Part shown: positions 1 to 64,000 of the stretch, in pieces
Position numbering within the stretch: the stretch's first letter is position 1
Layout: every line of letters starts with the position of its first letter
Source: Aminobacter anthyllidis
Lineage (GTDB): Bacteria > Pseudomonadota > Alphaproteobacteria > Rhizobiales > Rhizobiaceae
DNA: 64,000 nt
Direction of reading: 5' to 3'
Assembly: GCF_018555685.1 (NCBI RefSeq)
Contig: NZ_JAFLWW010000005.1
Location: forward strand, 248,001 to 312,000
Notes under the pieces: generated by a model
What the model was told of the DNA's origin: nothing
The model's input: only the letters and a program-made list of their open reading frames with translations
Database searches by the model: none
Position numbers and translations under genes: made by a program

Positions 1-44
1 GTATCGGCAGCCCGATGCGCGCCCCAATGAGGAAAGGGAAACCC

Positions 45-1241
45 ATGGCCGGCTTCAGGACTCTCGACACCATCGGCAACGTCAGCGGCAAGCGGGTTCT
101 GGTCCGCGTCGACCTCAACGTTCCCATGGCCGACGGCCAGGTTTCCGACGCCACCCGCATCGAGCGCGTAGCACCCACCATCACCGAGCTTGCCGACAAG
201 GGCGCCAAGGTCATCCTGCTCGCCCATTTCGGCCGCCCCAAGGATGGGCCCGATCCGGCCCTGTCGCTGGCCCCCATCGCCGCAGCAACATCAGAGGTTA
301 TCGGCCGCCCGGTCGGCTTTGCCGCCGACTGCATCGGCGACAAGGCGGCAAGCGCCGTCGCCGCGATGAAGGACGGCGACATCCTGCTTTTGGAAAACAC
401 CCGCTTCTACAAAGCCGAGGAGAAGAACGATCCGGCCTTTGTCGAGCAGCTTGCCGCCAATGGCGACATCTTCGTCAATGACGCCTTCTCCGCCGCCCAC
501 CGCGCGCACGCCTCGACCGAGGGCCTCGCCCACAAGCTGCCGGCTTTTGCCGGGCGAACCATGCAGGCCGAGCTCGAGGCGCTGGAAAAGGGCCTCGGTA
601 ACCCGGTCAAGCCGGTCGTCGCCATCGTCGGCGGCGCCAAGGTCTCGTCCAAGATCGACCTGCTGATGAACCTGGTGAAGAAGGTCGACGCGCTGGTCAT
701 CGGCGGCGGCATGGCCAACACCTTCCTGGCCGCGCGCGGCACCGACGTCGGCAAGTCACTGTGCGAGCACGACCTCGCCCCGACCGCCAAGCAGATCATG
801 ATCGAGGCGGCACAGTCTGGCTGCGCCATCATCCTGCCGTCGGACGGCGTCATCGCCCGCGAGTTCAAGGCCGGTGCTGCCAACGAGGTCGTCGCCGTCG
901 ACGCCGTTCCCGCCGATGCCATGATCCTCGACGTCGGCCCGAAGACCGTCGCCACCATCAACGAGTGGATCGACCGTGCGGCAACGCTGGTCTGGAACGG
1001 CCCGCTCGGCGCCTTCGAGATCGAGCCCTTCGACAAGGCGACCGTCTCGGCCGCCCAGCACGCCGCCGCCCGCACCAAGGCCGGCAAGCTCGTCTCGGTG
1101 GCTGGTGGCGGCGATACGGTCGCAGCGCTCAACCACGCCGGCGTCGCCGACGACTTCTCTTACGTCTCCACCGCCGGCGGCGCCTTCCTTGAATGGATGG
1201 AAGGCAAGGAACTGCCCGGCGTCGAAGTGCTCAAGGCCTGA
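45..1241 (+). CDS. pgk: Phosphoglycerate kinase
   Basis: Cytosolic glycolytic enzyme that transfers the acyl phosphate of 1,3-bisphosphoglycerate to ADP. The 398-residue product has the usual family length. The N-terminal substrate-binding segment [10 protein letters not shown], the AHFGRP motif, the hinge-side [13 protein letters not shown] and the C-terminal nucleotide loop [11 protein letters not shown] are all present. The reading frame is open upstream of the chosen ATG, but the AGGAAAGG ribosome-binding site lies just before ATG 45 and the protein then begins at the conserved N-terminus. A strong hairpin follows the stop. In Rhizobiales this gene usually sits after tkt and gap, which would lie to the left of the window; the nearby class I aldolase fits that glycolytic neighbourhood. 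Confidence 0.97.
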
Positions 1242-1250
1242 ACGGCGGCT

Positions 1251-1276
1251 TCCTCCCTCGCGGAAGCGAGGGAGGA
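1251..1276 (+). terminator. Hairpin after pgk
   Basis: A perfect 11-bp stem (TCCTCCCTCGC / GCGAGGGAGGA) with a GGAA loop starts 9 nt after the pgk stop codon and is followed by ATTTCT. It is the likely pgk terminator, although the T-run is short. Confidence 0.6.
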
Positions 1277-1311
1277 ATTTCTCCACGGCAATCGGCTTGG
1301 CTTGCGCCAGG

Positions 1312-1451
1312 CACCCCTCTCCGCCTCGCTGCGCTCGGCACCTCTCCCCAAAGGGGCGAGGAAGCAAGCCGGAGAGGCACAGTCGCTGCAACAGATTTCC
1401 TCGCCCCTCTGGGGAGAGGTGGCTCGCCCGCAGGGCGAGACGGAGAGGGGT
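1312..1451. repeat. Rhizobial-type intergenic inverted-repeat element
   Basis: Two arms form an imperfect inverted repeat: 1312-1363 (CACCCCTCTCCGCC..., CTCCCCAAAGGGGCGAGG) and 1397-1451 (CCTCGCCCCTCTGGGGAGAGG..., GGCGAGACGGAGAGGGG). A related element is at 42385-42470. I know this type of mosaic repeat from Mesorhizobium intergenic regions. All reading frames through it look spurious. Confidence 0.7.
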
Positions 1452-1486
1452 CCACGCCGCCCGTCCCGCCTCCGCGCCAGCTCCAC

Positions 1487-1867
1487 CTAAGCCGGCTTGG
1501 CGTACTGCTCGGCGCTCATCACCTCGATGCAGACGAAGCGTTCGTTGCCTTCGACCCAGGCGTCGTGGCCGGGCGGGATGGTGTAGGACGCGCCCTGCTT
1601 CAACGTCTTCTGCGTGCCGTCGTTCAGCCTGACGGTCAGGGTCCCCGAGACGACGTAGCCGACATGCGAAACCTGGCAGCTGTCGGTCTTGACCACCGGC
1701 TTGACGCACTCCGACCACCTCCATCCCGGCTCCATGTTGAGCCGGCCAAGCGTGAAACCGGTTAGCCTGACTACCTCGACCCGCGTCTTGTCGGGCGCAC
1801 GGACTTCGTCCGGTTCGTTGTGGGACTTGAACTCGAATTTCGTGACGTTCATTCCGCCATCGGCCAT
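1487..1867 (-). CDS. Cupin-domain protein
   Basis: Small single-domain cupin of 126 residues. The beta-barrel hallmarks are visible: a first cupin motif region around SHVGYVVSGTLTVRLNDG and a second one around YTIPPGHDAWVEGNERFV, with a His in each that could bind a metal. Substrate and reaction cannot be read from the sequence. It is transcribed toward pgk, and the repeat element at 1312-1451 separates the two. The ATG at 1867 has the purine-rich GGGAGGAAGCC just before it, which supports the start. It may be a sensor-like or sugar-isomerase-like cupin; only the fold is secure. Confidence 0.85.
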   Translation of the reverse strand: MADGGMNVTKFEFKSHNEPDEVRAPDKTRVEVVRLTGFTLGRLNMEPGWRWSECVKPVVKTDSCQVSHVGYVVSGTLTVRLNDGTQKTLKQGASYTIPPGHDAWVEGNERFVCIEVMSAEQYAKPA

Positions 1868-2113
1868 GGCTTCCTCCCATCATCGTCATACGCATGGGCG
1901 CATGGCGAGGGTCATTATTTTAGCATTCGCTGATATAATAGATAGGCAAGCACCGGGACCATCCGGGCGGTCCACATCACCCGGTCGCTTCAAGTCAGGC
2001 CGAGTCGAATTGACGAGGTGAGAAGTCGTGCAGATGCGTACTTTTATCTACGCAGCAATCTATAAGTTCAGACGCTGGCCAAATACCCCCTGATCTTACC
2101 CGCAAGCTAAAAC

Positions 2114-2132
2114 GATTGAAATAATTTCAATC
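2114..2132. promoter_or_regulatory. Perfect 19-bp palindrome upstream of fba
   Basis: GATTGAAAT-A-ATTTCAATC is a perfect dyad with 9-nt arms and one central base, centred about 90 nt before the fba start. It sits in the AT-rich part of the 343-nt region 1868-2210, which has no gene. Its size and symmetry fit an operator for a dimeric repressor or activator. It does not match an operator I can name. I see no convincing -35/-10 pair nearby. Confidence 0.55.
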
Positions 2133-2210
2133 GGTTATAGGCTTGTTGCCGGCATTCCGTTCAGGAAAACCATCTGCTATGCGCCCGGCATCTGATCAGG
2201 AGAAACTTGT

Positions 2211-3236
2211 ATGAGCGAACGTCTCGAAGACATCGCCGTCGCCATGGTTGCGAACGGCAAGGGCATTCTGGCTGCGGACGAAAGCTCCGGCACCATCAAG
2301 AAGCGTTTCGACGTCATCGGCGTCGAGTCCACGGCCGACTCCCGCCGCGACTATCGCGAGATGATGTTCCGCACCAAGGAGGCGATGACCAAGTACATCT
2401 CCGGCGTCATCCTCTACGACGAGACCATTCGCCAGAACGCCGCCGACGGCACCCCGCTGGTCGAGCTCATCAAGGCATCGGGCGCCATTCCCGGCATCAA
2501 GGTCGACGCCGGCGCCAAGGGCATCGTCAACTTCCCCGGCGACACCATCACCGAAGGCCTCGACGGCCTGCGCGAGCGCCTGGCCGAGTACTACAAGCTC
2601 GGCGCGCGTTTCGCCAAATGGCGCGCCGTCATCGACATCTACACCGCCAACAACGTGCCGTCGGCCTATTCGCTGTCGGCCAACACCCAGGCGCTCGCCC
2701 GCTACGCGGCGCTGTGCCAGGAAGCCGGCATCGTGCCGATCGTCGAACCAGAAGTGCTGATGGACGGCGCCCACGACATCGACACCTGCTACGACGTCAC
2801 CAAGGCGACGCTGGTCAAGCTCTATGACGAGCTCTACGCCGCCCGCGTCGTGCTCGAAGGCACCATCCTGAAGCCAAACATGGTCATCTCGGGCAAGAAG
2901 GCCGCCAGGAAGGCCAGCGCCGAGGAAATCGCCGAAAAGACCATCAAGCTGTTCCGCGAGACGGTTCCGGCCGCGGTCCCGGGCATCGCCTTCCTGTCGG
3001 GCGGCCAGTCCGACGAGGAGGCAACCGCCAACCTCAACGCCATCAACGCCATCGGTCCGCATCCGTGGAAGCTGACCTTCTCCTACGGCCGCGCGCTGCA
3101 GGCAGCCCCGCAGAAGGCATGGTCGGGCAAGGTCGAGAACCTCGCCGCCGGCCAGGCCGCCTTCACCCACCGCGCCCACATGAACCACCTCGCCGCCCTC
3201 GGCCAGTGGAAGTCCGGGCTCGAAAAGGCTGCCTAA
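2211..3236 (+). CDS. fba: Fructose-bisphosphate aldolase, class I
   Basis: Cytosolic aldolase that cleaves fructose 1,6-bisphosphate by Schiff-base chemistry. The 341-residue length fits the metal-independent class I family. The class I active-site motif LEGTILKPNM places the Schiff-base lysine at residue 221, and the N-terminal GILAADESSGTIKKRF segment is diagnostic. CAGGAG lies 8 nt before ATG 2211. It is a single-gene unit: a 19-bp palindrome lies upstream and a textbook terminator downstream. Many bacteria use class II enzymes, so a class I type beside pgk is notable but common in rhizobia. Confidence 0.97.
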   Translation: MSERLEDIAVAMVANGKGILAADESSGTIKKRFDVIGVESTADSRRDYREMMFRTKEAMTKYISGVILYDETIRQNAADGTPLVELIKASGAIPGIKVDAGAKGIVNFPGDTITEGLDGLRERLAEYYKLGARFAKWRAVIDIYTANNVPSAYSLSANTQALARYAALCQEAGIVPIVEPEVLMDGAHDIDTCYDVTKATLVKLYDELYAARVVLEGTILKPNMVISGKKAARKASAEEIAEKTIKLFRETVPAAVPGIAFLSGGQSDEEATANLNAINAIGPHPWKLTFSYGRALQAAPQKAWSGKVENLAAGQAAFTHRAHMNHLAALGQWKSGLEKAA

Positions 3237-3260
3237 GCCAAACCGTCAAGCATGAATAAG

Positions 3261-3291
3261 AAAAAGCCCCGGAGCGATCCGGGGCTTTTTT
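3261..3291 (+). terminator. Rho-independent terminator of fba
   Basis: AGCCCCGGA / TCCGGGGCT pair around a GCGA loop, preceded by an A-run and followed by TTTTT, 25 nt after the fba stop. The A-run makes it usable from the minus strand as well, where it would end transcription past the tRNA. Confidence 0.92.
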
Positions 3292-3315
3292 GCTTATCGA
3301 CGGACGATAGCCGTT

Positions 3316-3389
3316 TGGTTCCCGCTCATGGGCTCGAACCACGATTCACGCCTTCAAAGGGCGGTGTCCTACCATTAGACGAAGCGGGA
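3316..3389 (-). tRNA. tRNA-Gln (anticodon UUG)
   Basis: Read on the minus strand, the acceptor arms TCCCGCT/AGCGGGA pair, followed by discriminator A and an encoded CCA. The anticodon stem CCGCC/GGCGG closes the loop CTTTGAA, giving anticodon TTG for glutamine CAA codons. The T arm CGTGG-TTCGAGC-CCATG is regular and the D arm has the TAATGGTA loop. The anticodon lies at 3355-3357 on the plus strand. Confidence 0.95.
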
Positions 3390-3471
3390 ATATGTTCTGG
3401 GTGCTCAACAGATCATCGCAGGCAGCGCTTGTCGAGCACCAGCCAACGGCGCGAGTCTTTGGCGCCGCCCC

Positions 3472-3891
3472 TCAATCCTGATACGTATATGACGCGCACA
3501 TGTCGGCGCTGCTTTCGGGCGGTTCGTCGCCGGTGAACACCGCAACGATCGTCAGGCCCTCGCCGCCGCTCCAGCTTGCAAGGTAGGTCACGTCGCCCGC
3601 GCCGCACAGCCTGTTGCCGTTCTCCAACTCGGGGTCGGCCGGATCCTCGACGCTGTAGAGCGAGGCATTGACCCGTTCTCCGTCGACGACGAAATGGTCG
3701 CCCAGCAAGGCTGCGAACTTCAGGGATTCGCCATTGGCGAAGGTGATCGAGAAATCGTCCATCGAAATGTCGCCGGTGATGCTCTCGGCGGTGGTGCTGA
3801 AAGCCCGGTAGCGGTCGCCCTCGGCGAATGCCGGCGCGGTCGCAGCGACCAGCAGGCCAACAATGGCAGGCAGTATCCGTTTGATGTTCAT
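3472..3891 (-). CDS. Secreted protein of unknown function
   Basis: 139 residues with a clear Sec signal peptide: a basic start (MNIKR), a hydrophobic core, and a likely signal peptidase I site after APAFA, near residue 23. The mature part is acidic and has two cysteines (NRLCGAG and DMCASY) that could form a periplasmic disulfide. I do not recognise a family. It stands alone downstream of the divergent DUF982 gene and upstream of the tRNA. The ATG at 3891 is followed by a complete signal peptide, which supports this start. Confidence 0.75.
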   Translation of the reverse strand: MNIKRILPAIVGLLVAATAPAFAEGDRYRAFSTTAESITGDISMDDFSITFANGESLKFAALLGDHFVVDGERVNASLYSVEDPADPELENGNRLCGAGDVTYLASWSGGEGLTIVAVFTGDEPPESSADMCASYTYQD

Positions 3892-4075
3892 TCTTCCCCA
3901 CCATGGTTCTTGAAGCGTGTCGCCTCATCTGTCACGGTAGGCACAGCCCCACAAGAGGGCCAAACTGGGAGCATCGCCACCGGCTGTCGAGCCGACGCAG
4001 CACAAGCTTGCCCGCTCTTCAACCGTGAGACGTTATGCGGCTCGCTTCCCTGGCCGGTTTGGCGTATGAGCGGCG

Positions 4076-4330
4076 ATGGAAAACGTCAGGTTTGAAACTC
4101 CCGTCACCGTGAAGGCCGATCCGGCCGGCACTCCGCTACTCCTGCGCACCGCCAAGGAGGCGTCCGCCTTCCTGCTCAACAGCTGGCCCGGCAAGCGCAG
4201 CCCCAAGCATCGCGCAGCGCTTCAGGCATGCTCGGATGCGATGTCGGGCGAAAAGCCGGTCATGGCCGCGCGGCGTGCCTTCATCGCCGCGGCACGCGAA
4301 GTCAACGTCTTCGTCAACGACAAGGACTGA
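4076..4330 (+). CDS. DUF982 family small protein
   Basis: 84 residues. The pattern VTVKADPAG...VRTAKEASAFLLNSWP, then PKHRAALQAC and a C-terminal ARRAFIAAAREVNV, is that of the DUF982 family, which is abundant in Rhizobiales and usually present in many copies per genome. Its function is unknown. It has no signal peptide or membrane segment, so it is probably cytosolic. Other reading frames over it are shadows. Confidence 0.85.
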   Translation: MENVRFETPVTVKADPAGTPLLLRTAKEASAFLLNSWPGKRSPKHRAALQACSDAMSGEKPVMAARRAFIAAAREVNVFVNDKD

Positions 4331-4430
4331 CCCCGGCGCATCGGCCCGAAGATCGAAAACGATCTTCGGCACGGCACGATGCCACCGGGGGTCACGGCGT
4401 CTTTGTCCGCCCCATCGGGCGCAACTCGCC

Positions 4431-4589
4431 TTAAAGCTCGGTTTCCGCCTCAGGGGTCGCTTCGACCTCGCCTTCGGACTTGCCGCGTTCCTTGGCTTCG
4501 GCCTTGGCCGCGAGCTTGTCGGCCTTCTTCATCGCCTTGGCGCGATCGCGGTCTCGACGTTCCTGATTATAATTTGTCGGTCTGGGCAT
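4431..4589 (-). CDS. Small basic/acidic conserved hypothetical protein (52 aa)
   Basis: An intact 52-codon frame running from ATG 4589 to TAA 4431. It begins MPRPTNYNQERRDRDRAKAM, continues with a Lys/Ala-rich helical stretch (KKADKLAAKAEAKERGK) and ends in an acidic Glu-rich tail. The length, charge segregation and MPRPTNYNQER start match a small Rhizobiales protein I have seen annotated as hypothetical. Function is unknown. GGACACTGC lies ahead of the ATG, so the ribosome-binding site is modest. Confidence 0.75.
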   Translation of the reverse strand: MPRPTNYNQERRDRDRAKAMKKADKLAAKAEAKERGKSEGEVEATPEAETEL

Positions 4590-4620
4590 GCAGTGTCCTT
4601 TTCTGGTTCATGCCTGCGTA

Positions 4621-4690
4621 GAGCATGATCCCAAACCCAAGGTCCGTCTAGCGAACGGTGGAAACCGGTTTTCGGAAAAGATCACGCTCA
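4621..4690. repeat. Rhizobiales GAGCATGATC palindromic repeat
   Basis: Starts GAGCATGATCCC and ends with GGAAACCGGTTTTCGGAAAAGATCACGCTC, so the ends are inverted repeats. It is a degenerate copy of a very common rhizobial intergenic sequence; a cleaner copy is at 35359-35406. No gene was seen between 4590 and 4791. Confidence 0.75.
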
Positions 4691-4791
4691 TAGTGTGGAA
4701 CAGGCTCTAGGGCGATATGCCCCCGAACACAACAAGACATGTCGGCGCACGATGTTGCCGTGCCAACATCAGGGACAAAGGCAGGCGCGTC

Positions 4792-5508
4792 TCAGCGGCC
4801 TATGGCAGCGAAGAAATTGTCGTTGATGCGTTGCGCAGTCGCACGGAAAGCCGGCAGATGCGGCGCCACGGTCTGCGCCAGCCGCCCGGCCTCGTCAGCC
4901 CCCAGCGCCTGCTTCAGGCTCGCGGCATATTCTGGAATCTTCGACCAGTCGCCAACGGTGCGTTCGGTGATCTCCATGTGATACTGGAAGCCGTAGGCGT
5001 TTTGTCCGACGCGCATCGCCTGGACCGGGCAAGCGGCGTTGGCGGCCAGGATTTCGCCGTCCTCGGGCAGCACTGACACCTCCGCGCCATGCCATTGCAG
5101 CGTTTCGATCGCTGGATCGACACCGTCAAACAACCGGTCCGCACGGCCGGCTTGCGTCAGCTCGACGGTGGCAAGCCCGACCTCGGGCGCCTTCATCAGC
5201 CCGACCTTGCCGCCCAGCGCATCGGCCAGCAACTGGTGGCCGAGACAGATGCCGAGATAGGGCCGCTCGAGTTCGCGCGCCCAGTGCCGGATCGCCGCCT
5301 TCTCTGGCTTCAGCCAGGGATGGGCATCTTCCTGCCAGACATCCATCGGCCCGCCCATGACAGCCAGCATGTCGAAGCCGTCGAGATCGGGGATCGCCTC
5401 GCCTTCGTCCAGCTCGACGATATGCTCGCTGTGCCCGGCCTCACGCCAGAATTCGGCGAAGATGCCGCTGTGCTCGACCCGCAGATGCTGGAAAACAAGG
5501 ATTTTCAT
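4792..5508 (-). CDS. Class I glutamine amidotransferase-like protein
   Basis: 238 residues spanning one GATase1 domain. The nucleophile elbow GICLGHQL carries the catalytic Cys, and the His of the QYHMEITE segment with its following Glu completes the likely triad. The upstream LAVMGGPMDV loop is the usual oxyanion region. This stand-alone type resembles GMP-synthase-like amidotransferases that often act on gamma-glutamyl compounds. The partner or substrate is not evident, because no synthase subunit is adjacent. ATG 5508 begins the beta-strand MKILVFQH directly. Confidence 0.9.
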   Translation of the reverse strand: MKILVFQHLRVEHSGIFAEFWREAGHSEHIVELDEGEAIPDLDGFDMLAVMGGPMDVWQEDAHPWLKPEKAAIRHWARELERPYLGICLGHQLLADALGGKVGLMKAPEVGLATVELTQAGRADRLFDGVDPAIETLQWHGAEVSVLPEDGEILAANAACPVQAMRVGQNAYGFQYHMEITERTVGDWSKIPEYAASLKQALGADEAGRLAQTVAPHLPAFRATAQRINDNFFAAIGR

Positions 5509-5599
5509 TCTGCCCTCGCGGCCGCGTCAATCTCAACGCATCTGAAAACAATCGCGGCCGTGGGGCATGGGGCACGGCGGCAAAAGGGTTGAGACAGGC

Positions 5600-5905
5600 T
5601 CACATCTGGTCGTTATACGGCTCCTTCATCTGGCCCACCATCCGGGCCAGTGCCGAAAACGACGGTATGTCGGCTTCCGGCTGGCACTGGTTGGCCAGCT
5701 GCAGCAGTCGGATCGGGAAATTGACGGCATCGCGATGGGACGACGACAGCTCTTGGGAACGCTCCTCCGCCGTCTCGCTCGCCTCGGCCTTGCGCAGGGC
5801 GATGTCGATCTCCTCGGCGGACAGCACGCCCTTGCGGACCAGGATGTGATTGATGGTTGCGATGGCCATCAGCAGGCCTTCGAGCTGCAGGTTGGCAACG
5901 TTCAC
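5600..5905 (-). CDS. Hypothetical protein, GTG start (101 aa)
   Basis: I do not recognise the family. The GTG at 5905 is chosen because AAAGGAG lies 9 nt upstream and the GTG overlaps the stop of the preceding gene (GTGA). The product is predicted helical: an N-terminal amphipathic helix (LQLEGLLMAIATINHILVRKG), an acidic middle (SAEEIDIALRKAEASETAEE), then a C-terminal helix. A longer upstream reading frame exists but belongs to another gene. It is the last gene of a small minus-strand set from 6662 to 5600. Confidence 0.7.
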   Translation of the reverse strand: MNVANLQLEGLLMAIATINHILVRKGVLSAEEIDIALRKAEASETAEERSQELSSSHRDAVNFPIRLLQLANQCQPEADIPSFSALARMVGQMKEPYNDQM

Positions 5906-6135
5906 GGTGTTTTCTCCTTTCGGGAGACGCTGGTCTGCTTCGACTTCGGCGGGTTCTGGCCGTCCGCGTGCCTGACCTTTTCGGGAGCCTCGTCGACAGG
6001 CTCGGTGTTGCCGTATCTGTCTGCGGGTTTCCTGTTTTTGGCAGCGTCCTGGGAAAAGGCGTCGCTGGGGTCGGGTCCGCGGCGAACTTGCGGCGCGCGT
6101 GCGCCAGTTTCGTGGTTGTTCTGGTTTCCAGACAT
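5902..6135 (-). CDS. Hypothetical low-complexity polar protein (77 aa)
   Basis: Begins MSGNQNNHETGAR and stays highly polar (Asn, Pro, Lys, Asp) to the end, with no hydrophobic core, so it is likely disordered. AAAGGAC precedes ATG 6135 at good spacing. Its stop overlaps the GTG of the next gene by translational coupling (GTGA). The function is unknown. Rhizobial genomes carry such small disordered proteins near stress genes, and the neighbouring DUF892 gene would fit a stress role, but this is inference. Confidence 0.6.
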   Translation of the reverse strand: MSGNQNNHETGARAPQVRRGPDPSDAFSQDAAKNRKPADRYGNTEPVDEAPEKVRHADGQNPPKSKQTSVSRKEKTP

Positions 6136-6203
6136 GATTGGCCGTCCTTTCGATCGATTTGGCATCCCACTGGTCAGCGACCCCGCCGCGTCGAAGCGAT
6201 CGT

Positions 6204-6377
6204 TTATTGCTTGGGCTCGGAGATCTGTTCGTGGATCGCTTGAAAACACGCGTCGAGATCGCGATGCAGGCGCTCGCTGACGTCGCCCGCTGTGACAACG
6301 TCCAGCACCGGATCGTTGGGGTCGGCCGGTTGGCCGTGCCAGGCCGAGGCCAGGAAGTTCTGCAAAAACTCATACAT
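6204..6377 (-). CDS. Hypothetical protein (57 aa)
   Basis: Short frame starting MYEFLQNFLASAWHG with an acidic middle (DPNDPVLDVVTAGD) and a C-terminal helix (LHRDLDACFQAIHEQI). Upstream in-frame TTG 6410 and GTG 6389 are alternative starts, and none has a strong ribosome-binding site. Same strand and spacing as its neighbours suggest co-transcription with the genes at 5600-6135. Family not recognised. Confidence 0.55.
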   Translation of the reverse strand: MYEFLQNFLASAWHGQPADPNDPVLDVVTAGDVSERLHRDLDACFQAIHEQISEPKQ

Positions 6378-6467
6378 CGCGGGTCTCACTGTTGTCTCGC
6401 CATGAGACAACCCCCGATGCGGCAGAGCGTTCCATTGACGCCGTTCAAAACGGGACGAAGGCGAGCG

Positions 6468-6662
6468 CTACTCTTCCTCGTCGTATCCGAGCAGCGTCAG
6501 GAGCTGATCGACGAGCAGTTCGGCCATCGTCCGGTTGATCGCGAGTTCCACGGCGCCATCGTCGGTCTCAAGGTTGAGCAGCGCCAGAAGCGGCTCATCG
6601 TTCACCACGGTCGTGTCGACAGCCAACACCCGGTTCGGAGCGGTATTCGTCAATCTTGCCAT
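6468..6662 (-). CDS. Hypothetical protein (64 aa)
   Basis: Begins MARLTNTAPNRVL, then a beta-rich stretch (VDTTVVNDEPLLALLNLETDDG) and a C-terminal helix with a very acidic tail (GYDEEE). GGAATTA lies ahead of ATG 6662; an in-frame start at 6680 is possible. The family is unknown to me. It would be the first gene of the minus-strand set and is divergent from the DUF892 gene, so the two share the 6663-6811 promoter region. Confidence 0.6.
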   Translation of the reverse strand: MARLTNTAPNRVLAVDTTVVNDEPLLALLNLETDDGAVELAINRTMAELLVDQLLTLLGYDEEE

Positions 6663-6811
6663 GGCGCATAATTCCATCAAGCCGTGTTAGCGGCAATGGA
6701 GATCTTGCCGGTGGAAGACGGGCGGCAGCGCCCATCGCCATAGGCCACAAGGGCAGGAACCTTTGCGCCGCCCATCGCTTATTCCCCACACCAACACAGA
6801 GGAAAGCGATC

Positions 6812-7285
6812 ATGAAGACCCTTGCAGAGCTGTTCGAACACACCTTGCACGACATTTATTACGCCGAAAATGCCATCGCCAAGGCACTGCCGACCGTGTC
6901 CAAGGCAGTGACCGACAGCAAGCTCAAGCAGGCGTTCGACGACCATCTGGAGGAGACCAAGGGTCACGTTCAGATATTGAAGAAGGTGTTTTCTTCAGTC
7001 GGCCTCAAGCCTGAAGGCGAAAAGTGCGACGCCATCGAGGGCCTGCTGAAAGAAAGCGCAGGCCTGATCGAAGAGACCTCGGGTACGGCATTGAATGCTG
7101 GCCTGCTCGCGGCGGCACAGGCCGTCGAGCACTACGAGATCGCCCGCTATGGCTCGCTCAGGGAATGGGCCAAGGTTCTCGGCCACGACGAGGCGCACAA
7201 GCTGCTGAGCGAGATCCTCGACGAGGAAAAGGCCGCCAACAGCAAGCTGACCAACCTCGCAGTGGCTGGCGTCAACAAGAAGTAG
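6812..7285 (+). CDS. YciE/YciF-type ferritin-like protein (DUF892)
   Basis: 157 residues forming a four-helix ferritin-like bundle. Metal-ligand-like residues recur in the expected places: HDIYYAENAI, DDHLEETKGHV, AQAVEHYEIARY and LLSEILDEEKAAN. Members of this family are induced by osmotic, oxidative or stationary-phase stress; the exact reaction is unsettled. GAGGAAAGCG precedes ATG 6812. The length is typical. It is divergent from the small-gene set at 5600-6662. Confidence 0.92.
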   Translation: MKTLAELFEHTLHDIYYAENAIAKALPTVSKAVTDSKLKQAFDDHLEETKGHVQILKKVFSSVGLKPEGEKCDAIEGLLKESAGLIEETSGTALNAGLLAAAQAVEHYEIARYGSLREWAKVLGHDEAHKLLSEILDEEKAANSKLTNLAVAGVNKK

Positions 7286-7302
7286 CCAGCGACAGGCGCT
7301 GG

Positions 7303-7449
7303 TTACTTTTCCTGGACCGAAATGCCGGTTTCGTCGATGCGCAGTTCGACGCCCTTGGGCTTCGACTCTTCACGATAGACATAGATGCCAAGAGCGATGA
7401 CGGCTGCAACCAGCGCGCCGATGATGAGGTAGAGGTTGTTCTGCTTCAT
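7303..7449 (-). CDS. Small single-pass membrane protein (48 aa)
   Basis: Begins MKQNNLYLIIGALVAAVIALG, a single membrane helix, followed by a short basic-polar tail ending GISVQEK. A longer reading frame begins at 7488, but the membrane helix and the MKQNN start favour 7449. The ribosome-binding site is weak. Similar small proteins are widespread in rhizobia without known function. Confidence 0.65.
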   Translation of the reverse strand: MKQNNLYLIIGALVAAVIALGIYVYREESKPKGVELRIDETGISVQEK

Positions 7450-7532
7450 CAGGCACACGTAGCTGCCGGCAGCCGGCAAGTCCAGCAACCCGGTGATCGG
7501 TGGCGTGGCGAGCCAACACGCCGCGCCACCGA

Positions 7533-8003
7533 TCAGTCGGAGCCAACGATCCCGTTGCCGATGGTAGTGGGCGAACGTTCAGGCCAGAACCAGATGAAGG
7601 CAGCGACAATGGTCGCGACGAGTTGGGCGAGCATCACCGCGCTCTCGGCAAGCGATCCGGCCTGCCATAACTTGGCCAGCCCGGCCGCGGCCAGCACCGC
7701 CAGGGCATAGAACACCGCGCGTGGCAGGTAGGCGGCGAATGCGAAGTCGCAAACCACCCGCGCCACCCAGACGCCGGCGCATGCGCCGGCAGCCGCGCCG
7801 ACCATGGCGGCAAAAATCTGGAGGTAGCGCGACGGCCGCACGCCCGCTGTGATCCAATCGCCAAGCACCAGCAGCTGACCGACGGCAATGCTCAACGCGG
7901 CCATCACGAAGTAAGCGACAAGCGTACAGATCATTAGCGCCAGGACCATGGCGGCAACCGTCGTCGGCCCGAAGGGGACTTTGGCAACACCTTGGGAACT
8001 CAT
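7533..8003 (-). CDS. Hypothetical integral membrane protein (156 aa)
   Basis: Four or so hydrophobic segments are visible (TVAAMVLALMICTLVAYFVM, the segment around IFAAMVGAAAGACAGVWVA, AVFYALAVLAAAGLA, and VMLAQLVATIVAAFIWF). The family is not recognised. ATG 8003 follows the GC-rich purine run GGGAGCGGGCGGG. The in-frame ATG at 8030 is possible but has no ribosome-binding site. It sits between the small membrane gene and the divergent TSUP permease. Confidence 0.65.
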   Translation of the reverse strand: MSSQGVAKVPFGPTTVAAMVLALMICTLVAYFVMAALSIAVGQLLVLGDWITAGVRPSRYLQIFAAMVGAAAGACAGVWVARVVCDFAFAAYLPRAVFYALAVLAAAGLAKLWQAGSLAESAVMLAQLVATIVAAFIWFWPERSPTTIGNGIVGSD

Positions 8004-8223
8004 CCCGCCCGCTCCCGATCCTGGATGCATCAAAATACCACGAAACGCGGCGGCCGTTTCCTACAGGAATTCAGCTCATTTCGACCAGAGCCATTCCAGC
8101 AGGAACATCACAGCGACCAGGCGGCATGTTCTGGCGGCGTCGTGTTCGCATCCTTGTCCCATCCCGGCACAGAAACCGCTGGCATGAGTCATGCATGGTA
8201 TGTCTTGCCGGCGGTAGCCGGAG

Positions 8224-8244
8224 CCTGATTTGTCTCAAATCAGG
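8224..8244. promoter_or_regulatory. Perfect hairpin in the 8004-8360 intergenic stretch
   Basis: CCTGATTTG-TCT-CAAATCAGG is a perfect 9-bp stem. No T-run follows on either strand, so it is not a clear terminator. It may be an operator or a structured leader ahead of the permease. I see nothing else in this 357-nt region. Confidence 0.4.
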
Positions 8245-8360
8245 TGGGGCTCGCCGGGGTGGGGAAGGGGTTTCCCTCCGGCGAGCTCTTGTCTGCCCCC
8301 AGGCGCAAAGCGTCAGTGGCTCCTTGCCCGCCCACACACGGGCATTGCAAGCTGGCCGGC

Positions 8361-9125
8361 ATGCCGGAACAGCTTTTCCTCATCATCGGTGCCGTCTTTG
8401 TCCTTGCCGGACTGGTCAAGGGCGTCGTCGGGCTTGGCCTGCCCACGGTCGCGATGGGGCTGCTTGGTCTTGTCATACTGCCGGCGGAGGCCGCCGCACT
8501 GCTCCTGCTGCCCTCCTTCGTCACCAACATCTGGCAGTTGCTCGTCGGGCCCGACATCACGACACTTGTCCGCCGCCTGTGGCCGATGATGCTGGCGGTG
8601 TTCGCCGCGACGCTTGCCTCCACCGGCCTGATCACCAGCAGATACACCGGCATGGTCACATCAGGGCTCGGGCTCGTGCTGCTCGTCTACGCCGCGCTCG
8701 GCCTGCTCAAGCTCAGAATGTCGGTACCGTCAGCCGCCGAGCCTTGGGCCGGGCCTGTCGTCGGCGCGCTCACCGGCATCATGACCGGCGCCACCGGCGT
8801 CTTCGTCATTCCGGCCGTGCCCTATCTCGGTGGATTGGGACTTGGCCGCGACGATCTCGTCCAGGCGCTCGGGCTCTCCTTCACCGTTTCCACCGTGGCC
8901 CTAGGCATCGGGCTGTGGTCGAACGACGCCATTCCGCTCCAGTCGATCGGCATATCGGCCCTGGCCATCGTTCCCGCCTTAGCCGGCATGTGGCTGGGCG
9001 GCTGGCTGCGCAGCCGCGTCGAGCCGGAAAGCTTCAGGCGCTGGTTCTTTGCCGGACTGGCGCTGCTCGGCGCGCATATTTCGTGGCAGGGCCTCGCCCC
9101 GGCCTTTCAGGGCGCGATTTTCTAG
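8361..9125 (+). CDS. TSUP/TauE-SafE family permease
   Basis: Inner-membrane protein of 254 residues with about eight hydrophobic segments arranged as two repeats. The first repeat has GLVKGVVGLGLPTVAMG and the second has GALTGIMTGATGVFVIPAVPY, the duplicated signature of this family, which exports or imports sulfonate- or sulfite-type anions. The substrate is not decidable here. ATG 8361 begins right at the first helix. Its last four bases overlap the end of a small convergent membrane-protein gene. Confidence 0.9.
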   Translation: MPEQLFLIIGAVFVLAGLVKGVVGLGLPTVAMGLLGLVILPAEAAALLLLPSFVTNIWQLLVGPDITTLVRRLWPMMLAVFAATLASTGLITSRYTGMVTSGLGLVLLVYAALGLLKLRMSVPSAAEPWAGPVVGALTGIMTGATGVFVIPAVPYLGGLGLGRDDLVQALGLSFTVSTVALGIGLWSNDAIPLQSIGISALAIVPALAGMWLGGWLRSRVEPESFRRWFFAGLALLGAHISWQGLAPAFQGAIF

Positions 9126-9277
9126 TGCCCCAGCAACGCGGTGATCGATATCGCCGCCAGCGCCAGCACCGCAAGCTTCCAGAAGTCCCGCCGCTGCCTC
9201 AGCCCCGGCAGGCCGAGCGGCTTGATCAGCTGGAGCGCCATGATGGCAAGGATGATGAGCGACAGCGCCTTCGACAT
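9122..9277 (-). CDS. Small conserved membrane protein (51 aa)
   Basis: An intact 51-codon frame from ATG 9277 to TAG 9122. Two hydrophobic helices (ALSLIILAIMALQLI and KLAVLALAAISITALL) flank a short basic loop (GLRQRRDFWK). The loop-and-helix pattern looks like a small Rhizobiales inner-membrane protein annotated as hypothetical. AAAGGCAGC precedes the ATG. The stop overlaps the convergent permease stop (CTAG). Confidence 0.7.
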   Translation of the reverse strand: MSKALSLIILAIMALQLIKPLGLPGLRQRRDFWKLAVLALAAISITALLGH

Positions 9278-9509
9278 GCTGCCTTTGATCAACTTCGCGC
9301 GCCCCTGTCAAAGCCGGTGGCCCGATCTGCTACAGTGTGCCGGCGCGCTACAGTTTGAGAACAGCGGCCTTGCATCGAAACGCTTCGAAAAAGCCAGTTT
9401 GCGGACAGGCTCTTAAACCAAGGTCAAATGGACGCCCCGGCGGCCCGGCGGGTACAAGACATGCCAACAAAGACGCCCTCGAGGGCCACTGTCCTGGGAA
9501 GGAGACGCC

Positions 9510-11417
9510 ATGCCATCTCGCTATCACGAGGTCTATGACGGTTGGGCCAGCGATCCCGAGGGGTTCTGGGCCGAGGCGGCAAGGGCGATCGACTGGTTCA
9601 AGCCATGGGACAAGGTCTTCGATGCCAAGCGCGGCGTCTATGGCCAGTGGTTTTCCGGGGCTGAATGCAACACCTGCTACAACGCGCTCGACCGCCATGT
9701 GCTGGGCGGCCGTGCCGAGCAGGTCGCCCTGATCCACGACAGCCCGATCACCGGAACGCAGCAGAAGTTCACCTATGCCGGGCTGCTCGCCGAAGTGAAT
9801 GCGCTCGCCAGCGTGCTCCAGGACCAGGGCGTGCAAAAAGGCGACCGCGTCATCATCTACATGCCGATGGTCGCCGAAGCGGCATTCGCCATGCTTGCCT
9901 GTGCCCGCCTTGGCGCCATCCATTCGGTCGTGTTCGGCGGCTTTGCCGCCAAGGAGCTGGCCACCCGCATCGACGACGCCACGCCGAAGCTGATCATCTC
10001 GGCCTCCTGCGGCATCGAGCCGGGCCGCGTCGTCGCCTACAAGCCGCTGCTCGACGGCGCCATCGAACTCTCCGCCCACAAGCCTGAGAGCTGCGTGATC
10101 CTGCAGCGGCCGCAGCTTGGCTGCGATCTCGTTGCCGGCCGCGACCTCGACTATGCCGACACTGTCGGCGCCGCCAAGGCCGCCGGCCGCACGGTCGAAT
10201 GCGTCTCCGTCGCCGCCACCGATCCGCTCTACGTGCTCTACACCTCGGGCACCACAGGCCAGCCCAAGGGCGTGGTCCGCGACAATGGCGGCCACATGGT
10301 CGCGCTCAAATGGTCGATGGAAAACCAATTCGGCGTCAAGCCCGGCGAAGTGTTCTGGGCGGCGTCCGATGTCGGCTGGGTCGTCGGCCACTCCTACATC
10401 GTCTATGCCCCGCTGCTGCACGGCGCCACCACCATCCTGTTCGAGGGCAAGCCGGTCGGCACGCCCGATGCTGGCACATTCTGGCGTGTCATTTCGGAAC
10501 ACGGGGTCGTCGCCCTGTTCACCGCGCCCACCGCCTTCCGCGCCATCAAGAAGGAAGACCCGCAAGGGCTCTTCGTGCCGCAATACGACCTGTCGAAATT
10601 CCGCACTTTGTTCCTCGCCGGCGAGCGCGCCGACCCCGAAACCATCAAATGGGCCGAAAACAAGCTGAAGGTCCCTGTCATCGATCACTGGTGGCAGACC
10701 GAGACCGGCAGCCCGATCAGCCAGAACCCGGTCGGGCTCGGGCTGTTGCCGGTCAAATACGGCTCGCCCTGCGTGCCGATGCCGGGCTACGACGTGCGCG
10801 TTCTCGACGATGCCGGCCACGAGGTCGGGCGTGGCACGCTCGGCAATGTCGTCATCAAGCTGCCCTTGCCGCCCGGCTGCCTGCCGACGCTGTGGCACGC
10901 CGACGAGCGCTTCTTCAGCGCCTACCTCGCCGAGTTTCCCGGCTACTACAAGACCGCGGATGCCGGCTATATCGACGATGAAGGCTACCTGTTCATCATG
11001 GCCCGCACCGACGACATCATCAACGTCGCCGGCCACCGCCTGTCGACCGGCGGCATGGAGGAGGTCGTCGCCGAGCATCCCGACGTCGCCGAATGCGCCG
11101 TCATCGGCATCGCCGACGCCATGAAGGGCCAGATCCCTTGCGGCTTCATCGTGCTCAACTCGGGTGTCGACCGCGACACCGGCATCATCGAGAAGGAAGT
11201 CGTCGGCCTCGTCCGCGACCGCATCGGCCCCGTCGCCGCCTTCAAGATGGTCGTCACCATCAAGCGCCTGCCCAAGACCCGCTCCGGCAAGATCCTGCGC
11301 GGCACCATGCAGAAGATCGCCGACCGCGAGGAGTGGAAGATGCCGGCAACGATCGACGATCCTGTCGTCCTCGACGAGATATCCGAGGCGCTGAAAGCGC
11401 GCGGCATCGGGGTCTAG
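9510..11417 (+). CDS. prpE: Propionyl-CoA synthetase / acyl-CoA synthetase
   Basis: ANL-superfamily enzyme of 635 residues that activates propionate (or another short acid) to its CoA thioester through an acyl-adenylate. The P-loop motif YTSGTTGQPKGVV begins near residue 244, the A5-type WWQTETGSP follows, and the catalytic lysine of TRSGKILRG is about residue 594. The N-terminus (YHEVYDGWASDPEGFWAEAA, WFKPWDKVFD) is the PrpE type rather than canonical Acs. GGGAAGGAGA precedes ATG 9510. The long antisense frame 9348-11078 is a shadow. Confidence 0.9.
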   Translation: MPSRYHEVYDGWASDPEGFWAEAARAIDWFKPWDKVFDAKRGVYGQWFSGAECNTCYNALDRHVLGGRAEQVALIHDSPITGTQQKFTYAGLLAEVNALASVLQDQGVQKGDRVIIYMPMVAEAAFAMLACARLGAIHSVVFGGFAAKELATRIDDATPKLIISASCGIEPGRVVAYKPLLDGAIELSAHKPESCVILQRPQLGCDLVAGRDLDYADTVGAAKAAGRTVECVSVAATDPLYVLYTSGTTGQPKGVVRDNGGHMVALKWSMENQFGVKPGEVFWAASDVGWVVGHSYIVYAPLLHGATTILFEGKPVGTPDAGTFWRVISEHGVVALFTAPTAFRAIKKEDPQGLFVPQYDLSKFRTLFLAGERADPETIKWAENKLKVPVIDHWWQTETGSPISQNPVGLGLLPVKYGSPCVPMPGYDVRVLDDAGHEVGRGTLGNVVIKLPLPPGCLPTLWHADERFFSAYLAEFPGYYKTADAGYIDDEGYLFIMARTDDIINVAGHRLSTGGMEEVVAEHPDVAECAVIGIADAMKGQIPCGFIVLNSGVDRDTGIIEKEVVGLVRDRIGPVAAFKMVVTIKRLPKTRSGKILRGTMQKIADREEWKMPATIDDPVVLDEISEALKARGIGV

Positions 11418-11445
11418 GCTCAGGACCCATCAATCCTTCACCACG

Positions 11446-11862
11446 TCACGTCCCCCTCGGCATTCGCTCGAATGTCTGCAACGCGGGGTCCATCGTGTCC
11501 CAGCCATGGCGGCGGATGCTGTATGTGACCGCGTGCGGGTTGAATTGGTCCGGATCGTCAAGGCTGGTCGCGGGGACCGCGATCAAGTCCGGCATCCCGA
11601 CGAATGTCAGGTAGACAGGCGTGCCGCAGGTCGGGCAGAAGGCGTGGACCTTTTCGTTGCCGCTGTCGCCCGCTACCCGCCAGGTGTTCGCATCGCCCGT
11701 AATTGTGACATCGGCGCGTTGGGGGAAGGTCAAATAGGATCCATGCCCGGTGCCGCTTCGTTTCTGGCAATCGCGGCATTGGCAATGGTTCTGGAAAATG
11801 GGTTCGCTGCTCGTTTCATAACGGATCGCGCCGCACGCGCATCCGCCGGCGCAAGGGATCAG
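11446..11862 (-). pseudogene. GFA/CENP-V zinc protein lacking a start codon
   Basis: The frame encodes an almost complete glutathione-dependent formaldehyde-activating-type domain: GGCACGAIRYE, CQCRDCQKRSG and FCPTCGTP carry all expected zinc-binding cysteines. There is no ATG, GTG or TTG before the domain. Going upstream, the frame runs back through the tail of a different gene until a TGA inside the oxidoreductase gene. The only legal start (TTG 11733) would delete the first zinc cluster. The CTG at 11862 is a remote possibility. It is probably 5-prime truncated by the rearrangement at 11859-11888. Confidence 0.7.
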
Positions 11863-11888
11863 GCCGATTTTGGCTTGGCGAGAAGGTC
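11859..11888 (-). repeat. Duplicated 3-prime tail of an SRBCC gene
   Basis: The minus strand reads DLLAKPKSA and a stop here, almost the same as the end (DVFAKPKSA, stop) of the ArsR-SRBCC hybrid at 12705. At DNA level 11859-11880 and 12705-12726 differ at one position in 22. The two copies flank the oxidoreductase gene as direct repeats. Confidence 0.7.
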
Positions 11889-11924
11889 TATCCAGGGCCA
11901 GGATCTCGCGCCTGAACCCCGGCT

Positions 11925-12686
11925 CTAGAATGGATTGAGTGAACGGTTCAGTGCTATGATATCAGCATGGACATCGGCATAGGTCGGCTTATTGGCAAAG
12001 AGCCTGCCATATTTCTCCCTCCACACGCTGTCGCGTATCTTCTCTGCCCTGCCTTTAACGGCTGCCCTGATCCCTTCCCGCGTCTTTGCCGCACCATAGT
12101 CGCAACAATAGGCAGGCGTTGAAGGTTGCTGCCGCCACGATTCCTCTAGCGAACCACCATCGACCGGATCAAACCCCAATTCATTCACCAGTCCCATGAC
12201 GATCTGTTTGGCCCGAGCATCATCACCCGCGACGGGGATAGCTAACCGATCTGGCGAGCCCTCGGGCTTTCCCAGTTCAGAGAGGGCGTAGAACATGATG
12301 TTATTGAACGCCTTGAAGATGGGGCGGCCAAGCTGCTGCGATACCCAGACACTTTCCGGCATTCCGGCGTCGATCTGCGGAATGCGGGGATCGCGCACGT
12401 CGGGATAATAGTTCGCGGTATCAACGATTGCTACGCCTTCCGCCGTCCGATCGAACAGGTCGCTGGGCAGTGTCGCCACGGCGGGAAAGGGCATCGACAG
12501 CAGCACAACGTCCGCACCTTCCACGGCGCCGTAGATGTCGGCAGCAACAGCTCCGATTTCATTCGCGCGTTTCTTGACTGCCTCCAGGCCGCGCGAATTG
12601 GCGACACACACGCTGTGGCCCTTTTTGCTCCACCTCGAGGCGATAGTTCCCCCCATTTCGCCAATGCCAATAACGCCGATCTTCAT
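11925..12686 (-). CDS. NADPH-dependent F420 reductase-like oxidoreductase
   Basis: 253 residues. The N-terminal Rossmann motif GVIGIGEMGGTIASRW fits the F420-dependent NADP reductase / NAD-binding family 2 group, and VVLLSMPFPAV with IVDTANYYP continues the dinucleotide fold. FNNIMF and the C-terminal GGSLEESWRQQPSTPAYCCD follow the family pattern. The electron partner cannot be told; most rhizobial members act with plain NADPH. GGAAAGGCG precedes ATG 12686. It is flanked by the 22-bp duplicated SRBCC tail, which suggests it was inserted there. Confidence 0.85.
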   Translation of the reverse strand: MKIGVIGIGEMGGTIASRWSKKGHSVCVANSRGLEAVKKRANEIGAVAADIYGAVEGADVVLLSMPFPAVATLPSDLFDRTAEGVAIVDTANYYPDVRDPRIPQIDAGMPESVWVSQQLGRPIFKAFNNIMFYALSELGKPEGSPDRLAIPVAGDDARAKQIVMGLVNELGFDPVDGGSLEESWRQQPSTPAYCCDYGAAKTREGIRAAVKGRAEKIRDSVWREKYGRLFANKPTYADVHADIIALNRSLNPF

Positions 12687-12704
12687 GATTTCGCCTTTCC
12701 GTTG

Positions 12705-13055
12705 TCAGGCCGATTTCGGCTTGGCGAAAACGTCGATTGCGCGGCCGGTTTCCAGGAAGGATTTCAAGCTGGACAGCACGATCGGCCAGCCCTTGCTGAT
12801 ACCGTTTGCCATGCCGCTGCCGGCTTCGAGTTCGTCATGGGTAACGGTCAGCCGGACCATGGTGTCGTATTCCTCGATGTCGAACGTCACCCGGCTGTAA
12901 CTTGCCGGACTTGCGGCCTCGGACGGGTCTGCCCAGGTGAAGGCGGCTCGGCGGCAAGGCTCGCCGAGCGTCGGCCCGTTCTTTTCGCACAGAAGGTCAA
13001 GCAGCCTACTGCGTGTCGGGTCGCCCAGCGCTTTGAAAACCTTGTCAGCGTCCAT
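12705..13055 (-). CDS. ArsR-SRBCC hybrid with internal deletion
   Basis: 116 residues from ATG 13055. The first 35 or so (VFKALGDPTRSRLLDLLCEK) are the start of an ArsR helix-turn-helix. From about residue 39 the protein is the C-terminal half of an AHSA1/SRBCC domain (SRVTFDIEEYDTMVRLTVTHD, then ISKGWPIVLSSLKSFLETG). Natural ArsR-SRBCC fusions are about 250 residues, so the recognition helix and half of the ligand-binding fold are missing, yet the frame is intact. It is probably a non-functional relic. A GTG at 13079 would add eight residues. Confidence 0.75.
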   Translation of the reverse strand: MDADKVFKALGDPTRSRLLDLLCEKNGPTLGEPCRRAAFTWADPSEAASPASYSRVTFDIEEYDTMVRLTVTHDELEAGSGMANGISKGWPIVLSSLKSFLETGRAIDVFAKPKSA

Positions 13056-13246
13056 TGGTCTCGTTCGTATGTGGAGCACAATATGCAGGTAAATGCCTGC
13101 ATGTCAAATGGCAGCTAAGCCCGCCGCGACCGCATGGCCGGCCACGCGCCCGACAGGTGGCGCGGCCCTGTAACGTCAGCTTCGGTATTGCGCCATGGCG
13201 AAGCGCAGGGCAACGTGCCCGCGAACGGGCATATCGGGGGCATTGC

Positions 13247-14899
13247 ATGCTGCGAAACTGGGTCATCAGGTACTGGTATTCGTTCTCGACGACCGGCCTG
13301 CTGCTCGGCACGCTGTTCTTCGCCGCGTCGCTGACCCCGACGCTTATCCCGCGCAACTACCTGACCCAGGGCGTACTCTCCGGCCTTTCCGCCGCCGTCG
13401 GCTATGGCTGCGGCTTCTTCCTGCGCTGGCTGTGGCGCTATCTTGAGCTGCCCGAACTCAAGGCGCGAACATTGCTCGGCGGCAAGCTCGTCGCCGCCGT
13501 CGCCTGCGGCATTATCGGCCTGGTCTTCCTGTGGCGCGCCTCCGAATGGCAGAATTCGATCCGCGCCCTGATGAAGCTCGACCCGGTCGACACCGCCCAC
13601 CCGCTCGAAGTCGGCGCCATCGCGCTCGTCACCTTCATCGTGCTCGTCGCACTTGGCCGGCTGTTCAAGCGGACGCTGATCTTCGTCTCCGAAAAGCTGC
13701 GCCGCTTCGTGCCGACGCGCGTGTCCTACGTCATCGGCACCACCATCGCGGTGCTGCTGTTCTGGTCGGCGGCCGACGGCATCATCTTCCGCTACGGCCT
13801 GCGTGTGATGGACAGCTCGTTCCAGCGCCTCGACACGCTGATGCCGCCAGAAACGCAGCAGCCCTCCGATCCCGCCAGGACCGGCAGCGCCGCATCCCTG
13901 GTGCGCTGGCAGGACCTCGGCCGCATGGGCCGGTCCTACATCGCCACCGGTCCCACCGCCGCCGATATCGGCAACCTCACCGGCAAGCCGGCCAAGGCGC
14001 CGGTACGCGTCTATGTCGGGCTGCAGTCGGGCGACACGCCGCAGCAGCGCGCCAAACTCGCGCTGGAGGAACTCAAGCGCGCCGGCGGCTTCGAGCGCTC
14101 GACGCTTGTCATCGTCACGCCCACCGGCACCGGCTGGGTCGACGAACAGGCCATCGACCCGATCGAGTTCCTGCACAATGGCGACGTCGCCAGCGTCGCC
14201 ACCCAGTATTCCTATCTCGCCAGCTGGCTGTCGCTGCTGGTTGAACCAGGCTACGGCGCCGAACAGTCGCGCGCATTGTTCACCGAGATCTACGGCTACT
14301 GGCACACGCTGCCCCGGGAAACGCGCCCGAAACTTTATTTGTTCGGCCTCAGCCTTGGGGCCCTCAGCACGGAGCTTTCCAACGAGCTGTTCGAGGTGCT
14401 TGGCGATCCCTATCAGGGCGCGCTGCTCAGCGGCCCGCCCTTCGCCAGCCGCATCTGGCGTTCGATCACCGATGACCGCAATGCCGGCACGCCGGAATGG
14501 CTGCCCCAATTCCGCGACGGCTCCTATGTTCGCTTCACCGCGCAAAAGAACGCGCTCGACATCACGGGCGCCCAATGGGGCCCGCTGCGCCTCGTCTACC
14601 TGCAATACGCCTCGGACCCGATCGTCTTTTATGAAACCCACGCGCTCTACCGCGAACCCGACTGGATGAAGACGCCGCGCGGGCCCGACGTGTCGCCCGA
14701 GCTGCGCTGGTACCCCGTCGTCACCTTCCTGCAGCTGACGCTCGACATCGCCATGGCCACCACCGCCCCGATGGGCTACGGCCACGTCTACGCTGCCGAG
14801 CACTACATCGACGCCTGGATGCAGGTCGCCGACATCAAGGGCTGGTCGCCGGACGACGTCACAAGGCTGAAGCAGCATTTCATCGACAAGAGGAAATAG
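13247..14899 (+). CDS. Membrane-anchored alpha/beta-hydrolase (Abhydrolase_9 type)
   Basis: 550 residues. The N-terminal 200 residues hold about five membrane segments (LLLGTLFFAASLTP, GGKLVAAVACGIIGLVFLW, VGAIALVTFIVLVALG, VIGTTIAVLLFWSAADG). The C-terminal 300 residues are an alpha/beta hydrolase with nucleophile elbow FGLSLGAL, inferred Ser within GLSLG. This pairing is the Abhydrolase_9_N plus Abhydrolase_9 architecture, a family without a defined substrate. Upstream in-frame starts are ignored because ATG 13247 begins the hydrophobic domain. A 587-codon antisense frame is a shadow. Confidence 0.9.
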   Translation: MLRNWVIRYWYSFSTTGLLLGTLFFAASLTPTLIPRNYLTQGVLSGLSAAVGYGCGFFLRWLWRYLELPELKARTLLGGKLVAAVACGIIGLVFLWRASEWQNSIRALMKLDPVDTAHPLEVGAIALVTFIVLVALGRLFKRTLIFVSEKLRRFVPTRVSYVIGTTIAVLLFWSAADGIIFRYGLRVMDSSFQRLDTLMPPETQQPSDPARTGSAASLVRWQDLGRMGRSYIATGPTAADIGNLTGKPAKAPVRVYVGLQSGDTPQQRAKLALEELKRAGGFERSTLVIVTPTGTGWVDEQAIDPIEFLHNGDVASVATQYSYLASWLSLLVEPGYGAEQSRALFTEIYGYWHTLPRETRPKLYLFGLSLGALSTELSNELFEVLGDPYQGALLSGPPFASRIWRSITDDRNAGTPEWLPQFRDGSYVRFTAQKNALDITGAQWGPLRLVYLQYASDPIVFYETHALYREPDWMKTPRGPDVSPELRWYPVVTFLQLTLDIAMATTAPMGYGHVYAAEHYIDAWMQVADIKGWSPDDVTRLKQHFIDKRK

Positions 14900-14941
14900 C
14901 GTTGCGTCCAGCGTGGCCGAACAGCACCTTCGGCCGAAACA

Positions 14942-15415
14942 TCAGCGGATCAGGTCGGCCGCTTTTGCGCCAAGCGCGGCGATCAGATCGTCCGGGCGCA
15001 TGCGGATCTGCAGGCCCCTCTGGCCGCCATTGAGATAGACCTCGTCCTCCAGCGTTGCCATCTCCTCGACGGCGGTCGCCACCTGCTTGCGCTGGCCGAA
15101 GGGCGAGATGCCGCCGACCTTGTAGCCGGTCAGCCGCTCGGCATCGACGGGCTTCATCATCTGCGCCGCCTTGGCACCGAAAGCGGCTGCGACCTTCTTC
15201 ATGTTGACCTCCTGGTCGGAGGGCACGACCACGCAGGCCGGCTTGCCGTCGACTTCGACCATCAGCGTCTTGAGCACGATGGCAGGCGAAACCCCCATCG
15301 CCTCGGCCGCCTGCAACCCGACGCGCTCGGCACCGGCGTCGTAGTCATAGCTCGCGAGCGCAAACGGAATGCCCGACTTGGTCAGTGCGAGCGTGGCGGG
15401 AGTGGTCTTCGACAT
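14942..15415 (-). CDS. ybaK: Cys-tRNA(Pro)/Cys-tRNA(Cys) deacylase, YbaK/EbsC type
   Basis: 157 residues of the YbaK/EbsC fold, which hydrolyses Cys mischarged on tRNA(Pro). Conserved features are VGLQAAEAMGVSPAIVLKTLMV, ACVVVPSDQEVNMKKVA with the key lysine region, and TGYKVGGISPFGQRK. MSKTTPAT at 15415 is the usual family start; the longer upstream frame lacks support. It acts in the cytosol as a trans-editing factor. It is divergent from the bestrophin-like gene. Confidence 0.92.
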   Translation of the reverse strand: MSKTTPATLALTKSGIPFALASYDYDAGAERVGLQAAEAMGVSPAIVLKTLMVEVDGKPACVVVPSDQEVNMKKVAAAFGAKAAQMMKPVDAERLTGYKVGGISPFGQRKQVATAVEEMATLEDEVYLNGGQRGLQIRMRPDDLIAALGAKAADLIR

Positions 15416-15575
15416 GCCCTGTTTTGCAACAGCGCCGCGGCGGCGCGCAAGTGTGGTTCCATGGATGGGGCAATGGGTGGAACCGCCATATCGCGTGACT
15501 GTCAAAACGATTTCGACCGATTATGGTGAGCTCGATGGCGTGATTTGCCTGCCGTGAAGGGATTCGGGACATCCA

Positions 15576-16577
15576 ATGTATGTAGGTCGTTCTTACAGGT
15601 TGCTGGACTTCGCCCTTTGGTCGCGGCGCAGCGTCATCTACATGGTCGTGGTCAGCGGCCTGGCGATTGCGGCCTATCGCCTTCCGGGCACCTCGGGTTT
15701 CTCGGTGCCATGGTCCATCGTATTGGTGCTTGGCACGACCGTGTCGCTCGTTGCCGGGTTCAAGAATTCGCAGGTATTCACGCGCGCCAACGAGGCCCTG
15801 CAGGCCTTTTCGCAGATCACCGCAAGCAGCCGGTTGTGGTCCAGCTTTTGCCGCGACTTCACGGATGCCGCCACAGCCAGGCAGCTTGTCCATCGCCACC
15901 TCGCCTGGCTGACGGCATTGCGCTTTGCGTTGCGACGTCCGATGCCATGGGAGTCGCTGGCACGGGCAGCCAATGTCGAGTTCCGCCGGCGGCGATATCA
16001 CATCCAGGAAGACAAGACTTCGCTGGCCGACGAACTACGCGGGCTGCTGGGCGAGGAAGCCGAGAACGTCCTGAAATCGCCTCAGCCGGCAACAGCCCTG
16101 CTCGACATGCAATTGACCCAAGTCAACGGACTGCTCAAAAGCACCAGCATTCCGCCGCAGATCTATTCGGAACTCACCAAGCTCATTCGTGATTTCCACG
16201 ACCAGCAGGCGCGTTGCGACCGTATCAAGAACAATCCCTATCCCCGGCAATACGCGATCATCAGCTCAATGTTCATGATGATCTTCTGCACCTTGCTGCC
16301 GTTTGGCATTGTCCCGGTCTTTGCCGAAATGGGCAAGCTGGGTGGCGTGCTCGGCGCTATCGCGATCTGGCTCACCATTCCGTTCAGCGCCCTTCTGGGC
16401 TGGGTGTACATGTCGCTCGATCTGGTCGGCGAGAGCAGCGCCAACCCATTCGAAGGCGGCGCCAATGACGTGCCCATCTCCCAGATCTGTCGGGACATCG
16501 AGATCGAGCTGCGCAGGGGACTTGGCGAAACCAACCTGCCGAAACCACTGCCAGCGCTCAACGACATCGCGACCTGA
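15576..16577 (+). CDS. Bestrophin-like (RFP-TM/UPF0187) membrane protein
   Basis: 333 residues with hydrophobic segments near residues 20-60 (VIYMVVVSGLAIAAY, WSIVLVLGTTVSLVAGF) and 225-280 (SSMFMMIFCTLLPFG, LGGVLGAIAIWLTIPFSALLGWVY). The sequence NPYPRQYAII and the final DLVGESSANPFEGG are typical of bacterial bestrophin homologues, which form pentameric anion channels. ATG 15576 lies directly before a basic-hydrophobic N-terminus. No operon partner is obvious; the arsR operon starts 86 nt downstream. Confidence 0.88.
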   Translation: MYVGRSYRLLDFALWSRRSVIYMVVVSGLAIAAYRLPGTSGFSVPWSIVLVLGTTVSLVAGFKNSQVFTRANEALQAFSQITASSRLWSSFCRDFTDAATARQLVHRHLAWLTALRFALRRPMPWESLARAANVEFRRRRYHIQEDKTSLADELRGLLGEEAENVLKSPQPATALLDMQLTQVNGLLKSTSIPPQIYSELTKLIRDFHDQQARCDRIKNNPYPRQYAIISSMFMMIFCTLLPFGIVPVFAEMGKLGGVLGAIAIWLTIPFSALLGWVYMSLDLVGESSANPFEGGANDVPISQICRDIEIELRRGLGETNLPKPLPALNDIAT

Positions 16578-16605
16578 AGGCAGCCGAACAGCTCTTTCCA
16601 CCCCA

Positions 16606-16659
16606 TTGACAATCCCATACCCAATTGGCTATGCATCATCACATAGCCAATTGGGTATG
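16606..16659 (+). promoter_or_regulatory. Promoter with 18-bp inverted-repeat operator of the arsR operon
   Basis: TTGACA (16606-16611) is followed after 17-18 nt by CTATGC/TATGCA as a -10. Over and past it lie two perfect 18-nt arms, CATACCCAATTGGCTATG (16616-16633) and its reverse complement (16642-16659), separated by 8 nt. Each arm also holds the palindrome CCAATTGG. The second arm ends 4 nt before the arsR ATG. Binding there would block initiation, so the ArsR protein is the likely autorepressor. Confidence 0.85.
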
Positions 16660-16663
16660 ACTC

Positions 16664-16987
16664 ATGACCGAGCCTCAGGATGCGATCTTTCGCGCGCTTT
16701 CCGATCCGACGCGCCGCGGCCTGTTCGAGCGTCTCTGCCGCGATGGCGACACCACCGTCGTGGGCCTCCTGGGCGAGGCCGGCGTCTCGCAGCCGGTGGT
16801 TTCCAAGCACTTGAAGATCCTGAAGACGGCCGGGCTGGTGCGCGACCGGCAGCAGGGCCGCTACACCTACTACAGCGCCGAGCGCAATGCGCTGAGAACC
16901 CTGGTCGACTGGACGACTGAGATGTCCGGTTTCTGGAACGACCGCTTCGACGATCTCGACAATTTACTCAAGAGGATGGACCAATGA
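16664..16987 (+). CDS. ArsR-family transcriptional regulator
   Basis: 107-residue winged-helix repressor. The helix-turn-helix DPTRRGLFERL...TTVVGLLGEAGVSQPVVSKHLKIL and the wing AGLVRDRQQGRYTYYSAER are clear. There is no CxC metal motif, so it is the SRBCC-coupled type rather than an arsenic sensor. The stop overlaps the SRBCC start (ATGACCGA), giving a coupled operon, and an 18-bp inverted-repeat operator lies over its own promoter. Confidence 0.93.
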   Translation: MTEPQDAIFRALSDPTRRGLFERLCRDGDTTVVGLLGEAGVSQPVVSKHLKILKTAGLVRDRQQGRYTYYSAERNALRTLVDWTTEMSGFWNDRFDDLDNLLKRMDQ

Positions 16988-17394
16988 CCGAAACAATGGA
17001 AACCACGCGCTCGGTCGTGGTCGAACGCGATTTTCCCTACCCGCCGGAAAAGCTCTGGCGCGCGCTGACCCAGCCGCATCTCATCGCCGAATGGCTGATG
17101 AACAACGACTTTGCCCCCGAGGCCGGCCGCCGCTTTAAGCTTTCCGCCGACTGGGGCCAGGTCGATTGCGAGGTCGAGACGGTCGAGGAGCACCGCGCGC
17201 TGTCCTATCGCTGGGACACCAAGGACCTCCGGAGCATCGTCACCTGGACGCTCGCCCCCACCGCGTCGGGCACCAGCCTGCGCATGGAGCAGCACGGCTT
17301 CACCACCGCCCAGAAGGCCTACTTCCAGGGCGCATCGGTCGGCTGGCCGCGCTTCTTCGATCAGTTGGGCAACGTCGTCGCCAAGCTCGACTGA
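16984..17394 (+). CDS. SRBCC/AHSA1-domain protein
   Basis: 136 residues of the START-like helix-grip fold: FPYPPEKLWRALTQPHLIAEWLMNNDF at the start, then LSYRWDTKD and a C-terminal helix GWPRFFDQLGNVVAKLD. Such proteins bind hydrophobic ligands and are often the second gene of arsR operons. The ligand is unknown. The ATG overlaps the arsR stop by 4 nt. It is intact, unlike the deleted relative at 12705. Confidence 0.9.
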   Translation: MTETMETTRSVVVERDFPYPPEKLWRALTQPHLIAEWLMNNDFAPEAGRRFKLSADWGQVDCEVETVEEHRALSYRWDTKDLRSIVTWTLAPTASGTSLRMEQHGFTTAQKAYFQGASVGWPRFFDQLGNVVAKLD

Positions 17395-17429
17395 CCGCAG
17401 CGCCGCCATCGATTTCAGGGAGTATTGCA

Positions 17430-17654
17430 ATGAGCCAAGTGATCCGCATCGTCCATCGCTGGACCTCGCTCCTGTTCAGCCTGATCGTCGCATCGATCTT
17501 TGCCGGCATGGCCCTCACCACCTTGCCTGAATGGTACTATTACCTGCCCCTGCCGCCGCTCTTCGTGCTGATCCCGACCGGCATCTACATGTTCTTCGCA
17601 CCCTATTTCAGCGGCGGGCAGGACGCTTTGCCGGCTGCCAAGGGCCGCGCCTGA
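17430..17654 (+). CDS. Small two-helix membrane protein (74 aa)
   Basis: Two membrane helices (SLLFSLIVASIFAGMALTTL and the segment around PPLFVLIPTGIYMFFAPYF) joined by an aromatic loop (PEWYYYLPLP). CAGGGAG lies 7 nt before ATG 17430, and the stop overlaps the following DUF1801 ATG (ATGA-type). Same strand and tight spacing place it in the arsR-SRBCC operon. Function unknown. Confidence 0.8.
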   Translation: MSQVIRIVHRWTSLLFSLIVASIFAGMALTTLPEWYYYLPLPPLFVLIPTGIYMFFAPYFSGGQDALPAAKGRA

Positions 17655-18070
17655 TGGCCAAGGACGCAGCACCCAGGCTGCTGTCCGGCGGCAATCCGCA
17701 GATTGCGAAGGGTTATGGCGACGCTGTCGTCCAGTCCTACATCGACGCCATGCCCGACTGGAAACACGACGTCGGCCGCCGCATCGACGCCCTCGTCACC
17801 GAGGCGGTGCCTGATGTGGTCAAGGCGGTGAAATGGAACTCACCCTTCTACGGCATGGAGAAGGACATCTGGTTCCTCGGCTTCCACTGCCTGACCAAAT
17901 ACGTCAAGGTCGCCTTCTTCAAGGGCGCGCAACTCTCGCCGCTGCCGCCCGGCACGTCCAGGCAGGCCGACGTGCGATATCTCGACATCCATGAAGGCCG
18001 TCCCTTCGACGAAGGCCAGTTCGCCGACTGGGTCAGGCAGGCAAGCCGCCTGCCCGGCGAGAAGATGTGA
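17654..18070 (+). CDS. DUF1801 (YdhG-like) protein
   Basis: 138 residues. The DUF1801 signature runs through VVKAVKWNSPFYGMEKDIWFLGFHCLTKYVKVAFFKG, and the C-terminal KxDRYxD-like part is ADVRYLDIHEGRPFDE. The family is related to YdhG and structurally to iron-chaperone-like folds; its function is not established. ATG 17654 overlaps the previous stop, so it is part of the same operon as arsR and SRBCC, as is common for DUF1801 genes. Confidence 0.9.
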   Translation: MAKDAAPRLLSGGNPQIAKGYGDAVVQSYIDAMPDWKHDVGRRIDALVTEAVPDVVKAVKWNSPFYGMEKDIWFLGFHCLTKYVKVAFFKGAQLSPLPPGTSRQADVRYLDIHEGRPFDEGQFADWVRQASRLPGEKM

Positions 18071-18102
18071 GGCAGCAACTGAACGAGCGCACGGGAACTG
18101 CA

Positions 18103-18552
18103 ATGACAACAGGCATTCGGGCTGCTCATCCAGAGGACAGGGATGCCCTCGGCGCGCTCAAGTTGCGGTCTTCACTGGCCTGGGGTGACCATGTCGAGGA
18201 ACTGCGGGCGATGCCGGAGGCGAGAGAAGTTCCGGCAGCGCACCTGCCGCATGTCACGGTCGCCGAATCGGCCGGGCAGATCGTCGGCTTCGCGACAGTC
18301 CTTCCAGGCGACGCCGCTGATCGAGCCGAACTGGAGGATCTCTTTGTCGCGCCAGAAGCATGGCGAAAAGGCATAGGCAGCCTGCTCCTCGCCGAAGCAG
18401 AACGCCGCGCCAAGGCGCTCGGCGCGGGAACACTGGAGGTGGTGGCGGGCGAGCGGGCTCGCCCGTTCTACGAGGCCTCTGGCTTCCGGTTTGCCGGAAC
18501 CGTGCAGACAGATCTGGCACCAGCCGTCAGGCTACAGAAGGACATTCGTTAG
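18103..18552 (+). CDS. GNAT-family N-acetyltransferase
   Basis: 149 residues. The acetyl-CoA-binding motif A is LEDLFVAPEAWRKGIGSLLLAEAERRAKALG, with the RKGIG pyrophosphate loop. The C-terminal EVVAGERARPFYEASGFR completes motif B. The acceptor is unknown. GGGAACTGCA precedes ATG 18103. An in-frame GTG at 18067 overlaps the DUF1801 stop and is an alternative coupled start. It is probably the last gene of the arsR operon. Confidence 0.88.
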   Translation: MTTGIRAAHPEDRDALGALKLRSSLAWGDHVEELRAMPEAREVPAAHLPHVTVAESAGQIVGFATVLPGDAADRAELEDLFVAPEAWRKGIGSLLLAEAERRAKALGAGTLEVVAGERARPFYEASGFRFAGTVQTDLAPAVRLQKDIR

Positions 18553-18558
18553 CCTGCC

Positions 18559-19038
18559 TCACCCCCGCCGTGCGGCCTCGATCGCGGCCACGTCGATCTT
18601 CCTCATGTCCATCATCGCGGCAAACGCCCGCTTGGCTTCGGCGCCGCCGGCAGCCATGGCCTCGGTCAGCACGCGCGGCGTGATCTGCCAGTTGATGCCC
18701 CATTTGTCCTTGCACCAGCCGCAGGCACTTTCCCGCCCGCCATTGCCGACGATGGCGTTCCAGTAACGGTCGGTCTCTTCCTGGTCGTCGGTCGCGATCT
18801 GGAAGGAAAAGGCCTCGTCATGCGTGAACATTGGCCCGCCATTGAGGCCGATGCAGGGGATGCCGGCGACGGTGAATTCGACCGTCAGCACGTCGCCCTC
18901 CTTGCCCGAGGGGTAGTCGCCGGGCGCGCGATGGACGGCAGTGATCTTGGTGTCGGGAAACACCGTGGCATAGAATCGGGCCGCGGCCTCGGCATCCTTG
19001 TCGTACCACAGGCAGATCGTGTTCTTGGCAGTCGGCAT
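18559..19038 (-). CDS. VOC-family protein, PhnB/3-demethylubiquinone type
   Basis: 159 residues with paired beta-alpha-beta modules of the vicinal-oxygen-chelate fold: ICLWYDKDAEAAARFYATVFPDT begins the first and FTHDEAFSFQIATDDQEETDRYW the second, followed by the family marker GWCKDKWGINWQITP. Members are widespread, often called 3-demethylubiquinone-9 methyltransferase-like, though that activity is not supported. Convergent with the GNAT gene, 6 nt between stops. Confidence 0.9.
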   Translation of the reverse strand: MPTAKNTICLWYDKDAEAAARFYATVFPDTKITAVHRAPGDYPSGKEGDVLTVEFTVAGIPCIGLNGGPMFTHDEAFSFQIATDDQEETDRYWNAIVGNGGRESACGWCKDKWGINWQITPRVLTEAMAAGGAEAKRAFAAMMDMRKIDVAAIEAARRG

Positions 19039-19324
19039 TGTGCGCTCCTGTCGCTTGCAGCCTGTTCGGCGTTAACCCGCCCGCCTTTCCGACATAGGGG
19101 CGCGACGGCCATTGTCCACCCCGGCCACCCGGTGATGGAAGGCCACGGCGGCTGTCTGCTGACAAAAGCACCAGCCACGGCCGTGTGCTATTGGAGCTTC
19201 CGAACGCGAAATGCCCAGGCTCAAGAAATGACTCAAGAAAATGCGACGAGGCTGTCGGCAACCCTGCCCAGCGTTCGTCCTGTGGAGGCACCATGCAAGG
19301 ACATGCACCACCCGGAGCCTGCCG

Positions 19325-19957
19325 ATGACTCCCACCATCACCGCTTTTGAGGCTTCGCCCGACCAGGGCCAGGGACTGGCGCGCGACATGCGCGTACGCT
19401 GGGCGCTCGAGGAAGTAGGCCAGCCCTACGAAGTCCGTCTGGTTTCGTTCAAGGCGATGAAGCTATCAGCGCATCTGGCGCGTCATCCCTATGGGCAGAT
19501 CCCGACCTACGAGGAAGGCGACCTCGTCCTGTTCGAGTCGGGCTCAATCATCCATGCCGGGCTGCTGCCAAGCGAAGCCAACGCCCGGGCGCGCGCCATC
19601 ACCTGGATGTTTGCGGCGCTGAACACAGTCGAGCCGCCGATCGTCGAACTCGAGCAGGCGCCTTTCGTGGAAGGCGACAAGCCCTGGCTCGAGGAGCGGA
19701 TACCGATGCTCAAGGATCGCATCCGCGTCCGGATGGACCAACTTTCCAATAGGCTCGGCGATGCCGAATGGCTCGATGGCGACTTCAGCGCCGGCGACCT
19801 GATGATGGTGATGGTGCTCCGCAGGCTGGAAGGGGATGGCATCGTGGAGGATTATCCGAACCTCGCCGCCTATGTCGCCCGAGGCCAGGCGCGGCCCGCC
19901 TACAGGCGCGCATACGACGCTCAGCTGGCGGTTTTCAAAGCAGCATCGGGCGGCTGA
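19325..19957 (+). CDS. Glutathione S-transferase family protein
   Basis: 210 residues. The N-terminal thioredoxin-like domain has ARDMRVRWALEEVGQPYEV, the cis-Pro motif GQIPTYEEGD and FESGSIIHAGLL where FESxAI is usual. The C-terminal helical domain includes FSAGDLMMVMVLRRL with the N-capping Asp. It is cytosolic and probably detoxifying; the substrate is unknown. ATG 19325 follows GGAGCCTGCCG. The 286-nt stretch before it has no gene. Confidence 0.9.
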   Translation: MTPTITAFEASPDQGQGLARDMRVRWALEEVGQPYEVRLVSFKAMKLSAHLARHPYGQIPTYEEGDLVLFESGSIIHAGLLPSEANARARAITWMFAALNTVEPPIVELEQAPFVEGDKPWLEERIPMLKDRIRVRMDQLSNRLGDAEWLDGDFSAGDLMMVMVLRRLEGDGIVEDYPNLAAYVARGQARPAYRRAYDAQLAVFKAASGG

Positions 19958-20060
19958 ACAGGGACGGTGGTCGCCAGCCCTCCCCGTTGACCCCGCCTGC
20001 CCTTCCCGCCAGTGTCCGCCACTGGATTCGCCTTCCCGGCGACAACGGCAGGAGCGCTCA

Positions 20061-20846
20061 ATGAAGCTCGACGGCAAGACGGCGATCATCACGGGCGGCG
20101 CCAGGGGCATCGGCTATGCCATTGCCGAGCGCTTTCTCAGGGAAGGCGCGCGCGTGGTCATCGCCGACATCGACCAGGAGCAGGGCTTTGCCGCCGAGCG
20201 CGACCTCGAGAAGCTCGGCCAAGCCCGCTTCGTCCGCGCCGACGTCGGCAAGCGCCTCGATGTCCACAATCTCGTCGCCTCGACAATCGACGCCTTCGGC
20301 GACATCGACGTGCTGGTCAACAATGCCGGTATCGACCACCAGGCCGACTTCCTCGACCTCACCGAGGACGATTTCGACCGCGTGCTCAGGATCAACCTCA
20401 AGGGTGCCTTCCTCGCCGGCCAGGCCGTTGCACGGATCATGGTCGACAAGGTCAAGGCGGGCGGCGCGCCGGGTACCATCATCAACATGTCGTCGGTCAA
20501 CTCGGTCGTCGCCATCGCCGACCAGGTGCCCTACGCGGTGTCCAAGGGCGGCATCGCCCAGCTGACGACAGTCATGGCGCTCGGCCTCGCGCCCCACGGC
20601 ATCCGCGTCAACGCCATTGGTCCCGGCTCGATCTCGACCGACATGCTGGCGCGCGCCAAGGCCGATCCGGCGGCGAAGGCCCGCATGCTGTCGCGCACCC
20701 CGCTCGGCCGCATCGGCGAGCCGCAGGAGATCGCCGCGATCGCCGCCTTCCTGGCCTCCGACGACGCCAGCTACATCACCGGGCAGACCATTTTCGCCGA
20801 TGGCGGACGGCTCGCGCTCAACTACACGGTACCTGCCAAGGGCTGA
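20061..20846 (+). CDS. Short-chain dehydrogenase/reductase
   Basis: 261-residue classical SDR. The cofactor loop TGGARGIGYAIAERF, the ADID acidic end of beta-2 (NAD preference), NNAG, the catalytic Ser in NMSSVNS and YAVSK are all present, and the C-terminus GQTIFADGGRLAL is typical. CAGGAGCGCTCA precedes ATG 20061. Glucose/sorbitol-dehydrogenase-like or fatty-acid-type reductases share this form, and the substrate cannot be stated. It lies 103 nt after the GST gene on the same strand. Confidence 0.92.
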   Translation: MKLDGKTAIITGGARGIGYAIAERFLREGARVVIADIDQEQGFAAERDLEKLGQARFVRADVGKRLDVHNLVASTIDAFGDIDVLVNNAGIDHQADFLDLTEDDFDRVLRINLKGAFLAGQAVARIMVDKVKAGGAPGTIINMSSVNSVVAIADQVPYAVSKGGIAQLTTVMALGLAPHGIRVNAIGPGSISTDMLARAKADPAAKARMLSRTPLGRIGEPQEIAAIAAFLASDDASYITGQTIFADGGRLALNYTVPAKG

Positions 20847-20874
20847 CGCGAATATAGTTCAAAACCCCAGCGTG

Positions 20875-20898
20875 CTCCTGACAGACTGCTGTCAGGAG
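20875..20898 (+). promoter_or_regulatory. YafY-type operator, copy 1
   Basis: CTCCTGACA-GACTGC-TGTCAGGAG is a 9-nt inverted repeat with a 6-nt spacer, followed by GG..TGTGCGAT. An identical pair of arms occurs at 21749-21772 ahead of the YafY-like regulator. This copy lies 44 nt before the DUF1127 gene, after the SDR stop. Confidence 0.8.
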
Positions 20899-20941
20899 GG
20901 GTGTGCGATACTCCTCTCACTCAAGATAAGGAGGACCCGTC

Positions 20942-21115
20942 ATGAACACGTTCACACCTGGCATCTTTCGCACCATCAGGCATTATGCCGGCAAGGTCAG
21001 GACCATGCACAATGAGATCCGCACCGAGCGTCTCATGAATTCCCTGCCGACGAGCATCCGCAAGGATATCGGCTGGCCCGACCGTTTCGACGCCCGCCGC
21101 GCCGACCGCAACTGA
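20942..21115 (+). CDS. DUF1127-like small protein (57 aa)
   Basis: An intact 57-codon frame with a strong AAGGAGG ribosome-binding site 8 nt before ATG 20942. The C-terminal core LMNSLPTSIRKDIGWPDRF matches the DUF1127 (YjiS-like) signature ending in KDIGW; the Arg-rich tail (DARRADRN) is typical. In rhizobia these small basic proteins take part in RNA-related or stress regulation, but no role is proved for this one. It sits between the operator and the DJ-1 gene and is probably cotranscribed with the latter. Confidence 0.8.
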   Translation: MNTFTPGIFRTIRHYAGKVRTMHNEIRTERLMNSLPTSIRKDIGWPDRFDARRADRN

Positions 21116-21143
21116 CACATCGCCTGACACAGGGAACACGCCC

Positions 21144-21755
21144 ATGACCGCACCCAAGACCATCGGCGTCTTGTTCATCGAAGGCTATGCCGACTGGGAA
21201 TACGGCCTGCTGGCTGCCTCGGCGGTCGAGTGGTTCGGCTCGCGCGCGGTGGCGATTTCGCCGCATGGCTCGCCGCTGACCTCGATCGCCGGCTTCAGTC
21301 TTTCCCCCACGCGCGGCGCGGATCCCTTGGAAAACAACGACCTGGACGCGGTCGCGGTGATCGGTTCGGACGGCTGGACGGCGAAGGACGCGCCGGACGT
21401 TTCGCCGCTGCTCAAGGCAGTCGCCGCGCGCGGCGGTGTCGTCGGCGGCATCTGCGCCGGCACGCTGGCGCTCGCCCGCGCCGGCCTGTTTGAAGGTGTC
21501 TCCCATACCAGCAACGGCCGCGACTGGATCCTCGGCCATGAGCCGGCCTATGCCGGTAGCGCAGCCTACCAGGACGTGCCGCACGCCGTTGCCGACAACA
21601 ACGTCGTCTCGGCCCCCGGCTCGGCGCCAGGCACCTTCGCCGCGGCCTTTCTCGAGACGCTGTTTCCGGAACAGGTCGACCAGATCGCCGGGATGCGCGC
21701 CATGTTTGCGCGCGAGCATGCCACGGTCGCACCAGAGCATGGTGACGTCTCCTGA
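21144..21755 (+). CDS. DJ-1/PfpI family protein
   Basis: 203 residues. The nucleophile elbow GGICAGTLALA carries the reactive Cys, and VAVIGSDGWTAKDAP supplies the upstream loop. Members include chaperones, glyoxalase III and proteases; the nearest type here is a type 1 glutamine-amidotransferase-like YajL/PfpI protein. CAGGGAACACGCCC precedes ATG 21144, 28 nt after the DUF1127 stop. Its final codons overlap the second YafY-type operator. Confidence 0.9.
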   Translation: MTAPKTIGVLFIEGYADWEYGLLAASAVEWFGSRAVAISPHGSPLTSIAGFSLSPTRGADPLENNDLDAVAVIGSDGWTAKDAPDVSPLLKAVAARGGVVGGICAGTLALARAGLFEGVSHTSNGRDWILGHEPAYAGSAAYQDVPHAVADNNVVSAPGSAPGTFAAAFLETLFPEQVDQIAGMRAMFAREHATVAPEHGDVS

Positions 21756-21772
21756 CAATACGCTGTCAGGAG
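21749..21772 (+). promoter_or_regulatory. YafY-type operator, copy 2
   Basis: CTCCTGACA-ATACGC-TGTCAGGAG has the same arms and spacing as copy 1 (20875-20898) and the same following GG..TGTGCGAT context. The TGA stop of the DJ-1 gene lies inside it. It is about 170 nt upstream of the YafY-like gene, so autoregulation is likely. Confidence 0.8.
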
Positions 21773-21939
21773 GCCTGTGCGATGATAGGATGAAGAGGTT
21801 CGCATTCCGAGGTCTTCGGCGCAGCTCGGCGCCAGGTACGAGACGGCATGCCGGACCGACTTTTTGACGACGCGCATTGTCATCGACGCCAGGCGCCCCC
21901 ACTTGGCAAAGAACAGCGCGAGACTTTGAGGGGTTTTCG

Positions 21940-22656
21940 ATGAGACGCGCCGATAGGCTGTTCCAGATCGTACAGCATCTCCGAGGTGGCCGCCTGGTCA
22001 CCGCGCACAAGCTGGGCGCGTGGCTCGAGGTTTCCGAGCGCACGATCTATCGCGACATCGCCGACCTGCAATCGACGGGTGTGCCGATCGATGGCGAGGC
22101 CGGGGTGGGCTATATGATGAGGGAGGGTTTCGACCTTCCGCCGCTGATGTTCACACGAGACGAAATCGTAGCATTGGTTGCCGGCGCCCGCATGGTCCGC
22201 GCCTTCGGCGGTGCCGCCATGGCGCGCGCCGCCGACGAGGCGCTGGTCAAGATCGGCGCTGTCCTGCCCGACTCGGAAAAGGACCGCATCGCCCGCACCG
22301 AGATCCATACCCCGATGTGGGTGGTCTCCGACGCCGACCGCGAGGCGATCGACCTGATCGAACGCGCCGTCGAAAAGCGCCAGGTGCTGAAGCTCGATTA
22401 CAATGACGAGGCCGGTCGCGGCTCGGCCCGCGAGGTGCGTCCGCTCGGCCTGTGGTTCTGGGGCAAGGTCTGGACCCTGATCGCCTGGTGCGAGATGCGC
22501 AACGACTTCCGTGCCTTCCGCATCGACCGCATTTCCTCGGTCGCCTCAGCCGGCCGCGCGTTCAAGCCCGAACGCGGCAAGTTGCTCGTCGACTATTACC
22601 GCAGCGTCGAACGCAGCGAATCCTTCGGCACCCCCGACCGCAACTTCCACGGCTGA
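21940..22656 (+). CDS. YafY-type transcriptional regulator (HTH_11 plus WYL)
   Basis: 238 residues. The N-terminal winged helix RRADRLFQIVQHLRGG...VSERTIYRDIADLQSTGVPI is an HTH_11 domain. The C-terminal WYL domain has LKLDYNDEAG, REVRPLGLWFWGKVWTLIAWCEMRNDFRAFRIDRI with the characteristic RIDRI segment. The ATG at 21940 follows TTGAGGGG. The pair of identical inverted repeats ahead of it and ahead of the DUF1127-DJ-1 genes makes it their likely regulator. The effector is unknown. Confidence 0.92.
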   Translation: MRRADRLFQIVQHLRGGRLVTAHKLGAWLEVSERTIYRDIADLQSTGVPIDGEAGVGYMMREGFDLPPLMFTRDEIVALVAGARMVRAFGGAAMARAADEALVKIGAVLPDSEKDRIARTEIHTPMWVVSDADREAIDLIERAVEKRQVLKLDYNDEAGRGSAREVRPLGLWFWGKVWTLIAWCEMRNDFRAFRIDRISSVASAGRAFKPERGKLLVDYYRSVERSESFGTPDRNFHG

Positions 22657-22782
22657 CAACGAGTTCCCTCCCGCCCGCTCCCAAATTGTCCCGGTGACAA
22701 GCCGGGACTTTCCTTTGCCCGTCGCAGGCAATACCGGCATGCTGGCATGCTTGGCGATATGAAGCGGGAAGAGAGACTGCCG

Positions 22783-23217
22783 ATGGACATGGACATCCAC
22801 GAGATCAACGGCGCCTGCCACTGCGGCACGGTCCGCCTGCGCGTCAGGCTGTCGGACGGCCTGCGCAGCGCGCGGCGCTGCACCTGCTCCTACTGCCGGA
22901 TGAAGGGCGCCGTCGCCCTGTCGGCCGACCTTGGCGGCGTCGATGTCCTGGCAGGTGAAGAAGCCCTCACCCTCTATCAGTTCAACACCATGGCCGCGAA
23001 GCACTACTTCTGCTCGAAATGCGGCATCTACACCCATCACCAGCGCCGCTCGAACCCCAACCAGTTTGGCGTCAACGCCGCTATCCTGGAAGGCATCAGC
23101 CCGTTCGACTTCACCGAAATCCCGGTCATGGACGGCATCAACCATCCCTCGGACCGCAAGGGCGGCATGTCAGGCTCGGGCATCGCCGGCACGCTGAAGT
23201 TCATCGCCAGCGAATAG
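22783..23217 (+). CDS. GFA/CENP-V family zinc protein
   Basis: 144 residues with zinc-binding cysteine sets: NGACHCGTVRLR, CTCSYCRMKGA and FCSKCGIYTHH. The domain matches glutathione-dependent formaldehyde-activating enzyme-like proteins, for which the enzymatic role is disputed. GGGAAGAGAGAC precedes ATG 22783. In-frame ATGs at 22747 and 22759 lack ribosome-binding sites. Unlike the start-less copy at 11446 it is intact. Confidence 0.9.
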   Translation: MDMDIHEINGACHCGTVRLRVRLSDGLRSARRCTCSYCRMKGAVALSADLGGVDVLAGEEALTLYQFNTMAAKHYFCSKCGIYTHHQRRSNPNQFGVNAAILEGISPFDFTEIPVMDGINHPSDRKGGMSGSGIAGTLKFIASE

Positions 23218-23257
23218 GCCGGCTTGCTTCGCCAGGCGGCCGGAAGTGAGCCGCCGC

Positions 23258-24061
23258 TCAGCCTTGCCTGTTTGCCCTGACCATCCAGGCGCGCGCCAAA
23301 AGTTCGATCGGCTCGGTTGATCCCAGCCGCTCGGCCAGGCGCGCCTTGAGTTTCGCCCGCTGATACTCGTTCAGGCTCATGCAGTACCCGGGCGCCGGCC
23401 CCGCGCCGAGCGTAAACGGCTGCCAGAACGCCTCGAAATCCGCGAAGCGGGTTTCGATCTCCATCGGCGCGATGGCGATGTCGCGCAGGCCGGCTTCCTG
23501 GCACAGCGCCAGCAGCCCTTCCCGTGTGCAGAATGGAAACCGCTTGCCTTCGCCCAGCTCCGCCGCGGCCGGATCGATGGTGATTGCTGCCTGCCAGAAC
23601 TGGCGGATGAAGCCGATGCCGCCGCCCGGATAATCCCAGACATAAAACGACAGCAGGCCACCCGGTTTCAGCACGCGCTGCATTTCGGCAAGGGCGGCCG
23701 GCCTGTCGGGAACAAAGTTGAGCACGAGGCCGGAAGTGACGACGTCGATGCTTGCCGGCTCGGCCGGCAGGTTCAGCGCATCCGCCACCTCGAACCGGAC
23801 GCGGCCGTCGCCGATCGCCTTGCGGGCGTGCGCGACGAAATCGGCCGACGGGTCGATGGACAGTATCGAGCGTGGTGCCGCAGCTGAAAGCACGGCTGCC
23901 GTCAACGCGCCGGTGCCGCAGCCGATCTCAAGCCACGCCGCCTGCTCGGGCGGCGAAAGCCAGGCGACGAATTTCGTCGCCACCAGCCGGCTCCACCGGC
24001 CCATGTAATGCTCGTAGCTGTTGCCAGCACTCCAGGCGTCGAATGCGGCGGATCCGCTCAT
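23258..24061 (-). CDS. SAM-dependent class I methyltransferase
   Basis: 267 residues. Motif I LEIGCGTGALTAAVL binds SAM, motif II-like DVVTSGLVLNFVPD and motif III-like RVLKPGGLLSFYVWDYPGG follow. The C-terminal part (EFETRFADFEAFWQPF-like segment, then PAPGY) resembles Methyltransf_11/25 enzymes acting on small molecules, and the substrate is unknown. GAGGTGCGAG precedes ATG 24061; the start at 24079 is weaker. Confidence 0.9.
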   Translation of the reverse strand: MSGSAAFDAWSAGNSYEHYMGRWSRLVATKFVAWLSPPEQAAWLEIGCGTGALTAAVLSAAAPRSILSIDPSADFVAHARKAIGDGRVRFEVADALNLPAEPASIDVVTSGLVLNFVPDRPAALAEMQRVLKPGGLLSFYVWDYPGGGIGFIRQFWQAAITIDPAAAELGEGKRFPFCTREGLLALCQEAGLRDIAIAPMEIETRFADFEAFWQPFTLGAGPAPGYCMSLNEYQRAKLKARLAERLGSTEPIELLARAWMVRANRQG

Positions 24062-24174
24062 CTCGCACCTCGGGGGCATTTCGAGTTCGCTGAAGCCCGG
24101 ATCATGCGCCTGTCAGGGCGAACCGGCAAGCCAGACGACTGCGCTTGGCAGCCCATCTGATTGGGCGCGCACCG

Positions 24175-24193
24175 CGCAATGCTCTTGCAATCT
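24175..24193 (+). promoter_or_regulatory. 19-nt motif shared upstream of both beta-lactamase paralogues (copy 1)
   Basis: CGCAATGCTCTTGCAATCT occurs identically at 29005-29023. It is 61-79 nt before the first paralogue start. It could be a conserved control site or leftover duplication homology. Confidence 0.5.
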
Positions 24194-24253
24194 CAAGCTG
24201 TCAGATGAGCGATGCTCCCAAGCGACAACGCCTGTTCGAGAGACAGCAACACG

Positions 24254-25723
24254 ATGACTTCCAATAGAAAACCAACTGCGCTTTCAGGTGCCCTGACGGC
24301 CGCCGCGGCGATCTGCACAGTGGCTGCTTTCTCCGGTGGCCTGCTCTATCTTGACCAACTGATCGAGAGACCTTTCACGGTGACGACAGCATCCGCCAGC
24401 AACGCCTCCAATCCATTCCCGGCCGATTCGGAAATCCGCAAGATCCTTGCCGAACGCATCGACCTCAGGGGCGAAAGCGTCGGCATCGTCGTCGGCACGA
24501 TCGGGCCGCAGGGCCGCAGCATCGTTGCACACGGCAAGTTCGGCGCCAACGATCCACGCCCTGTCGATGGCAACACGCTCTACGAGATCGGTTCGATCAC
24601 CAAGGTCTTCACCGGCCTGTTGCTCGCCGAGATGGCGGCCAGCGGCGAAGTCGGGCTCGACGACCCGCTCGCAAACTACATGCCCGAAGGCGTCACCGTG
24701 CCCGAGCGCGCCGGCAAGGTGATCACGCTTGCCGATCTGGCAACCCATCGCTCCAGCCTGCCGAGCCTGCCCGACGATCTGATCCCGCCGGATACGCTCA
24801 ATCCTTATGCCACCTATACCACCGAGCAGCTCTACCGCTTCCTGTCGCGCTACCAGCTGCCGCGCGACATCGGTGCAGATTTCGAATACTCCAACACCGG
24901 CTTCGGCCTGCTCGGCCAAGCGCTCGCTCGCCGTGCCGGCGTCGACTACGAGACGCTGGTGAGCCAGCGCATCACCGCCCAGCTCGGCATGTCGAGCACC
25001 GCGATCACGCTTTCGCCTGAACTCGCCAAGCGCATGGCCACCGGCCACAACAGCGATCTGCAGCCAGTTCCCAACTGGGACCTTCCGGCCTTCGCCGGCG
25101 CCGGTGCTTTGCGCTCGTCGACCAACGATCTGCTCAATTTCCTGGCTATGGCGCTGAGCACCGAAAAGTCCCCGCTCACCGACGCCGTTGCCGCGGCGAG
25201 CGTCAAGCGCAGGCCGGTCAACTACGACACACAGATCGGCCTCGCCTGGATGGTCACCGAGAGCTCGTCGGGCGACATCGTCTGGCACAGCGGCGGCACC
25301 GGCGGCTTTACCACCTTCATCGGCTTCCACCCTGCCTCCAAAACTGGCGTCGTCGTCCTCGCCAACTCCGACGCCGGGGTCAACGACATCGGCATGCACC
25401 TGCTCAACCGTGACATCCCGCTCACCGAGCCGAAGCCGAAGCCGGTCGAAGCCGTCATCGACCCCAAGCTGCTCGACGGCTATACCGGCCGCTACCAGTT
25501 GGCACCCGAGATGGTCTTCGACATCACGCGCGACGGCGACAAGCTGTTTGCCCAGCTGACCGGCCAGCCGAAGTTTCGCCTTTTCCCCGAGGGCGGGCAT
25601 CGCTTCTTCTACAAGGATGTCGAGGCCGCGATCACCTTCGTGCCGGCCGACACCCGCCCATCGCCAAGCCTGACATTGCACCAATTCGGCAACGACGTGT
25701 CGGCGCCGCGACTGGCCGACTGA
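24254..25723 (+). CDS. Serine hydrolase of the class C beta-lactamase fold (paralogue 1)
   Basis: 489 residues. An N-terminal membrane anchor or signal (ALTAAAAICTVAAFSGGLLYL) precedes a penicillin-binding domain: SxxK is GSITK (Ser 114, Lys 117), the YxN motif is YSN (Tyr 212) and the third motif HSGGTGG starts at His 345. A C-terminal extension (GYTGRYQLAPEMVF) follows. It is exported or anchored in the envelope. It may be an esterase, D-aminopeptidase or beta-lactamase; resistance should not be assumed. The paralogue at 29101 has the same length and layout. Confidence 0.9.
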   Translation: MTSNRKPTALSGALTAAAAICTVAAFSGGLLYLDQLIERPFTVTTASASNASNPFPADSEIRKILAERIDLRGESVGIVVGTIGPQGRSIVAHGKFGANDPRPVDGNTLYEIGSITKVFTGLLLAEMAASGEVGLDDPLANYMPEGVTVPERAGKVITLADLATHRSSLPSLPDDLIPPDTLNPYATYTTEQLYRFLSRYQLPRDIGADFEYSNTGFGLLGQALARRAGVDYETLVSQRITAQLGMSSTAITLSPELAKRMATGHNSDLQPVPNWDLPAFAGAGALRSSTNDLLNFLAMALSTEKSPLTDAVAAASVKRRPVNYDTQIGLAWMVTESSSGDIVWHSGGTGGFTTFIGFHPASKTGVVVLANSDAGVNDIGMHLLNRDIPLTEPKPKPVEAVIDPKLLDGYTGRYQLAPEMVFDITRDGDKLFAQLTGQPKFRLFPEGGHRFFYKDVEAAITFVPADTRPSPSLTLHQFGNDVSAPRLAD

Positions 25724-25747
25724 TCCACCCAGCCCACATTCAAGAGA

Positions 25748-25775
25748 AAGGCCCCGTCGATGCGGGGCCTTTTTG
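25748..25775 (+). terminator. Rho-independent terminator of paralogue 1
   Basis: AAAGGCCCCG-TCGATG-CGGGGCCTTTTT, about 25 nt after the stop, with an A-run before and a T-run after. The same type of hairpin follows paralogue 2. Confidence 0.92.
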
Positions 25776-25867
25776 CTTTGAGGCGGAAGGCAGGGTGTTG
25801 GCCCGGAAGCAGAAATTCGAAGGTCGCATGAGGGTGGTCAGCTGTGCTTTGACTGTTCGTCACTCCG

Positions 25868-25946
25868 ACAAAGCGGCGTGCGGCCCAACCTCACTTTTGC
25901 GCAATGTCGCCTCAAGCTATTCTGAGTCCCTGCGGCGGAGATTATG
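25868..25946. repeat. Flanking direct repeat, left copy
   Basis: ACAAAGCGGCG..., CCCAACCTCACTTTT and the 20-nt ATGTCGCCTCAAGCTATTCT, then CCCTGCGG, are shared with 28205-28292, with small indels. This copy ends at the start of the RibD-like gene and may hold its promoter. Confidence 0.8.
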
Positions 25947-25950
25947 CAGC

Positions 25951-26481
25951 ATGGCGAAGCTCGTCTTTGGAATGAACCAGTCCCTGGACGGCTACGTCGA
26001 CCACCAGGAATTTGCGCCTGACCCCGTGCTCTTTCGTCACTGGATAGAACACGTGCGCGACCTGGCGGGCAGTGTGTACGGTCGCCGCATGTACGAGGTC
26101 ATGCGCTATTGGGACGAAGACCGTCCTGAGTGGAGTGCGGAGCAACGCGAGTTCGCGGCGGCGTGGCGGCGCCAACCCAAATGGGTCGTGTCGCGCTCGT
26201 TGAAGTCAGTCGGCCCCAACGCCACGCTTGTCGAGGATGACCTCGAGGCGGTGATACGCGAGCTGAAGGCTCGGCTCGTTGGGGAGATCGCAGTTTCCGG
26301 ACCAGACCTGGCGCGAAGCCTGACCGACCTCGGCCTTATCGACGAGTATCGACTCTACTTCCACCCCGTCGTGCTTCGTCGCGGCAAGCCGTTCTTCGCC
26401 GGCCCCCGGCCGCCACTCCGCCTTGTTTTCACCGATCGCATTGGCGAGGACGTGATCAGGCTGACATACGTTCCTGCTTGA
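25951..26481 (+). CDS. Dihydrofolate reductase-like (RibD C-terminal) protein
   Basis: 176 residues of the RibD_C/DHFR-like fold. It begins AKLVFGMNQSLDGYVDH; a mid segment GRRMYEVMRYW is where such proteins bind NADPH, and GEIAVSGPDLARSL with RLYFHPVVLRRGKPFF completes the fold. Most family members are of unknown reductase activity. ATG 25951 lies 5 nt after the direct repeat at 25868. A competing out-of-frame ATG at 25944 is in the repeat. The gene is inside the accessory segment between the two beta-lactamase-like paralogues. Confidence 0.88.
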   Translation: MAKLVFGMNQSLDGYVDHQEFAPDPVLFRHWIEHVRDLAGSVYGRRMYEVMRYWDEDRPEWSAEQREFAAAWRRQPKWVVSRSLKSVGPNATLVEDDLEAVIRELKARLVGEIAVSGPDLARSLTDLGLIDEYRLYFHPVVLRRGKPFFAGPRPPLRLVFTDRIGEDVIRLTYVPA

Positions 26482-26597
26482 TCGGACGCCCTCTTCCATG
26501 AACCGCACCAGTCACCAACGATCACCTGCAGGCGCTTCCGATCGGTCGGGTTCGATGGAACGACTGTTAGCCATCCTCCGCTCTGCGCAAAAGGCCC

Positions 26598-26628
26598 TTG
26601 ACAATGAGCGACTAAACAGTCATTTAAT
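26598..26628 (+). promoter_or_regulatory. Promoter and TetR half-operator of tetR
   Basis: TTGACA (26598-26603) with a -10 near ATTTAA (18 nt later). Between them GACTAAACAGTCATTTAATG contains ACAGTCATTTAATG, the exact reverse complement of CATTAAATGACTGT in the SDR promoter (27239-27252). This suggests one regulator binds both sites. Confidence 0.65.
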
Positions 26629-26647
26629 GATCAGCACGAAAATATGG

Positions 26648-27229
26648 ATGCAATCGAAACGCATGGCTCGACCTCTTAGCGACGATCGTAGGAATACCAT
26701 CATCATAGCAGCGACCGAGCTGATTTCAGAACGAGGCCTGGGCACATCCACCGCCGACATCGCGAAGCATGCAGGCATCTCGAATGGCTCTGTCTTCACC
26801 TACTTCGAGACGAAAACGGACCTGTTCAACGCCATCTATTCCGAATTGAAGGAGGAACTAATCGCAACGGTCTTGGCCGCTATCCCTAGCGACCAAGAAG
26901 AGAAGTCACAATTGAGGTACTTTTGGTCTGCCCGTACGCAATGGGGTGTCACAAACCCCCAAAAGCGCAAGGCTTTGGCGCAGCTGCATGTCTCCGACAA
27001 GATTACCATCGTGAGCCGTCAAGCAGCCACGGTATCGGCTGCACCGATACTCAACCTGATAGCTCAGGTGGCGATGCGCGGAACATTGCGCGCCGCGCCG
27101 CCCAGCTATGTCGTAGAGCTGGTCGAAGGGATGGCAGGTACAACAATGGATTTCATGATCGCAAATCCTGCGATGGCAGAAGAGGCTTCACAGGCTGGCT
27201 TTGATGCCTTGTGGCGAATGCTAGCCTAA
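26648..27229 (+). CDS. TetR-family transcriptional regulator
   Basis: 193 residues. The N-terminal helix-turn-helix IIIAATELISERGLGTSTADIAKHAGISNGSVFTYFETKTDLFNAIY is standard TetR. The ligand domain is unassigned. The start is uncertain: ATG 26648 (MQSKRMARP) or ATG 26663 (MARPLSDD), while the earlier starts lack support. Its codon use and base composition are AT-richer than the flanks. It lies between two related operator sites and upstream of the SDR, a classic repressor-target pair that suggests lateral acquisition. Confidence 0.88.
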   Translation: MQSKRMARPLSDDRRNTIIIAATELISERGLGTSTADIAKHAGISNGSVFTYFETKTDLFNAIYSELKEELIATVLAAIPSDQEEKSQLRYFWSARTQWGVTNPQKRKALAQLHVSDKITIVSRQAATVSAAPILNLIAQVAMRGTLRAAPPSYVVELVEGMAGTTMDFMIANPAMAEEASQAGFDALWRMLA

Positions 27230-27245
27230 AAATTTCAACATTAAA

Positions 27246-27263
27246 TGACTGTCCAGACAGTCA
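27246..27263 (+). promoter_or_regulatory. TetR operator before the SDR gene
   Basis: TGACTGTC-CA-GACAGTCA is a perfect dyad with 8-nt arms, 16 nt after the tetR stop and 19 nt before the SDR start. It overlaps the likely leader. The adjoining CATTAAATGACTGT is mirrored in the tetR promoter. Confidence 0.85.
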
Positions 27264-27282
27264 AAACGAAAGGAGATCGAAT

Positions 27283-28146
27283 ATGTCTAAGGTATGGCTG
27301 GTTACTGGCAGTGGCTCGGGCTTGGGACGGGCAATCACAATCAAGGCGTTGGAGGCGGGCCATCGTGTCGTAGCGACTGCACGCGACGTGAGCCAGTTAG
27401 ATGACCTGGTTGCGTCCTATGGTCCTCGCGTAAAGGCGGCCCGTCTCGATGTTACCGATGAGCGAGAGAGCGTCGCCGCTGTAGACGTTGCCCTCTCCGT
27501 TTTTGGGCGCCTTGATGTTCTCGTAAACAATGCAGGGTTTGGTGAGACGCGGCCATTTGAAGAGGTTTCATCAGGCGATTTTCGTCGTGTAGTGGAAACC
27601 AATTTCTTTGGTGTCGTGAACCTCACGCGGGCCGCCCTCCCTGAAATGCGCCAACAAAGGAGCGGTCACATCATCCAGATTTCGTCGTTCGGTGGGCGAT
27701 CTGCCTTGGCGGGTAACGCTGCTTACGTTGCTTCCAAGTGGGCGGTGGGTGGCTTTACCGAGACAATAGCTCTTGAAGTCGCACCGTTTGACGTCAAAGT
27801 GACCGCACTTGAACCGGGCGGCATGCGCACAAATTGGGGTAAGCGGGCATTTGGAAGCGTGCGTCCCATGCTGCCGGATTATGATGCCTCGATTGGGGAA
27901 ACTGTCCGGCAACTTGAAGCATATTGGGGCAATGAACCGGGCGATCCCGAAAAGATCGCGCAAGTCGTCGTCGGCGTCGCTGAAGCCGATCGTCTGCCGC
28001 CTCACATCCTCCTCGGCTCAGACGCATTCCAAGGAGCACTTGGAGCTGACGCAGCAAGAAAGGCTGCTGCTGAGCGGTGGAGGGCCGTAAGCGCATGGAC
28101 GGATGTTGCTTCCGAGGGACCGCTGCCTGATTTCCCTTCCGAATAG
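27283..28146 (+). CDS. SDR-family oxidoreductase under TetR control
   Basis: 287 residues. The cofactor loop TGSGSGLGRAITIKA, TARD (NADP type), NNAGFGETRPFEEV, ISSFGG and the catalytic YVASK are all present, as in the subgroup with a conserved EPGGMRTNWGKRAF loop. AAAGGAGATCGA precedes ATG 27283. Composition is AT-rich for this region. Such pairs with TetR are commonly found for xenobiotic reductases, and the substrate is unknown. Confidence 0.9.
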   Translation: MSKVWLVTGSGSGLGRAITIKALEAGHRVVATARDVSQLDDLVASYGPRVKAARLDVTDERESVAAVDVALSVFGRLDVLVNNAGFGETRPFEEVSSGDFRRVVETNFFGVVNLTRAALPEMRQQRSGHIIQISSFGGRSALAGNAAYVASKWAVGGFTETIALEVAPFDVKVTALEPGGMRTNWGKRAFGSVRPMLPDYDASIGETVRQLEAYWGNEPGDPEKIAQVVVGVAEADRLPPHILLGSDAFQGALGADAARKAAAERWRAVSAWTDVASEGPLPDFPSE

Positions 28147-28204
28147 ACAATCAGCTCCAACCGATTGACTTATCGCAAGTGGGAAATCGCGGAGATCAGG
28201 ATCA

Positions 28205-28292
28205 ACAAAGCGGCGCGCAGTTTATGCCCAACCTCACTTTTTGCGTCATGTCGCCTCAAGCTATTCTGAATACCCTGCGGTAGCGCCTTATG
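28205..28292. repeat. Flanking direct repeat, right copy
   Basis: Second copy of the 25868-25946 repeat with a 9-nt length difference. It lies in the 156-nt gap after the SDR. It ends in TTATG but is not followed by a reductase gene. Confidence 0.8.
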
Positions 28293-28302
28293 ACGGGTTC
28301 TG

Positions 28303-28773
28303 TCACCAGAAATCCTTGTGGTCGTTGACGATCTCGTCTTCGAGCTCGGGAAATGGACCCCTAACCGCGACAGGGCGCCGTCCGGCAGCGAACACCTGGT
28401 GACAGCTCAGATCGAGGGTCAGATTCTCCGGGTTGTCTCCGGTCAGCTCGGCCAACCGCTTTTCGCTCAGGCCGTAGACCACGGTGCCGATGCCAGCCCA
28501 GTAACAGGCCCCCGCGCACATGCAGCACGGCTCGACCGAGGTCACCAGCGTGCATCGCTCGAGAAAGGCCGGGTCGTATTGCTGCGCGGCCGCGCGGGCG
28601 ACATTCGCCTCTGCGTGGCCAACGCCGCGATCCCGCGCATAGGTATTGCCGGACGAAAGCAGCACGTCGCCCTCCGGCCCGACCAGGAGCGCCCCGAAGG
28701 GATGATTGCCGCTGGCCCGGCTCTCGGTGGCGATCTCCACGGCAAGACGTAGATACTCGGTATCGCTCCTCAT
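28303..28773 (-). CDS. Nucleoside/nucleobase deaminase family protein
   Basis: 156 residues. The zinc site HAEAN (with the proton-shuttle Glu) and PCCMCAGACYWAG are those of cytidine/deoxycytidylate-type deaminases, close to guanine deaminase or TadA-like proteins. The N-terminus EIATESRASGNHPFGALLVGPEG is the conserved beta-1 area. The substrate is unknown. ATG 28773 follows GGAGGCGTCC. Convergent with the SDR across the right direct repeat. Confidence 0.9.
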   Translation of the reverse strand: MRSDTEYLRLAVEIATESRASGNHPFGALLVGPEGDVLLSSGNTYARDRGVGHAEANVARAAAQQYDPAFLERCTLVTSVEPCCMCAGACYWAGIGTVVYGLSEKRLAELTGDNPENLTLDLSCHQVFAAGRRPVAVRGPFPELEDEIVNDHKDFW

Positions 28774-29004
28774 GGACGCCTCCTTGGCATGCCCATTTGC
28801 AACTACACGCGTAAAGGCCCTTCGCCTGGGTTCCATCATCTTGGAGCGCTTGGGATCTGTCCAGCAGGCCGTTGAAAGAGGCCGCCGCTGCAAGGCAGTG
28901 ATTGTGATCATAGGCTCCGGCGCGCTGCGGCAACTCAGGCCTCGTCTGCGCACGCGACTGACTTCTTCAACGGCCGCCTGCTAACCCGAGCCAATCCCGA
29001 CAGC

Positions 29005-29023
29005 CGCAATGCTCTTGCAATCT
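29005..29023 (+). promoter_or_regulatory. 19-nt motif upstream of paralogue 2 (copy 2)
   Basis: CGCAATGCTCTTGCAATCT, identical to 24175-24193, 78-96 nt before the second paralogue start. Confidence 0.5.
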
Positions 29024-29100
29024 GTCGGGGTCAGACAGTGCGGTTTGAATCTGCAAGTCAGGCATCGCGCCGGAAAACGCGCCCGGAGACGGCATCGCCA

Positions 29101-30570
29101 ATGAAACTCTTCAGGACACCCTCGGCCTTTTCAGGTGCGCTGACCGCCGCCGCCGCGATCTTCACCGTTGCTGCCTTCGCCGGCGGCCTACTCTATCTCG
29201 ACCGCAAGATGGGCAGGCCCATCGTCGTGACAACCACCTCCAGTGTTTCGACTGGCCAGCTTCCTGACGAAGCGGACATCCGCCGCATCCTCGTCGACAG
29301 GATCGACGTTCAAAGGCAAAGCGTAGGCATCGTTGTCGGCACCATCGGCCCGAACGGGCGCAAAATCATTGCGCATGGCAGCTTCGGGGGGCTCGATCCG
29401 CGTCCGGTCGACGGCGACACCATCTTCGAGATCGGCTCGGTGACCAAGGTGTTCACCGGCCTGCTGCTCGCCGACATGGCCGCGCGCGGCGAGGTCGCCC
29501 TGGCCGACCCAGTAGCCAAGTACCTGCCGATGAATGTCGCCGTGCCCGAGCGCGGCGGCAAGGCGATCACCTTGGCCGACCTCGCAACCAATACGTCCGG
29601 CCTGCCGCGCATGCCCGACAATTTCGAGCCAACCGACGAGACCAATCCTTATGCCGACTACACGATCGACGAGATGTATGCCTTCGTGTCGGGCTACAAG
29701 CTGCCGCGCGACATCGGCACCGAATATGAATATTCCAATCTCGGCTCGGCTCTGCTGGGACAGGCCCTCGCTGGCCGCGCCGGTAAGGATTATGCAGCAC
29801 TGGTTCAAGAGCGCATCGCCGGCCCACTGGCCATGCGCAGCACAACGATCGAACTGACACCGCCTCTCAACAAGCGCATGGCCACCGGCCACAACGAGGT
29901 GCTGGAAATCGTGCCCAACTGGGACCTGCCCGCCTTTGCCGCCGCCGGCGCCTTGCGCTCGAGCGCCAACGACCTGCTCGAGTTACTCCAGGTGACGCTC
30001 AACAAGGACAGGACGCCGCTGGCCACCGCACTTGCCGGCACGCTGGCGACGCGGCGCGCGATCGGCGAACAGGAAACCTCGGCAGCGCTCGGCTGGGTCG
30101 TCACCAAAAGCAGCAATGGCGAGATCGCCTGGCAGGATGGCGGCACCGGAGGCTACAGCGCCTTCATCGGGTTCCATCCTAGTCTCAGAACCGCTGTCGT
30201 TGTCCTGTCCAATGCCAACACGGGCGTCAGCGATATCGGCCTGCACCTGCTCAATCGCGACATCCCGCTGACAAGGGTCAAGCCGCGGCACAGCGAAGTT
30301 TCGGTCGATCCCAGGCTGTTCGACACTTATGTCGGCCGCTACCAGCTCGCGCCCGACGTGATCCTCACCATCATGCGCGAGGACGACGTGCTGTTCGCCC
30401 AGTTCCCCGGCCAGCCCAGGCTGCGCCTGTTCGCCGAAGGCGAACACCGCTTCTTCTACAAGGAGGTCGAGGCTGCCATCACCTTCGCGGCGCCCGCAGC
30501 CGACCGGTCGCCCAGCCTCGTCCTGCACCGCTTCGGCCGCGACATGGCGGCACCACGCCTGTCGGACTGA
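29101..30570 (+). CDS. Serine hydrolase of the class C beta-lactamase fold (paralogue 2)
   Basis: 489 residues, the same length as the gene at 24254. It shares the anchor (FSGALTAAAAIFTVAAFAGG), SxxK in GSVTK (Ser 113), YSN, and the third motif, here QDGGTGG instead of HSGG, and the same C-terminal domain (TYVGRYQLAPDVIL). The change of H-S to Q-D in the third motif may alter activity. ATG 29101 is preceded by GGAGACGGC. The gene arose by duplication; the accessory segment lies between the copies. Confidence 0.9.
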   Translation: MKLFRTPSAFSGALTAAAAIFTVAAFAGGLLYLDRKMGRPIVVTTTSSVSTGQLPDEADIRRILVDRIDVQRQSVGIVVGTIGPNGRKIIAHGSFGGLDPRPVDGDTIFEIGSVTKVFTGLLLADMAARGEVALADPVAKYLPMNVAVPERGGKAITLADLATNTSGLPRMPDNFEPTDETNPYADYTIDEMYAFVSGYKLPRDIGTEYEYSNLGSALLGQALAGRAGKDYAALVQERIAGPLAMRSTTIELTPPLNKRMATGHNEVLEIVPNWDLPAFAAAGALRSSANDLLELLQVTLNKDRTPLATALAGTLATRRAIGEQETSAALGWVVTKSSNGEIAWQDGGTGGYSAFIGFHPSLRTAVVVLSNANTGVSDIGLHLLNRDIPLTRVKPRHSEVSVDPRLFDTYVGRYQLAPDVILTIMREDDVLFAQFPGQPRLRLFAEGEHRFFYKEVEAAITFAAPAADRSPSLVLHRFGRDMAAPRLSD

Positions 30571-30596
30571 CCATCTCTCGTAACGGCCCACAAACG

Positions 30597-30625
30597 AAAA
30601 AGGCCCCGCATTGCGGGGCCTTTTG
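30597..30625. terminator. Bidirectional terminator between paralogue 2 and trcR
   Basis: AAAAAGGCCCCGCA-TTG-CGGGGCCTTTTG, A-run on one side and T-run on the other, between the convergent stops at 30570 and 30644. It serves both genes. Confidence 0.92.
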
Positions 30626-30643
30626 CTGATCCGGGGAAAATCC

Positions 30644-31345
30644 TCAGAACTTGTCGTCTTCGTCCTCGTCGGGCGTCTTCGAGCGCAGCGCCGAGAGCTT
30701 GGCGAACACGGCGTTGGCGTCGAGTTCCCTGTCTTCGTCCTTGGGCGCGGCCTGCTCGGGCGTCAGGCGCTCGGTCAGCGAGGCCGGCAGCAGCGTATCG
30801 CCGGTCGGTGCCGGGGCTTCGCGGCCGCGCGAGGCGCGCTGCACTTCGATGTCGAGGTCGATCTGCGAGCACAGGCCAAGTGCGACCGGGTCGAGCGGCG
30901 ACAGCGTCGCCATGTTCCAGTGCTTGCGCTCGCGGATCTGCTCGATCGTCGCCTTGGTCGTGCCGACGAGGCGCGAAATCTGCGCGTCCTTCAGTTCCGG
31001 ATGGTTCTTGACCAGCCAGTAGATGGCGTTCGGGCGATCCTGGCGCTTGGACAGCGGCGTGTAGCGCGGCCCCTTGCGCTTGGCCTCCGGCACGCGGACC
31101 TTGGGGTCCGACAGCTTCAGGCGGTGATTGAGGTCGCCCTCGCCCTTGGCGATCTCGGCGCGCGTCAGCTGGCCGGTCATGATCGGGTCCATGCCCTTGA
31201 TGCCCTGGGCCGATTCGCCGTCGGCGATCGCCTTCACCTCGAGCGGGTGCAGCGAGCAGAACTGCGCGATCTGGTCGAACGACAGCCCGGTATTGTCGAC
31301 CAGCCAGACAGCGGTCGCCTTGGGCATAAGCAGCGTATTGGCCAT
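30644..31345 (-). CDS. trcR: Cell-cycle transcriptional regulator TrcR (DUF1013)
   Basis: 233 residues. The conserved N-terminus begins MANTLLMPKATAVWLVDNT, then TGLSFDQIAQFCSLHPLEVKAIADGE, the KGMDPIMTGQLTRAEI segment and LVGTTKATIEQIRERKHWN, which is TrcR/DUF1013. The acidic C-terminus (EDEDRELDANAVFAKLSALRSK, then DEDEDDKF) is typical. TrcR activates cell-cycle genes, including sciP, in Caulobacter; the same role here is inference. AGAGGATAT precedes ATG 31345. Confidence 0.93.
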   Translation of the reverse strand: MANTLLMPKATAVWLVDNTGLSFDQIAQFCSLHPLEVKAIADGESAQGIKGMDPIMTGQLTRAEIAKGEGDLNHRLKLSDPKVRVPEAKRKGPRYTPLSKRQDRPNAIYWLVKNHPELKDAQISRLVGTTKATIEQIRERKHWNMATLSPLDPVALGLCSQIDLDIEVQRASRGREAPAPTGDTLLPASLTERLTPEQAAPKDEDRELDANAVFAKLSALRSKTPDEDEDDKF

Positions 31346-31790
31346 GCGATATATCCTCTTCGCTCGCCCGCGTCCCTCACGCGGGCGGTGGATCAAGACC
31401 ACCAGAAAATGGGAAATTCGGCCCGTATATAGACGCATTCGCCCGTCACCGCAACGATTTTGGAACCGCCCCAAAGCGGCCTTCTGAGCCACATTGCGGA
31501 TATGGCCTGCCCCGGGGCAAAGTCGCAATTGCCGCCGGCCGATCTGGGTAGCGATCAAGTGTAAAAACCAGCCTTGAGCCGGTTGATCTATCAGCAAAAG
31601 CTTATTACTCAATGGAAAGGGGCAATCCAAGTTTTCTCTAAGCTATCCCGTCTGAAGTCAGCTCTTGCGATACGCTGGCAGCGTCATCCTTGGGCGGGAT
31701 TACTGGTGGCATATTTGAACACTCCATTCGAGCGCTAGCCTGCTTCGGATGGAATAGCATTTTTGAGACGGTGATTTTTTGGGGGGTAGC
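31346..31790. other. Gene-free stretch between trcR and the autotransporter
   Basis: 445 nt. At 31367-31387 GCCCGCGTCCCTCACGCGGGC is a short hairpin near the trcR leader. The right part becomes AT-rich (31560-31790) and ends in GGGGGGTAGC, the ribosome-binding site of the autotransporter. I see no open frame of note; promoters for both divergent genes must lie here. Confidence 0.6.
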
Positions 31791-34655
31791 ATGACAACTG
31801 ACCACAACGCGGCCATGCGCGGATTGTTGCGCGCTGTTGCAATAGCCAGCATGGCCAGCACCGTCTTGTGCAGCCTTGCCGCCGCTGCTCATGCACAGAC
31901 CTGGGAAGGGGATCAAAGCAGCGATTGGTTCAACGGCGACAACTGGTCGGGCGGCAGCACGCCCGCCGGAACAGCCGTCATCGTCAACCAGCCGGGCGCG
32001 CCCAATGCACCAAGCATTGGCACCCCCGGCGCAAGCACAAGCACCATCTTCATCGGCGGCGTCGCCGGCGCCTCGCTCAACATCGTCAATGGCGGCAGCC
32101 TGGCTTCGACATCGGCGATTGTCGGCAACTCGTCGGCCAACGGCGCACCACCAGCCAGCAGCCAGATAGGCGAAGCGACGGTTACGGGCGGCAACTCCAC
32201 CTGGACGACCGGCGACCTCAATGTCGGCTTCTACGGATCGGGGACATTGAGTATCGCGGCTGGCGGTAGTGTTGAAGCTGCGCACGCGTCGGTGGCCACC
32301 CAGGCGGGCAGCGGCGGCCTGGTCAACGTGACCGGCACGAACTCGTCGCTGAGCACCGGCAACAGCGGATTTATTGTCGGCGACGGCGGCGAAGGCACAT
32401 TCAATCTCAGCCTGGGCGCAACTGCGAGCAGCTACTCCGCAAGCCTGGGCCAGCAGGCGAGCGGCCACGGCATCGCCAACATTTCGGGGGCCGATACGCT
32501 ATGGCAGATCACCAACGCCAACCTGGTCCTTGGCCAGGCAGGCGACGGTGAATTGCATATCTCCAGTGGAGCCGAAGTCGAAGCGGCCGCGCGCACCTGG
32601 CTCGGCAGCGCAGTCGGCTCCTTGGGCACGCTGACCATCGATGGCGCGGGCTCTGCCCTCACCTCGACCGTCGACATCAGGATAGGCGTCAAATCGGCTG
32701 GTTCGGCCAGCATCACGGCAGGCGGCAAACTGCAAAGCGCAATTGTGATCGTCGGGGCCGACGCAACCGGCGTCGGCGACCTGATCGTCTCCGGCCCGGG
32801 CTCCCGCGTCGTGTCGGGCTCATATGTCATGCTGGGCTGGAATGGTGCTGGTACCGCCACGGCCAGCCACGGCGGCACGATCTCGACGGGAGCTGCCGGC
32901 ATCCAGATCGGCTTCGCCGGCGGCTCCACCGGCACGCTCAACATCGGCGCGGCCGAGGGCGACGCGGCGGTCGCTGCGGGCGCCATCGATGCACCGCAAG
33001 TCGTTTTCGGACCGGGCAGCGGCACGCTCGTCTTCAATCATACCGACGATGCCCATGATTTTGCCGCGGCCATTTCAGGCAACGGCGCAATCAGGCATCT
33101 GAGCGGAACAAGCCGCCTGCTTGGCGACAGCTCAAGCTTCAGCGGAACGACGGACGTTGTGGGCGGGACCTTGTGGATCGGCGATGGCCTCGGCGGCGCG
33201 CTCGACGTCTTTTCGACCGCCAGGCTTGAAGGCAGCGGCGACCTCGGCGATGTCACGATCCGCTCCGGCGCAACCGTCGCGCCCGATGGAACCTTCAACG
33301 TGGCCGGCGATTTCGCCTTTCAGGCAGCCTCGCTCTACGAGGTCGGCATTGGCGGCGCGGCCAGCCGCATCGCCGCCGGCACCGCCTCCATCGACGCGAC
33401 GTCTTCGGTCCATGTCATCGCCAATGGCACGGATGCGCTGCTAGACGAGTATCTGATCCTGTCGACAACCGGAGCACTGACAGGTGCCTTCAGCGGCGTC
33501 ACCGACGACTTTGCCTTCCTCGACAGTGCGCTCGACTACAGGAACGCTACAGAGGTCTGGCTCACCTTGGAGTTCAACGGTGCCGCGTTCGGCACCGTTG
33601 CCATCACCGACAACCAGCATGCCGTGGCCGGCGCGCTCGACAATCTGCCGGCCGGCAATGCGATGGTCGGCGGCCTGCTTGGCCTTTCCGCCGGCGGGGC
33701 GCGCGACGCGCTCGACCAGCTGTCGGGCGACATCCACCCCTCGCTGATGAACGCCGGCATCATATCAGCGACACTGGCACAGGATGCCGTGCACAACCGC
33801 ATCCGCCAGACCTTCGACACAGCAGCCAGCAAGCCATCGCGTGCGTTCTGGGTCGAAGGCGTGGGAAATATCTCGGAATTATCAGGCGTGGACGACACGG
33901 ATGGCTTCAAGGTCAAGACCGCGGCACTGTTCGGCGGCCTCGACGGCGAAGTCGCCTACGGCATTCGCCTTGGTGCCATGGCCGGCTATTCCAGGAGCAG
34001 CATCTCTCGGGATGGGCGGGCTGCCACCGCTACTGCCGACACCTTGCATGCCGGCGTCTACGCCGCTGCCGAGCTTGGTGCGCTTCGCCTGCAGCTCGGC
34101 GCCATACAAGCGTGGCACGATCTGTCGACCGAACGCCGCGTTGCCTTCAGCGGCTTCTCCGACAGTCTCGCCGCCGGCTACGACGCAACAGCCACCCTCG
34201 TCCACGGTGACGTCGGCTACCGCCTCGGCCTCGGCGCGTCCTATGTCGAGCCGTTTGCCGGCATCGCCTATGTCAGGACAGGCAGCGACGGATTTGCCGA
34301 GACCGGCGGCGCCGCGGCACTGACCGGGGCAGCCGGCGACCAGGATGCGACCATCTCCACCCTCGGCATAAGGGCGAGCGCCGAACTGCCGGCCGGGGCG
34401 CGATCCGTCATGCTCCAGGGCATGCTCGGGTGGCGTCACACCGAAAGCGACGCGCCGCTGTCGCGCCTCGCCCTTGCCGGCACGGCGCCGTTTTCCGTCG
34501 TCGGCGACAGCCTGGCGTCGGACGCCTTCGTCTACGATGCCGGCCTGAGCTTTGCCGTCAGGGACAATGCCCGCATCGATGTCAGCTACGCCGGTGCCGT
34601 CGGCGACGGCACGGCAGCGCACCAGTTGCGCGGCAGCTTCGCCATGGGCTTCTGA
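31791..34655 (+). CDS. Autotransporter outer membrane beta-barrel protein
   Basis: 954 residues. An N-terminal signal peptide ends near AHAQTW. The passenger (about residues 40-690) is a Gly/Ser/Thr-rich beta-helix with repeated GxxxG-type units (GGSLASTSAIVG, GSGTLSIAAGGSV, AGSASITAGGKLQ). The beta-barrel domain (about 700-954) begins after RAFWVEGVGNI and ends in the aromatic GSFAMGF required for outer membrane insertion. It is a type Va secreted adhesin-like protein. ATG 31791 follows GGGGGG. Confidence 0.93.
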   Translation: MTTDHNAAMRGLLRAVAIASMASTVLCSLAAAAHAQTWEGDQSSDWFNGDNWSGGSTPAGTAVIVNQPGAPNAPSIGTPGASTSTIFIGGVAGASLNIVNGGSLASTSAIVGNSSANGAPPASSQIGEATVTGGNSTWTTGDLNVGFYGSGTLSIAAGGSVEAAHASVATQAGSGGLVNVTGTNSSLSTGNSGFIVGDGGEGTFNLSLGATASSYSASLGQQASGHGIANISGADTLWQITNANLVLGQAGDGELHISSGAEVEAAARTWLGSAVGSLGTLTIDGAGSALTSTVDIRIGVKSAGSASITAGGKLQSAIVIVGADATGVGDLIVSGPGSRVVSGSYVMLGWNGAGTATASHGGTISTGAAGIQIGFAGGSTGTLNIGAAEGDAAVAAGAIDAPQVVFGPGSGTLVFNHTDDAHDFAAAISGNGAIRHLSGTSRLLGDSSSFSGTTDVVGGTLWIGDGLGGALDVFSTARLEGSGDLGDVTIRSGATVAPDGTFNVAGDFAFQAASLYEVGIGGAASRIAAGTASIDATSSVHVIANGTDALLDEYLILSTTGALTGAFSGVTDDFAFLDSALDYRNATEVWLTLEFNGAAFGTVAITDNQHAVAGALDNLPAGNAMVGGLLGLSAGGARDALDQLSGDIHPSLMNAGIISATLAQDAVHNRIRQTFDTAASKPSRAFWVEGVGNISELSGVDDTDGFKVKTAALFGGLDGEVAYGIRLGAMAGYSRSSISRDGRAATATADTLHAGVYAAAELGALRLQLGAIQAWHDLSTERRVAFSGFSDSLAAGYDATATLVHGDVGYRLGLGASYVEPFAGIAYVRTGSDGFAETGGAAALTGAAGDQDATISTLGIRASAELPAGARSVMLQGMLGWRHTESDAPLSRLALAGTAPFSVVGDSLASDAFVYDAGLSFAVRDNARIDVSYAGAVGDGTAAHQLRGSFAMGF

Positions 34656-34670
34656 CCAGCACGCCCGAAA

Positions 34671-34714
34671 CGAAAAAGCCCCGCCTCCTGGTCCAGGAAG
34701 CGGGGCTTCGTTCT
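34671..34714. terminator. Bidirectional terminator after the autotransporter
   Basis: AAGCCCCGC...GCGGGGCTT with an inner CCTGG/CCAGG stem, A-run before and T-rich end after. It serves the autotransporter and the convergent GlcG-like gene. Confidence 0.88.
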
Positions 34715-34738
34715 TGCCGGCACTGTTGCCGGGCAGGC

Positions 34739-35227
34739 TTACTTCAGCTTGTCGGCAGCCTTTTCGATGGCCGCGACGGCGCAAGCCTCGTCGAAATTGC
34801 CGCCCGGCGCGCCGCCGACGCCGATGGCGCCGATGACAGCATCGCCAGCCTTGATCGGCACACCACCTGCCAGCACCAGGAAGCCGTCAATGTCGACGAG
34901 GCCGGCAGCGCCCGGGTTCTTGGCAACGTTCTCGGCCATCTTGCCGGTCGGGGTGCGCGACGAGGCCGAGGTGAAGGCCTTGTCCTGGGCGGCCGAAACC
35001 GTGTGCGTGCCGGCATTGTCGGCGCGGACCAGGGCGCGCAGCACGCCGGCGCGGTCAACCACGGCGGCGGTGACGTTGTACTTGTCGGCGGCGCAGGCGG
35101 CGACCGCGTTCTGGGCGATCTCGACGGCGAGGCTCGACGAGATGTTCTTCTCGGTCAGCACCTGTGCGGAAGCAGCGCCGGAAATGGCGACGGTGGCAGC
35201 GGCGGCGAGGAAAATGCTCTTGATCAT
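34739..35227 (-). CDS. Secreted GlcG/HbpS-like protein (DUF336)
   Basis: 162 residues with a signal peptide (MIKSIFLAAAATVAISGAASA, cleaved before QVLTEK). The mature domain is heme-degrading/heme-binding family GlcG-like: AVVDRAGVLRALVRADNAG, SAQDKAFTSASSRTPTG and the glycine-rich AGGVPIKAGDAVIGAIGVGGAPGG. Periplasmic. HbpS-like proteins bind heme or aquo-cobalamin; which ligand applies here is unknown. It is an isolated gene after the bidirectional terminator. Confidence 0.9.
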   Translation of the reverse strand: MIKSIFLAAAATVAISGAASAQVLTEKNISSSLAVEIAQNAVAACAADKYNVTAAVVDRAGVLRALVRADNAGTHTVSAAQDKAFTSASSRTPTGKMAENVAKNPGAAGLVDIDGFLVLAGGVPIKAGDAVIGAIGVGGAPGGNFDEACAVAAIEKAADKLK

Positions 35228-35358
35228 GACTGGGTTCCTGTCCTGATGTTGCTTGGGAGAAAGCGTCTTGCTTGTCCGAGGCAACAACTACCCAATCCAC
35301 CGCCGCGGCAGAATCCGCGATGCCACCACCCGCCCTAGGTAGTGCTACCGAGTGGTCC

Positions 35359-35406
35359 GGGCATGATCCCGAAAAGTGGCATCCGGTTTTCGGCAAGATC
35401 ATGCCC
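35359..35406. repeat. Rhizobiales GCATGATC palindromic repeat
   Basis: GGGCATGATC...GATCATGCCC with an inner CCGAAAAGTGG / CCGGTTTTCGG core. It is a cleaner copy of the element at 4621-4690. Its right end overlaps the final codons of the response-regulator gene (stop at 35399). Confidence 0.85.
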
Positions 35407-35992
35407 CACTAAGAAGAGCCAGCCGCACGAACTCGGCCACCGAGCTGGTGCCGAGCTTCTCGGCGATCTTCGCCCGATGCGCGTCGATGGTGCGCACCGA
35501 CACGTCGAGCGCTTGCGCCACCTCCTTGCTCGCCCAGCCTTGCGCCACCATGTCAAGCACCTCGCGCTCGCGCTCGGTCAGCCTGGCCAGCAACGCCCGC
35601 GCCTCGTGCTTTTCCAGCCGCCCATCGAGGCTTGCAAAACCCTGCTGCAGCGCCTCGACCAGCACCTCGCCATCGACCGGCTTGGTCAAGAAATCCTGGA
35701 TGCCTGCCTTGAAGGCCCGCCGGCAGGCGGCGACGTCGCCATGGCCGGTGATCATCACGGTCGGCCAGTCGATGCCGCGCTCACTGAGCTTCTGGTAAAG
35801 CTGCAGCCCCGACACCTCGGGCATGCGCAGGTCGACCACCAGCACGCCGGGCTTGCCCTCGTCGACATGCGCCAGGAACGTCTGCGGGTCGCCGAAGGTC
35901 TCGACCGTAATGCCATAGGTGCCGAGCAGGAACGCCAGCGCCTCGCGCACCGCCTCGTCGTCGTCGATCAGATAGACCTGGTACCTGCTCAT
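35399..35992 (-). CDS. FixJ/NarL-type two-component response regulator
   Basis: 197 residues. The receiver domain has the acid pocket DDD at 10-12, the phospho-acceptor Asp 54 in VVDLRMP and Lys in LTKPVDG. The C-terminal LuxR helix-turn-helix is LTEREREVLDMVAQGWASKEVAQALDVSVRTIDAHRAKI. ATG 35992 overlaps the stop of the histidine kinase (ATGA), so the two are a coupled pair. The target promoters are unknown. Its end overlaps the palindromic repeat. Confidence 0.95.
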   Translation of the reverse strand: MSRYQVYLIDDDEAVREALAFLLGTYGITVETFGDPQTFLAHVDEGKPGVLVVDLRMPEVSGLQLYQKLSERGIDWPTVMITGHGDVAACRRAFKAGIQDFLTKPVDGEVLVEALQQGFASLDGRLEKHEARALLARLTEREREVLDMVAQGWASKEVAQALDVSVRTIDAHRAKIAEKLGTSSVAEFVRLALLSGA

Positions 35993-37713
35993 GCCTTGAC
36001 CCTCGGCAAAGTAATCACGAACCGCGCACCGCCGCCGGCAGCGTTGCCGGCCTCGATCCGCCCGTCGACCCGCTCCACCAGCGTCTGGCACAAGGACAGC
36101 CCCAGGCCCATGCCGTCGGCCTTGGTGGTGAAGAACGGCACGAACAGTTTTGGCAGCACGTCCGCCGCGATACCCGGCCCGTTGTCCGCCACCACGACCT
36201 GTACCTCCGCGCCCACGATCTTCGTCGCGATGGAAATCCGCGCGTCCAAAATCCCCGCCCCTTCCAGCGCATCGGCCGCATTGCGGATCAGGTTGTGCAG
36301 CACCTGCTCCATCTCGATTGCGTCGACCACCGCCTCTGGCGCCTCCGCCGAAAGGTCGAGCTCCAGCTTGATCCCGCGCCGCTCAAGATCGGCTGCCGTC
36401 AGCGCCACGATCTCGCTGACGATCCCGTTGAGTGCGCTCGGCTTTGGCTCCGGCGCCTTGTTGGAGGCATAGTCGCGCATCCGCTTCAGCATCTCGCCGG
36501 CGCGCTTGGCCTCGCGCACATTGACGTCGAGCGCCTGCGTTATCAGCCCGAGATCGAGTTTTTGGGCGCCGGCAAGCCTGAGCGCTGCCTGGCTGCGGCT
36601 CAGCACCGCCGTCAGCGGCTGCGTCAGCTCATGCGCGATACCAGATGCCAGCTCGCCCATGGCGTTGACGCGCGAGGCATGCGCCAGCAGCGTTTCCCGC
36701 TCCTGCAAAAGCGCCCGCGCCTCCGCGGCCCGCGCCACTTGTTGCGATTGTTGCGCCGCCGCCCGCTGCCTGAGCGCAAACATCAGCGCAAACGACGCCA
36801 GCCCGGCTAGGACGGCAAACCCAAGCACCGACCGCAGCGGCAAAAGTTCGTCAAGCGGCAAGGCCCGGTCGAGCGAAAGCAGGATCTTCTGCCCCTCGCC
36901 GTCGATCACCTTTTCGAAATGCGGCGCGGTCACAAACGAGACGCCCGCGCCGGAAGCTCCAGGCAGGTCGAGCAGCTCCTGCCCGTCGAGCGTGAGCCTC
37001 AGATGCGCCCAGGCCGGCCGCTCCTCCGGCTCAAGCAGAAGCGCAGCGTCGATGCCGAACACCAAGGCCGCATCGGAAGGTGCGGGCGCCCGCTTGGCCA
37101 GCAGATACCGCCCGTTCCGGCTCGCATGCACACCGATCTTGCCGCGCAGTTGTTCGCCGATCGCCCCGCGCAGCGGCGCAAGATCCTCGCCCCCGCCCTC
37201 CGGCACCTCGACCAGCATCCTGACCCCGCCGGGCGCGGCCGCAGCGCCAGTCGCCGCGCCACTTGCCTCAGCCGCCGCGCCGGCTGCGCCAGCCTCCGCC
37301 GCCGAACCAACGTCAGCTGCCCCCGCCCTATCTGCGCCTGCATCCGCCCCGGTGACCGCTCCCGCGCCCGCCACCCCGGTTGCAGGTCCCGCACCGCCCT
37401 CGCCCCCATCGAGCGAAACCAGCGCGATCCAGGCGATGCGCGGATAAAACCTTGTGATGCTCTCCATCACCTGCCGCACGGCGCCCAAGGGCGCGGGCTC
37501 CGCCCCGCTGGTCAGCGCGATCAGGCTGGTCATATGCGCATCATGCTGCGCCGCCCGCTGCGAAATCAGCCGGTGCAATGTCCGCCCCGTCACCTCCAGC
37601 TCCCCCGCCAGCCGCGCCTTGGACGCCTCCACCGAATAGAGCGCGAACGCCAAAAGCGCTGCGAGCCAGAGCGCGATGCCGAAGAGCAAAGATTTTGTCA
37701 GGTTATTTGTCAC
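35989..37713 (-). CDS. Sensor histidine kinase with a large periplasmic domain
   Basis: About 574 residues. A first membrane helix (LLFGIALWLAALLAFALYS), a periplasmic region with a low-complexity Ala/Gly run, a second membrane helix (VLGFAVLAGLASFALMFAL), then HisKA with SGIAHELTQPL and HATPase_c with N box LIRNAADALEG, DNGPGIA and GMGLGLSL. The N-terminus resembles DctB-type kinases. The start is uncertain: GTG 37713 (AAGG at good distance), ATG 37758 or TTG 37806. It is the operon partner of the regulator. Confidence 0.88.
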   Translation of the reverse strand: MTNNLTKSLLFGIALWLAALLAFALYSVEASKARLAGELEVTGRTLHRLISQRAAQHDAHMTSLIALTSGAEPAPLGAVRQVMESITRFYPRIAWIALVSLDGGEGGAGPATGVAGAGAVTGADAGADRAGAADVGSAAEAGAAGAAAEASGAATGAAAAPGGVRMLVEVPEGGGEDLAPLRGAIGEQLRGKIGVHASRNGRYLLAKRAPAPSDAALVFGIDAALLLEPEERPAWAHLRLTLDGQELLDLPGASGAGVSFVTAPHFEKVIDGEGQKILLSLDRALPLDELLPLRSVLGFAVLAGLASFALMFALRQRAAAQQSQQVARAAEARALLQERETLLAHASRVNAMGELASGIAHELTQPLTAVLSRSQAALRLAGAQKLDLGLITQALDVNVREAKRAGEMLKRMRDYASNKAPEPKPSALNGIVSEIVALTAADLERRGIKLELDLSAEAPEAVVDAIEMEQVLHNLIRNAADALEGAGILDARISIATKIVGAEVQVVVADNGPGIAADVLPKLFVPFFTTKADGMGLGLSLCQTLVERVDGRIEAGNAAGGGARFVITLPRVKA

Positions 37714-37812
37714 GCACCTTGCCCGAAACCCGCCTACGGGCAATTCAGGGAAAAGCATTTGTTGCTCTTCGTCCTCCCGATTTGCACTGAAAACGGGACC
37801 TAGCATTGTCGC

Positions 37813-39225
37813 TCACGGACCGCTTACTTTTCCTTTCTTCCCCCGGCTCGATTTCCCTTGAGACGATTCGAATAGGCTACGTTGTCGAGGGAACTGACGA
37901 TCCCTTGGTGTCTCAGGCACAGGGTCCAAAGCTTGAAGCGCTTCGAAAAGTGCCTCTCGAAGACGAGGTAGATTCACATTGAGCGACCTCTCGCGAGAGG
38001 CTTCAACTTTCACGGTCGACGAACTACGGAATTTCGACGAAACCAAGGGTAGAAGCTCAACATCTATGACAGAGGATACCCTTGTTCGAATCGAATCTAG
38101 AGATCGCGAAGCTCCAAGCAGCTCGTATTCAGCAAGCGAGATATCGCATGTCGGGGACGCGAATATAGCAGTCGGCTCGAAAACCTCACGCGCAACACGT
38201 CTGCCCAGGCACCTCCCATTTACTAGGCCGTCGAACCCCGAGCGCCAGCATGCGAATAGAGCGAACCAAAGCAATGAGCCAGGAAGCGTGTCGCGGACAC
38301 TATCCAACACTCCAATGTAATCAAAAGAACCATTAGCCAAACGAGCGGCAAGTAAGCCTACCCAAGCTTCAGCCAACGGCCTAGGAACCGAGGAGCGCAG
38401 CAACGCCTGAGCAGTGCGGTCTAAAACGACCAGTTGCTCCTCCCGCGGAAGCTCGAATTGTCGGTCTGCTGAACCCGCGAAAGGAAGAGTACTTTCAAGC
38501 TGATTCCAAGCAAAGCTTCCTTTCAGAGGTTTATCGAAGCGAGCAGTCTGAATCAAATCCTCAAGGGCGTCCGTCCAGGTACCGGACCTGTTGCGTGAAT
38601 TGGGCCCGTCGCTCAACAAACTGGATGAAACAATCATCCAAAACATACTCGATGAGTCGGGGTCTAAGCGTAGAGGTGCGTCGGCAGTCAATTGCCGCGC
38701 GCGTGCCCAAGCTTCTGAGAGTTCCGGTAGATCCGCTGGATGTAGACCAGACGCGAGCCCTCTAAGAGCGGCGTAGGAGAAGGTTGCCTGGCACGCTTGT
38801 ATGGAGATATTTGCTATCGAACGCGGGGCCTGTGGCGTCTGCACGACAGCTTCAGCAATTGCGATCCCCGACATAGCGGTCAGCAACGACTCCGGGAGTA
38901 GGGGTGCACGAGCTTCAAACAAGCTGAACCTAGCAGCGTCAGCCGTGGTTAGAATTCTGAAAAACGCCGTGAAAGGAGAATAGCTAGATATGTATGTCGT
39001 TGTCCAAGCTAGGAAGTCTTGCAATTCTTCCTCAGCGACGAGGATAATGGGGCCTGGAACACTTGTCGGACCGCTAGCTGGGCCTTGCCAAATCAGACCA
39101 ATCTTCCCCTTGGAAACAGATGTACCAATGTTGTCGAGCGAAGCGAGCGGCAGGCCCCTTGGCTCGGCATCTTCAGCGATCCAGTCCAGGAACGACCGCC
39201 GGTCCAGCACTATAAGCGTCTGCAT
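37813..39225 (-). CDS. ORF C: 470-residue protein of unknown family in the kinase-helicase operon
   Basis: I do not recognise it. The N-terminus is QTLIVLDRRSFLDWIAEDAE, followed by a beta-rich segment and a mid region rich in helices (AALRGLASGLHPADLPELSEAWARARQ). The end is basic and low-complexity (ESSQGKSSRGKKGKVSGP), suggesting nucleic-acid or acidic-partner contact. No signal peptide or clear membrane segment. ATG 39225 is chosen; a TTG at 39234 overlaps the helicase stop by TTGA. The gene is AT-richer than neighbouring core genes. Confidence 0.8.
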   Translation of the reverse strand: MQTLIVLDRRSFLDWIAEDAEPRGLPLASLDNIGTSVSKGKIGLIWQGPASGPTSVPGPIILVAEEELQDFLAWTTTYISSYSPFTAFFRILTTADAARFSLFEARAPLLPESLLTAMSGIAIAEAVVQTPQAPRSIANISIQACQATFSYAALRGLASGLHPADLPELSEAWARARQLTADAPLRLDPDSSSMFWMIVSSSLLSDGPNSRNRSGTWTDALEDLIQTARFDKPLKGSFAWNQLESTLPFAGSADRQFELPREEQLVVLDRTAQALLRSSVPRPLAEAWVGLLAARLANGSFDYIGVLDSVRDTLPGSLLWFALFACWRSGFDGLVNGRCLGRRVAREVFEPTAIFASPTCDISLAEYELLGASRSLDSIRTRVSSVIDVELLPLVSSKFRSSSTVKVEASRERSLNVNLPRLREALFEALQALDPVPETPRDRQFPRQRSLFESSQGKSSRGKKGKVSGP

Positions 39226-39230
39226 GTCAA

Positions 39231-40109
39231 TCAACCGCTAAACAGGGATTTCAAGTCGATGGAAGCAGGCGGTGGCGCGAGTGCCGCCTCGCCATTCTGT
39301 AACGGCCCGATCAGTGCGCCGCATCGATAAATAGTTAGACTGGTCTTAGCACGAGTGACCGCAGTGTACGCTAAACGCGTGCGCCCGGTCCGAAATTTGC
39401 CAATCCCCTCCATAGCTAGAAGGTGCAGGGCACGAAACTCAAGTCCTTTCGCACCATGTATGGTTCCAACCAAAATTCGTCTTTCCGGATCAAGAGCTGA
39501 ATAGCCTGTGGTTGAGAGCTGCAATTGTATGTCCGAGCGCAAATGGGTCCCAGACAACAGGTCCCAAACCTCTTTGACGTCTTCGATCCGAGGACAGAGC
39601 ACGCCAAGCATTCCCGTAGGATATGCCCGCAGCTGCCCTTGAAGTGATGCGACAGCCTTTATAACCTGATCTGGAAGGGAGTCTGGGTCAGTGAATAGAA
39701 CCTGCGAAGGGGCATCTGCCTCTTTATATTGGGCCGTTGCTTCCAATCCATCTTTTGACCCGACCAGATTAGTGATCCCGTCTGCGACGCGGCAAATCTT
39801 GATACCATTCCTATAATGGTAGGTAAGAACACTAACGCTCGGACAAATTTTCTTAAGTTTATCTATTGCACCATTCTGTTTGTAAATTCGCTGCCTATTA
39901 TCCCCTGCCGCAAATATCCTTTTGGAGAACCTAGCAATTATGTCTATCTCATCTACAGAATAATCTTGGCACTCATCCAATAAAATTGCATCCAATCTGT
40001 GATCGTCAACTTGATGATCATCAAGATCGCGCAGCTTCTGGAGAATCAAGTCCTTTTGATCGTCGTATTTTCCACGAATGCGAAAATCGACACCGCAGCT
40101 ATCTAGCAC
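39231..40109 (-). CDS. UvrD-like SF1 helicase, C-terminal part (frameshifted)
   Basis: 292 residues carrying motif II AILLDECQD, motif III FAAGDNRQRIYKQ, motif IV-like LTYHYRNGIKI, motif V VGTIHGAKGLEFR and motif VI AYTAVTRAKTSL. These identify a small SF1A (UvrD/PcrA-type) ATPase. Motif I is encoded by the upstream gene in another frame. The frame stays open upstream to near 40195, and the GTG at 40109 is merely the first legal start. Together the two parts would make about 375 residues. Tight overlap with ORF C. Confidence 0.85.
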   Translation of the reverse strand: MLDSCGVDFRIRGKYDDQKDLILQKLRDLDDHQVDDHRLDAILLDECQDYSVDEIDIIARFSKRIFAAGDNRQRIYKQNGAIDKLKKICPSVSVLTYHYRNGIKICRVADGITNLVGSKDGLEATAQYKEADAPSQVLFTDPDSLPDQVIKAVASLQGQLRAYPTGMLGVLCPRIEDVKEVWDLLSGTHLRSDIQLQLSTTGYSALDPERRILVGTIHGAKGLEFRALHLLAMEGIGKFRTGRTRLAYTAVTRAKTSLTIYRCGALIGPLQNGEAALAPPPASIDLKSLFSG

Positions 40110-40381
40110 ACTAGACGACCATCCAACAAATGTATCAATCCGGAAATCTTTGTAGTTGCGCTGCCACTTGCCAAAAACTCTCGCAGCACACGTCCAACAG
40201 TTAGCAATTGAAAATTGTTAATTCCGTTAGCCTGCAGATAAGATGCCCTGAGGAGTAAAAGATTCGTCTTCCCGCTGCCGGGAGGCCCTATTACCAGATG
40301 ATTCCCCGCCAACGGTAGCGAAACCACATCTCGCTGCTCAGTATCAAGATGCTCTGGCCTAGTCCACCACGTCGCTTCCAT
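40103..40381 (-). CDS. UvrD-like SF1 helicase, N-terminal part with Walker A (frameshifted)
   Basis: 92 residues with the Walker A motif LVIGPPGSGKTNLLLLRAS and the Q-motif-like LDTEQRDVVSLPLAG. The normal helicase frame appears to break near 40160-40195. After VLREFLASG this frame wanders to a stop, while the -1 frame continues NYKDFRIDTFVGWSSS into the C-terminal part. The TTTTTGGC run (GAG TTT TTG GCA) would allow -1 slippage; sequencing error or decay are alternatives. ATG 40381 overlaps the kinase stop (TAATG). Confidence 0.8.
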   Translation of the reverse strand: MEATWWTRPEHLDTEQRDVVSLPLAGNHLVIGPPGSGKTNLLLLRASYLQANGINNFQLLTVGRVLREFLASGSATTKISGLIHLLDGRLVC

Positions 40382-41760
40382 TACCCTTCCTTGCTCCCCT
40401 CAACTTCGGATCTAATGGACATCTGCTGAGCAAGGTCCACACTTGTCAAAACATAAAGAGCAATAGCATCTTCAATAGCTTTTTGATCAATTACTCCAGT
40501 ATAGATTCTAACGATTTCGGACGGCTGCCAATTAGCCTCTTCTCGACAGGTAGACGACCCGCCGTCCAACGCCACTATTCGGCTTTTCTCATCAAGCACC
40601 TCGGCCAGCAGGCAAACAGACAGCCCATCTGGAAGACCGACCTCAGCCAACGGCTCAAAGTCCGCACGAACCCCGCCTTGCGGTTCAGCGATGGCGTAGA
40701 CGATCCGCCTGGGAAGTGGAGGGTCGTCGTGACCAATACCTCGCAAAGTATCTCGCGAAATGCCAAGCACACCATGTAGCATTTGGCTCTCGCCAGAAGG
40801 CACAGATGTCTCGTACCGATTGGACTCGGACTGTCGAGTTTGCGCAGCAGCCACTCGCTGCCGTATTCGCTCCTGAAGCTCTAGCGCCCTGTCGTGCCTT
40901 TGCGCCGGCCGCCTAAAATTATCCCAGCTTACCATTTGCAATCGAGCTTCAGGGGACTTCACAAGGCAATTCTGCGCGAGCGTCACCAGATACGGCGGAA
41001 CCTCAGTTGACAGTAAGCCAGGAACCTCATTTTGAACCGCCTGAGCCAGGCGCGCGGGAACCCCAATATGCGCACCAAAGAGCGGTCGCTTCATGATCAA
41101 ATCATGTACCACACCACCTATTTGGTAGAACGTCACTGCGCGCCAGCCCTCGGGCGTATCCTCCTCCTGTCGCAATGCAAACTCTGGAGATGCATATTGG
41201 TTCGTGCCGACAAATAGAGGCGTACCTCCATGATCGGTAAGTCCAGTCTCCCCCACGGGGCGGAGAACCCCAAAATCTAACAACACAAGGCGACTTAGAT
41301 TATCCGCAACAACTATATTTGCAGGCTTGATATCGCGATGCACAAGGCCACGAGTCTCAAGATATTCTGCAGCGGAGGCGAGCTGCTCAACAAGGTCGGG
41401 AAGCGCAGTAGAGGGAATTTCCATTAACGCCTTGGATAGATTTGGTCCATCCAAAAGCTCCATCACCAAGTAGTGATTACCAGTTTTTGGTTCAACACCG
41501 GAACCAAACATCTTGACAATATTCGGATGGTCGTGACCGACTAGCCATTTTTCGCGATCCATCCGCTCTAGAAGCGCAGCATCGCCAAATTTAGTAATAA
41601 GTTCGGTATCGAACACTTTTACCGCAGCTTGTTCTGAGCCCTTTTTGGCATGAAAAACGGCTGCAGATTTCCCATTGTCAATGAAATCAACTATTTCCCA
41701 CCCATCGACGCCGCTGCTCCGAAGCGTCTCCAGCATACCTTTTGCTTTTGCAGAATCCAT
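40381..41760 (-). CDS. Ser/Thr protein kinase heading a kinase-helicase operon
   Basis: 459 residues. A eukaryotic-like kinase domain covers about residues 20-290: ATP lysine 48 in AAVKVF, catalytic HRDIKPAN (141-148), DFG (162-164) and an APE-like ASPEF. The glycine loop is atypical (NGKSAAV). After 300 there is an unassigned 160-residue domain. No membrane segment, unlike PASTA kinases. It is the first gene of a tightly overlapping operon with a UvrD-like helicase and ORF C, in AT-rich DNA. A defence or stress signalling role is inference. Confidence 0.9.
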   Translation of the reverse strand: MDSAKAKGMLETLRSSGVDGWEIVDFIDNGKSAAVFHAKKGSEQAAVKVFDTELITKFGDAALLERMDREKWLVGHDHPNIVKMFGSGVEPKTGNHYLVMELLDGPNLSKALMEIPSTALPDLVEQLASAAEYLETRGLVHRDIKPANIVVADNLSRLVLLDFGVLRPVGETGLTDHGGTPLFVGTNQYASPEFALRQEEDTPEGWRAVTFYQIGGVVHDLIMKRPLFGAHIGVPARLAQAVQNEVPGLLSTEVPPYLVTLAQNCLVKSPEARLQMVSWDNFRRPAQRHDRALELQERIRQRVAAAQTRQSESNRYETSVPSGESQMLHGVLGISRDTLRGIGHDDPPLPRRIVYAIAEPQGGVRADFEPLAEVGLPDGLSVCLLAEVLDEKSRIVALDGGSSTCREEANWQPSEIVRIYTGVIDQKAIEDAIALYVLTSVDLAQQMSIRSEVEGSKEG

Positions 41761-42037
41761 TTTCTCCCCCCTTATCTACCACTACCGCTCGCCCTACATG
41801 ATCACAAGATTTGGAAGGCACCCGGCGTTGCAATTTTTCGACCATTCAAACGCCTGATTCAAAAAAAGGGAGATGTTTAGCAGATTTCGGACAGAGCACA
41901 GCCTCTGCATCACTGGTGAAACACTAAGCCACACCACATGCCCATACTTCGAGGGCTTTCAGCGATCTCGAATGGCCATTTGCAATTGCTTGCCCGCGCC
42001 CGAAAACCCGCGCGGGCCGCCAACCGGAGACATCGCC

Positions 42038-42330
42038 ATGTCGAGGAAACGCAAGCAAGAGATCGAGATCATCGACCCGCCGCTGCCGGGCTACCTGCCC
42101 TATGCCATGCACAACGCGCTGGTGCTCGCCGTCAGCATCGCCGCCACCATGGAAGGCCCGCACCACAAATGCCGGCGCGCCGCGAATGCCGCAATTTCGG
42201 CCGCTGCCGCGCCTCGCCAATCGAATTCGGCCGCGCCGGCTTCTGCCCGGCGCCGCTCGGTCGCGACGCCGACCGCCGCATCGAGGGCATGCTGTTGTTC
42301 ACCATGCAACTCGCCCATGGCTGGCGGTGA
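42038..42330 (+). pseudogene. Conserved small Cys-rich protein gene with a frameshift
   Basis: Begins MSRKRKQEIEIIDPPLPGYL, then HNALVLAVSIAATMEGPHHKC in frame 1. After about 42180 the plausible continuation (RECRNFGRCRASPIEF, then FCPAPLGRDADRRIEGMLLF) is in another frame and stops at 42330. Joined, the parts form a roughly 96-residue protein with a four-Cys cluster. I recall a similar conserved Rhizobiales protein. A 1-nt insertion or 2-nt deletion in GCGCGCCGCG would restore it. It may also be a sequencing error. Confidence 0.7.
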
Positions 42331-42384
42331 GGACTCGGGGACGTGGACCCTCGCCCGCCCTGGGGACAGAGGTGCCACCTCAGG

Positions 42385-42470
42385 ATTTCCTCGCCCCTCT
42401 GGGGTCCGAAGGACGGGCGAGACCCGTGGCTCGCCCCGGCATGGTACCGAGCGCAGCGAGGCGAAGAGGG
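42385..42470. repeat. Intergenic repeat related to 1312-1451
   Basis: CCTCGCCCCTCTGGGG...GGGCGAGACCCGTGGCTCGCC...GAGCGCAGCGAGGCGAAGAGGGG shares blocks with the element after pgk. No gene content. Confidence 0.7.
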
Positions 42471-42503
42471 GAAACGCCGGAGAACCGAGCTCAGCGCCGG
42501 CGA

Positions 42504-42602
42504 CCTCCCTCCCCCTTGTGGGGAGGGATAAAGGGTGGGGGTACCCTTGGAAGCGCGAGGCCAAACACCCCCACCCCGGCCCTCCCCACAAGGGGGAGGG
42601 AG
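42504..42602. repeat. Long inverted repeat (CTCCCTCCCCCTTGTGGGGAGGG family)
   Basis: Left arm 42504-42544 and right arm 42562-42602 are near-perfect reverse complements (CTCCCTCCCCCTTGTGGGGAGGG... / ...CCCTCCCCACAAGGGGGAGGGAG). The same family occurs at 61085-61213. It lies between a decayed gene and the quinone oxidoreductase. Confidence 0.85.
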
Positions 42603-42608
42603 AAGGCC

Positions 42609-43613
42609 TCACCCCACATCCAGCACGATCTTGCCGATATGTTCGCCCTCTTCCATGCGCTCATGCGCCCGCCAGGCTTCCTTGAGCGGGAAGATCATGT
42701 CCATGACAGGCGCGATGCGGCGGGTGGCGAGCAGCGGCCACACCTGGGCTTCAAGCGCTGCGGCGATACCCGCCTTGAACTCGGTGGTGCGCGGCCTCAG
42801 CGTCGAGCCGGTATGGGTCAGCCGCTTGACCATCAGCTTTGAGAAATCAGCACTCGCCACCGCCCCGCCCTGCGTCGCGATCTGCACGATGCGGCCGTCG
42901 ACGGCGGCGGCATGGTAGTTGCGGCCGACATAGTCGCCGCCGACCATGTCGAGGATGACATTGGCGCCCTTGCCGTCGGTGGCGTCCTTGACCGCCGCAA
43001 CGAAATCCTCGGTCTTGTAGTTGATCGCCCGGTCGGCCCCGAGCTTGAGACAGGCGGCGCACTTGTCCTCGGAGCCTGCGGTGACAATCACATAGGCCCC
43101 GAAGGCCGAGGCAAGCTGGATCGCCGTCGTGCCGATGCCCGACGAGCCGCCATGCACCAGAAGCGTCTCCCCCGCCTTGAGCGCGCCGCGCTCGAACACA
43201 TTGTGCCAGACGGTGAAGAAGGTTTCGGGCACGGCGGCTGCTTCGGTGAAGGTGAAGCCGGCCGGCAGCGGCAGCGCGTTGGTTTCGTGCACCTTGGCGT
43301 ATTCGGCATAGCCGCCCCCCGGCGTCAGCGCACAGACAGCATCGCCGATACGGAAGCGGCTGGAACCCTCGCCGAGTGCCGCCACCTCGCCCGACACTTC
43401 GAGCCCGGGCAGGTCGGAGGCGCCGGGCGGCGCGGGATACGCGCCCTTGCGCTGCTGCACGTCGGGCCGGTTGACCCCGGCCGCATGCACCCGGATCAGG
43501 ATCTCGCCGGCGCCAAGTTCCGGCAGGTCGCGCTTTTCCGCCTTGAGCACGCGCGGCCCGCCCGGCTGCGAGATCGCCACCGCAAGCATCTTTTCGGGAA
43601 GTCTGGTGGCCAT
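42609..43613 (-). CDS. NAD(P)H-quinone oxidoreductase, PIG3/QOR type
   Basis: 334-residue zinc-free member of the medium-chain dehydrogenase superfamily. The N-terminal GroES-like half has AGVNRPDVQQRKGAYPAPPG; the Rossmann half has LLVHGGSSGIGTTAIQLASAFGA (AxxGxxG-type) and GADRAINY. The end HIGKIVLDVG is typical of TIGR02824-like QOR enzymes. It reduces quinones with NADPH; cytosolic. ATG 43613 begins MATRLPEKMLA. Divergent from the DUF1192 gene. Confidence 0.93.
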   Translation of the reverse strand: MATRLPEKMLAVAISQPGGPRVLKAEKRDLPELGAGEILIRVHAAGVNRPDVQQRKGAYPAPPGASDLPGLEVSGEVAALGEGSSRFRIGDAVCALTPGGGYAEYAKVHETNALPLPAGFTFTEAAAVPETFFTVWHNVFERGALKAGETLLVHGGSSGIGTTAIQLASAFGAYVIVTAGSEDKCAACLKLGADRAINYKTEDFVAAVKDATDGKGANVILDMVGGDYVGRNYHAAAVDGRIVQIATQGGAVASADFSKLMVKRLTHTGSTLRPRTTEFKAGIAAALEAQVWPLLATRRIAPVMDMIFPLKEAWRAHERMEEGEHIGKIVLDVG

Positions 43614-43643
43614 GTCTTTTCGGTCTCCGCTGGTCCGGTGTGC

Positions 43644-43675
43644 CCCGGACTTTACATGTCCCGGACTTTACATGT
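43644..43675. repeat. Perfect 16-nt tandem duplication
   Basis: CCCGGACTTTACATGT occurs twice head to tail (43644-43659, 43660-43675) in the short divergent promoter region between the quinone oxidoreductase and DUF1192 genes. Confidence 0.85.
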
Positions 43676-43743
43676 GTTTGACCGCACTATGTATTCTGAT
43701 TGGCAAATCAGGCAAACGCCTGTCCGAGATGGAGGAGAGCCAG

Positions 43744-43938
43744 ATGGCGCTGTTCGACGACGAGCCGGTCAAGAAGAAACCCGTCCACGAGATCGGCCAA
43801 GACCTGTCGCTGCTTTCGGTCGGCGAGCTCGACGAGCGCATCGCAGCGCTGCGCGCCGAGATCGTGCGGCTCGAGGCCGAGCTCACCGCCAAGGGCTCGA
43901 CCAAATCGGCCGCCGAAGCGCTGTTCAAGCGCGGCTGA
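43744..43938 (+). CDS. DUF1192 small protein
   Basis: 64 residues: ALFDDEPVKKKPVHEIGQDL, then the heptad-like SVGELDERIAALRAEIVRLEAELTAKG coiled coil and a KSAAEALFKRG end. This is DUF1192, a small alphaproteobacterial family of unknown function. ATG 43744 follows GGAGGAGAGCCAG. Convergent context does not help; it is followed by the MFS gene on the same strand. Confidence 0.9.
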   Translation: MALFDDEPVKKKPVHEIGQDLSLLSVGELDERIAALRAEIVRLEAELTAKGSTKSAAEALFKRG

Positions 43939-44016
43939 TCACGCGCCGCCACCGATATGCCCCAAACGGGTTATCATCAGGTGCCAGTGCCTAATTGATT
44001 CGTGGTGGGACACCAG

Positions 44017-45258
44017 ATGCTCGCAACCTACCGGCCGATCCTGTCGTTGCTCCGCGGCACCGCGTTCCTTCTCGCTGCCTCCGGCCTGCATGGCCTTCTG
44101 CTCCCCCTGCGCGGCCAGGAAGAGGGCTTTTCCACCACAGCACTTGGCCTGATGGGCACCGCCTGGGCCGGCGGTTTTGTCGCCGGTTGTTATTTCGCCC
44201 CGCGTGTCGTCCGCCGTGCCGGCCATGTCCGCGCCTTCGGCACCTTCGCCGCATCGGCTGCGATCATCGCCCTGCTCACCGGCCTGATCGTCAACGAATA
44301 TGTCTGGATCCTGCTGCGCGCCTTCACCGGCTTTGCCATGGCCGGCGCCTTCATGGTCATCGAGAGCTGGCTCAACGAGCGTGCCACCAACGAGAACCGC
44401 GGCACCGTCTTCGGCCTCTACATGATGGTCACCTACGCCTCGATCATGGCCGGCCAGATGATGGTCGCCGGCGGCGACGTCACCAGCTCATCGCTGTTCA
44501 TGGTGACGGGCATATTGTTCTGCCTGTCGCTGATCCCGACCGCGGTTTCGAGTGCCGCCCACCCCAAGCCGCTGCAGGATGTCTCGCTCGACATCAAGGG
44601 GCTCTATGCCAATTCGCCCGTCGCCTCCGTCGCCTGCTTCCTCATCGGCGTCGCCAACGGCGACTGGGGCACGCTGGGCGCGGTCTATGGCGCGCGCGTT
44701 GGCATCTCGACGCCCGAAATCGCGCTGATGATGAGCCTGGTGGTGGTCGCGGGTGCCGCGCTGCAGATCCCGGTCGGCAAGATCTCCGACCGCACCGACC
44801 GCCGCTACGTGCTGATCGGCGCCTCGCTCGCTTCGGCGGTCGCTGCCGTACTGATCTTCCTGGTGGCGCCGCGCTCCGGCGTCTTCGTCATCGCCATGAC
44901 CGCCTGCTACGGCGCCTTTGCCTACACGCTCTATTCGTTGGCGGTGGCGCACGCCAACGACCACGCCAAGCCGGAGGATTTCGTCAAGGTTTCAGGCGGG
45001 CTTTTGCTGCTCTACGGCTTCGGCACCATGGTCGGGCCGCTGCTTGGCGCGGGCCTCATGGATTACATGCGGCCGGAGGCGTTGTTCCTGGCGACCGCCG
45101 CCGCGCATTTCACGCTTGCGGGCTACACCGCGCTGCGCATCAAGCGTCGCGCACCGGTGCCGATCGAGGACCGCGAAGCCTTCAAGACCCAGCCGGCCGA
45201 CCGCAGCGCGACACCGGAATCGCTGCGCCTCGACCCCAGGCACGAGGACGCAGGCTGA
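44017..45258 (+). CDS. MFS transporter (YcaD-like)
   Basis: 413 residues and about 12 membrane helices. The loop 2-3 motif is present as APRVVRRAGHVR and GKISDRTDRRYVLIGA. VIESWLNERATNENRG in loop 4-5 fits the YcaD/unknown major facilitator subgroup. The inner membrane substrate is unknown. The ATG at 44017 has GTGGGA 7 nt upstream; GTG 44002 is an alternative. A hydrophilic C-terminal tail ends RLDPRHEDAG. Confidence 0.9.
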   Translation: MLATYRPILSLLRGTAFLLAASGLHGLLLPLRGQEEGFSTTALGLMGTAWAGGFVAGCYFAPRVVRRAGHVRAFGTFAASAAIIALLTGLIVNEYVWILLRAFTGFAMAGAFMVIESWLNERATNENRGTVFGLYMMVTYASIMAGQMMVAGGDVTSSSLFMVTGILFCLSLIPTAVSSAAHPKPLQDVSLDIKGLYANSPVASVACFLIGVANGDWGTLGAVYGARVGISTPEIALMMSLVVVAGAALQIPVGKISDRTDRRYVLIGASLASAVAAVLIFLVAPRSGVFVIAMTACYGAFAYTLYSLAVAHANDHAKPEDFVKVSGGLLLLYGFGTMVGPLLGAGLMDYMRPEALFLATAAAHFTLAGYTALRIKRRAPVPIEDREAFKTQPADRSATPESLRLDPRHEDAG

Positions 45259-45342
45259 CAGGCGACGCGGTGCGACGACGCGCCGGCACCCCAATTGCGA
45301 CCGCTAGTTGAGATTCCGCTGATGTTGCGGCACAAATGGGCC

Positions 45343-45606
45343 ATGACAACTGACGCGCCCTTCCTCGCCATATCGGATGCCAACCGGCGCCATCTACTGG
45401 AAGAATTGCGGCGCGGCCCAAAAACCGTCAGCGAACTTGCCGCCGGCCTGCCGGTTTCACGCCCCGCAGTGTCGCAGCATCTCAAGGTGCTGCTCGATGC
45501 CGGCCTTGTCAGCGCCCGCGCCGAAGGCACCCGCCGCGTCTATGCTGTCAGCATCTCAGGCTTCCGCAAACTCAACATCTGGCTGGACCAGTTCTGGGAC
45601 GCTTGA
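45343..45606 (+). CDS. ArsR-family winged-helix regulator
   Basis: 87 residues. The helix-turn-helix ISDANRRHLLEELRRGPKTVSELAAGLPVSRPAVSQHLKVLLDAGLV and the wing SARAEGTRRVYAVS are clear; the C-terminal helix ends LDQFWDA. No SRBCC partner follows directly, unlike the operon at 16664. ATG 45343 (MTTDAPF) is chosen over the ORF-extending GTG/ATG starts upstream. Confidence 0.88.
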   Translation: MTTDAPFLAISDANRRHLLEELRRGPKTVSELAAGLPVSRPAVSQHLKVLLDAGLVSARAEGTRRVYAVSISGFRKLNIWLDQFWDA

Positions 45607-45859
45607 AGGCAGCGGAAAGCGCCGGACGCGCCTGGCACCACGTTACGGCGGGCCAATAACGGCATGGGTGACGACGTTCACGTCGATGCCAATACGATCA
45701 TGGCAACACCCACAGCTGCCCTGCACGAAGCGTCTGGCTCTGGGCTATCTGCTGAATTGATCGATAAACAACACCCTGTCCCGGCGGCGATGTTGTTTCG
45801 CCGCCGGCTGCCGGACCCTTGCCGAAAATCAGGGCCTTGTCGGAGACCTCCTGGCCAGC

Positions 45860-46042
45860 CTAGTGCTGGGTCGGGTCGTCGCCTCTCAGTTTTTCAATCT
45901 CGTCCTTGAGAGCCAGCTTGCGACGCTTCAGCGCTACGATTTGCAGGTCGTCCATGGATGGATGATTCATTGCTTCGCCGAGCTGACGCTCGACGTCGCC
46001 ATGTTTGCGCTGAAGCTCTTCAAGATGGGAAGCAAGAGACAT
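45860..46042 (-). CDS. DUF465 (YdcH-like) small protein
   Basis: 60 residues: SLASHLEELQRKHGDVERQL, then DLQIVALKRRKLALKDEIEKLRG, the DUF465 coiled-coil pattern. GGAGAACCAATC precedes ATG 46042. Function unknown. Divergent from a second DUF465 protein at 46281 (238-nt shared promoter region). Confidence 0.9.
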   Translation of the reverse strand: MSLASHLEELQRKHGDVERQLGEAMNHPSMDDLQIVALKRRKLALKDEIEKLRGDDPTQH

Positions 46043-46280
46043 GATTGGTTCTCCCTTTCATGGTTTCCTCGATGCCCCGGGCACAGCCCTGCCCACCGCA
46101 GACAGTGCTCTGTGACGGAACCATGACAGTCTGCCACCCTCGGTCGGCGATGTCGAATAAAGTGTGGTAGCATTTCCTGACAGCGTGAAATGTGATAAGG
46201 GCTTCGCGCCGGTGACAAGGAGTCGCCGACCCCGCCTTAGGAGCGCCCCGGGTGCGCCAGTGAGTTTGCAGACGGTAGAC

Positions 46281-46484
46281 ATGTCGGAACAGGAACAGGC
46301 CGAGATTCGTCTCGAGTTTGCACGCTTGAAGCAGGACCATGCTGATTTTGATGCCGCGATCAACGCGATGATCGCGATGGGCTGCGATACGTTGCAGATC
46401 CAGCGGATGAAGAAAAAGAAGCTGGTGCTCAAGGACAAGATCACCCAGATCGAAGACCGGATCATCCCCGACATCATCGCCTGA
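46281..46484 (+). CDS. DUF465-type small protein, second copy
   Basis: 67 residues: EQEQAEIRLEFARLKQDHAD, then the LQIQRMKKKKLVLKDKITQIEDRI heptads. The middle CDTLQIQRMKKKKLVLKDKI aligns with the divergent neighbour. ATG 46281 is chosen because the sequence before it has no family match. It is followed by purE at 46560. Confidence 0.88.
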   Translation: MSEQEQAEIRLEFARLKQDHADFDAAINAMIAMGCDTLQIQRMKKKKLVLKDKITQIEDRIIPDIIA

Positions 46485-46559
46485 GATTCCGCCATTTTTG
46501 GCCGGCCTTTGGTTGCGATGGCAGCGCATTTCGGTTAAGCGCAGGCTTATCAAGCAGGG

Positions 46560-47066
46560 GTGCCGCGCGTGAGCAAGGACAGGGTCGACGTCGCCATCAT
46601 CATGGGGAGCCAGTCAGACTGGGCGACCATGCGCCATGCCGCCGAATTGCTCGACGTGCTCGGCATCGCCTTCGAAGCACGCATCGTCTCGGCCCACCGC
46701 ACCCCCGACCGACTTTATGAATTCGCCAAGGGCGCCAAATCAGCCGGCTTCCGCGTCATCATCGCCGGCGCCGGCGGTGCCGCCCATCTTCCTGGCATGA
46801 CGGCGGCAATGACCCCGTTGCCGGTGTTCGGCGTGCCGGTCGAATCAAAGGCGCTCTCTGGCCAGGATTCGCTGCTCTCCATCGTCCAGATGCCAGCCGG
46901 CATTCCCGTCGGCACGCTTGCCATCGGCAAGGCTGGCGCCGCCAACGCAGCGCTGCTTGCGGCAGCCGTGCTTGCCCTTTCCGACGACGCGCTCGCCGCG
47001 AGGCTCGACGAATGGCGCGCCGCCCAGACCGCACGGGTCGCCGAACAGCCGACGGACGACGCGTGA
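46560..47066 (+). CDS. purE: 5-(carboxyamino)imidazole ribonucleotide mutase
   Basis: 168 residues. Converts N5-CAIR to CAIR in purine synthesis. [29 protein letters not shown] and [24 protein letters not shown] are the class I PurE landmarks, with the catalytic His in SAHR. The start is GTG; GTG 46560 and GTG 46569 are both possible, with CAGGGG upstream. Its stop overlaps the purK GTG (GTGA), giving the usual purEK operon. Confidence 0.94.
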
Positions 47067-48145
47067 GCGCCCTTCTTCCCCTCGGCGCCACCATCGGCAT
47101 CATCGGCGGCGGCCAGCTCGGCCGCATGCTGGCCATGGCGGCGGCTCGCCTCGGCTACCAGACGATCGTTCTCGAGCCGCAGGCAGACTGCCCGGCGGCC
47201 CAGGTCGCCAATCGCCAGATCGTCGCCGCCTATGACGACCCCGCAGCCCTCGACGAGCTGGCGCGCGCCAGTGCCGTCGTCACCTATGAATTCGAAAACG
47301 TACCAGTCGTCGCCGCCGCGCAGCTCGGCCGCACGGTCACGGTCTATCCGCCGGCACGCGCGCTTGAAGTGGCCCAGGACCGGCTCGTCGAAAAGACCTT
47401 CCTGAACGGCATCGGGATATCCACAGCCCGCTTCAGGCCTGTGGAAAACGATGCCGAGCTGGCGGAGGCGCTGAAGGACTTCGATGGCAGCGGCGTGCTG
47501 AAGACCTGCCGCATGGGTTACGACGGCAAGGGCCAGATGGTCTTTCGCAACATGACCACGGGCGGCTTCGACGGCGCCTGCGCCTCGCTCGGCAATGTGC
47601 CGCTGGTGCTCGAATCCTTCGTTCCCTTCGAGCGCGAAATCTCGATCATTGCCGCGCGCGGCAGCGATGGCAGCATCGCCGCCTTCGACCCGGCCGAGAA
47701 TGTGCATCGCAACGGTATTCTCGCAAGTTCGACCGTGCCTGCGGCGATCAGTGACGAAACCGCGATGGCAGCGCGCGACGCGGCGCGAAACATCCTCGCC
47801 GCCCTCGATTATGTCGGCGTCATCGGCGTGGAGTTCTTCGTCCTCGCCGACGGCTCGCTGCTGGTCAACGAAATGGCGCCTCGCGTGCACAATTCCGGCC
47901 ATTGGACCGAAGCAGCCTGCGTGGTTTCGCAGTTCGAGCAGCACATCCGCGCGGTCGCCGGCCTGCCGCTCGGCGACGCCAACCGCCACTCCGACTGCGT
48001 CATGGAAAACCTGATCGGCGACGATATCGAAAAGGTCCCCGCACTGCTCGCTGAACCCGATGTGGCGGTCCACCTCTACGGCAAGGCCGAGTCCCGCCCC
48101 GGCCGCAAGATGGGCCATTTCACCAGGCTGTTGCCGCGCCGCTAA
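47063..48145 (+). CDS. purK: 5-(carboxyamino)imidazole ribonucleotide synthase
   Basis: 360-residue ATP-grasp enzyme that carboxylates AIR with bicarbonate. The N-terminal [17 protein letters not shown], the ATP-grasp segments [15 protein letters not shown] and [30 protein letters not shown], and the C-terminal [18 protein letters not shown] are diagnostic. GTG 47063 overlaps the purE stop. GC-rich leader and normal length. Downstream is a decayed-locus region. Confidence 0.95.
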
Positions 48146-48307
48146 CTGACAGAACTGATAACAGCCGCCAATTCACAGCTTGGCTGCACCTCCCCAGGCA
48201 CCTGGATTGAGGCTTTGCGATGGGCGGCTTCGGGCCGTCCGGTTCCGGGTCGCTGCCGCTCGTGGCTGACGCTCGCGTTTGGGTAGCCAGGCTGGTACGG
48301 TTCACCA

Positions 48308-48889
48308 ATGAGCGGAAAGGCAAGCTACAACATCATTTGGGAGTTCACGGTAGCCGAAGAGCATCGGGCAGACTTCGAGGCATCTTATGGTCCGTCCGGT
48401 TCATGGGCGCAGCTTTTTCGCAAAGGAGAAGGGTACATTGAAACTCAGCTCCTTGCCGATGAGGAGCGGGTGAACGTCTACCTCACGATCGACCGCTGGG
48501 TTAGCCGAGAACATTTTGAGCGGTTCAAAGTCGCTTACGATGCGGATTATCGAAAACTTGATGAGCAACTAGAGGGCGTAGCCGGAAGCGAGCGATCGGC
48601 AACAGCAAGGCACGCCGCTGCTCGGCGTTCTCGGTGGACCAAGCCGCACAATAGGTGTCCAAGAGAAGCGTCAGAGACATTCTGTTGTCCTCACATAGAT
48701 TGTCGCGCGGATGCTGGACGGCAACGCGGCCAGCATCCTTCGTTGTTTGCCGTAGCTCTTATGCGGCCTTTCCCAGGAATTGCGACAATGCCGCGAAATC
48801 TCCGTGCAACTGGCCAGCTGCAATCGCCCGCTGGAAGATGGAGCCATAGCCGTCAACCACGGAGCGATCGATCCCACGCGCATCCATGA
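48308..48889 (+). CDS. Antibiotic biosynthesis monooxygenase-like domain with a foreign C-terminal tail
   Basis: 193 codons, but only the first 93 or so look like a real ABM-like domain (NIIWEFTVAEEHRADFEASYG, AQLFRKGEGYIETQLLADEE, WVSREHFERFKVAYDADYRKLDEQ). After GVAGSE the frame is low-complexity and Arg-rich. It is antisense to the SnoaL remnant and to the end of the next gene, so the natural C-terminus was probably lost at about 48590. The real protein may end there or carry a junk tail. Confidence 0.6.
   Translation: MSGKASYNIIWEFTVAEEHRADFEASYGPSGSWAQLFRKGEGYIETQLLADEERVNVYLTIDRWVSREHFERFKVAYDADYRKLDEQLEGVAGSERSATARHAAARRSRWTKPHNRCPREASETFCCPHIDCRADAGRQRGQHPSLFAVALMRPFPGIATMPRNLRATGQLQSPAGRWSHSRQPRSDRSHAHP
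48525..48680 (-). pseudogene. Truncated SnoaL/NTF2-like gene remnant
   Basis: From ATG 48680 the minus strand reads SLTLLLDTYCAAWSTENAEQ followed by RRALL, the N-terminal start of a SnoaL/NTF2-like domain (about 31 residues). It then crosses into DNA antisense to the ABM gene and stops at 48525. It marks a junction of two 3-prime-truncated convergent genes. Confidence 0.65.
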
Positions 48890-49643
48890 GTTCCAGGAGA
48901 TGCTGGAATGCGCCGTAATGCACGGAGATCGACGAAAGTGTCTCCTCGTCGCTGGCAAAACGGCCGGCGTTCGTGCGCTTGATGAGGTCAGTGACAAGCC
49001 CGTCGACAACAGGCGCCGTCGCCGTCCACTGCCGGCCCAGTTCGCCCAGCTCGATGCCTTCGGCCTGGCTCACGGCGATCGCATGGAGCGCTCCGAACAA
49101 TGCGCCCCACATCAGGGCCAGCAAAGCGCTATCGAGCGCATTGGCACGTCCAGGATCTTGTCCGACATGCTGGACGTTACCGCCCAATGCGCGAAAGACG
49201 GCCGCGTTGTCCTGAAAGGCCTCGACCTGCCCCGAGATCAGAATCGTTCCGTCATCCGTGCCGATAAAGTCAGGCGTCGCCATGATCGCGCCATCGAGAT
49301 AGCTGGCCCCGCGCCCGGCACACCATTCGGCGGCTTCGCGCGCCCCCTGCGGCGTTCCCGACGTCAGGTCCACGATCAGCTTGCCGCGAAGGACCGAAGC
49401 GACGGCATCGTCGCGTAGGATTGCCGCCGTCGCCGCGTAGTCGCTGACATTCACGATGATGATTTCAGCTGCGGTTGCAGCTTCCAGCACCGAAGGCGCA
49501 ATGGTCGCGCCGAGCAAGGCCAGCGGTTCGGCCTTGTCTTTTGTCCGGTTCCAGACCGTCGTGCGATGGCCCTCGGCAAGCAGGGCGCGTGCAAGCGCCG
49601 AGCCCATGCGGCCGGTTCCCAAAACCGCGATTGAACGCTTCAT
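48759..49643 (-). CDS. NAD(P)-dependent oxidoreductase, 6-phosphogluconate/3-hydroxyisobutyrate-type
   Basis: 294 residues. The N-terminal Rossmann loop is GTGRMGSALARALLAEGH, the NADP-type WNRTKDKA ends beta-2, and DLTSGTPQGAREAAEW plus ATPDFIG (imine-reductase-like) are conserved. The C-terminal NAD_binding_11-like domain has ALDSALLALMWGALFGALHA. Imine or beta-hydroxy acid reduction is possible; the substrate is unknown. ATG 49643 follows GGAGAGTTGG-like purines. Divergent from the HxlR gene. Confidence 0.88.
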   Translation of the reverse strand: MKRSIAVLGTGRMGSALARALLAEGHRTTVWNRTKDKAEPLALLGATIAPSVLEAATAAEIIIVNVSDYAATAAILRDDAVASVLRGKLIVDLTSGTPQGAREAAEWCAGRGASYLDGAIMATPDFIGTDDGTILISGQVEAFQDNAAVFRALGGNVQHVGQDPGRANALDSALLALMWGALFGALHAIAVSQAEGIELGELGRQWTATAPVVDGLVTDLIKRTNAGRFASDEETLSSISVHYGAFQHLLELMDARGIDRSVVDGYGSIFQRAIAAGQLHGDFAALSQFLGKAA

Positions 49644-49670
49644 TCCAACTCTCCATATCAACTGGCGGCG

Positions 49671-49701
49671 CCACGACGCGACTCTTGTCGCGACGTCGTG
49701 G
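49671..49701. promoter_or_regulatory. Imperfect dyad between divergent oxidoreductase and HxlR genes
   Basis: CCACGACG-CGAC...GTCG-CGA-CGTCGTGG forms an inverted repeat (8 + 4 nt) in the 130-nt divergent region. It is a plausible HxlR operator; HxlR regulators frequently control a divergent oxidoreductase. Confidence 0.55.
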
Positions 49702-49773
49702 AGGTATGTTGAGATCGGCGGCACACAATACGAACCTGGGCGTAAGTGGTCACCTGGAAGTAAGGAAAGCTCC

Positions 49774-50115
49774 ATGAACACAACGGCGGACAATGGCTTT
49801 GCAGCGGCAGTCAGGATGACCGAAGGCAAATGGAAGATAGACATTCTTTGCCAGCTCGGAACGGCATCACGCCGGTTCGGCCGGCTGAGGCAGTCGATTC
49901 CCGGGATCAGCGAAAAGATGCTGGCGCAGCAATTGCGTGAAATGGAGGCCGATGGGCTCGTCGACCGGAAAGTCTATTCGCAGACGCCAGCCAAGGTGGT
50001 CTACTCGCTCACGCAACGCGGCGCGGCACTCAACGCGGCAGCAGGCTCACTATGCCTTTGGGGCGAGCAGTTCGGTCTTCCCTGCAATGTTCCGAACAAG
50101 GCGGAATACGCCTGA
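49774..50115 (+). CDS. HxlR-family transcriptional regulator
   Basis: 113 residues. The winged helix matches HxlR: RMTEGKWKIDILCQLGTASRRFGRLRQSIPGISEKMLAQQLREMEADGLVDRKVYSQTPAKVVYSLTQRG. One Cys lies in DILCQL, a place used for redox or electrophile sensing in some members. AAGGAAAGCTCC precedes ATG 49774. It is divergent from the NAD(P)-dependent oxidoreductase, its probable target. Confidence 0.93.
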   Translation: MNTTADNGFAAAVRMTEGKWKIDILCQLGTASRRFGRLRQSIPGISEKMLAQQLREMEADGLVDRKVYSQTPAKVVYSLTQRGAALNAAAGSLCLWGEQFGLPCNVPNKAEYA

Positions 50116-50382
50116 GACGACTCGACCGATCCTGAACCGCTAGCGGGTACGCATTCCCCAGCCAACGCAGCTGACGCCACCAGTCGATAGAATCGGAAAC
50201 CGCATGCACCCCTCCGTTGGTTGGATGAGCTTGAGGATTCCAGCGGGTCGTCCGCCGACGCGTGCTCGCCCCGGCATCACCATGACCATTGCCGGCAAAA
50301 AAGCTATTCAATCCGCGACGCTGCGCCCACTCGCGGTTGACTGGCCAAGACTCCTCGTCTAAGAGCCACTCACACAAATTGG

Positions 50383-50405
50383 GCGCGCTCCTTTGGCGCG
50401 CTTTT
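50383..50405 (+). terminator. Terminator-like hairpin upstream of rpmJ
   Basis: GCGCGC-TCCTTTG-GCGCGC-TTTT, 44 nt before the rpmJ start and 270 nt after the HxlR stop. No gene lies between, so it may end an HxlR read-through transcript or act as an attenuator. The rest of the 50116-50448 gap shows nothing I can name. Confidence 0.5.
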
Positions 50406-50419
50406 GGTTTCGGCCCGGA

Positions 50420-50434
50420 AGATGGGCCCCATCT
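50420..50434. promoter_or_regulatory. 15-bp palindrome just upstream of rpmJ
   Basis: AGATGGG-C-CCCATCT, a perfect dyad with 7-nt arms, 14 nt before the rpmJ ATG. It could be an operator or an mRNA hairpin that affects translation. Confidence 0.4.
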
Positions 50435-50448
50435 GACGGGTTAGTGAC

Positions 50449-50574
50449 ATGAAGATCAAGAATTCGCTCAAGGCGCTCAAGGGCCGCCACCGTGACTGCC
50501 AGCTGGTTCGTCGCAAGGGCCGCATCTACATCATCAACAAGACTGCGCCGCGCTACAAGGCCCGCCAGGGCTGA
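50449..50574 (+). CDS. rpmJ: 50S ribosomal protein L36 (zinc-less form)
   Basis: 41-residue frame from ATG 50449 to TGA 50572. [20 protein letters not shown], then [21 protein letters not shown], is the alphaproteobacterial L36 form. It keeps only one of the Cys/His zinc ligands of the C+ form, so it is a C- (zinc-independent) paralogue type. GGGTTAGTGAC lies before the ATG. It is a stand-alone rpmJ outside the spc operon, as in many rhizobia. Confidence 0.95.
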
Positions 50575-50653
50575 TGCTCGCCCGGCCGCTCGCGGCCGGC
50601 GCATCACGGCAATTTCAGTTTGACGTTCCCATGCGGGGGTCTAGAATTTCCGC

Positions 50654-51235
50654 ATGCGGAGCGTTTTTGCCTTTTTTATCCTGACCATCGCGGCAACGCC
50701 GCTGCCGCTGCAGGCGTTTGCCCAGACGAGCGGCGATCCCATCATCGCCAAGGCTGACACACAGCTCGATTCACTGTTTTCCGACCTCAAGCGCGAGCGC
50801 AACGAAAAGGCCGCCGAACGCCTCGCCAACCGGATCTGGGAGGCCTGGTACAGGTCCGGCAGCGCATCCGTCGACCTGATGATGCTGTGGGCGCAGCAGG
50901 CGCTGGAAGCCAAGAAGTTCAACGTCGCCCTCGATTTCCTCGACCAGGTGGTGACGCTGCAGCCGCAATTTGCCGAAGGCTGGAACCGCCGCGCCACGGT
51001 TCATTTCATGATGGGCAACTTTCGCAAGTCGATGACCGACATCGAACGCACGCTGGAGCTCGAGCCACGCCATTTCGGCGCCCTCTCCGGCATGGCGCAG
51101 ATCATGGCCAACACCAACCACAACGAACTGGCGCTGCAAGCCTGGCAGCGTGTGCTGGTCATCTATCCCATGCTGCGCAACGCCCAGAACGAGGTGTCGC
51201 GGCTGTCGGAGGAACTCGCCGGCGAAGGCATTTGA
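50654..51235 (+). CDS. Secreted tetratricopeptide-repeat protein
   Basis: 193 residues with a signal peptide (VFAFFILTIAATPLPLQAFAQ). The mature part has three TPR-like helix pairs: ASVDLMMLWAQQALEAKKFNVALDFLDQV, FAEGWNRRATVHFMMGNFRKSMTDIERTLEL, and FGALSGMAQIMANTNHNELALQAWQRVLVIYP. Periplasmic scaffold of unknown partner. ATG 50654 begins right at the signal peptide. Confidence 0.9.
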   Translation: MRSVFAFFILTIAATPLPLQAFAQTSGDPIIAKADTQLDSLFSDLKRERNEKAAERLANRIWEAWYRSGSASVDLMMLWAQQALEAKKFNVALDFLDQVVTLQPQFAEGWNRRATVHFMMGNFRKSMTDIERTLELEPRHFGALSGMAQIMANTNHNELALQAWQRVLVIYPMLRNAQNEVSRLSEELAGEGI

Positions 51236-51296
51236 AGAAGGGAATAGTGAGTAGTTAGGCCGCGCGCCGTGGATGGCATGCGCCAGTTTTTGTTTT

Positions 51297-51341
51297 CTAT
51301 TCACTACTTCCCTATTCGCTACTCCCCTATTCGCCACGCCC
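51297..51341. repeat. 15-nt tandem repeat, three units
   Basis: CTATTCACTACTTCC, CTATTCGCTACTCCC and CTATTCGCCACGCCC follow head to tail, each built of CTATTCN and CTACTNC-like halves. Related CTATTCCCCTACT sequences lie at 52424-52514. Confidence 0.75.
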
Positions 51342-51374
51342 TTCCCGCCCTGTTCTCTCACCCGCCCCGGCCGC

Positions 51375-52424
51375 ATGAACATCCTCACCTTCGTCCTTGT
51401 CCTGCTCGTTGCGATCGTCCTTGCACTTGCCGGCTTTACCGGCGTGGCGTCATGGCTGATCGAGCGCCGCAACCCGCCCGTGGGCAGCTTCATCGACATA
51501 TCGGGCGCCAGCATCCACTACGTGCATGTGCCGGCGCCAGCCAAGGCGGACCTGCCGCCGCTGGTCTTCATCCATGGCGCCAGCGCGAACCTGAAGGACC
51601 AGATGCTGCCGCTCAGGCCGCTGTTCGAAGGCCGCGCCGAGATGCTGTTCTTCGACCGGCCCGGCCATGGCTGGTCCGGACGCGGGCCCGGCAACAACGA
51701 GACACAGGAAGGCCAGGCCGCGACAATCTCGGCGTTGATGGACAGGCTCGGCATCAAGGACGCGATCATCGTCGGCCATTCGTTCGGTGGTTCGATCGCG
51801 GCAACCTTCGCACTGGAGCAGCCTGGCAAGACGCGCGGGCTGCTGTTCCTGTCGGCGGCAACGCACCCATGGCCAGGCGGAGACACCTCCTGGTACTACA
51901 GCCTGAGCGCCAGGCCGGTGATCGGACGGCTCTTCGCCGCGACAATTGCCAATCCGGCCGGGCTCACGCGCATCGGGGCGGCAACGATGTGCGTCTTCTC
52001 GCCCAACGAGGTGCCCGACGGCTATTTCGACGAAGCCTCGATCGAGCTTGTGCTGCGGCCGCGGGCCTTTCGTTCGAATGCGATCGATGTCGAAGGCTTG
52101 TACCGGCACGCGCTGAAGACGGCGCCGCGCTATCCCGAGATCAAGGTGCCGACGGTGGTGATCTCGGGCGACGCGGACACTGTCGTCTACGAGGAGATCC
52201 ACTCGATCGGCCTTGCCCGCGACATTCCTGGCGCCGAGCTGGTCTGGGTCAGCAACCTCGGCCACAAGCCGGACTGGGTCGCACCCGATCTTGTCCGGGC
52301 AGCGGTGGAGAAGCTAGCAGGCCAGCCGCGCGACCTGCAGGCGATGGCGCGTGCGGTCGAGGCCCGCACAGCGGGTGATGCGTATGGCACGGATGTGTGC
52401 GTGAATGAGAAGGCGGAGACTTAG
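51375..52424 (+). CDS. Alpha/beta hydrolase with N-terminal membrane anchor
   Basis: 349 residues. An N-terminal hydrophobic helix (LTFVLVLLVAIVLALAGF) anchors the protein. The hydrolase has the HG oxyanion motif FIHGASAN, FDRPGHGWSGRG, the nucleophile GHSFGGS and late His in NLGHKPDW with Asp in SGDADTV. The substrate is unknown. ATG 51375 starts at the anchor; the frame upstream is part of a short repeat array. No adjacent partner. Confidence 0.9.
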   Translation: MNILTFVLVLLVAIVLALAGFTGVASWLIERRNPPVGSFIDISGASIHYVHVPAPAKADLPPLVFIHGASANLKDQMLPLRPLFEGRAEMLFFDRPGHGWSGRGPGNNETQEGQAATISALMDRLGIKDAIIVGHSFGGSIAATFALEQPGKTRGLLFLSAATHPWPGGDTSWYYSLSARPVIGRLFAATIANPAGLTRIGAATMCVFSPNEVPDGYFDEASIELVLRPRAFRSNAIDVEGLYRHALKTAPRYPEIKVPTVVISGDADTVVYEEIHSIGLARDIPGAELVWVSNLGHKPDWVAPDLVRAAVEKLAGQPRDLQAMARAVEARTAGDAYGTDVCVNEKAET

Positions 52425-52514
52425 GGGAGTAGGGGAATAGGCAGTAAGGCAGCATGGAGAACGAGGAGGACGGCTAGAGCCGCCCACTGCCTATTCCCCT
52501 ACTGCCTTACTCCC
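52424..52514. repeat. Inverted repeat of GGGGAATAGGCAG/CTGCCTATTCCCC
   Basis: GGGGAATAGGCAG at 52432-52444 and CTGCCTATTCCCC at 52487-52499 are a perfect 13-nt inverted repeat, flanked by GGGAGTAG / CTACTGCCTTACTCCC-like sequence. It lies between the hydrolase and pyk stops (convergent) and may end both transcripts. It belongs to the same short-motif family as 51297-51341. Confidence 0.7.
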
Positions 52515-52519
52515 GTAAT

Positions 52520-53956
52520 TTACCTGCTGCCTTTGCCTTCCGGCCCGACATAGGCGATGCGCAGCATGTTGGTTGAGCCCGGCGTCCTCAGCGGCACGCC
52601 GGCGGTGATGATGACGCGGTCGCCGCCAGTTGCGAAACCCTCGTTGAAGGCGACGTTGCAGGCGCGTTCGACCATGTCGTCGAGATTGACGGCATCGGGC
52701 GAGACAACGCAATGCGTGCCCCACAGAAGCGACAGCCGGCGCGCTGTGGCCAGGATCGGCGACAGCGCGATGATTGGCACCTGCGGCCGTTCGCGCGCCG
52801 CGCGCAGGCCGGTGGTGCCCGAGGCGGTGTAGGTGACAATCGCCGACAGCTTCAGCGTCTCGGCGATTTCACGCGCCGCAAGCGAGATCGCGTCGGCGCC
52901 CGTCGCCTCCGGCTGCGAACGCTGGGCGTTGATGATGCCGGGATAGGTCGGGTCCTTTTCGACCTGCTGGGCGATGCGGTCCATCGTCGCCACCGACTCG
53001 ACCGGATATTGTCCGGCGGCGGATTCGGCCGACAGCATGATCGCGTCAGCACCTTCGAACACGGCGGTCGCGACGTCGGAGACCTCGGCGCGGGTCGGCA
53101 CCGGTGCGGTTATCATCGATTCCAGCATCTGGGTAGCAACGACCACCGGCTTGCCGGCGCGGCGTGCGGCGCGCGTGATCTGCTTCTGGATGCCGGGAAC
53201 CGATTCGATCGGCATCTCGACACCGAGATCGCCACGGGCGACCATCAAGGCATCGGACAGCTCGATGATTTCGGCAAGACGGGCAACGGCTTGCGGCTTT
53301 TCGATCTTGGACATCAGCAGCGCGCGCCCTTGGGCGATCTTGCGCGCTTCGGCCAGATCCTCGGGACGCTGGATGAACGACAGCGCGACCCAGTCGACGC
53401 CGGTTTCGAGCACCGCGTCGAGGTCCTTGCGGTCCTTTTCGGTCAGCGCGCCGACCGGCAGGTCGGTATCGGGCAGGCTGACGCCCTTCTTGTCGGAAAT
53501 CTTGTTGCCGGCAACGACGGTGCAGACGATCGACTTGCCGTCGCTCTTGACTGCCCTGAGCTCGAGCTTGCCGTCGTCGATCAGCAAGCGATGGCCTTCC
53601 TGGACCGACTTGAGGATCTCGGGATGCGGCAGGTGGACACGGCTCGACGTGCCGAGCTCGGCATTGTCGTCAAGCGTGAAGGTCTGGCCGACGGTCAGCT
53701 CTTCCTTGCCGTTGGCGAACTTGCCGACGCGGAGCTTGGGCCCCTGCAGGTCGGCGAGGATGCCGATCGGGCGGCCCGCCTCTTCTTCGACCTTGCGGAT
53801 GCGGCCGACAAGCGTGCGCATCGAATCATGGTCGGTATGGCTCATATTGATGCGGAAGACGTCGGCGCCCGCATCGAAGAGCTTGCGGATCATGACCTCG
53901 TCGGAGGAGGCCGGACCGAGTGTGGCGAGTATCTTGACCTTGCGGCTGCGTCTCAT
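52520..53956 (-). CDS. pyk: Pyruvate kinase
   Basis: 478 residues, normal for the bacterial enzyme. Converts PEP and ADP to pyruvate and ATP. Landmarks are KILATLGPASSDEVMIRKL, FRINMSHTDHDSMR, MVARGDLGVEMPIESVP with its metal-binding residues, and the C-terminal domain TASGTTGLRAARERPQVPI. The active-site Lys lies in LMSKIEKPQAV. ATG 53956 overlaps the DUF1036 stop (ATGA), so the two are cotranscribed. A 415-codon antisense frame is a shadow. Confidence 0.97.
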   Translation of the reverse strand: MRRSRKVKILATLGPASSDEVMIRKLFDAGADVFRINMSHTDHDSMRTLVGRIRKVEEEAGRPIGILADLQGPKLRVGKFANGKEELTVGQTFTLDDNAELGTSSRVHLPHPEILKSVQEGHRLLIDDGKLELRAVKSDGKSIVCTVVAGNKISDKKGVSLPDTDLPVGALTEKDRKDLDAVLETGVDWVALSFIQRPEDLAEARKIAQGRALLMSKIEKPQAVARLAEIIELSDALMVARGDLGVEMPIESVPGIQKQITRAARRAGKPVVVATQMLESMITAPVPTRAEVSDVATAVFEGADAIMLSAESAAGQYPVESVATMDRIAQQVEKDPTYPGIINAQRSQPEATGADAISLAAREIAETLKLSAIVTYTASGTTGLRAARERPQVPIIALSPILATARRLSLLWGTHCVVSPDAVNLDDMVERACNVAFNEGFATGGDRVIITAGVPLRTPGSTNMLRIAYVGPEGKGSR

Positions 53957-54471
53957 TGACCGTTGGTTCCCGAGGCGGCCGCATTGCCGCCCGTTGCGGG
54001 CTCGTCGGTGAGCTGGACCATCCAGTTCGCCTGTTCGCCCGTGTCGTATTCCTGGAAGCCGGCACGCTGGAAACCGCGCGCTACGCAGTCGGTGACCCCG
54101 GCTACCTTGAACTCTTTTTCAGCCACGCACATGTTGATGGGGCCATCCCAGCGTCCGCCGCGCTCGGCATCTTCTGCATAGAGATAATAAAATCTCGATG
54201 ACAGCGGGCCCTCGATCAGCGTCTTGCAGGTGGAACCTTCGATGTGCCACCAGCCTTCGGTGATCCAGCCGGCCTTGGCGCGATAGCCGATGCCGACACC
54301 GACGAGGCTCTGGGTCGCGTTGCACACCCTGAAGTCGGCATGGGCAGGCGTCGCAGCGACGGCCGTAAGAACGGGAATTGCCAGGAAAAGAAAGAGCATT
54401 GCGAAGGCTGAGCGTGCGCGCGGCCTTCCGGCAAGTTCCATCCCCAAGCCCCTCTTCGACGTATTCTTCAT
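53953..54471 (-). CDS. DUF1036 secreted protein upstream of pyk
   Basis: 172 residues with a signal peptide (RSAFAMLFLFLAIPVLTAVAATPAHA). DUF1036 landmarks: FRVCNATQSLVGVGIGYRAK, GWWHIEGSTCKTLIEGPLSSRFYYLYAED and FQEYDTGEQANWMVQLTD. Alphaproteobacterial pyk genes are commonly preceded by a DUF1036 gene. Periplasmic, function unknown. The stop overlaps the pyk ATG by 4 nt. ATG 54471 or ATG 54441 could be the start. Confidence 0.92.
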   Translation of the reverse strand: MKNTSKRGLGMELAGRPRARSAFAMLFLFLAIPVLTAVAATPAHADFRVCNATQSLVGVGIGYRAKAGWITEGWWHIEGSTCKTLIEGPLSSRFYYLYAEDAERGGRWDGPINMCVAEKEFKVAGVTDCVARGFQRAGFQEYDTGEQANWMVQLTDEPATGGNAAASGTNGQ

Positions 54472-54663
54472 TTTCTGGTGCCCTTTTCGGCAATGTGCAA
54501 GCGCATGTCAACGCATAGGCACGGCGCTTATCCAATCGATTTAGATGCGCTCAGCCGGTGTGATTTGCCGCCTCTTCTGGCATATTCGAAAAAAGGTTGG
54601 CAAAACAACGGCGTTAGCACATATCCCCACAGCAGCAGCGGCGACGAAACCTACACCGAAGCC

Positions 54664-55485
54664 ATGCCGAAGGACAATTTGCCGCCGATGACGCGAAACA
54701 CTCTCTTTGCCCCGTTCGAAATCATCGAAGGCGACCGAGGCCGCGGCCTGGTGCTTCTGTGCGACCATGCCCGGCGCGACCTGCCGCAGGAATATGGCGA
54801 TCTCGGCCTGCCGCCCGAAGAGTTTGAGCGCCACATCGCCTATGACATCGGCGCCGAGCAGGTGACCCGCAAGCTCGCGGCGATCATGGGCGCGCCCGCG
54901 GTCCTGGCCAATTTCTCGCGCCTCTTGATCGACCCCAACCGCGGCGAGGACGACCCGACCCTGATCCGTCAGCTCTATGACGGCTCGGTCATACCGGGCA
55001 ACTATCCGATGTCTGGGCAAGAGCGCGAGCGTCGTCTCGACACCTTCTACCGGCCCTATCACGACGCCGTCGGCGCCATGATCGCCTCAGTGCACAAGGA
55101 GACCGGTACCGCACCCTTCATCCTGTCGGTGCATTCCTTCACCCCTGTCATGCAGGGCCGCACCAGGCCCTGGCATGCCGGTGTCCTCTGGGACATGGAC
55201 CATCGCGCCGCCTGGCCGTTGATCGAAATGCTGGCCGAGGACAAAGCCATCGTCGTCGGCGATAACGAGCCTTATGACGGGGCACTGCGCGGCGACACCA
55301 TGTACAAGCACTGCATCGTCAACGGCTTTGCCCACGCGCTGATCGAGATCCGGCAGGACCTGATCGGCGACGAGGCCGGAACCAGCGCCTGGGCAAATCG
55401 CCTCGCGCCCATCGTTGACGCGATCAACCGCCGTGCCGATATACATGAGGTCAGACAATTCGGCTCGCGCACCGGGCCGCTGTGA
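54664..55485 (+). CDS. N-formylglutamate amidohydrolase
   Basis: 273 residues of the N-formylglutamate amidohydrolase (HutG/FGase) family. LLCDHARRDLPQEYGDLGLP, the GAEQVTRKLAAIMGA segment, SRLLIDPNRGEDDPTLI and SVHSFTPVMQGRTRPWH hold the expected residues; metal ligands are likely the His/Asp of LLCDHA and SVHSF. It may act in histidine degradation or a related deformylation. ATG 54664 or ATG 54688. Followed closely by DUF1244. Confidence 0.92.
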   Translation: MPKDNLPPMTRNTLFAPFEIIEGDRGRGLVLLCDHARRDLPQEYGDLGLPPEEFERHIAYDIGAEQVTRKLAAIMGAPAVLANFSRLLIDPNRGEDDPTLIRQLYDGSVIPGNYPMSGQERERRLDTFYRPYHDAVGAMIASVHKETGTAPFILSVHSFTPVMQGRTRPWHAGVLWDMDHRAAWPLIEMLAEDKAIVVGDNEPYDGALRGDTMYKHCIVNGFAHALIEIRQDLIGDEAGTSAWANRLAPIVDAINRRADIHEVRQFGSRTGPL

Positions 55486-55496
55486 TGGAGATTGAG

Positions 55497-55805
55497 ATGG
55501 CCGAACTCAGCGAAGCGCAACAGCGCGAATTCGAGGCGGCCGCATTCCGCCGCCTGCTCGAGCATTTGCGCGAGCGCTCCGACGTGCAGAACATCGACAT
55601 GATGAATCTCGCCGGTTTCTGCCGCAATTGCCTGTCCAACTGGTATGCCGATGCGGCCAAAGAGGCCGGCGTCGAGCTGTCCAAGGAAACATCGCGCGAG
55701 ATCGTCTACGGCATGCCTTATGCAGAATGGCAGGCCAAGCACCAGCGCGACGCCACCGACGCGCAAAAAGCAGCCTTCGAAGCCAGCCGGCCCAAGGATC
55801 ACTGA
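55497..55805 (+). CDS. DUF1244 protein
   Basis: 102 residues. The family core is FEAAAFRRLLEHLRERSDVQNIDMMNLAGFCRNCLSNWYADAA with the Cys pair, then KETSREIVYGMPYAEWQAKH. The structure is known only as a small helical fold; function unknown. ATG 55497 has GGAG 9 nt upstream; GTG 55482 and ATG 55485 are less likely. It lies 12 nt after the amidohydrolase, as is usual in rhizobia. Confidence 0.93.
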   Translation: MAELSEAQQREFEAAAFRRLLEHLRERSDVQNIDMMNLAGFCRNCLSNWYADAAKEAGVELSKETSREIVYGMPYAEWQAKHQRDATDAQKAAFEASRPKDH

Positions 55806-55943
55806 GCTGATTTTACGCGGCGTCGTGTCAGCTGCGCCGCCACGTCCCCTTGACCCTCCTGCCATCATCGGGCATCGAACCGGGCCGAAATGCCCCATGG
55901 CGCGCCGAGTCGCGCTGTTCCAGTCACAATTGCGGAGTGCCCC

Positions 55944-56204
55944 ATGGCCGACGAAATTTCAGATACCAGCCAGACCGTTGCCGCCGGCCAGTTGCGCGCC
56001 TTCATCGAGCGCATCGAGCGGCTTGAAGAAGAAAAAAAGACCATCTCCGACGACATCAAGGACGTCTATGCCGAAGCCAAGGGCACCGGCTTCGACACCA
56101 AGGCCGTCCGCACGCTGATCCGCCTGCGCAAGCAGGACCAGGCCGAGCGCGACGAGGCAGAGGCGATCCTCGACCTGTACAAGGCCGCCCTCGGCATGGT
56201 CTGA
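55944..56204 (+). CDS. gapR: GapR-family nucleoid-associated protein (DUF2312)
   Basis: 86 residues. [71 protein letters not shown]-type pattern, that is GapR/UPF0335. GapR of Caulobacter binds overtwisted DNA ahead of replication forks and transcription; the same role here is expected but unproved. GCGGAGTGCCCC precedes ATG 55944. Core gene with no operon partner. Confidence 0.94.
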
Positions 56205-56573
56205 GGCCAAACGGCGCGCCGCGTTTCCGGACGGTACGCGGCCGCCCCTATGGCTTTTGCATTGAGCCACGCGCACAGCCATGCCTGGCACGTAGCCTCA
56301 TCTCCCCGATCTCTATCTCTCTGCTTGGCCGCCATCCGGCATAGGCTGGCATCTTCGGAGTTCGCGCCGGAGCGCGGAGCCTTTGGCCCTATCCAAGGCT
56401 TGGCCATGCCGGCGGCTGCACCGACACGGCTTCGCCTCTCACTTTGGTGGGCTGATGACTGTTCACCTTGTTGGCGAACGATACTTTTGCCGCACTTGTA
56501 AACGCGGCAGATATGATGCCCTATTTGAAGGCTAGACTGTCACGACAGCGGCAATGGCGCGGGGTCACCAGCG
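56205..56573. other. Gene-free stretch after gapR
   Basis: 369 nt with short GC-rich inverted segments (AACGGCGCGCCGCGTTT at 56210-56226) just after the gapR stop, which may act as a terminator. Otherwise nothing recognised; open frames across it show no family features. Confidence 0.5.
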
Positions 56574-56927
56574 ATGACACAGACCGGGCAATTCCATCCT
56601 TCCGACAACCGCCTGGGCGGGCAAGAAGGCATGTCGGCGTTCTTCAAACGGCGCTGGAACGGCGAGGTGCCGCTCAGCCAGCTGTTCTGGCGGGACATGG
56701 TGGTTGTTGGCAGCATCATCAACATCACCACCACGATCGTCGCGCTGCTGATCCTGGCCGCCAAGATGTCGGCCCTGCTGGCAGTCGCCGTCCACCTGAT
56801 CCCGCTGCCTTACAATCTGTTCCTCTATGGCAGCGTCTTGCGCACGGCCGACATGGCCGGAATACCGAATGCCGGTGCCATCAAGATCAGCGCCACGCTC
56901 TGGATCATCCTCGCCAGCCTGCTTTGA
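56574..56927 (+). CDS. Hypothetical membrane protein (117 aa)
   Basis: An N-terminal cytosolic part (KRRWNGEVPLSQLFWRD) followed by two membrane helices (VVVGSIINITTTIVALLILAA and the segment LLAVAVHLIPLPYNLFLYG) and a final hydrophobic end (ATLWIILASLL). The family is unknown to me. ATG 56574 has no strong ribosome-binding site but gives the full N-terminus. Confidence 0.7.
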   Translation: MTQTGQFHPSDNRLGGQEGMSAFFKRRWNGEVPLSQLFWRDMVVVGSIINITTTIVALLILAAKMSALLAVAVHLIPLPYNLFLYGSVLRTADMAGIPNAGAIKISATLWIILASLL

Positions 56928-57015
56928 ACGCCCGAAGACTGACGCAGCGGTCAAACGACCACGCCGCGGGCGCGCCAACTGCTGCACCTGCGGCGTGCAT
57001 TTCTGGAAGTGTGAT

Positions 57016-57420
<405 letters not shown>

Positions 57421-57521
57421 TCTGGGGTCTCCCGGGCTTGTTCTTCTTACTGTTCGCGTTCGTGGCACAGATAGTTACGAGCCGCCGCGTCTGACAGGGC
57501 ATCACATCATGGTGAGCCGTA

Positions 57522-58712
57522 TCAGTGCTTCCGCGACAGCTGCTTCGTCGCCGCTTCCAGCCCGGCCAATGTGAGCGGGTACATGCGGTTGGCAAAGATC
57601 TCAGCGACCATCTTGATCGAACTCGTGTAGCCCCAGTGCTTTTCCTGCGTCGGGTTGAGCCAGACGGCGTTCGGCCACTGGTCGAGCACGCGGCGCAGCC
57701 ACACAGCGCCCGGCTCGGGGTTCCAGTGCTCGACCGACCCGCCGGTATAGGCGATCTCGTAAGGGCTCATCGAGGCGTCGCCAACGAAGATGACCTTGTA
57801 GTCGTGGCCGTATTTGTGGAGCACGTCGAGGGTCGGCATGACCTCTGCATGGCGTCTGCGGTTGTCCTTCCACACGCCTTCGTAGAGGCAGTTGTGGAAG
57901 TAGAAATACTCGAGCTGGCGGAACTCGACGCGCGCCGCCGAAAACAGCTCCTCGACAACCTTGATGTGGTCGTCCATCGAGCCGCCGACGTCGAAGAACA
58001 TCAAAAGCTTGACCGCGTTGCGCCGCTCGGGCCGCGTCTTGACGTCGAGATAGCCGTGGTCGGCGGTGGCGTGAATGGTCCCCGGCAGGTCGAGCTCTTC
58101 CTCGGCGCCCTCGCGCACCCAGCGGCGCAGGCGCTTGAGCGCCACCTTGATGTTGCGCGTGCCGAGCTCGACCGAGTCGTCGAAATTGCGGAACTCGCGC
58201 TTGTCCCAGACCTTGACCGCGCGACGGTGGCGGCTTGTCTCTTGCCCGATGCGCACGCCTTCGGGATTGTAGCCATAGGCGCCGAAGGGCGAGGTGCCCG
58301 CCGTGCCGATCCATTTCGACCCGCCCTGATGGCGGCCCTTCTGCTCTTCCAGCCGCTGCTTCAGCGTCTCCATCAGCTTTTCGAAGCCGCCAAGTGCTTC
58401 GACCAGCTTTTTCTCCTCGTCAGTCAGCGTCTTCTCGGCAAGCCGGCGCAGCCATTCCTCGGGGATGTTGGCGACGTCGACAGCACCCTCGCCGGCTATG
58501 GCTTCGACACCCTTGAAGTAGTGCGAAAAGACCTGGTCGAAACGATCGATATGGCGCTCGTCCTTCACCAGCGCCGCGCGGACAAGATAATAAAAGCCCT
58601 CTACGTCATAGGTGACGAGATCGGCATCGAGCGCCTCGAGCAGCGCCAGATATTCACGCAGCGAAACCGGGACCTTGGCCGCCTTGAGTTCGAGGAAGAA
58701 CGGTATGAACAT
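57522..58712 (-). CDS. CoxE-like VWA-domain protein
   Basis: 396 residues. An N-terminal helical part (FFLELKAAKVPVSLREYLALLEALDADL) and a C-terminal VWA domain. The MIDAS line is FFDVGGSMDDH, where DxGxS replaces DxSxS, as usual in this group. HNCLYEGVWKDNRRR and WLNPTQEKHWGYTSSIKMV follow. Its expected partner is a MoxR ATPase, found at 61233, separated by three unrelated genes. Cytosolic chaperone-like role inferred. Confidence 0.93.
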   Translation of the reverse strand: MFIPFFLELKAAKVPVSLREYLALLEALDADLVTYDVEGFYYLVRAALVKDERHIDRFDQVFSHYFKGVEAIAGEGAVDVANIPEEWLRRLAEKTLTDEEKKLVEALGGFEKLMETLKQRLEEQKGRHQGGSKWIGTAGTSPFGAYGYNPEGVRIGQETSRHRRAVKVWDKREFRNFDDSVELGTRNIKVALKRLRRWVREGAEEELDLPGTIHATADHGYLDVKTRPERRNAVKLLMFFDVGGSMDDHIKVVEELFSAARVEFRQLEYFYFHNCLYEGVWKDNRRRHAEVMPTLDVLHKYGHDYKVIFVGDASMSPYEIAYTGGSVEHWNPEPGAVWLRRVLDQWPNAVWLNPTQEKHWGYTSSIKMVAEIFANRMYPLTLAGLEAATKQLSRKH

Positions 58713-58939
58713 GCCGGGCACTTTGCTTGGACGCGGCTCCGCAGGCAAGCCCATCGGCGCGGACGCGTCCAAGTGGCGCGCGGGGCAGCAGCGTTTCGGC
58801 AAGCCTGCAACACCCAAAATCTAATTAAAGTAAAAATCGGATTCAGTCTTTCTTGGTAATTTCCCGTTAGCAATTGCCGTCAGTGGGGAAGCGGGGCGAG
58901 TCTGCCTTCGCTCCGAGTTTGTTTTGCGTACGGGTACCT

Positions 58940-60013
58940 ATGCGTTTCTCAGCGGCGTCAGCGTTCGTTCTCGCCAGCCTGGCTCTGGCCGGCTGCACCT
59001 CCAGTTCGGGCCTCGGCGGCCTGATGGAGCAGGCCTCGCCGTCCCAGGAGACGACGAGTTCGGTGATCAGGCCCTCGGCCGACATCGCCCCCGTCGTCGC
59101 ACAGGCGCCCATGCCCCAGCCCGTCATGGCAGCGCCCACTGAAGTGACCACGATGACGGCACCGCCGGTGCAGGTGGCGATGGCCATGCCCACGCCGATG
59201 CCCCAAACGCCGATGGAACCTGCCATCGAGCTTGAAGACATGCCCACGCCCGATGCCAAGCCGATCGCGCTGATTGCACCGTCGCGGCCGATGAAGGCAA
59301 CGCCCTTCGCACCGGGCCAGATCTACGGCCGCCGCTTCCGCGACGCCAAGCCGATCAATTTCGGCAAGGCCGCGTCGCCCAAGAACTTTGCCGTCCACGG
59401 CGTCGACGTGTCACGCTGGCAGGGTGAGATCGACTGGCCGAAGCTGCGCACCCAGGGGGCGAACTTCGCCTACATCAAGGCCACCGACGGCGGCGACCAT
59501 CTCGACCCGATGTTCCGCAAGAACTGGCGCGAGGCCGAGGCTGCCGGCCTGAAGCGCGGCGCCTATCATTTCTTCTACTGGTGCCGCACCGCCGGCGAGC
59601 AGGCCGACTGGTTCATCCGCAACGTGCCCAAGGTTGCCGGCGCGCTGCCGCCGGTCATCGACGTCGAATACAATGGCGAGTCGAGCTGCAAGCGCCGCCA
59701 CGGCCGCGAAAAGATCGTCGAGAAGATGCAGGTCTTCATGGACAAGCTGGAGCGCCACTACGGCCAGCGTCCGATCATCTACACCGCGCCCGACTTCTAT
59801 CGCGACAACCTGCGCGGCGAGTTCCAGGACTACCCGTTCTGGCTGCGCGCCGTGGCCGAGCCGCCATCCAAGGTCTATCCCGGCCGCAAATGGGTGTTCT
59901 GGCAGTATTCGGGTTCGGGCCTGTCGCACGGCGTCGACGGCAAGATTGACCTCAATGTCTTCCGCGGCAGCGCCAGCGACTGGCACCGGTGGGTGGCGAA
60001 CAGCGCGGGCTGA
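58940..60013 (+). CDS. GH25 lysozyme lipoprotein
   Basis: 357 residues. A lipoprotein signal peptide ends at the lipobox ALAGC near residue 19. A Pro/Met/Ala-rich linker (PMPQPVMAAPTEVTTMTAPP region, about residues 45-120) precedes a GH25 muramidase domain: GVDVSRWQGEIDWPKL with the first catalytic Asp, FAYIKATDGGDHLDPMF, and the catalytic DVEYNG. It cleaves peptidoglycan, anchored in the inner or outer membrane. ATG 58940. Confidence 0.93.
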   Translation: MRFSAASAFVLASLALAGCTSSSGLGGLMEQASPSQETTSSVIRPSADIAPVVAQAPMPQPVMAAPTEVTTMTAPPVQVAMAMPTPMPQTPMEPAIELEDMPTPDAKPIALIAPSRPMKATPFAPGQIYGRRFRDAKPINFGKAASPKNFAVHGVDVSRWQGEIDWPKLRTQGANFAYIKATDGGDHLDPMFRKNWREAEAAGLKRGAYHFFYWCRTAGEQADWFIRNVPKVAGALPPVIDVEYNGESSCKRRHGREKIVEKMQVFMDKLERHYGQRPIIYTAPDFYRDNLRGEFQDYPFWLRAVAEPPSKVYPGRKWVFWQYSGSGLSHGVDGKIDLNVFRGSASDWHRWVANSAG

Positions 60014-60099
60014 GCGGCGGCCGGGCAAAAGCCGAAGTCGCGAAGATTCGCGATTTTACAGTCACCGAATATTATTGACTGCAACCTAGCATCGCAGTC

Positions 60100-60555
60100 A
60101 TGGATTTGAAGCAACTCGAAAAGCTGCATCAAGCTGCCACAGGCCTGCTTGGCGACTGGTGGCAGGACGACCGCCGCAATTGGTGTGCCTACTGCGGCAT
60201 CCCGATGCTCAAGAGAGCCCCTCAAGGCGCGCCTCAACCACCGACCTTGGCAACACGAGACCATGTGATCCCGAAGGCCCATCACGGCGGGCTCTTGACC
60301 ATTCCATCTTGCAAGGCATGCAATGCGGCCAAAGGCACCATGTCCGTGCCTGAATATCTCGAGAGCGAAAACTTCAAGATACGCCGTCAAAACAAGCACA
60401 AGCATCAATGGCCGGAATACGCACTCTGGGCGGTTGCCGGCATCGCTGCCCTCAAGCGCGCTTCCGTCTTGGCCTCGACGAATGCACTGCCAAGACTGAA
60501 GACAGCGGCCGATAGGGCGAGCGCGCCCAACCCTACAGCAAATCGTATTCGATGA
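60100..60555 (+). CDS. HNH endonuclease-like protein
   Basis: 151 residues. CAYCGIPM and SCKACNAAKG form the zinc ribbon, and RDHVIPKAHHGG is the HNH core with its catalytic histidine. It could be a restriction-like, intron- or repair-type nuclease; no partner identifies the role. The tail after 110 is low complexity. It overlaps the convergent GNAT gene by 23 nt. Confidence 0.85.
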   Translation: MDLKQLEKLHQAATGLLGDWWQDDRRNWCAYCGIPMLKRAPQGAPQPPTLATRDHVIPKAHHGGLLTIPSCKACNAAKGTMSVPEYLESENFKIRRQNKHKHQWPEYALWAVAGIAALKRASVLASTNALPRLKTAADRASAPNPTANRIR

Positions 60556-60979
60556 AGCCGGTGCGACGGGCGACGCGGTCGTAGAGCTTGCGCGCCGTGG
60601 CGTTGGTCTCGTGCGTCATCCAGTAGACATTGGTGACACCGAGCTTGGCGGCTTCCTGCTTCACGGCGTCGATGAGGGCCGCACCGATGCCCTTGCCACG
60701 CACGGCGGGATCAGCGAACAGATCCTGCAGGTAGCAGTTGTTGGCCTCGGACCAGCCCGAGCGGTGGTAGAGGTAGTGCGTCAGCCCGACCGCCTTGCCG
60801 TCGACGATGGCGATCAGGCCCTTGGGCTCGAACTCGCCGTCGGTGAACAGGCGCTTCCAGGCGAGCTGGTAGATGTTTTCGGGCAGCACCGTGTTGTAGA
60901 AATCGAGATAGGCGGTCCACAACCGGCGCCACTCGGCATGATCGGCGAGTTGAAGCGGGCGGATGGTGATGTCGGTCAT
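60533..60979 (-). CDS. GNAT-family N-acetyltransferase
   Basis: 148 residues. The acetyl-CoA loop is LQDLFADPAVRGKGIGAALIDAVKQEAAKLG; MTHETNATARKLYDRVARRTGFIEY ends the domain. The substrate is unknown. ATG 60979 follows GGAAAG in the leader; ATG 61000 has no ribosome-binding site. Convergent overlap with the HNH gene. Confidence 0.9.
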   Translation of the reverse strand: MTDITIRPLQLADHAEWRRLWTAYLDFYNTVLPENIYQLAWKRLFTDGEFEPKGLIAIVDGKAVGLTHYLYHRSGWSEANNCYLQDLFADPAVRGKGIGAALIDAVKQEAAKLGVTNVYWMTHETNATARKLYDRVARRTGFIEYDLL

Positions 60980-61084
60980 CGGGCGTTTGCTTTCCATAAT
61001 CGCGTCAGTTGGCTGGAACCTGCCCGAGCGGCGATGCGTCGCCAACAGTCCAGAGCGCAAAAAGCGTTGTCCGGGCGGCGGCGC

Positions 61085-61213
61085 CCTTACCCCACCCCAC
61101 AAGGGGGAGGGGGATCTTCATCATCGCTGCTGCCAAATCCTTTGAAGGCCGGATCCAGCCTGTGCCGAAAAGTCCCCCTCCCCCTTGTGGGGAGGGGTTA
61201 GGGGTGGGGGTAC
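61085..61213. repeat. Long inverted repeat (second copy of the 42504 family)
   Basis: CCCACAAGGGGGAGGGGG at 61095-61113 and CCCCCTCCCCCTTGTGGGGAGGGG at 61173-61198 are inverted; the right arm continues TTAGGGGTGGGGGTACC to 61213. The same sequences occur at 42504-42602. It lies between GNAT and MoxR genes. Confidence 0.85.
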
Positions 61214-61232
61214 CTTCAACGTGGGTATTCGA

Positions 61233-62072
61233 TCACCCTTGCCTTCTCGCCATGAACGCCAGCCGCTCGAACAGATGTACGTCCTGTTCGTTCTTGAGCA
61301 GCGCGCCATGCAGCTTGGGCAGCGCGTTCTTGGGGTCGGCGCGCAGGTCTTCCGGTGCCACGTCGTCGGCAACGAGCAGGCGGATCCAGTCGAGCGCCTC
61401 GGAGGTCGACGGCTTCTTCTTGAGGCCGGCGACTTCGCGAATCTCGTAGAACTGGGTCAGTGCCGCCCGCACGAGGTTCTGCTTGATGCCGGGATAGTGG
61501 ACCTCGACGATCTTGTGCAGCGTGTCGACGTCGGGGAAGCGGATGTAGTGGAAGAAGCAGCGGCGCAGGAAGGCGTCGGGCAGCTCCTTTTCGTTGTTCG
61601 AGGTGATGATGACGATGGGGCGGACCTCGGCGCGGATCGTCTCGCCGGTCTCGTAGACGAAGAATTCCATGCGATCGAGTTCCTGCAACAGGTCGTTGGG
61701 GAACTCGATGTCGGCCTTGTCGATCTCGTCGATCAGAAGCACGACTTTCCTGCCGGCGGCAAACGCATCCCACAGCTTGCCGCGCTTGATGTAGTTCTTG
61801 ATGTCGTTGAAACGCCCGTCGCCGAGCTGGCTGTCGCGCAGGCGCGACACCGCATCATATTCATAGAGGCCCTGCTGCGCCTTGGTGGTGGACTTGACGT
61901 TCCACTCGATCATTTCGAGGCCGAGACCGGCGGCGACCTGGCGGGCCAGCTCGGTCTTGCCGGTGCCGGGTTCGCCCTTGACCAGCAGCGGCCGCTCCAG
62001 CGCGATCGCCGCATTGACCGCAACCATCAAATCCTTGTCGGCGACATAGGCCGACGTTCCTTCAAAGCGCAT
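61233..62072 (-). CDS. MoxR-family AAA+ ATPase
   Basis: 279 residues. Walker A GEPGTGKTELARQ, Walker B VVLLIDEIDKAD, sensor 1 IVIITSNNEKELPDAFLRRC with the arginine finger, and a C-terminal lid. It is the usual partner of the CoxE-like VWA protein at 57522, here split by GH25, HNH and GNAT genes. MoxR-VWA pairs act as metal- or complex-maturation chaperones. ATG 62072. Confidence 0.94.
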   Translation of the reverse strand: MRFEGTSAYVADKDLMVAVNAAIALERPLLVKGEPGTGKTELARQVAAGLGLEMIEWNVKSTTKAQQGLYEYDAVSRLRDSQLGDGRFNDIKNYIKRGKLWDAFAAGRKVVLLIDEIDKADIEFPNDLLQELDRMEFFVYETGETIRAEVRPIVIITSNNEKELPDAFLRRCFFHYIRFPDVDTLHKIVEVHYPGIKQNLVRAALTQFYEIREVAGLKKKPSTSEALDWIRLLVADDVAPEDLRADPKNALPKLHGALLKNEQDVHLFERLAFMARRQG

Positions 62073-62202
62073 GCGTAACTCCAAATTCGTCGGCCGACAC
62101 TAGGGAGGTGCGAGCTGAGGGGCAAGCTTACTCACTGCCACGCCCCGTTTCCGGTCTGGCCATTGTCAAAGAACACTCCCGGTTTAGGGGAACAGTCGGG
62201 AA

Positions 62203-62261
62203 GCGGGGCGCGAGGCCGTGCCTTCCGATAGGTTAGTATGTGGCGCGAACTCGCGCCCCGC
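62203..62261. other. Stable GC-rich hairpin in a gene-free stretch (62073-62958)
   Basis: GCGGGGCGCGAG (62203-62214) and CTCGCGCCCCGC (62250-62261) form a perfect 12-bp stem. Further short inverted segments follow (CCACGG...CCGTGG at 62408-62428, GGTGCGCACC at 62460-62469). No tRNA, RNase P, tmRNA or SRP signature was found. Open frames here look spurious. It may be a structured RNA or just GC-rich spacer. Confidence 0.45.
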
Positions 62262-62629
62262 TCGGTGTCTGTCCCGAGGTTGGCCGGTCACAGCGCCGCT
62301 CCATGTACATTCCATGGACAATCGCCGCGGCTTCTCCGCATCTTCCCGCCGCGCTTGCCTTGTGAGGCTCACACGGAAAACGCCGACCTGTCGTCGGGCC
62401 CTCGGAGCCACGGCTACCGACACCGTGGCGGGAGGTCACCGCCGCCCTCCCTGATACCCGGTGCGCACCAGGTCCCGTAAGGGCGATGGGGGAAGTGTAC
62501 GGCAGGTCCGGAGGGTGTGGAAAAGCAGGGGCGGCTATCCACGCGAGATGGTGACAGAGTTGCTGACAATGGGCTTCGAGGGCGGTCGTGCTCTACGAAG
62601 CCAACCTTCACTGTCGTGATCCTTCGCAC

Positions 62630-62795
62630 CCCCCCTCTGGCCTGCCGGCCATCTCCCCCACAAGGAGGGAGATTAGTCTCGTCCAAGGCGGCGCCCATTT
62701 TGTGAGGTAGCAAGCATAAAGCCTTGCTAGCTGGCGATTGGCCGGGGCGCGATGACAGCCTGATCTCCCCCCCTTGCGGGGGAGAGATACGGTCC
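62630..62795. repeat. Intergenic repeat (CCCCCTCTGGCCTGCCGGCCATCTCCCCC type)
   Basis: ACCCCCCCTCTGGCCTGCCGGCCATCTCCCCCACAAGGAGGGAGATTA at the left and TGATCTCCCCCCCTTGCGGGGGAGAGATAC at the right are inverted, with a unique core. It is a known rhizobial repeat type; the 133-codon minus-strand frame across it is spurious. Confidence 0.7.
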
Positions 62796-62958
62796 GCGAA
62801 ACGGACGAAAGCCAATTGCTTGGCTTTTCAAGCATCGAACGCCGGCACGCAAGAAAAGTCACCGACCGTGGAAAACCTCTCCACATCGCGCCTGAAAATA
62901 TCGTTGCACGGACGGTCGCATGGCCATGGTACATCGCAGCCATTGCGCCTATATTGGC

Positions 62959-63121
62959 GGTGACGGTCTGCGCTTCCCGGCAGGAGAGCATTTTCCCCGG
63001 GGCCTTAACGATCCTTAGGGAGCTGTCCCTGGGAAGACCCGTGGGTCTTTTCACACGGCGCCCACCTACTTTGTAGGTCTCCGGGATCGACTTCTCCACC
63101 GGTCGTGTGGATCGTCACCCT
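62959..63121 (+). ncRNA. ssrS: 6S RNA
   Basis: The terminal stem GGTGACG (62959-62965) pairs with CGTCACC (63115-63121). Between them the conserved alphaproteobacterial segments GGGGCCTTAACGATCCTTAGGGAGCTGTCCCTGGG and CACACGGCGCCCACCTAC...TTGTAGGT form the long hairpin with a central bulge that mimics open promoter DNA and binds RNA polymerase. CTATAT at 62949-62954 is a fitting -10. Position directly before the 5-FCL gene is the classical 6S location. The exact ends are approximate. Confidence 0.9.
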
Positions 63122-63233
63122 CCCCACCCGGATAAAACCTGCCTACCCATGCCCTGACAGCGGCGACTTCTGCGTTGCCGTTGCAACAGCCGATGTGCCA
63201 AACACTTGTTACGACAGGAGAATGGGGCACGGC

Positions 63234-63821
63234 ATGACCTCTCACCGCGAGATCAAGAAGCAGTTGCGCAAGGAAGCGATAGCCCGGCGCGACGCGCTTG
63301 ACCAGTTCTGGCGCATCGAGGCCTCATTGGAGATGGCCGAGACGGCGCGCGACAATCTCCGCTTCGAGCCCGGCACGATCGTCTCGGGCTTCTGGCCGAT
63401 GCGTTCTGAGGTCGACGTCAGGCCGATGATGTTTACGCTGCGCGAGCATGGCGCGCGGCTGTGCCTGCCGGCGATCCTCGACAAGCACACAATCGAGTTC
63501 CGCGAACTGGTGCGCGGGGCGCCGATGGTCGACATGGGCTTCGGCACCGTCGGGCCACATGAGCAAGCCGAGGTGCTGGACCCTGAGATCATGCTGGTGC
63601 CGCTTGCCGCTTTCGACGCGCGCGGCCACCGCATCGGCTACGGCGCCGGCTATTACGACCGGGCGATCGCCAAGCTGCAGGACAAGGGCATCGAACCCAG
63701 GCTGATCGGCATCGCCTTCGATTGCCAGGAAGTCGAGCGTGTGCCTGATGAGAACCACGACGTCGTCATCCCCGAAATACTGACGGAAAGCGGGTTGCGC
63801 CGGTTCGCCACTGAATTGTAG
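63234..63821 (+). CDS. 5-formyltetrahydrofolate cyclo-ligase
   Basis: 195 residues. Converts 5-formyl-THF to 5,10-methenyl-THF with ATP. KKQLRKEAIARRDALDQFWRIEAS, the IEFRELVRG substrate region, and the ATP loop GYGAGYYDRAIAKL are diagnostic. CAGGAG lies at 63214-63219, so ATG 63222 (two nt later) or ATG 63234 could start; 63234 gives the usual N-terminus. It follows 6S RNA, with which it may be cotranscribed, as in enterobacterial ssrS-ygfA. Confidence 0.94.
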   Translation: MTSHREIKKQLRKEAIARRDALDQFWRIEASLEMAETARDNLRFEPGTIVSGFWPMRSEVDVRPMMFTLREHGARLCLPAILDKHTIEFRELVRGAPMVDMGFGTVGPHEQAEVLDPEIMLVPLAAFDARGHRIGYGAGYYDRAIAKLQDKGIEPRLIGIAFDCQEVERVPDENHDVVIPEILTESGLRRFATEL

Positions 63822-63830
63822 ATGACGTCA

Positions 63831-64000
63831 TGAGACTTCTTTTTCTAGGCGACATGGTGGGCAAGGCCGGGCGCACAGCGGTGTGGAACCAGCTGCCCGG
63901 CCTGATTTCGGATTTCCGGCTGGATTTCGTCATCGTCAATGGCGAGAACGCCGCCGGCGGTTTTGGCATCACCGAAGAGATCTTCCGCGAGACGATCGCT
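63831..64000 (+). CDS. YmdB-like metallophosphoesterase (start only)
   Basis: The first 56 codons are present: MRLLFLGDMVGKAGRTAV, then FVIVNGENAAGGFGIT. These are the first two metal-binding blocks (GDMVG and NGENAAGG) of the TIGR00282/YmdB family, which hydrolyses 2',3'-cyclic nucleotides. The gene runs off the window. It begins 9 nt after the 5-FCL stop, a usual rhizobial order. Confidence 0.93.

Follow-up and report, generated by a model that had tools for sequence, protein, structure and literature searches.

We analysed a 64,000-nucleotide stretch of the genome of Aminobacter anthyllidis, referred to here as the window. Within it lie three genes, coding for a Ser/Thr protein kinase, a small SF1 helicase and a protein termed ORF C. 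The original prediction, made from the sequence alone, had singled out this trio as a candidate undescribed defence system. The features of the locus are compiled in Table 1.

Table 1. Features of the three-gene locus and its borders (positions in the window)
Feature	Position	Strand	Remarks
Ser/Thr (Hanks-type) protein kinase	40381–41760	-	459 aa; Pfam Pkinase 6e-25
Minimal SF1 (UvrD/GajB/HelD-like) helicase gene, frameshift-interrupted	39231–40381	-	Pfam UvrD families on two pieces
Frame-change zone in helicase gene	40142–40160	-	tblastn with intact relatives
ORF C	37813–39225	-	470 aa (ATG start at 39225); a new family without Pfam, PADLOC or NCBIfam match
Segment without homology in genus relatives	37729–41988		blastn; includes the trio and roughly 85 and 230 bp beside it
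Sensor histidine kinase, left border of variable site	35989–37806	-	Present in 10/10 genus genomes
Quinone-oxidoreductase-like gene, right border of variable site	42609–43613	-	Present in 10/10 genus genomes

The three genes and their products

Open reading frames were called mechanically by a script. The ORF list and the sequence of 37813–41760 confirmed that the three genes are arranged head to tail, all on the minus strand. The predicted TAATG overlap is present: the helicase gene starts at 40381, a position in common with the kinase stop codon. ORF C begins either with the ATG at 39225 just past the helicase stop codon or with a TTG at 39234 that overlaps it, the latter being the overlap proposed before. 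The region was also rightly described as AT-rich, its GC content being 51.7% (37813–41760) compared to 63.5% across the remaining window, where the least GC-rich non-overlapping stretch of the size of the trio still has 59.0%. Promoter and terminator scans of the locus gave results at chance level only.

The kinase comprises a kinase domain (approximately residues 15–287) and a C-terminal alpha/beta domain (approximately residues 323–455). In the structural model (pLDDT 86.7) the former resembles PknB (Z 26.8), and the latter forms a separate helix/five-strand/helix domain, in agreement with the additional C-terminal domain noticed before. In Foldseek searches AMPK chains ranked first, and the helix–strands–helix order of the C-terminal domain fits AMPK/KA1. 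An AMPK/KA1-like domain is nevertheless not claimed, since the VIA-align rows cover essentially the kinase domain with a single exception (rmsd 15.2). As expected, no stretch of the protein is hydrophobic enough to serve as a membrane anchor; the maximal 19-residue hydropathy is 1.46 here and 0.87–1.92 across 53 members. A housekeeping kinase of the PASTA/PknB type was ruled out because Pfam detected no PASTA domain and there is no membrane stretch; the NCBIfam PknB_PASTA score was 92.6 against a cut-off of 450.

The kinase alignment contained 53 rows (46 of 49 kinases plus those of the window, L042, L053, L039 and L011–L013; relatives are denoted by locus). Of the catalytic residues, K48 is found in 52 members and D143, N148 and D162 in all 53. 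Position 70 is E in 28 members and Q in 25; if this is the usual helix-C glutamate, kinase activity would be less certain.

An intact helicase gene was not confirmed. The gene is split into two overlapping ORFs in different frames, the first (40381–40103) with the Walker A motif and the second (40109–39231) with the later motifs; tblastn with five relatives placed the frame change at about the zone given in Table 1. Elsewhere the helicase ORF exceeds 300 aa in 51 of the 56 distinct loci among the matches listed, and intact homologues have as a rule about 380–390 aa. Programmed frameshifting was considered and rejected: the relatives have a single open frame and no slippery run was visible by eye, and for these reasons we prefer a mutation or a sequencing error. 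Helicase motif residues are invariant in 50/50 aligned relatives, the rows having been picked as long ORFs (43 of 51 long ones plus L004–L006, L009 and L011–L013). Judged from the alignments, the predicted active-site residues of the kinase and the helicase are kept.

With its helicase gene broken, the window copy is likely either inactive or in decay, provided that the frameshift is not due to a sequencing error. We somewhat favour the reading that this copy is a dead remnant, the relic of a system that works elsewhere, which would be compatible with a defence module. Besides the frameshift, a Q at position 262 of its ORF C (see below) points in this direction. On the other hand, the frames of the kinase and of ORF C are open and retain their other invariant residues, and an error of the draft assembly, which consists of 30 contigs, is possible.

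ORF C could be placed in no named family at the outset, and the window protein indeed gave no match in Pfam, PADLOC or NCBIfam even at E ≤ 1. For 56 members, no Pfam match among those listed was better than E = 0.0055, each was found in at most three of the 56, and by this comparison ORF C does not belong to a housekeeping family. Foldseek searches against PDB and BFVD yielded nothing at E ≤ 0.001. Among PDB sequences the ORF C profile picked up a designed protein at E 0.008 and a sigma factor at E 0.33, both taken as chance matches. A membrane protein was rejected as well (maximal 19-residue hydropathy 1.06–1.85 in 56 members). ORF C represents a new protein family without membrane stretches. 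In the alignment of 56 rows (49 of 49 sequences plus the window, L042, L053, L039 and L011–L013) the conserved residues are P82, E123, E260, R262, W318, D359, E364 and P391; at position 262 the window protein has Q, the residue being R in 54 of the 56 members.

The model of ORF C (pLDDT 87.3, pTM 0.84) contains a helical core, at approximately residues 108–348, which resembles the ADP-ribosylhydrolase fold according to VIA-align. The top 26 rows (Z 7.3–9.7, below the level of about 13 advised by the tool for helical proteins; 195–224 residues, rmsd about 4) are by title nearly all ADP-ribosylhydrolases (ARH1/ARH3/DraG), one being a mitoribosome chain, and the following row drops to Z 2.9. In sequence, however, the two differ. 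Identity in the aligned structures is 7–12%, PF03747 was found in 0/56 ORF C members at E ≤ 1 among the matches listed, and hhalign, run against a profile built from just eight sequences, gave a probability of 0.3%. ADP-ribosylhydrolases have acidic metal-binding (Mg) active-site motifs, whereas no TDD or DxD-like motif is evident in ORF C, as judged from the alignment rather than from a superposition.

Occurrence of the trio and mobility

The best 80 helicase matches yielded at least 56 distinct relatives. Not counted were L039, L042 and L053, which stem from the same genomes as L009, L005 and L006, L119, which lies on the same contig as L014, and L098–L118. The latter are presumed HelD-like helicases that served as controls; they comprise 767–841 aa, compared to about 380–390 aa in the relatives, and have neither kinase nor ORF C nearby. 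The search across genomes showed that the three-gene order recurs: kinase, helicase and ORF C follow each other in 45 of the 56 distinct relatives among the matches listed. Of the other 11 loci seven reach contig ends, L046 and L073 lack the kinase despite sufficient room, and L093 and L097 are helicase fragments. The third protein had been thought to be variable, but the same ORF C follows in these 45 loci, and those of the 56 that lack it either break off at a contig end or hold a fragmentary helicase. At L049, on a cut contig, a partial ORF C appears only after about 1.4 kb. Examples of intact trios are those of Bradyrhizobium sp. 149 (L009) and Fulvimarina pelagi HTCC2506 (L005).

For the three proteins, the distances between pairs of loci are correlated with one another (0.71–0.77 over 48 loci, including L039, L042 and L053; largest value of 500 shuffles 0.22), so the trio travels as a unit. 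According to the record titles the relatives belong to Proteobacteria, Acidobacteria, Bacteroidales, Desulfovibrio and Verrucomicrobia; five bacterial phyla are covered, two of them represented only by metagenome-assembled genomes. A further match of the phylum search, in genome G721 (E = 5e-4), was not accompanied by a trio and is regarded as a chance match. Kinase, helicase and ORF C are found side by side, in an unchanged order, both in distant bacteria and on mobile elements.

Within the genus the trio is not a constant feature of the site. ORF C was found in the genome of the window and in one other genome (101 genomes), and ORF C together with the helicase in 1/10 genus genomes; in the relatives the site holds different cargo between borders that are found in 10/10 genomes. 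The blastn alignments to the genus relatives stop at 37676–37728 and resume at 41989–41991 or further right. No flanking or terminal repeats were recognised at the ends of 37729–41988. In our reading, the trio came into the genome on a piece of foreign DNA about 4.3 kb long.

Full trios are present in three IMG/VR contigs (L011, L012 and L013), and in two of these the surroundings comprise head, connector or lysis genes. L014 carries a split kinase and the helicase near an integrase and is cut by the contig end. In a helicase scan of viral contigs one of ten loci belonged to the helicase family of the trio, namely L119. ORF C and helicase of L012 had no match among 50,697 phage records. Full trios also reside on plasmids, and one of these lies beside a DUF1837 gene paired with a helicase gene and beside genes for DarT and RelA/SpoT; the DUF1837/helicase pair is probably Hachiman. 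For the ORF C of a Burkholderia copy no plasmid record was found.

Defence neighbourhood and possible function

The neighbourhood was scored with PADLOC, and the neighbours of the trio proved to be richer in known defence families than those of the control helicases. At E ≤ 1e-10 we counted 320, 156 and 57 families for 120, 126 and 83 proteins (329 of 332 listed proteins scanned), compared to 9 families for 126 control neighbours (of 148); the counts are pooled rather than per locus, redundant PADLOC models inflate them, and the control consists of Firmicutes loci. The families include Gabija, Pycsar, Qat, Zorya, Bil, Ietas and type I RM among the matches listed. Many neighbours of the trio are ordinary genes, and a strong match was also seen among the control neighbours (DpdF, 3.4e-107).

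The occurrence of the same trio in distant bacteria, in phage contigs and beside antiviral genes marks it as a probable phage-defence system not described so far. This agrees with the original prediction, to which the recurring gene order and the plasmid copies lend further support. From this genomic context we infer a mobile three-gene module that most likely serves against phages, and assign this reading a probability of about 65%.

We considered two other functions. First, the trio could be a regulatory or maintenance module of prophages and plasmids, similar to toxin–antitoxin systems, with defence secondary or absent; the kinase would be the toxin or switch controlling the carrier element, restrained by ORF C or the helicase. 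This would fit the copies carried by phage contigs and plasmids, and also the case of KKP, a kinase module of three genes that occurs in various prophages, Mu-like ones among them, and governs both defence and the production of virions (available parts of PMC11341870). However, the 56 loci come from genome assemblies of bacteria, for most of them the first neighbour Pfam families listed include no phage genes, many neighbours fall into defence families, and the cassette has neither a phosphatase nor a second kinase. We consider this function fairly unlikely. Moreover, toxin–antitoxin modules are not generally known to include a helicase driven by ATP. Second, the trio could be an accessory cassette for DNA repair or transcription recycling, in which a HelD/UvrD-like motor regulated by phosphorylation responds to DNA stress instead of phages. 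Among solved structures the helicase profile matched HelD best (6wvk, E = 8.5e-27), followed by PcrA and UvrD. This alignment is partial, though, connecting profile positions 119–363 to 526–762 of 6wvk and thus part of the motor instead of a full-length HelD, and the patchy distribution, the carriage by phages and the defence-gene neighbours would not be expected of a repair gene. We consider this function very unlikely.

Returning to phage defence, the minimal SF1 motor might bind abnormal nucleic acid of phage replication such as ends, gaps or stalled forks and signal to the kinase by ATP hydrolysis. The kinase, as effector, would phosphorylate host or phage proteins, upon which growth or phage replication would stop (abortive infection). 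ORF C with its ADP-ribosylhydrolase-like core could act as an adaptor or brake between the two, or perhaps as a nucleotide sensor. This division of labour, with the helicase as sensor, the kinase as effector and ORF C as coupler or restraint, is put forward as a tentative proposal. There are precedents in GajB, which promotes GajA and attaches to DNA termini (PMC10952713), in the toxicity of the kinase in KKP defence (available parts of PMC11341870) and in CapK, which is activated by ssDNA (available parts of PMC13373217). A more specific version, which would be a signalling type of bacterial immunity of its own and in which the motor senses phage nucleic acid and drives the kinase while ORF C is a catalytically retired protein of the ADP-ribosylhydrolase fold serving as nucleotide- or ADP-ribose-sensing partner or as substrate, appears quite unlikely.

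A description of the trio was found neither in PADLOC 2023 nor in open-access full text, a coverage that mostly excludes subscription papers and preprints, nor in the available parts of PMC11341870, PMC10853773, PMC13092281, PMC12839542, PMC10952713 and PMC13373217. If the defence reading is correct, PADLOC 2023 lacks a model for an immune module of three genes that occurs in phage contigs and, by record title, in five phyla, and a DNA motor would be tied to protein phosphorylation in phage defence. The ORF C family is covered by no Pfam model. As intact copies exist elsewhere, the module is directly testable.

Comparison with known systems

The best PADLOC match of the kinase domain was PD-T4-6 (2.3e-35); this match is limited to the kinase domain, and kinases of other systems match too. 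PD-T4-6 acts as a single gene, whereas here three genes are conserved together. The PADLOC candidates C3a189 (kinase; 1.9e-17 to the kinase) and C3a187 (NERD plus UvrD; 2e-7 to a helicase piece) share only a domain each with the trio. The helicase is too short for a NERD domain, and the relation of C3a187 to C3a189 is judged from their names only. KKP (kinase–kinase–phosphatase) is likewise a three-gene kinase-based module of prophages (available parts of PMC11341870), but the cassette described here has a helicase and ORF C, a single kinase and no phosphatase match in Pfam, PADLOC or NCBIfam.

As an SF1 motor, the helicase is related to GajB of Gabija. GajB is the best PADLOC match of the second helicase piece (1.1e-10), and GajB matches in PDB start at 1.3e-16, where HelD, PcrA and UvrD score higher. 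GajB senses and binds DNA termini and promotes the activity of GajA (available parts of PMC10952713). In the trio, in contrast, the partners of the motor are a kinase and ORF C, and the cassette contains no OLD-type ATPase/nuclease GajA: GajA is absent among the matches listed for the kinase, and for ORF C neither PADLOC nor Pfam gave a match. The motor itself is also shorter, with about 385 aa compared to 493–499 aa in the solved GajB chains.

The trio and its chromosomal site

As the original prediction had described, the three genes stand head to tail with a TAATG junction and a near-overlap, in DNA that is AT-richer than its surroundings (51.7% GC against 63.5% elsewhere in the window; the lowest value in non-overlapping stretches of trio size is 59.0%). 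ORF C had zero matches in Pfam, PADLOC and NCBIfam even at E≤1. The assignment of the small helicase gene to the UvrD type was borne out, but its frame is broken, a point that had gone unremarked: the Walker A part and the remainder lie in different frames, and tblastn with five intact relatives as queries places the switch at about 40142-40160. The ORF C of the window has Q262 where 54 of 56 members keep R. Because of the broken frame and this departure the window copy, judged from its sequence, is probably decaying, barring an error in the draft assembly.

Coordinates of the trio and of further features in the window and in other sequences
Feature	Sequence	Position	Strand	Observation
Ser/Thr kinase	window	41760-40381	minus	Pfam Pkinase 6e-25
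UvrD-type helicase gene	window	40381-39231	minus	both pieces match UvrD families
Helicase, Walker A part	window	40381-40103	minus	
Helicase, remainder	window	40109-39231	minus	
ORF C	window	39225-37813	minus	no family match
Complementary arms	window	42505-42602		pair of perfectly complementary 23-nt arms separated by 52 nt
6S RNA gene	window	62962-63117		Rfam RF00013, 79 bits
AT-rich gene set	L168 (genome G005)	545-2681		
Split kinase	L014 (IMG/VR)	7878-9355		kinase in two frames
Helicase to partial ORF C	L049 (contig labelled Zambryskibacteria MAG)	2484-3921		about 1.4 kb in between
Frameshifted helicase	L095 (GTDB locus)	9054-10074		frameshift as in the window copy; lies at a contig end
ORF C	Cupriavidus plasmid pMTS3 (L038)	10122-11519		detected by profile
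Hypothetical gene	pMTS3	10794-11522		only gene tabulated over the ORF C region

Both flanking genes, for a sensor histidine kinase and a quinone-oxidoreductase-like protein, are present in all ten genomes of the genus. ORF C was found in one of the ten, the window's own, and so was the helicase, bar a 721-aa frame in genome G007 that matches in part. The trio is thus not common to all relatives at this site. Homology to the relatives ends at 37676-37728 and restarts at 41989-41991 in genomes G004, G005, and G006, and further right in the others; as it stops and resumes right around the trio, the foreign segment holds little else. The gap between the flanks measures about 1.1 to 26.5 kb in the seven relatives with both flanks on one contig, and the cargo of this site is variable. 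G005 has a different AT-rich gene set in the same place, read by eye as genes of deoxycytidylate (dCMP)-deaminase-like, dCTP-deaminase-like, and thymidylate-synthase-like type; it may be a further defence cassette at a hotspot.

The sensor kinase has its called start at 37806. Since its first residues (37729-37806) fall within the foreign segment, the true start may be further in. The complementary arms between the variable site and the quinone-oxidoreductase gene are possibly a small repeat element.

Distribution and conservation of the trio

Whole-genome searches for ORF C at three levels found one other genome each among 101 relatives (G031, Fulvimarina pelagi HTCC2506), 385 genomes of the class (G101, a Sneathiellales MAG), and 398 genomes of the phylum (G822, Bradyrhizobium sp. 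149), all three with an intact kinase-helicase-ORF C cassette. A further match in the phylum search (G721) was set aside as chance. The helicase alignment, used to scan GTDB genomes, yielded at least 80 loci, from which removal of duplicates and long HelD-like helicases left 56 distinct loci. Among the matches listed, the three-gene order recurs in 45 of the 56, and the commonest spacing at both junctions is a 4-nt overlap (11/49 and 21/49). Seven of the 11 loci lacking the full order reach contig ends (L045, L049, L076, L080, L094-L096), two are helicase fragments (L093, L097), and two (L046, L073) have helicase and ORF C but no kinase despite upstream room, through gene loss or because they represent a two-gene variant. 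In 51 of the 56 among the matches listed the helicase ORF exceeds 300 aa; the other five lie at contig ends (L094, L096), are the two fragments, or are frameshifted (L095). Broken copies thus recur, with the kinase split in L014 and the helicase frameshifted in L095 and in the window.

By record title, the carriers among the GTDB matches listed include alpha-, beta-, and gammaproteobacteria, Desulfovibrio, several Acidobacteria, a Bacteroidales MAG, and the verrucomicrobium Luteolibacter, with MAG assignments possibly erroneous. Pairwise protein distances correlate across 48 loci (kinase-helicase 0.765, kinase-ORF C 0.715, helicase-ORF C 0.713), the largest value in 500 permutations being 0.22.

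The full trio was also found in three IMG/VR contigs. In two of them PHROGs confirmed surrounding phage genes: connector genes and endolysin in L011, head genes and terminase in L012, where the trio is oriented opposite to the head genes. By eye both look like Mu-like prophages. The third is L013; in L014, which runs off its contig, the helicase and the split kinase lie close to an integrase gene. INPHARED held no record matching ORF C or the helicase of L012. Among plasmids, a conjugative one of Rhizobium leguminosarum (two records) has the trio next to DUF1837, DEAD-helicase, DarT-family, and RelA/SpoT genes, the first two of which we take to be two parts of Hachiman. A further plasmid copy is that of Cupriavidus pMTS3, whose ORF C was detected by profile.

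Features of the three proteins

In the kinase, K48 is kept in 52 of 53 aligned members and D143, N148, and D162 in all 53; at position 70, 28 members have E and 25 have Q. From these residues the kinase is predicted to be active, though position 70 varies. Its model (pLDDT 86.7) has a PknB-like kinase domain (Z 26.8) and a C-terminal domain of a helix, five strands, and a helix. The Walker A, the DE of motif II, and later motif residues of the helicase are invariant in 50 aligned sequences, selected as long ORFs; the nearest solved structures are HelD, PcrA, UvrD, and GajB.

P82, D359, and E364 of ORF C are invariant across 56 members (E123 in 54, W318 in 53), and no membrane stretch was found. 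Foldseek returned nothing significant with its model, a confident one (pLDDT 87.3, pTM 0.84). The first 26 VIA-align rows, titled ADP-ribosylhydrolases or close kin except for one mitoribosome chain, cover residues ~108-348 at an rmsd of ~4 with Z 7.3-9.7, values under the program's caution level for helical proteins; in the row after this group Z drops to 2.9, a striking gap. Sequence profiles gave no support for a relation to ADP-ribosylhydrolases (ARH), with an ARH profile of eight sequences only. The model offers a lead, a putative ARH-like fold without recognisable metal ligands.

Defence context and comparison with known systems

The surmised link to defence was followed up by scoring the flanking ORFs, at most four per side (56 loci, 329 proteins), with PADLOC at E≤1e-10. 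Three protein batches match 320, 156, and 57 families, against 9 for 126 neighbours of HelD-like genes in the same scan, one of them a strong DpdF match (3.4e-107); as the control loci come from other taxa (Firmicutes), redundancy among the models swells the totals, and counts are per batch, we claim that the trio neighbours are enriched in defence families and leave the size of the enrichment unclaimed. Very strong matches among those listed include Gabija, type I RM, Dpd, Pycsar with a TIR effector, Qat, type III methylase, Bil, Ietas, and Zorya. Ordinary genes are also numerous among the neighbours; dnaA, dnaN, or gyrB adjoin two loci at most.

A sensor-effector immune module would agree with what the trio offers: an ATP-driven nucleic-acid motor, a kinase predicted to be active, and an unvarying third protein, conserved and mobile as one unit. 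The conservation of the trio and its surroundings are observed directly; from that context we give it roughly a two in three chance of being a defence system. Our guess at a division of labour is tentative and rather doubtful: the helicase would do the sensing, the kinase would be the effector, and ORF C would couple or restrain them.

ORF C has no match in PADLOC 2023, and no description of the trio was found in the mainly open-access literature searched, which included few preprints; one may exist elsewhere. The trio does not match the defining parts of Gabija, KKP, or a single-gene kinase system. The proposal has published precedents: GajB, which binds DNA ends, promotes GajA (PMC10952713), ssDNA activates CapK (PMC13373217), and KKP defends via kinase toxicity and division arrest (PMC11341870).
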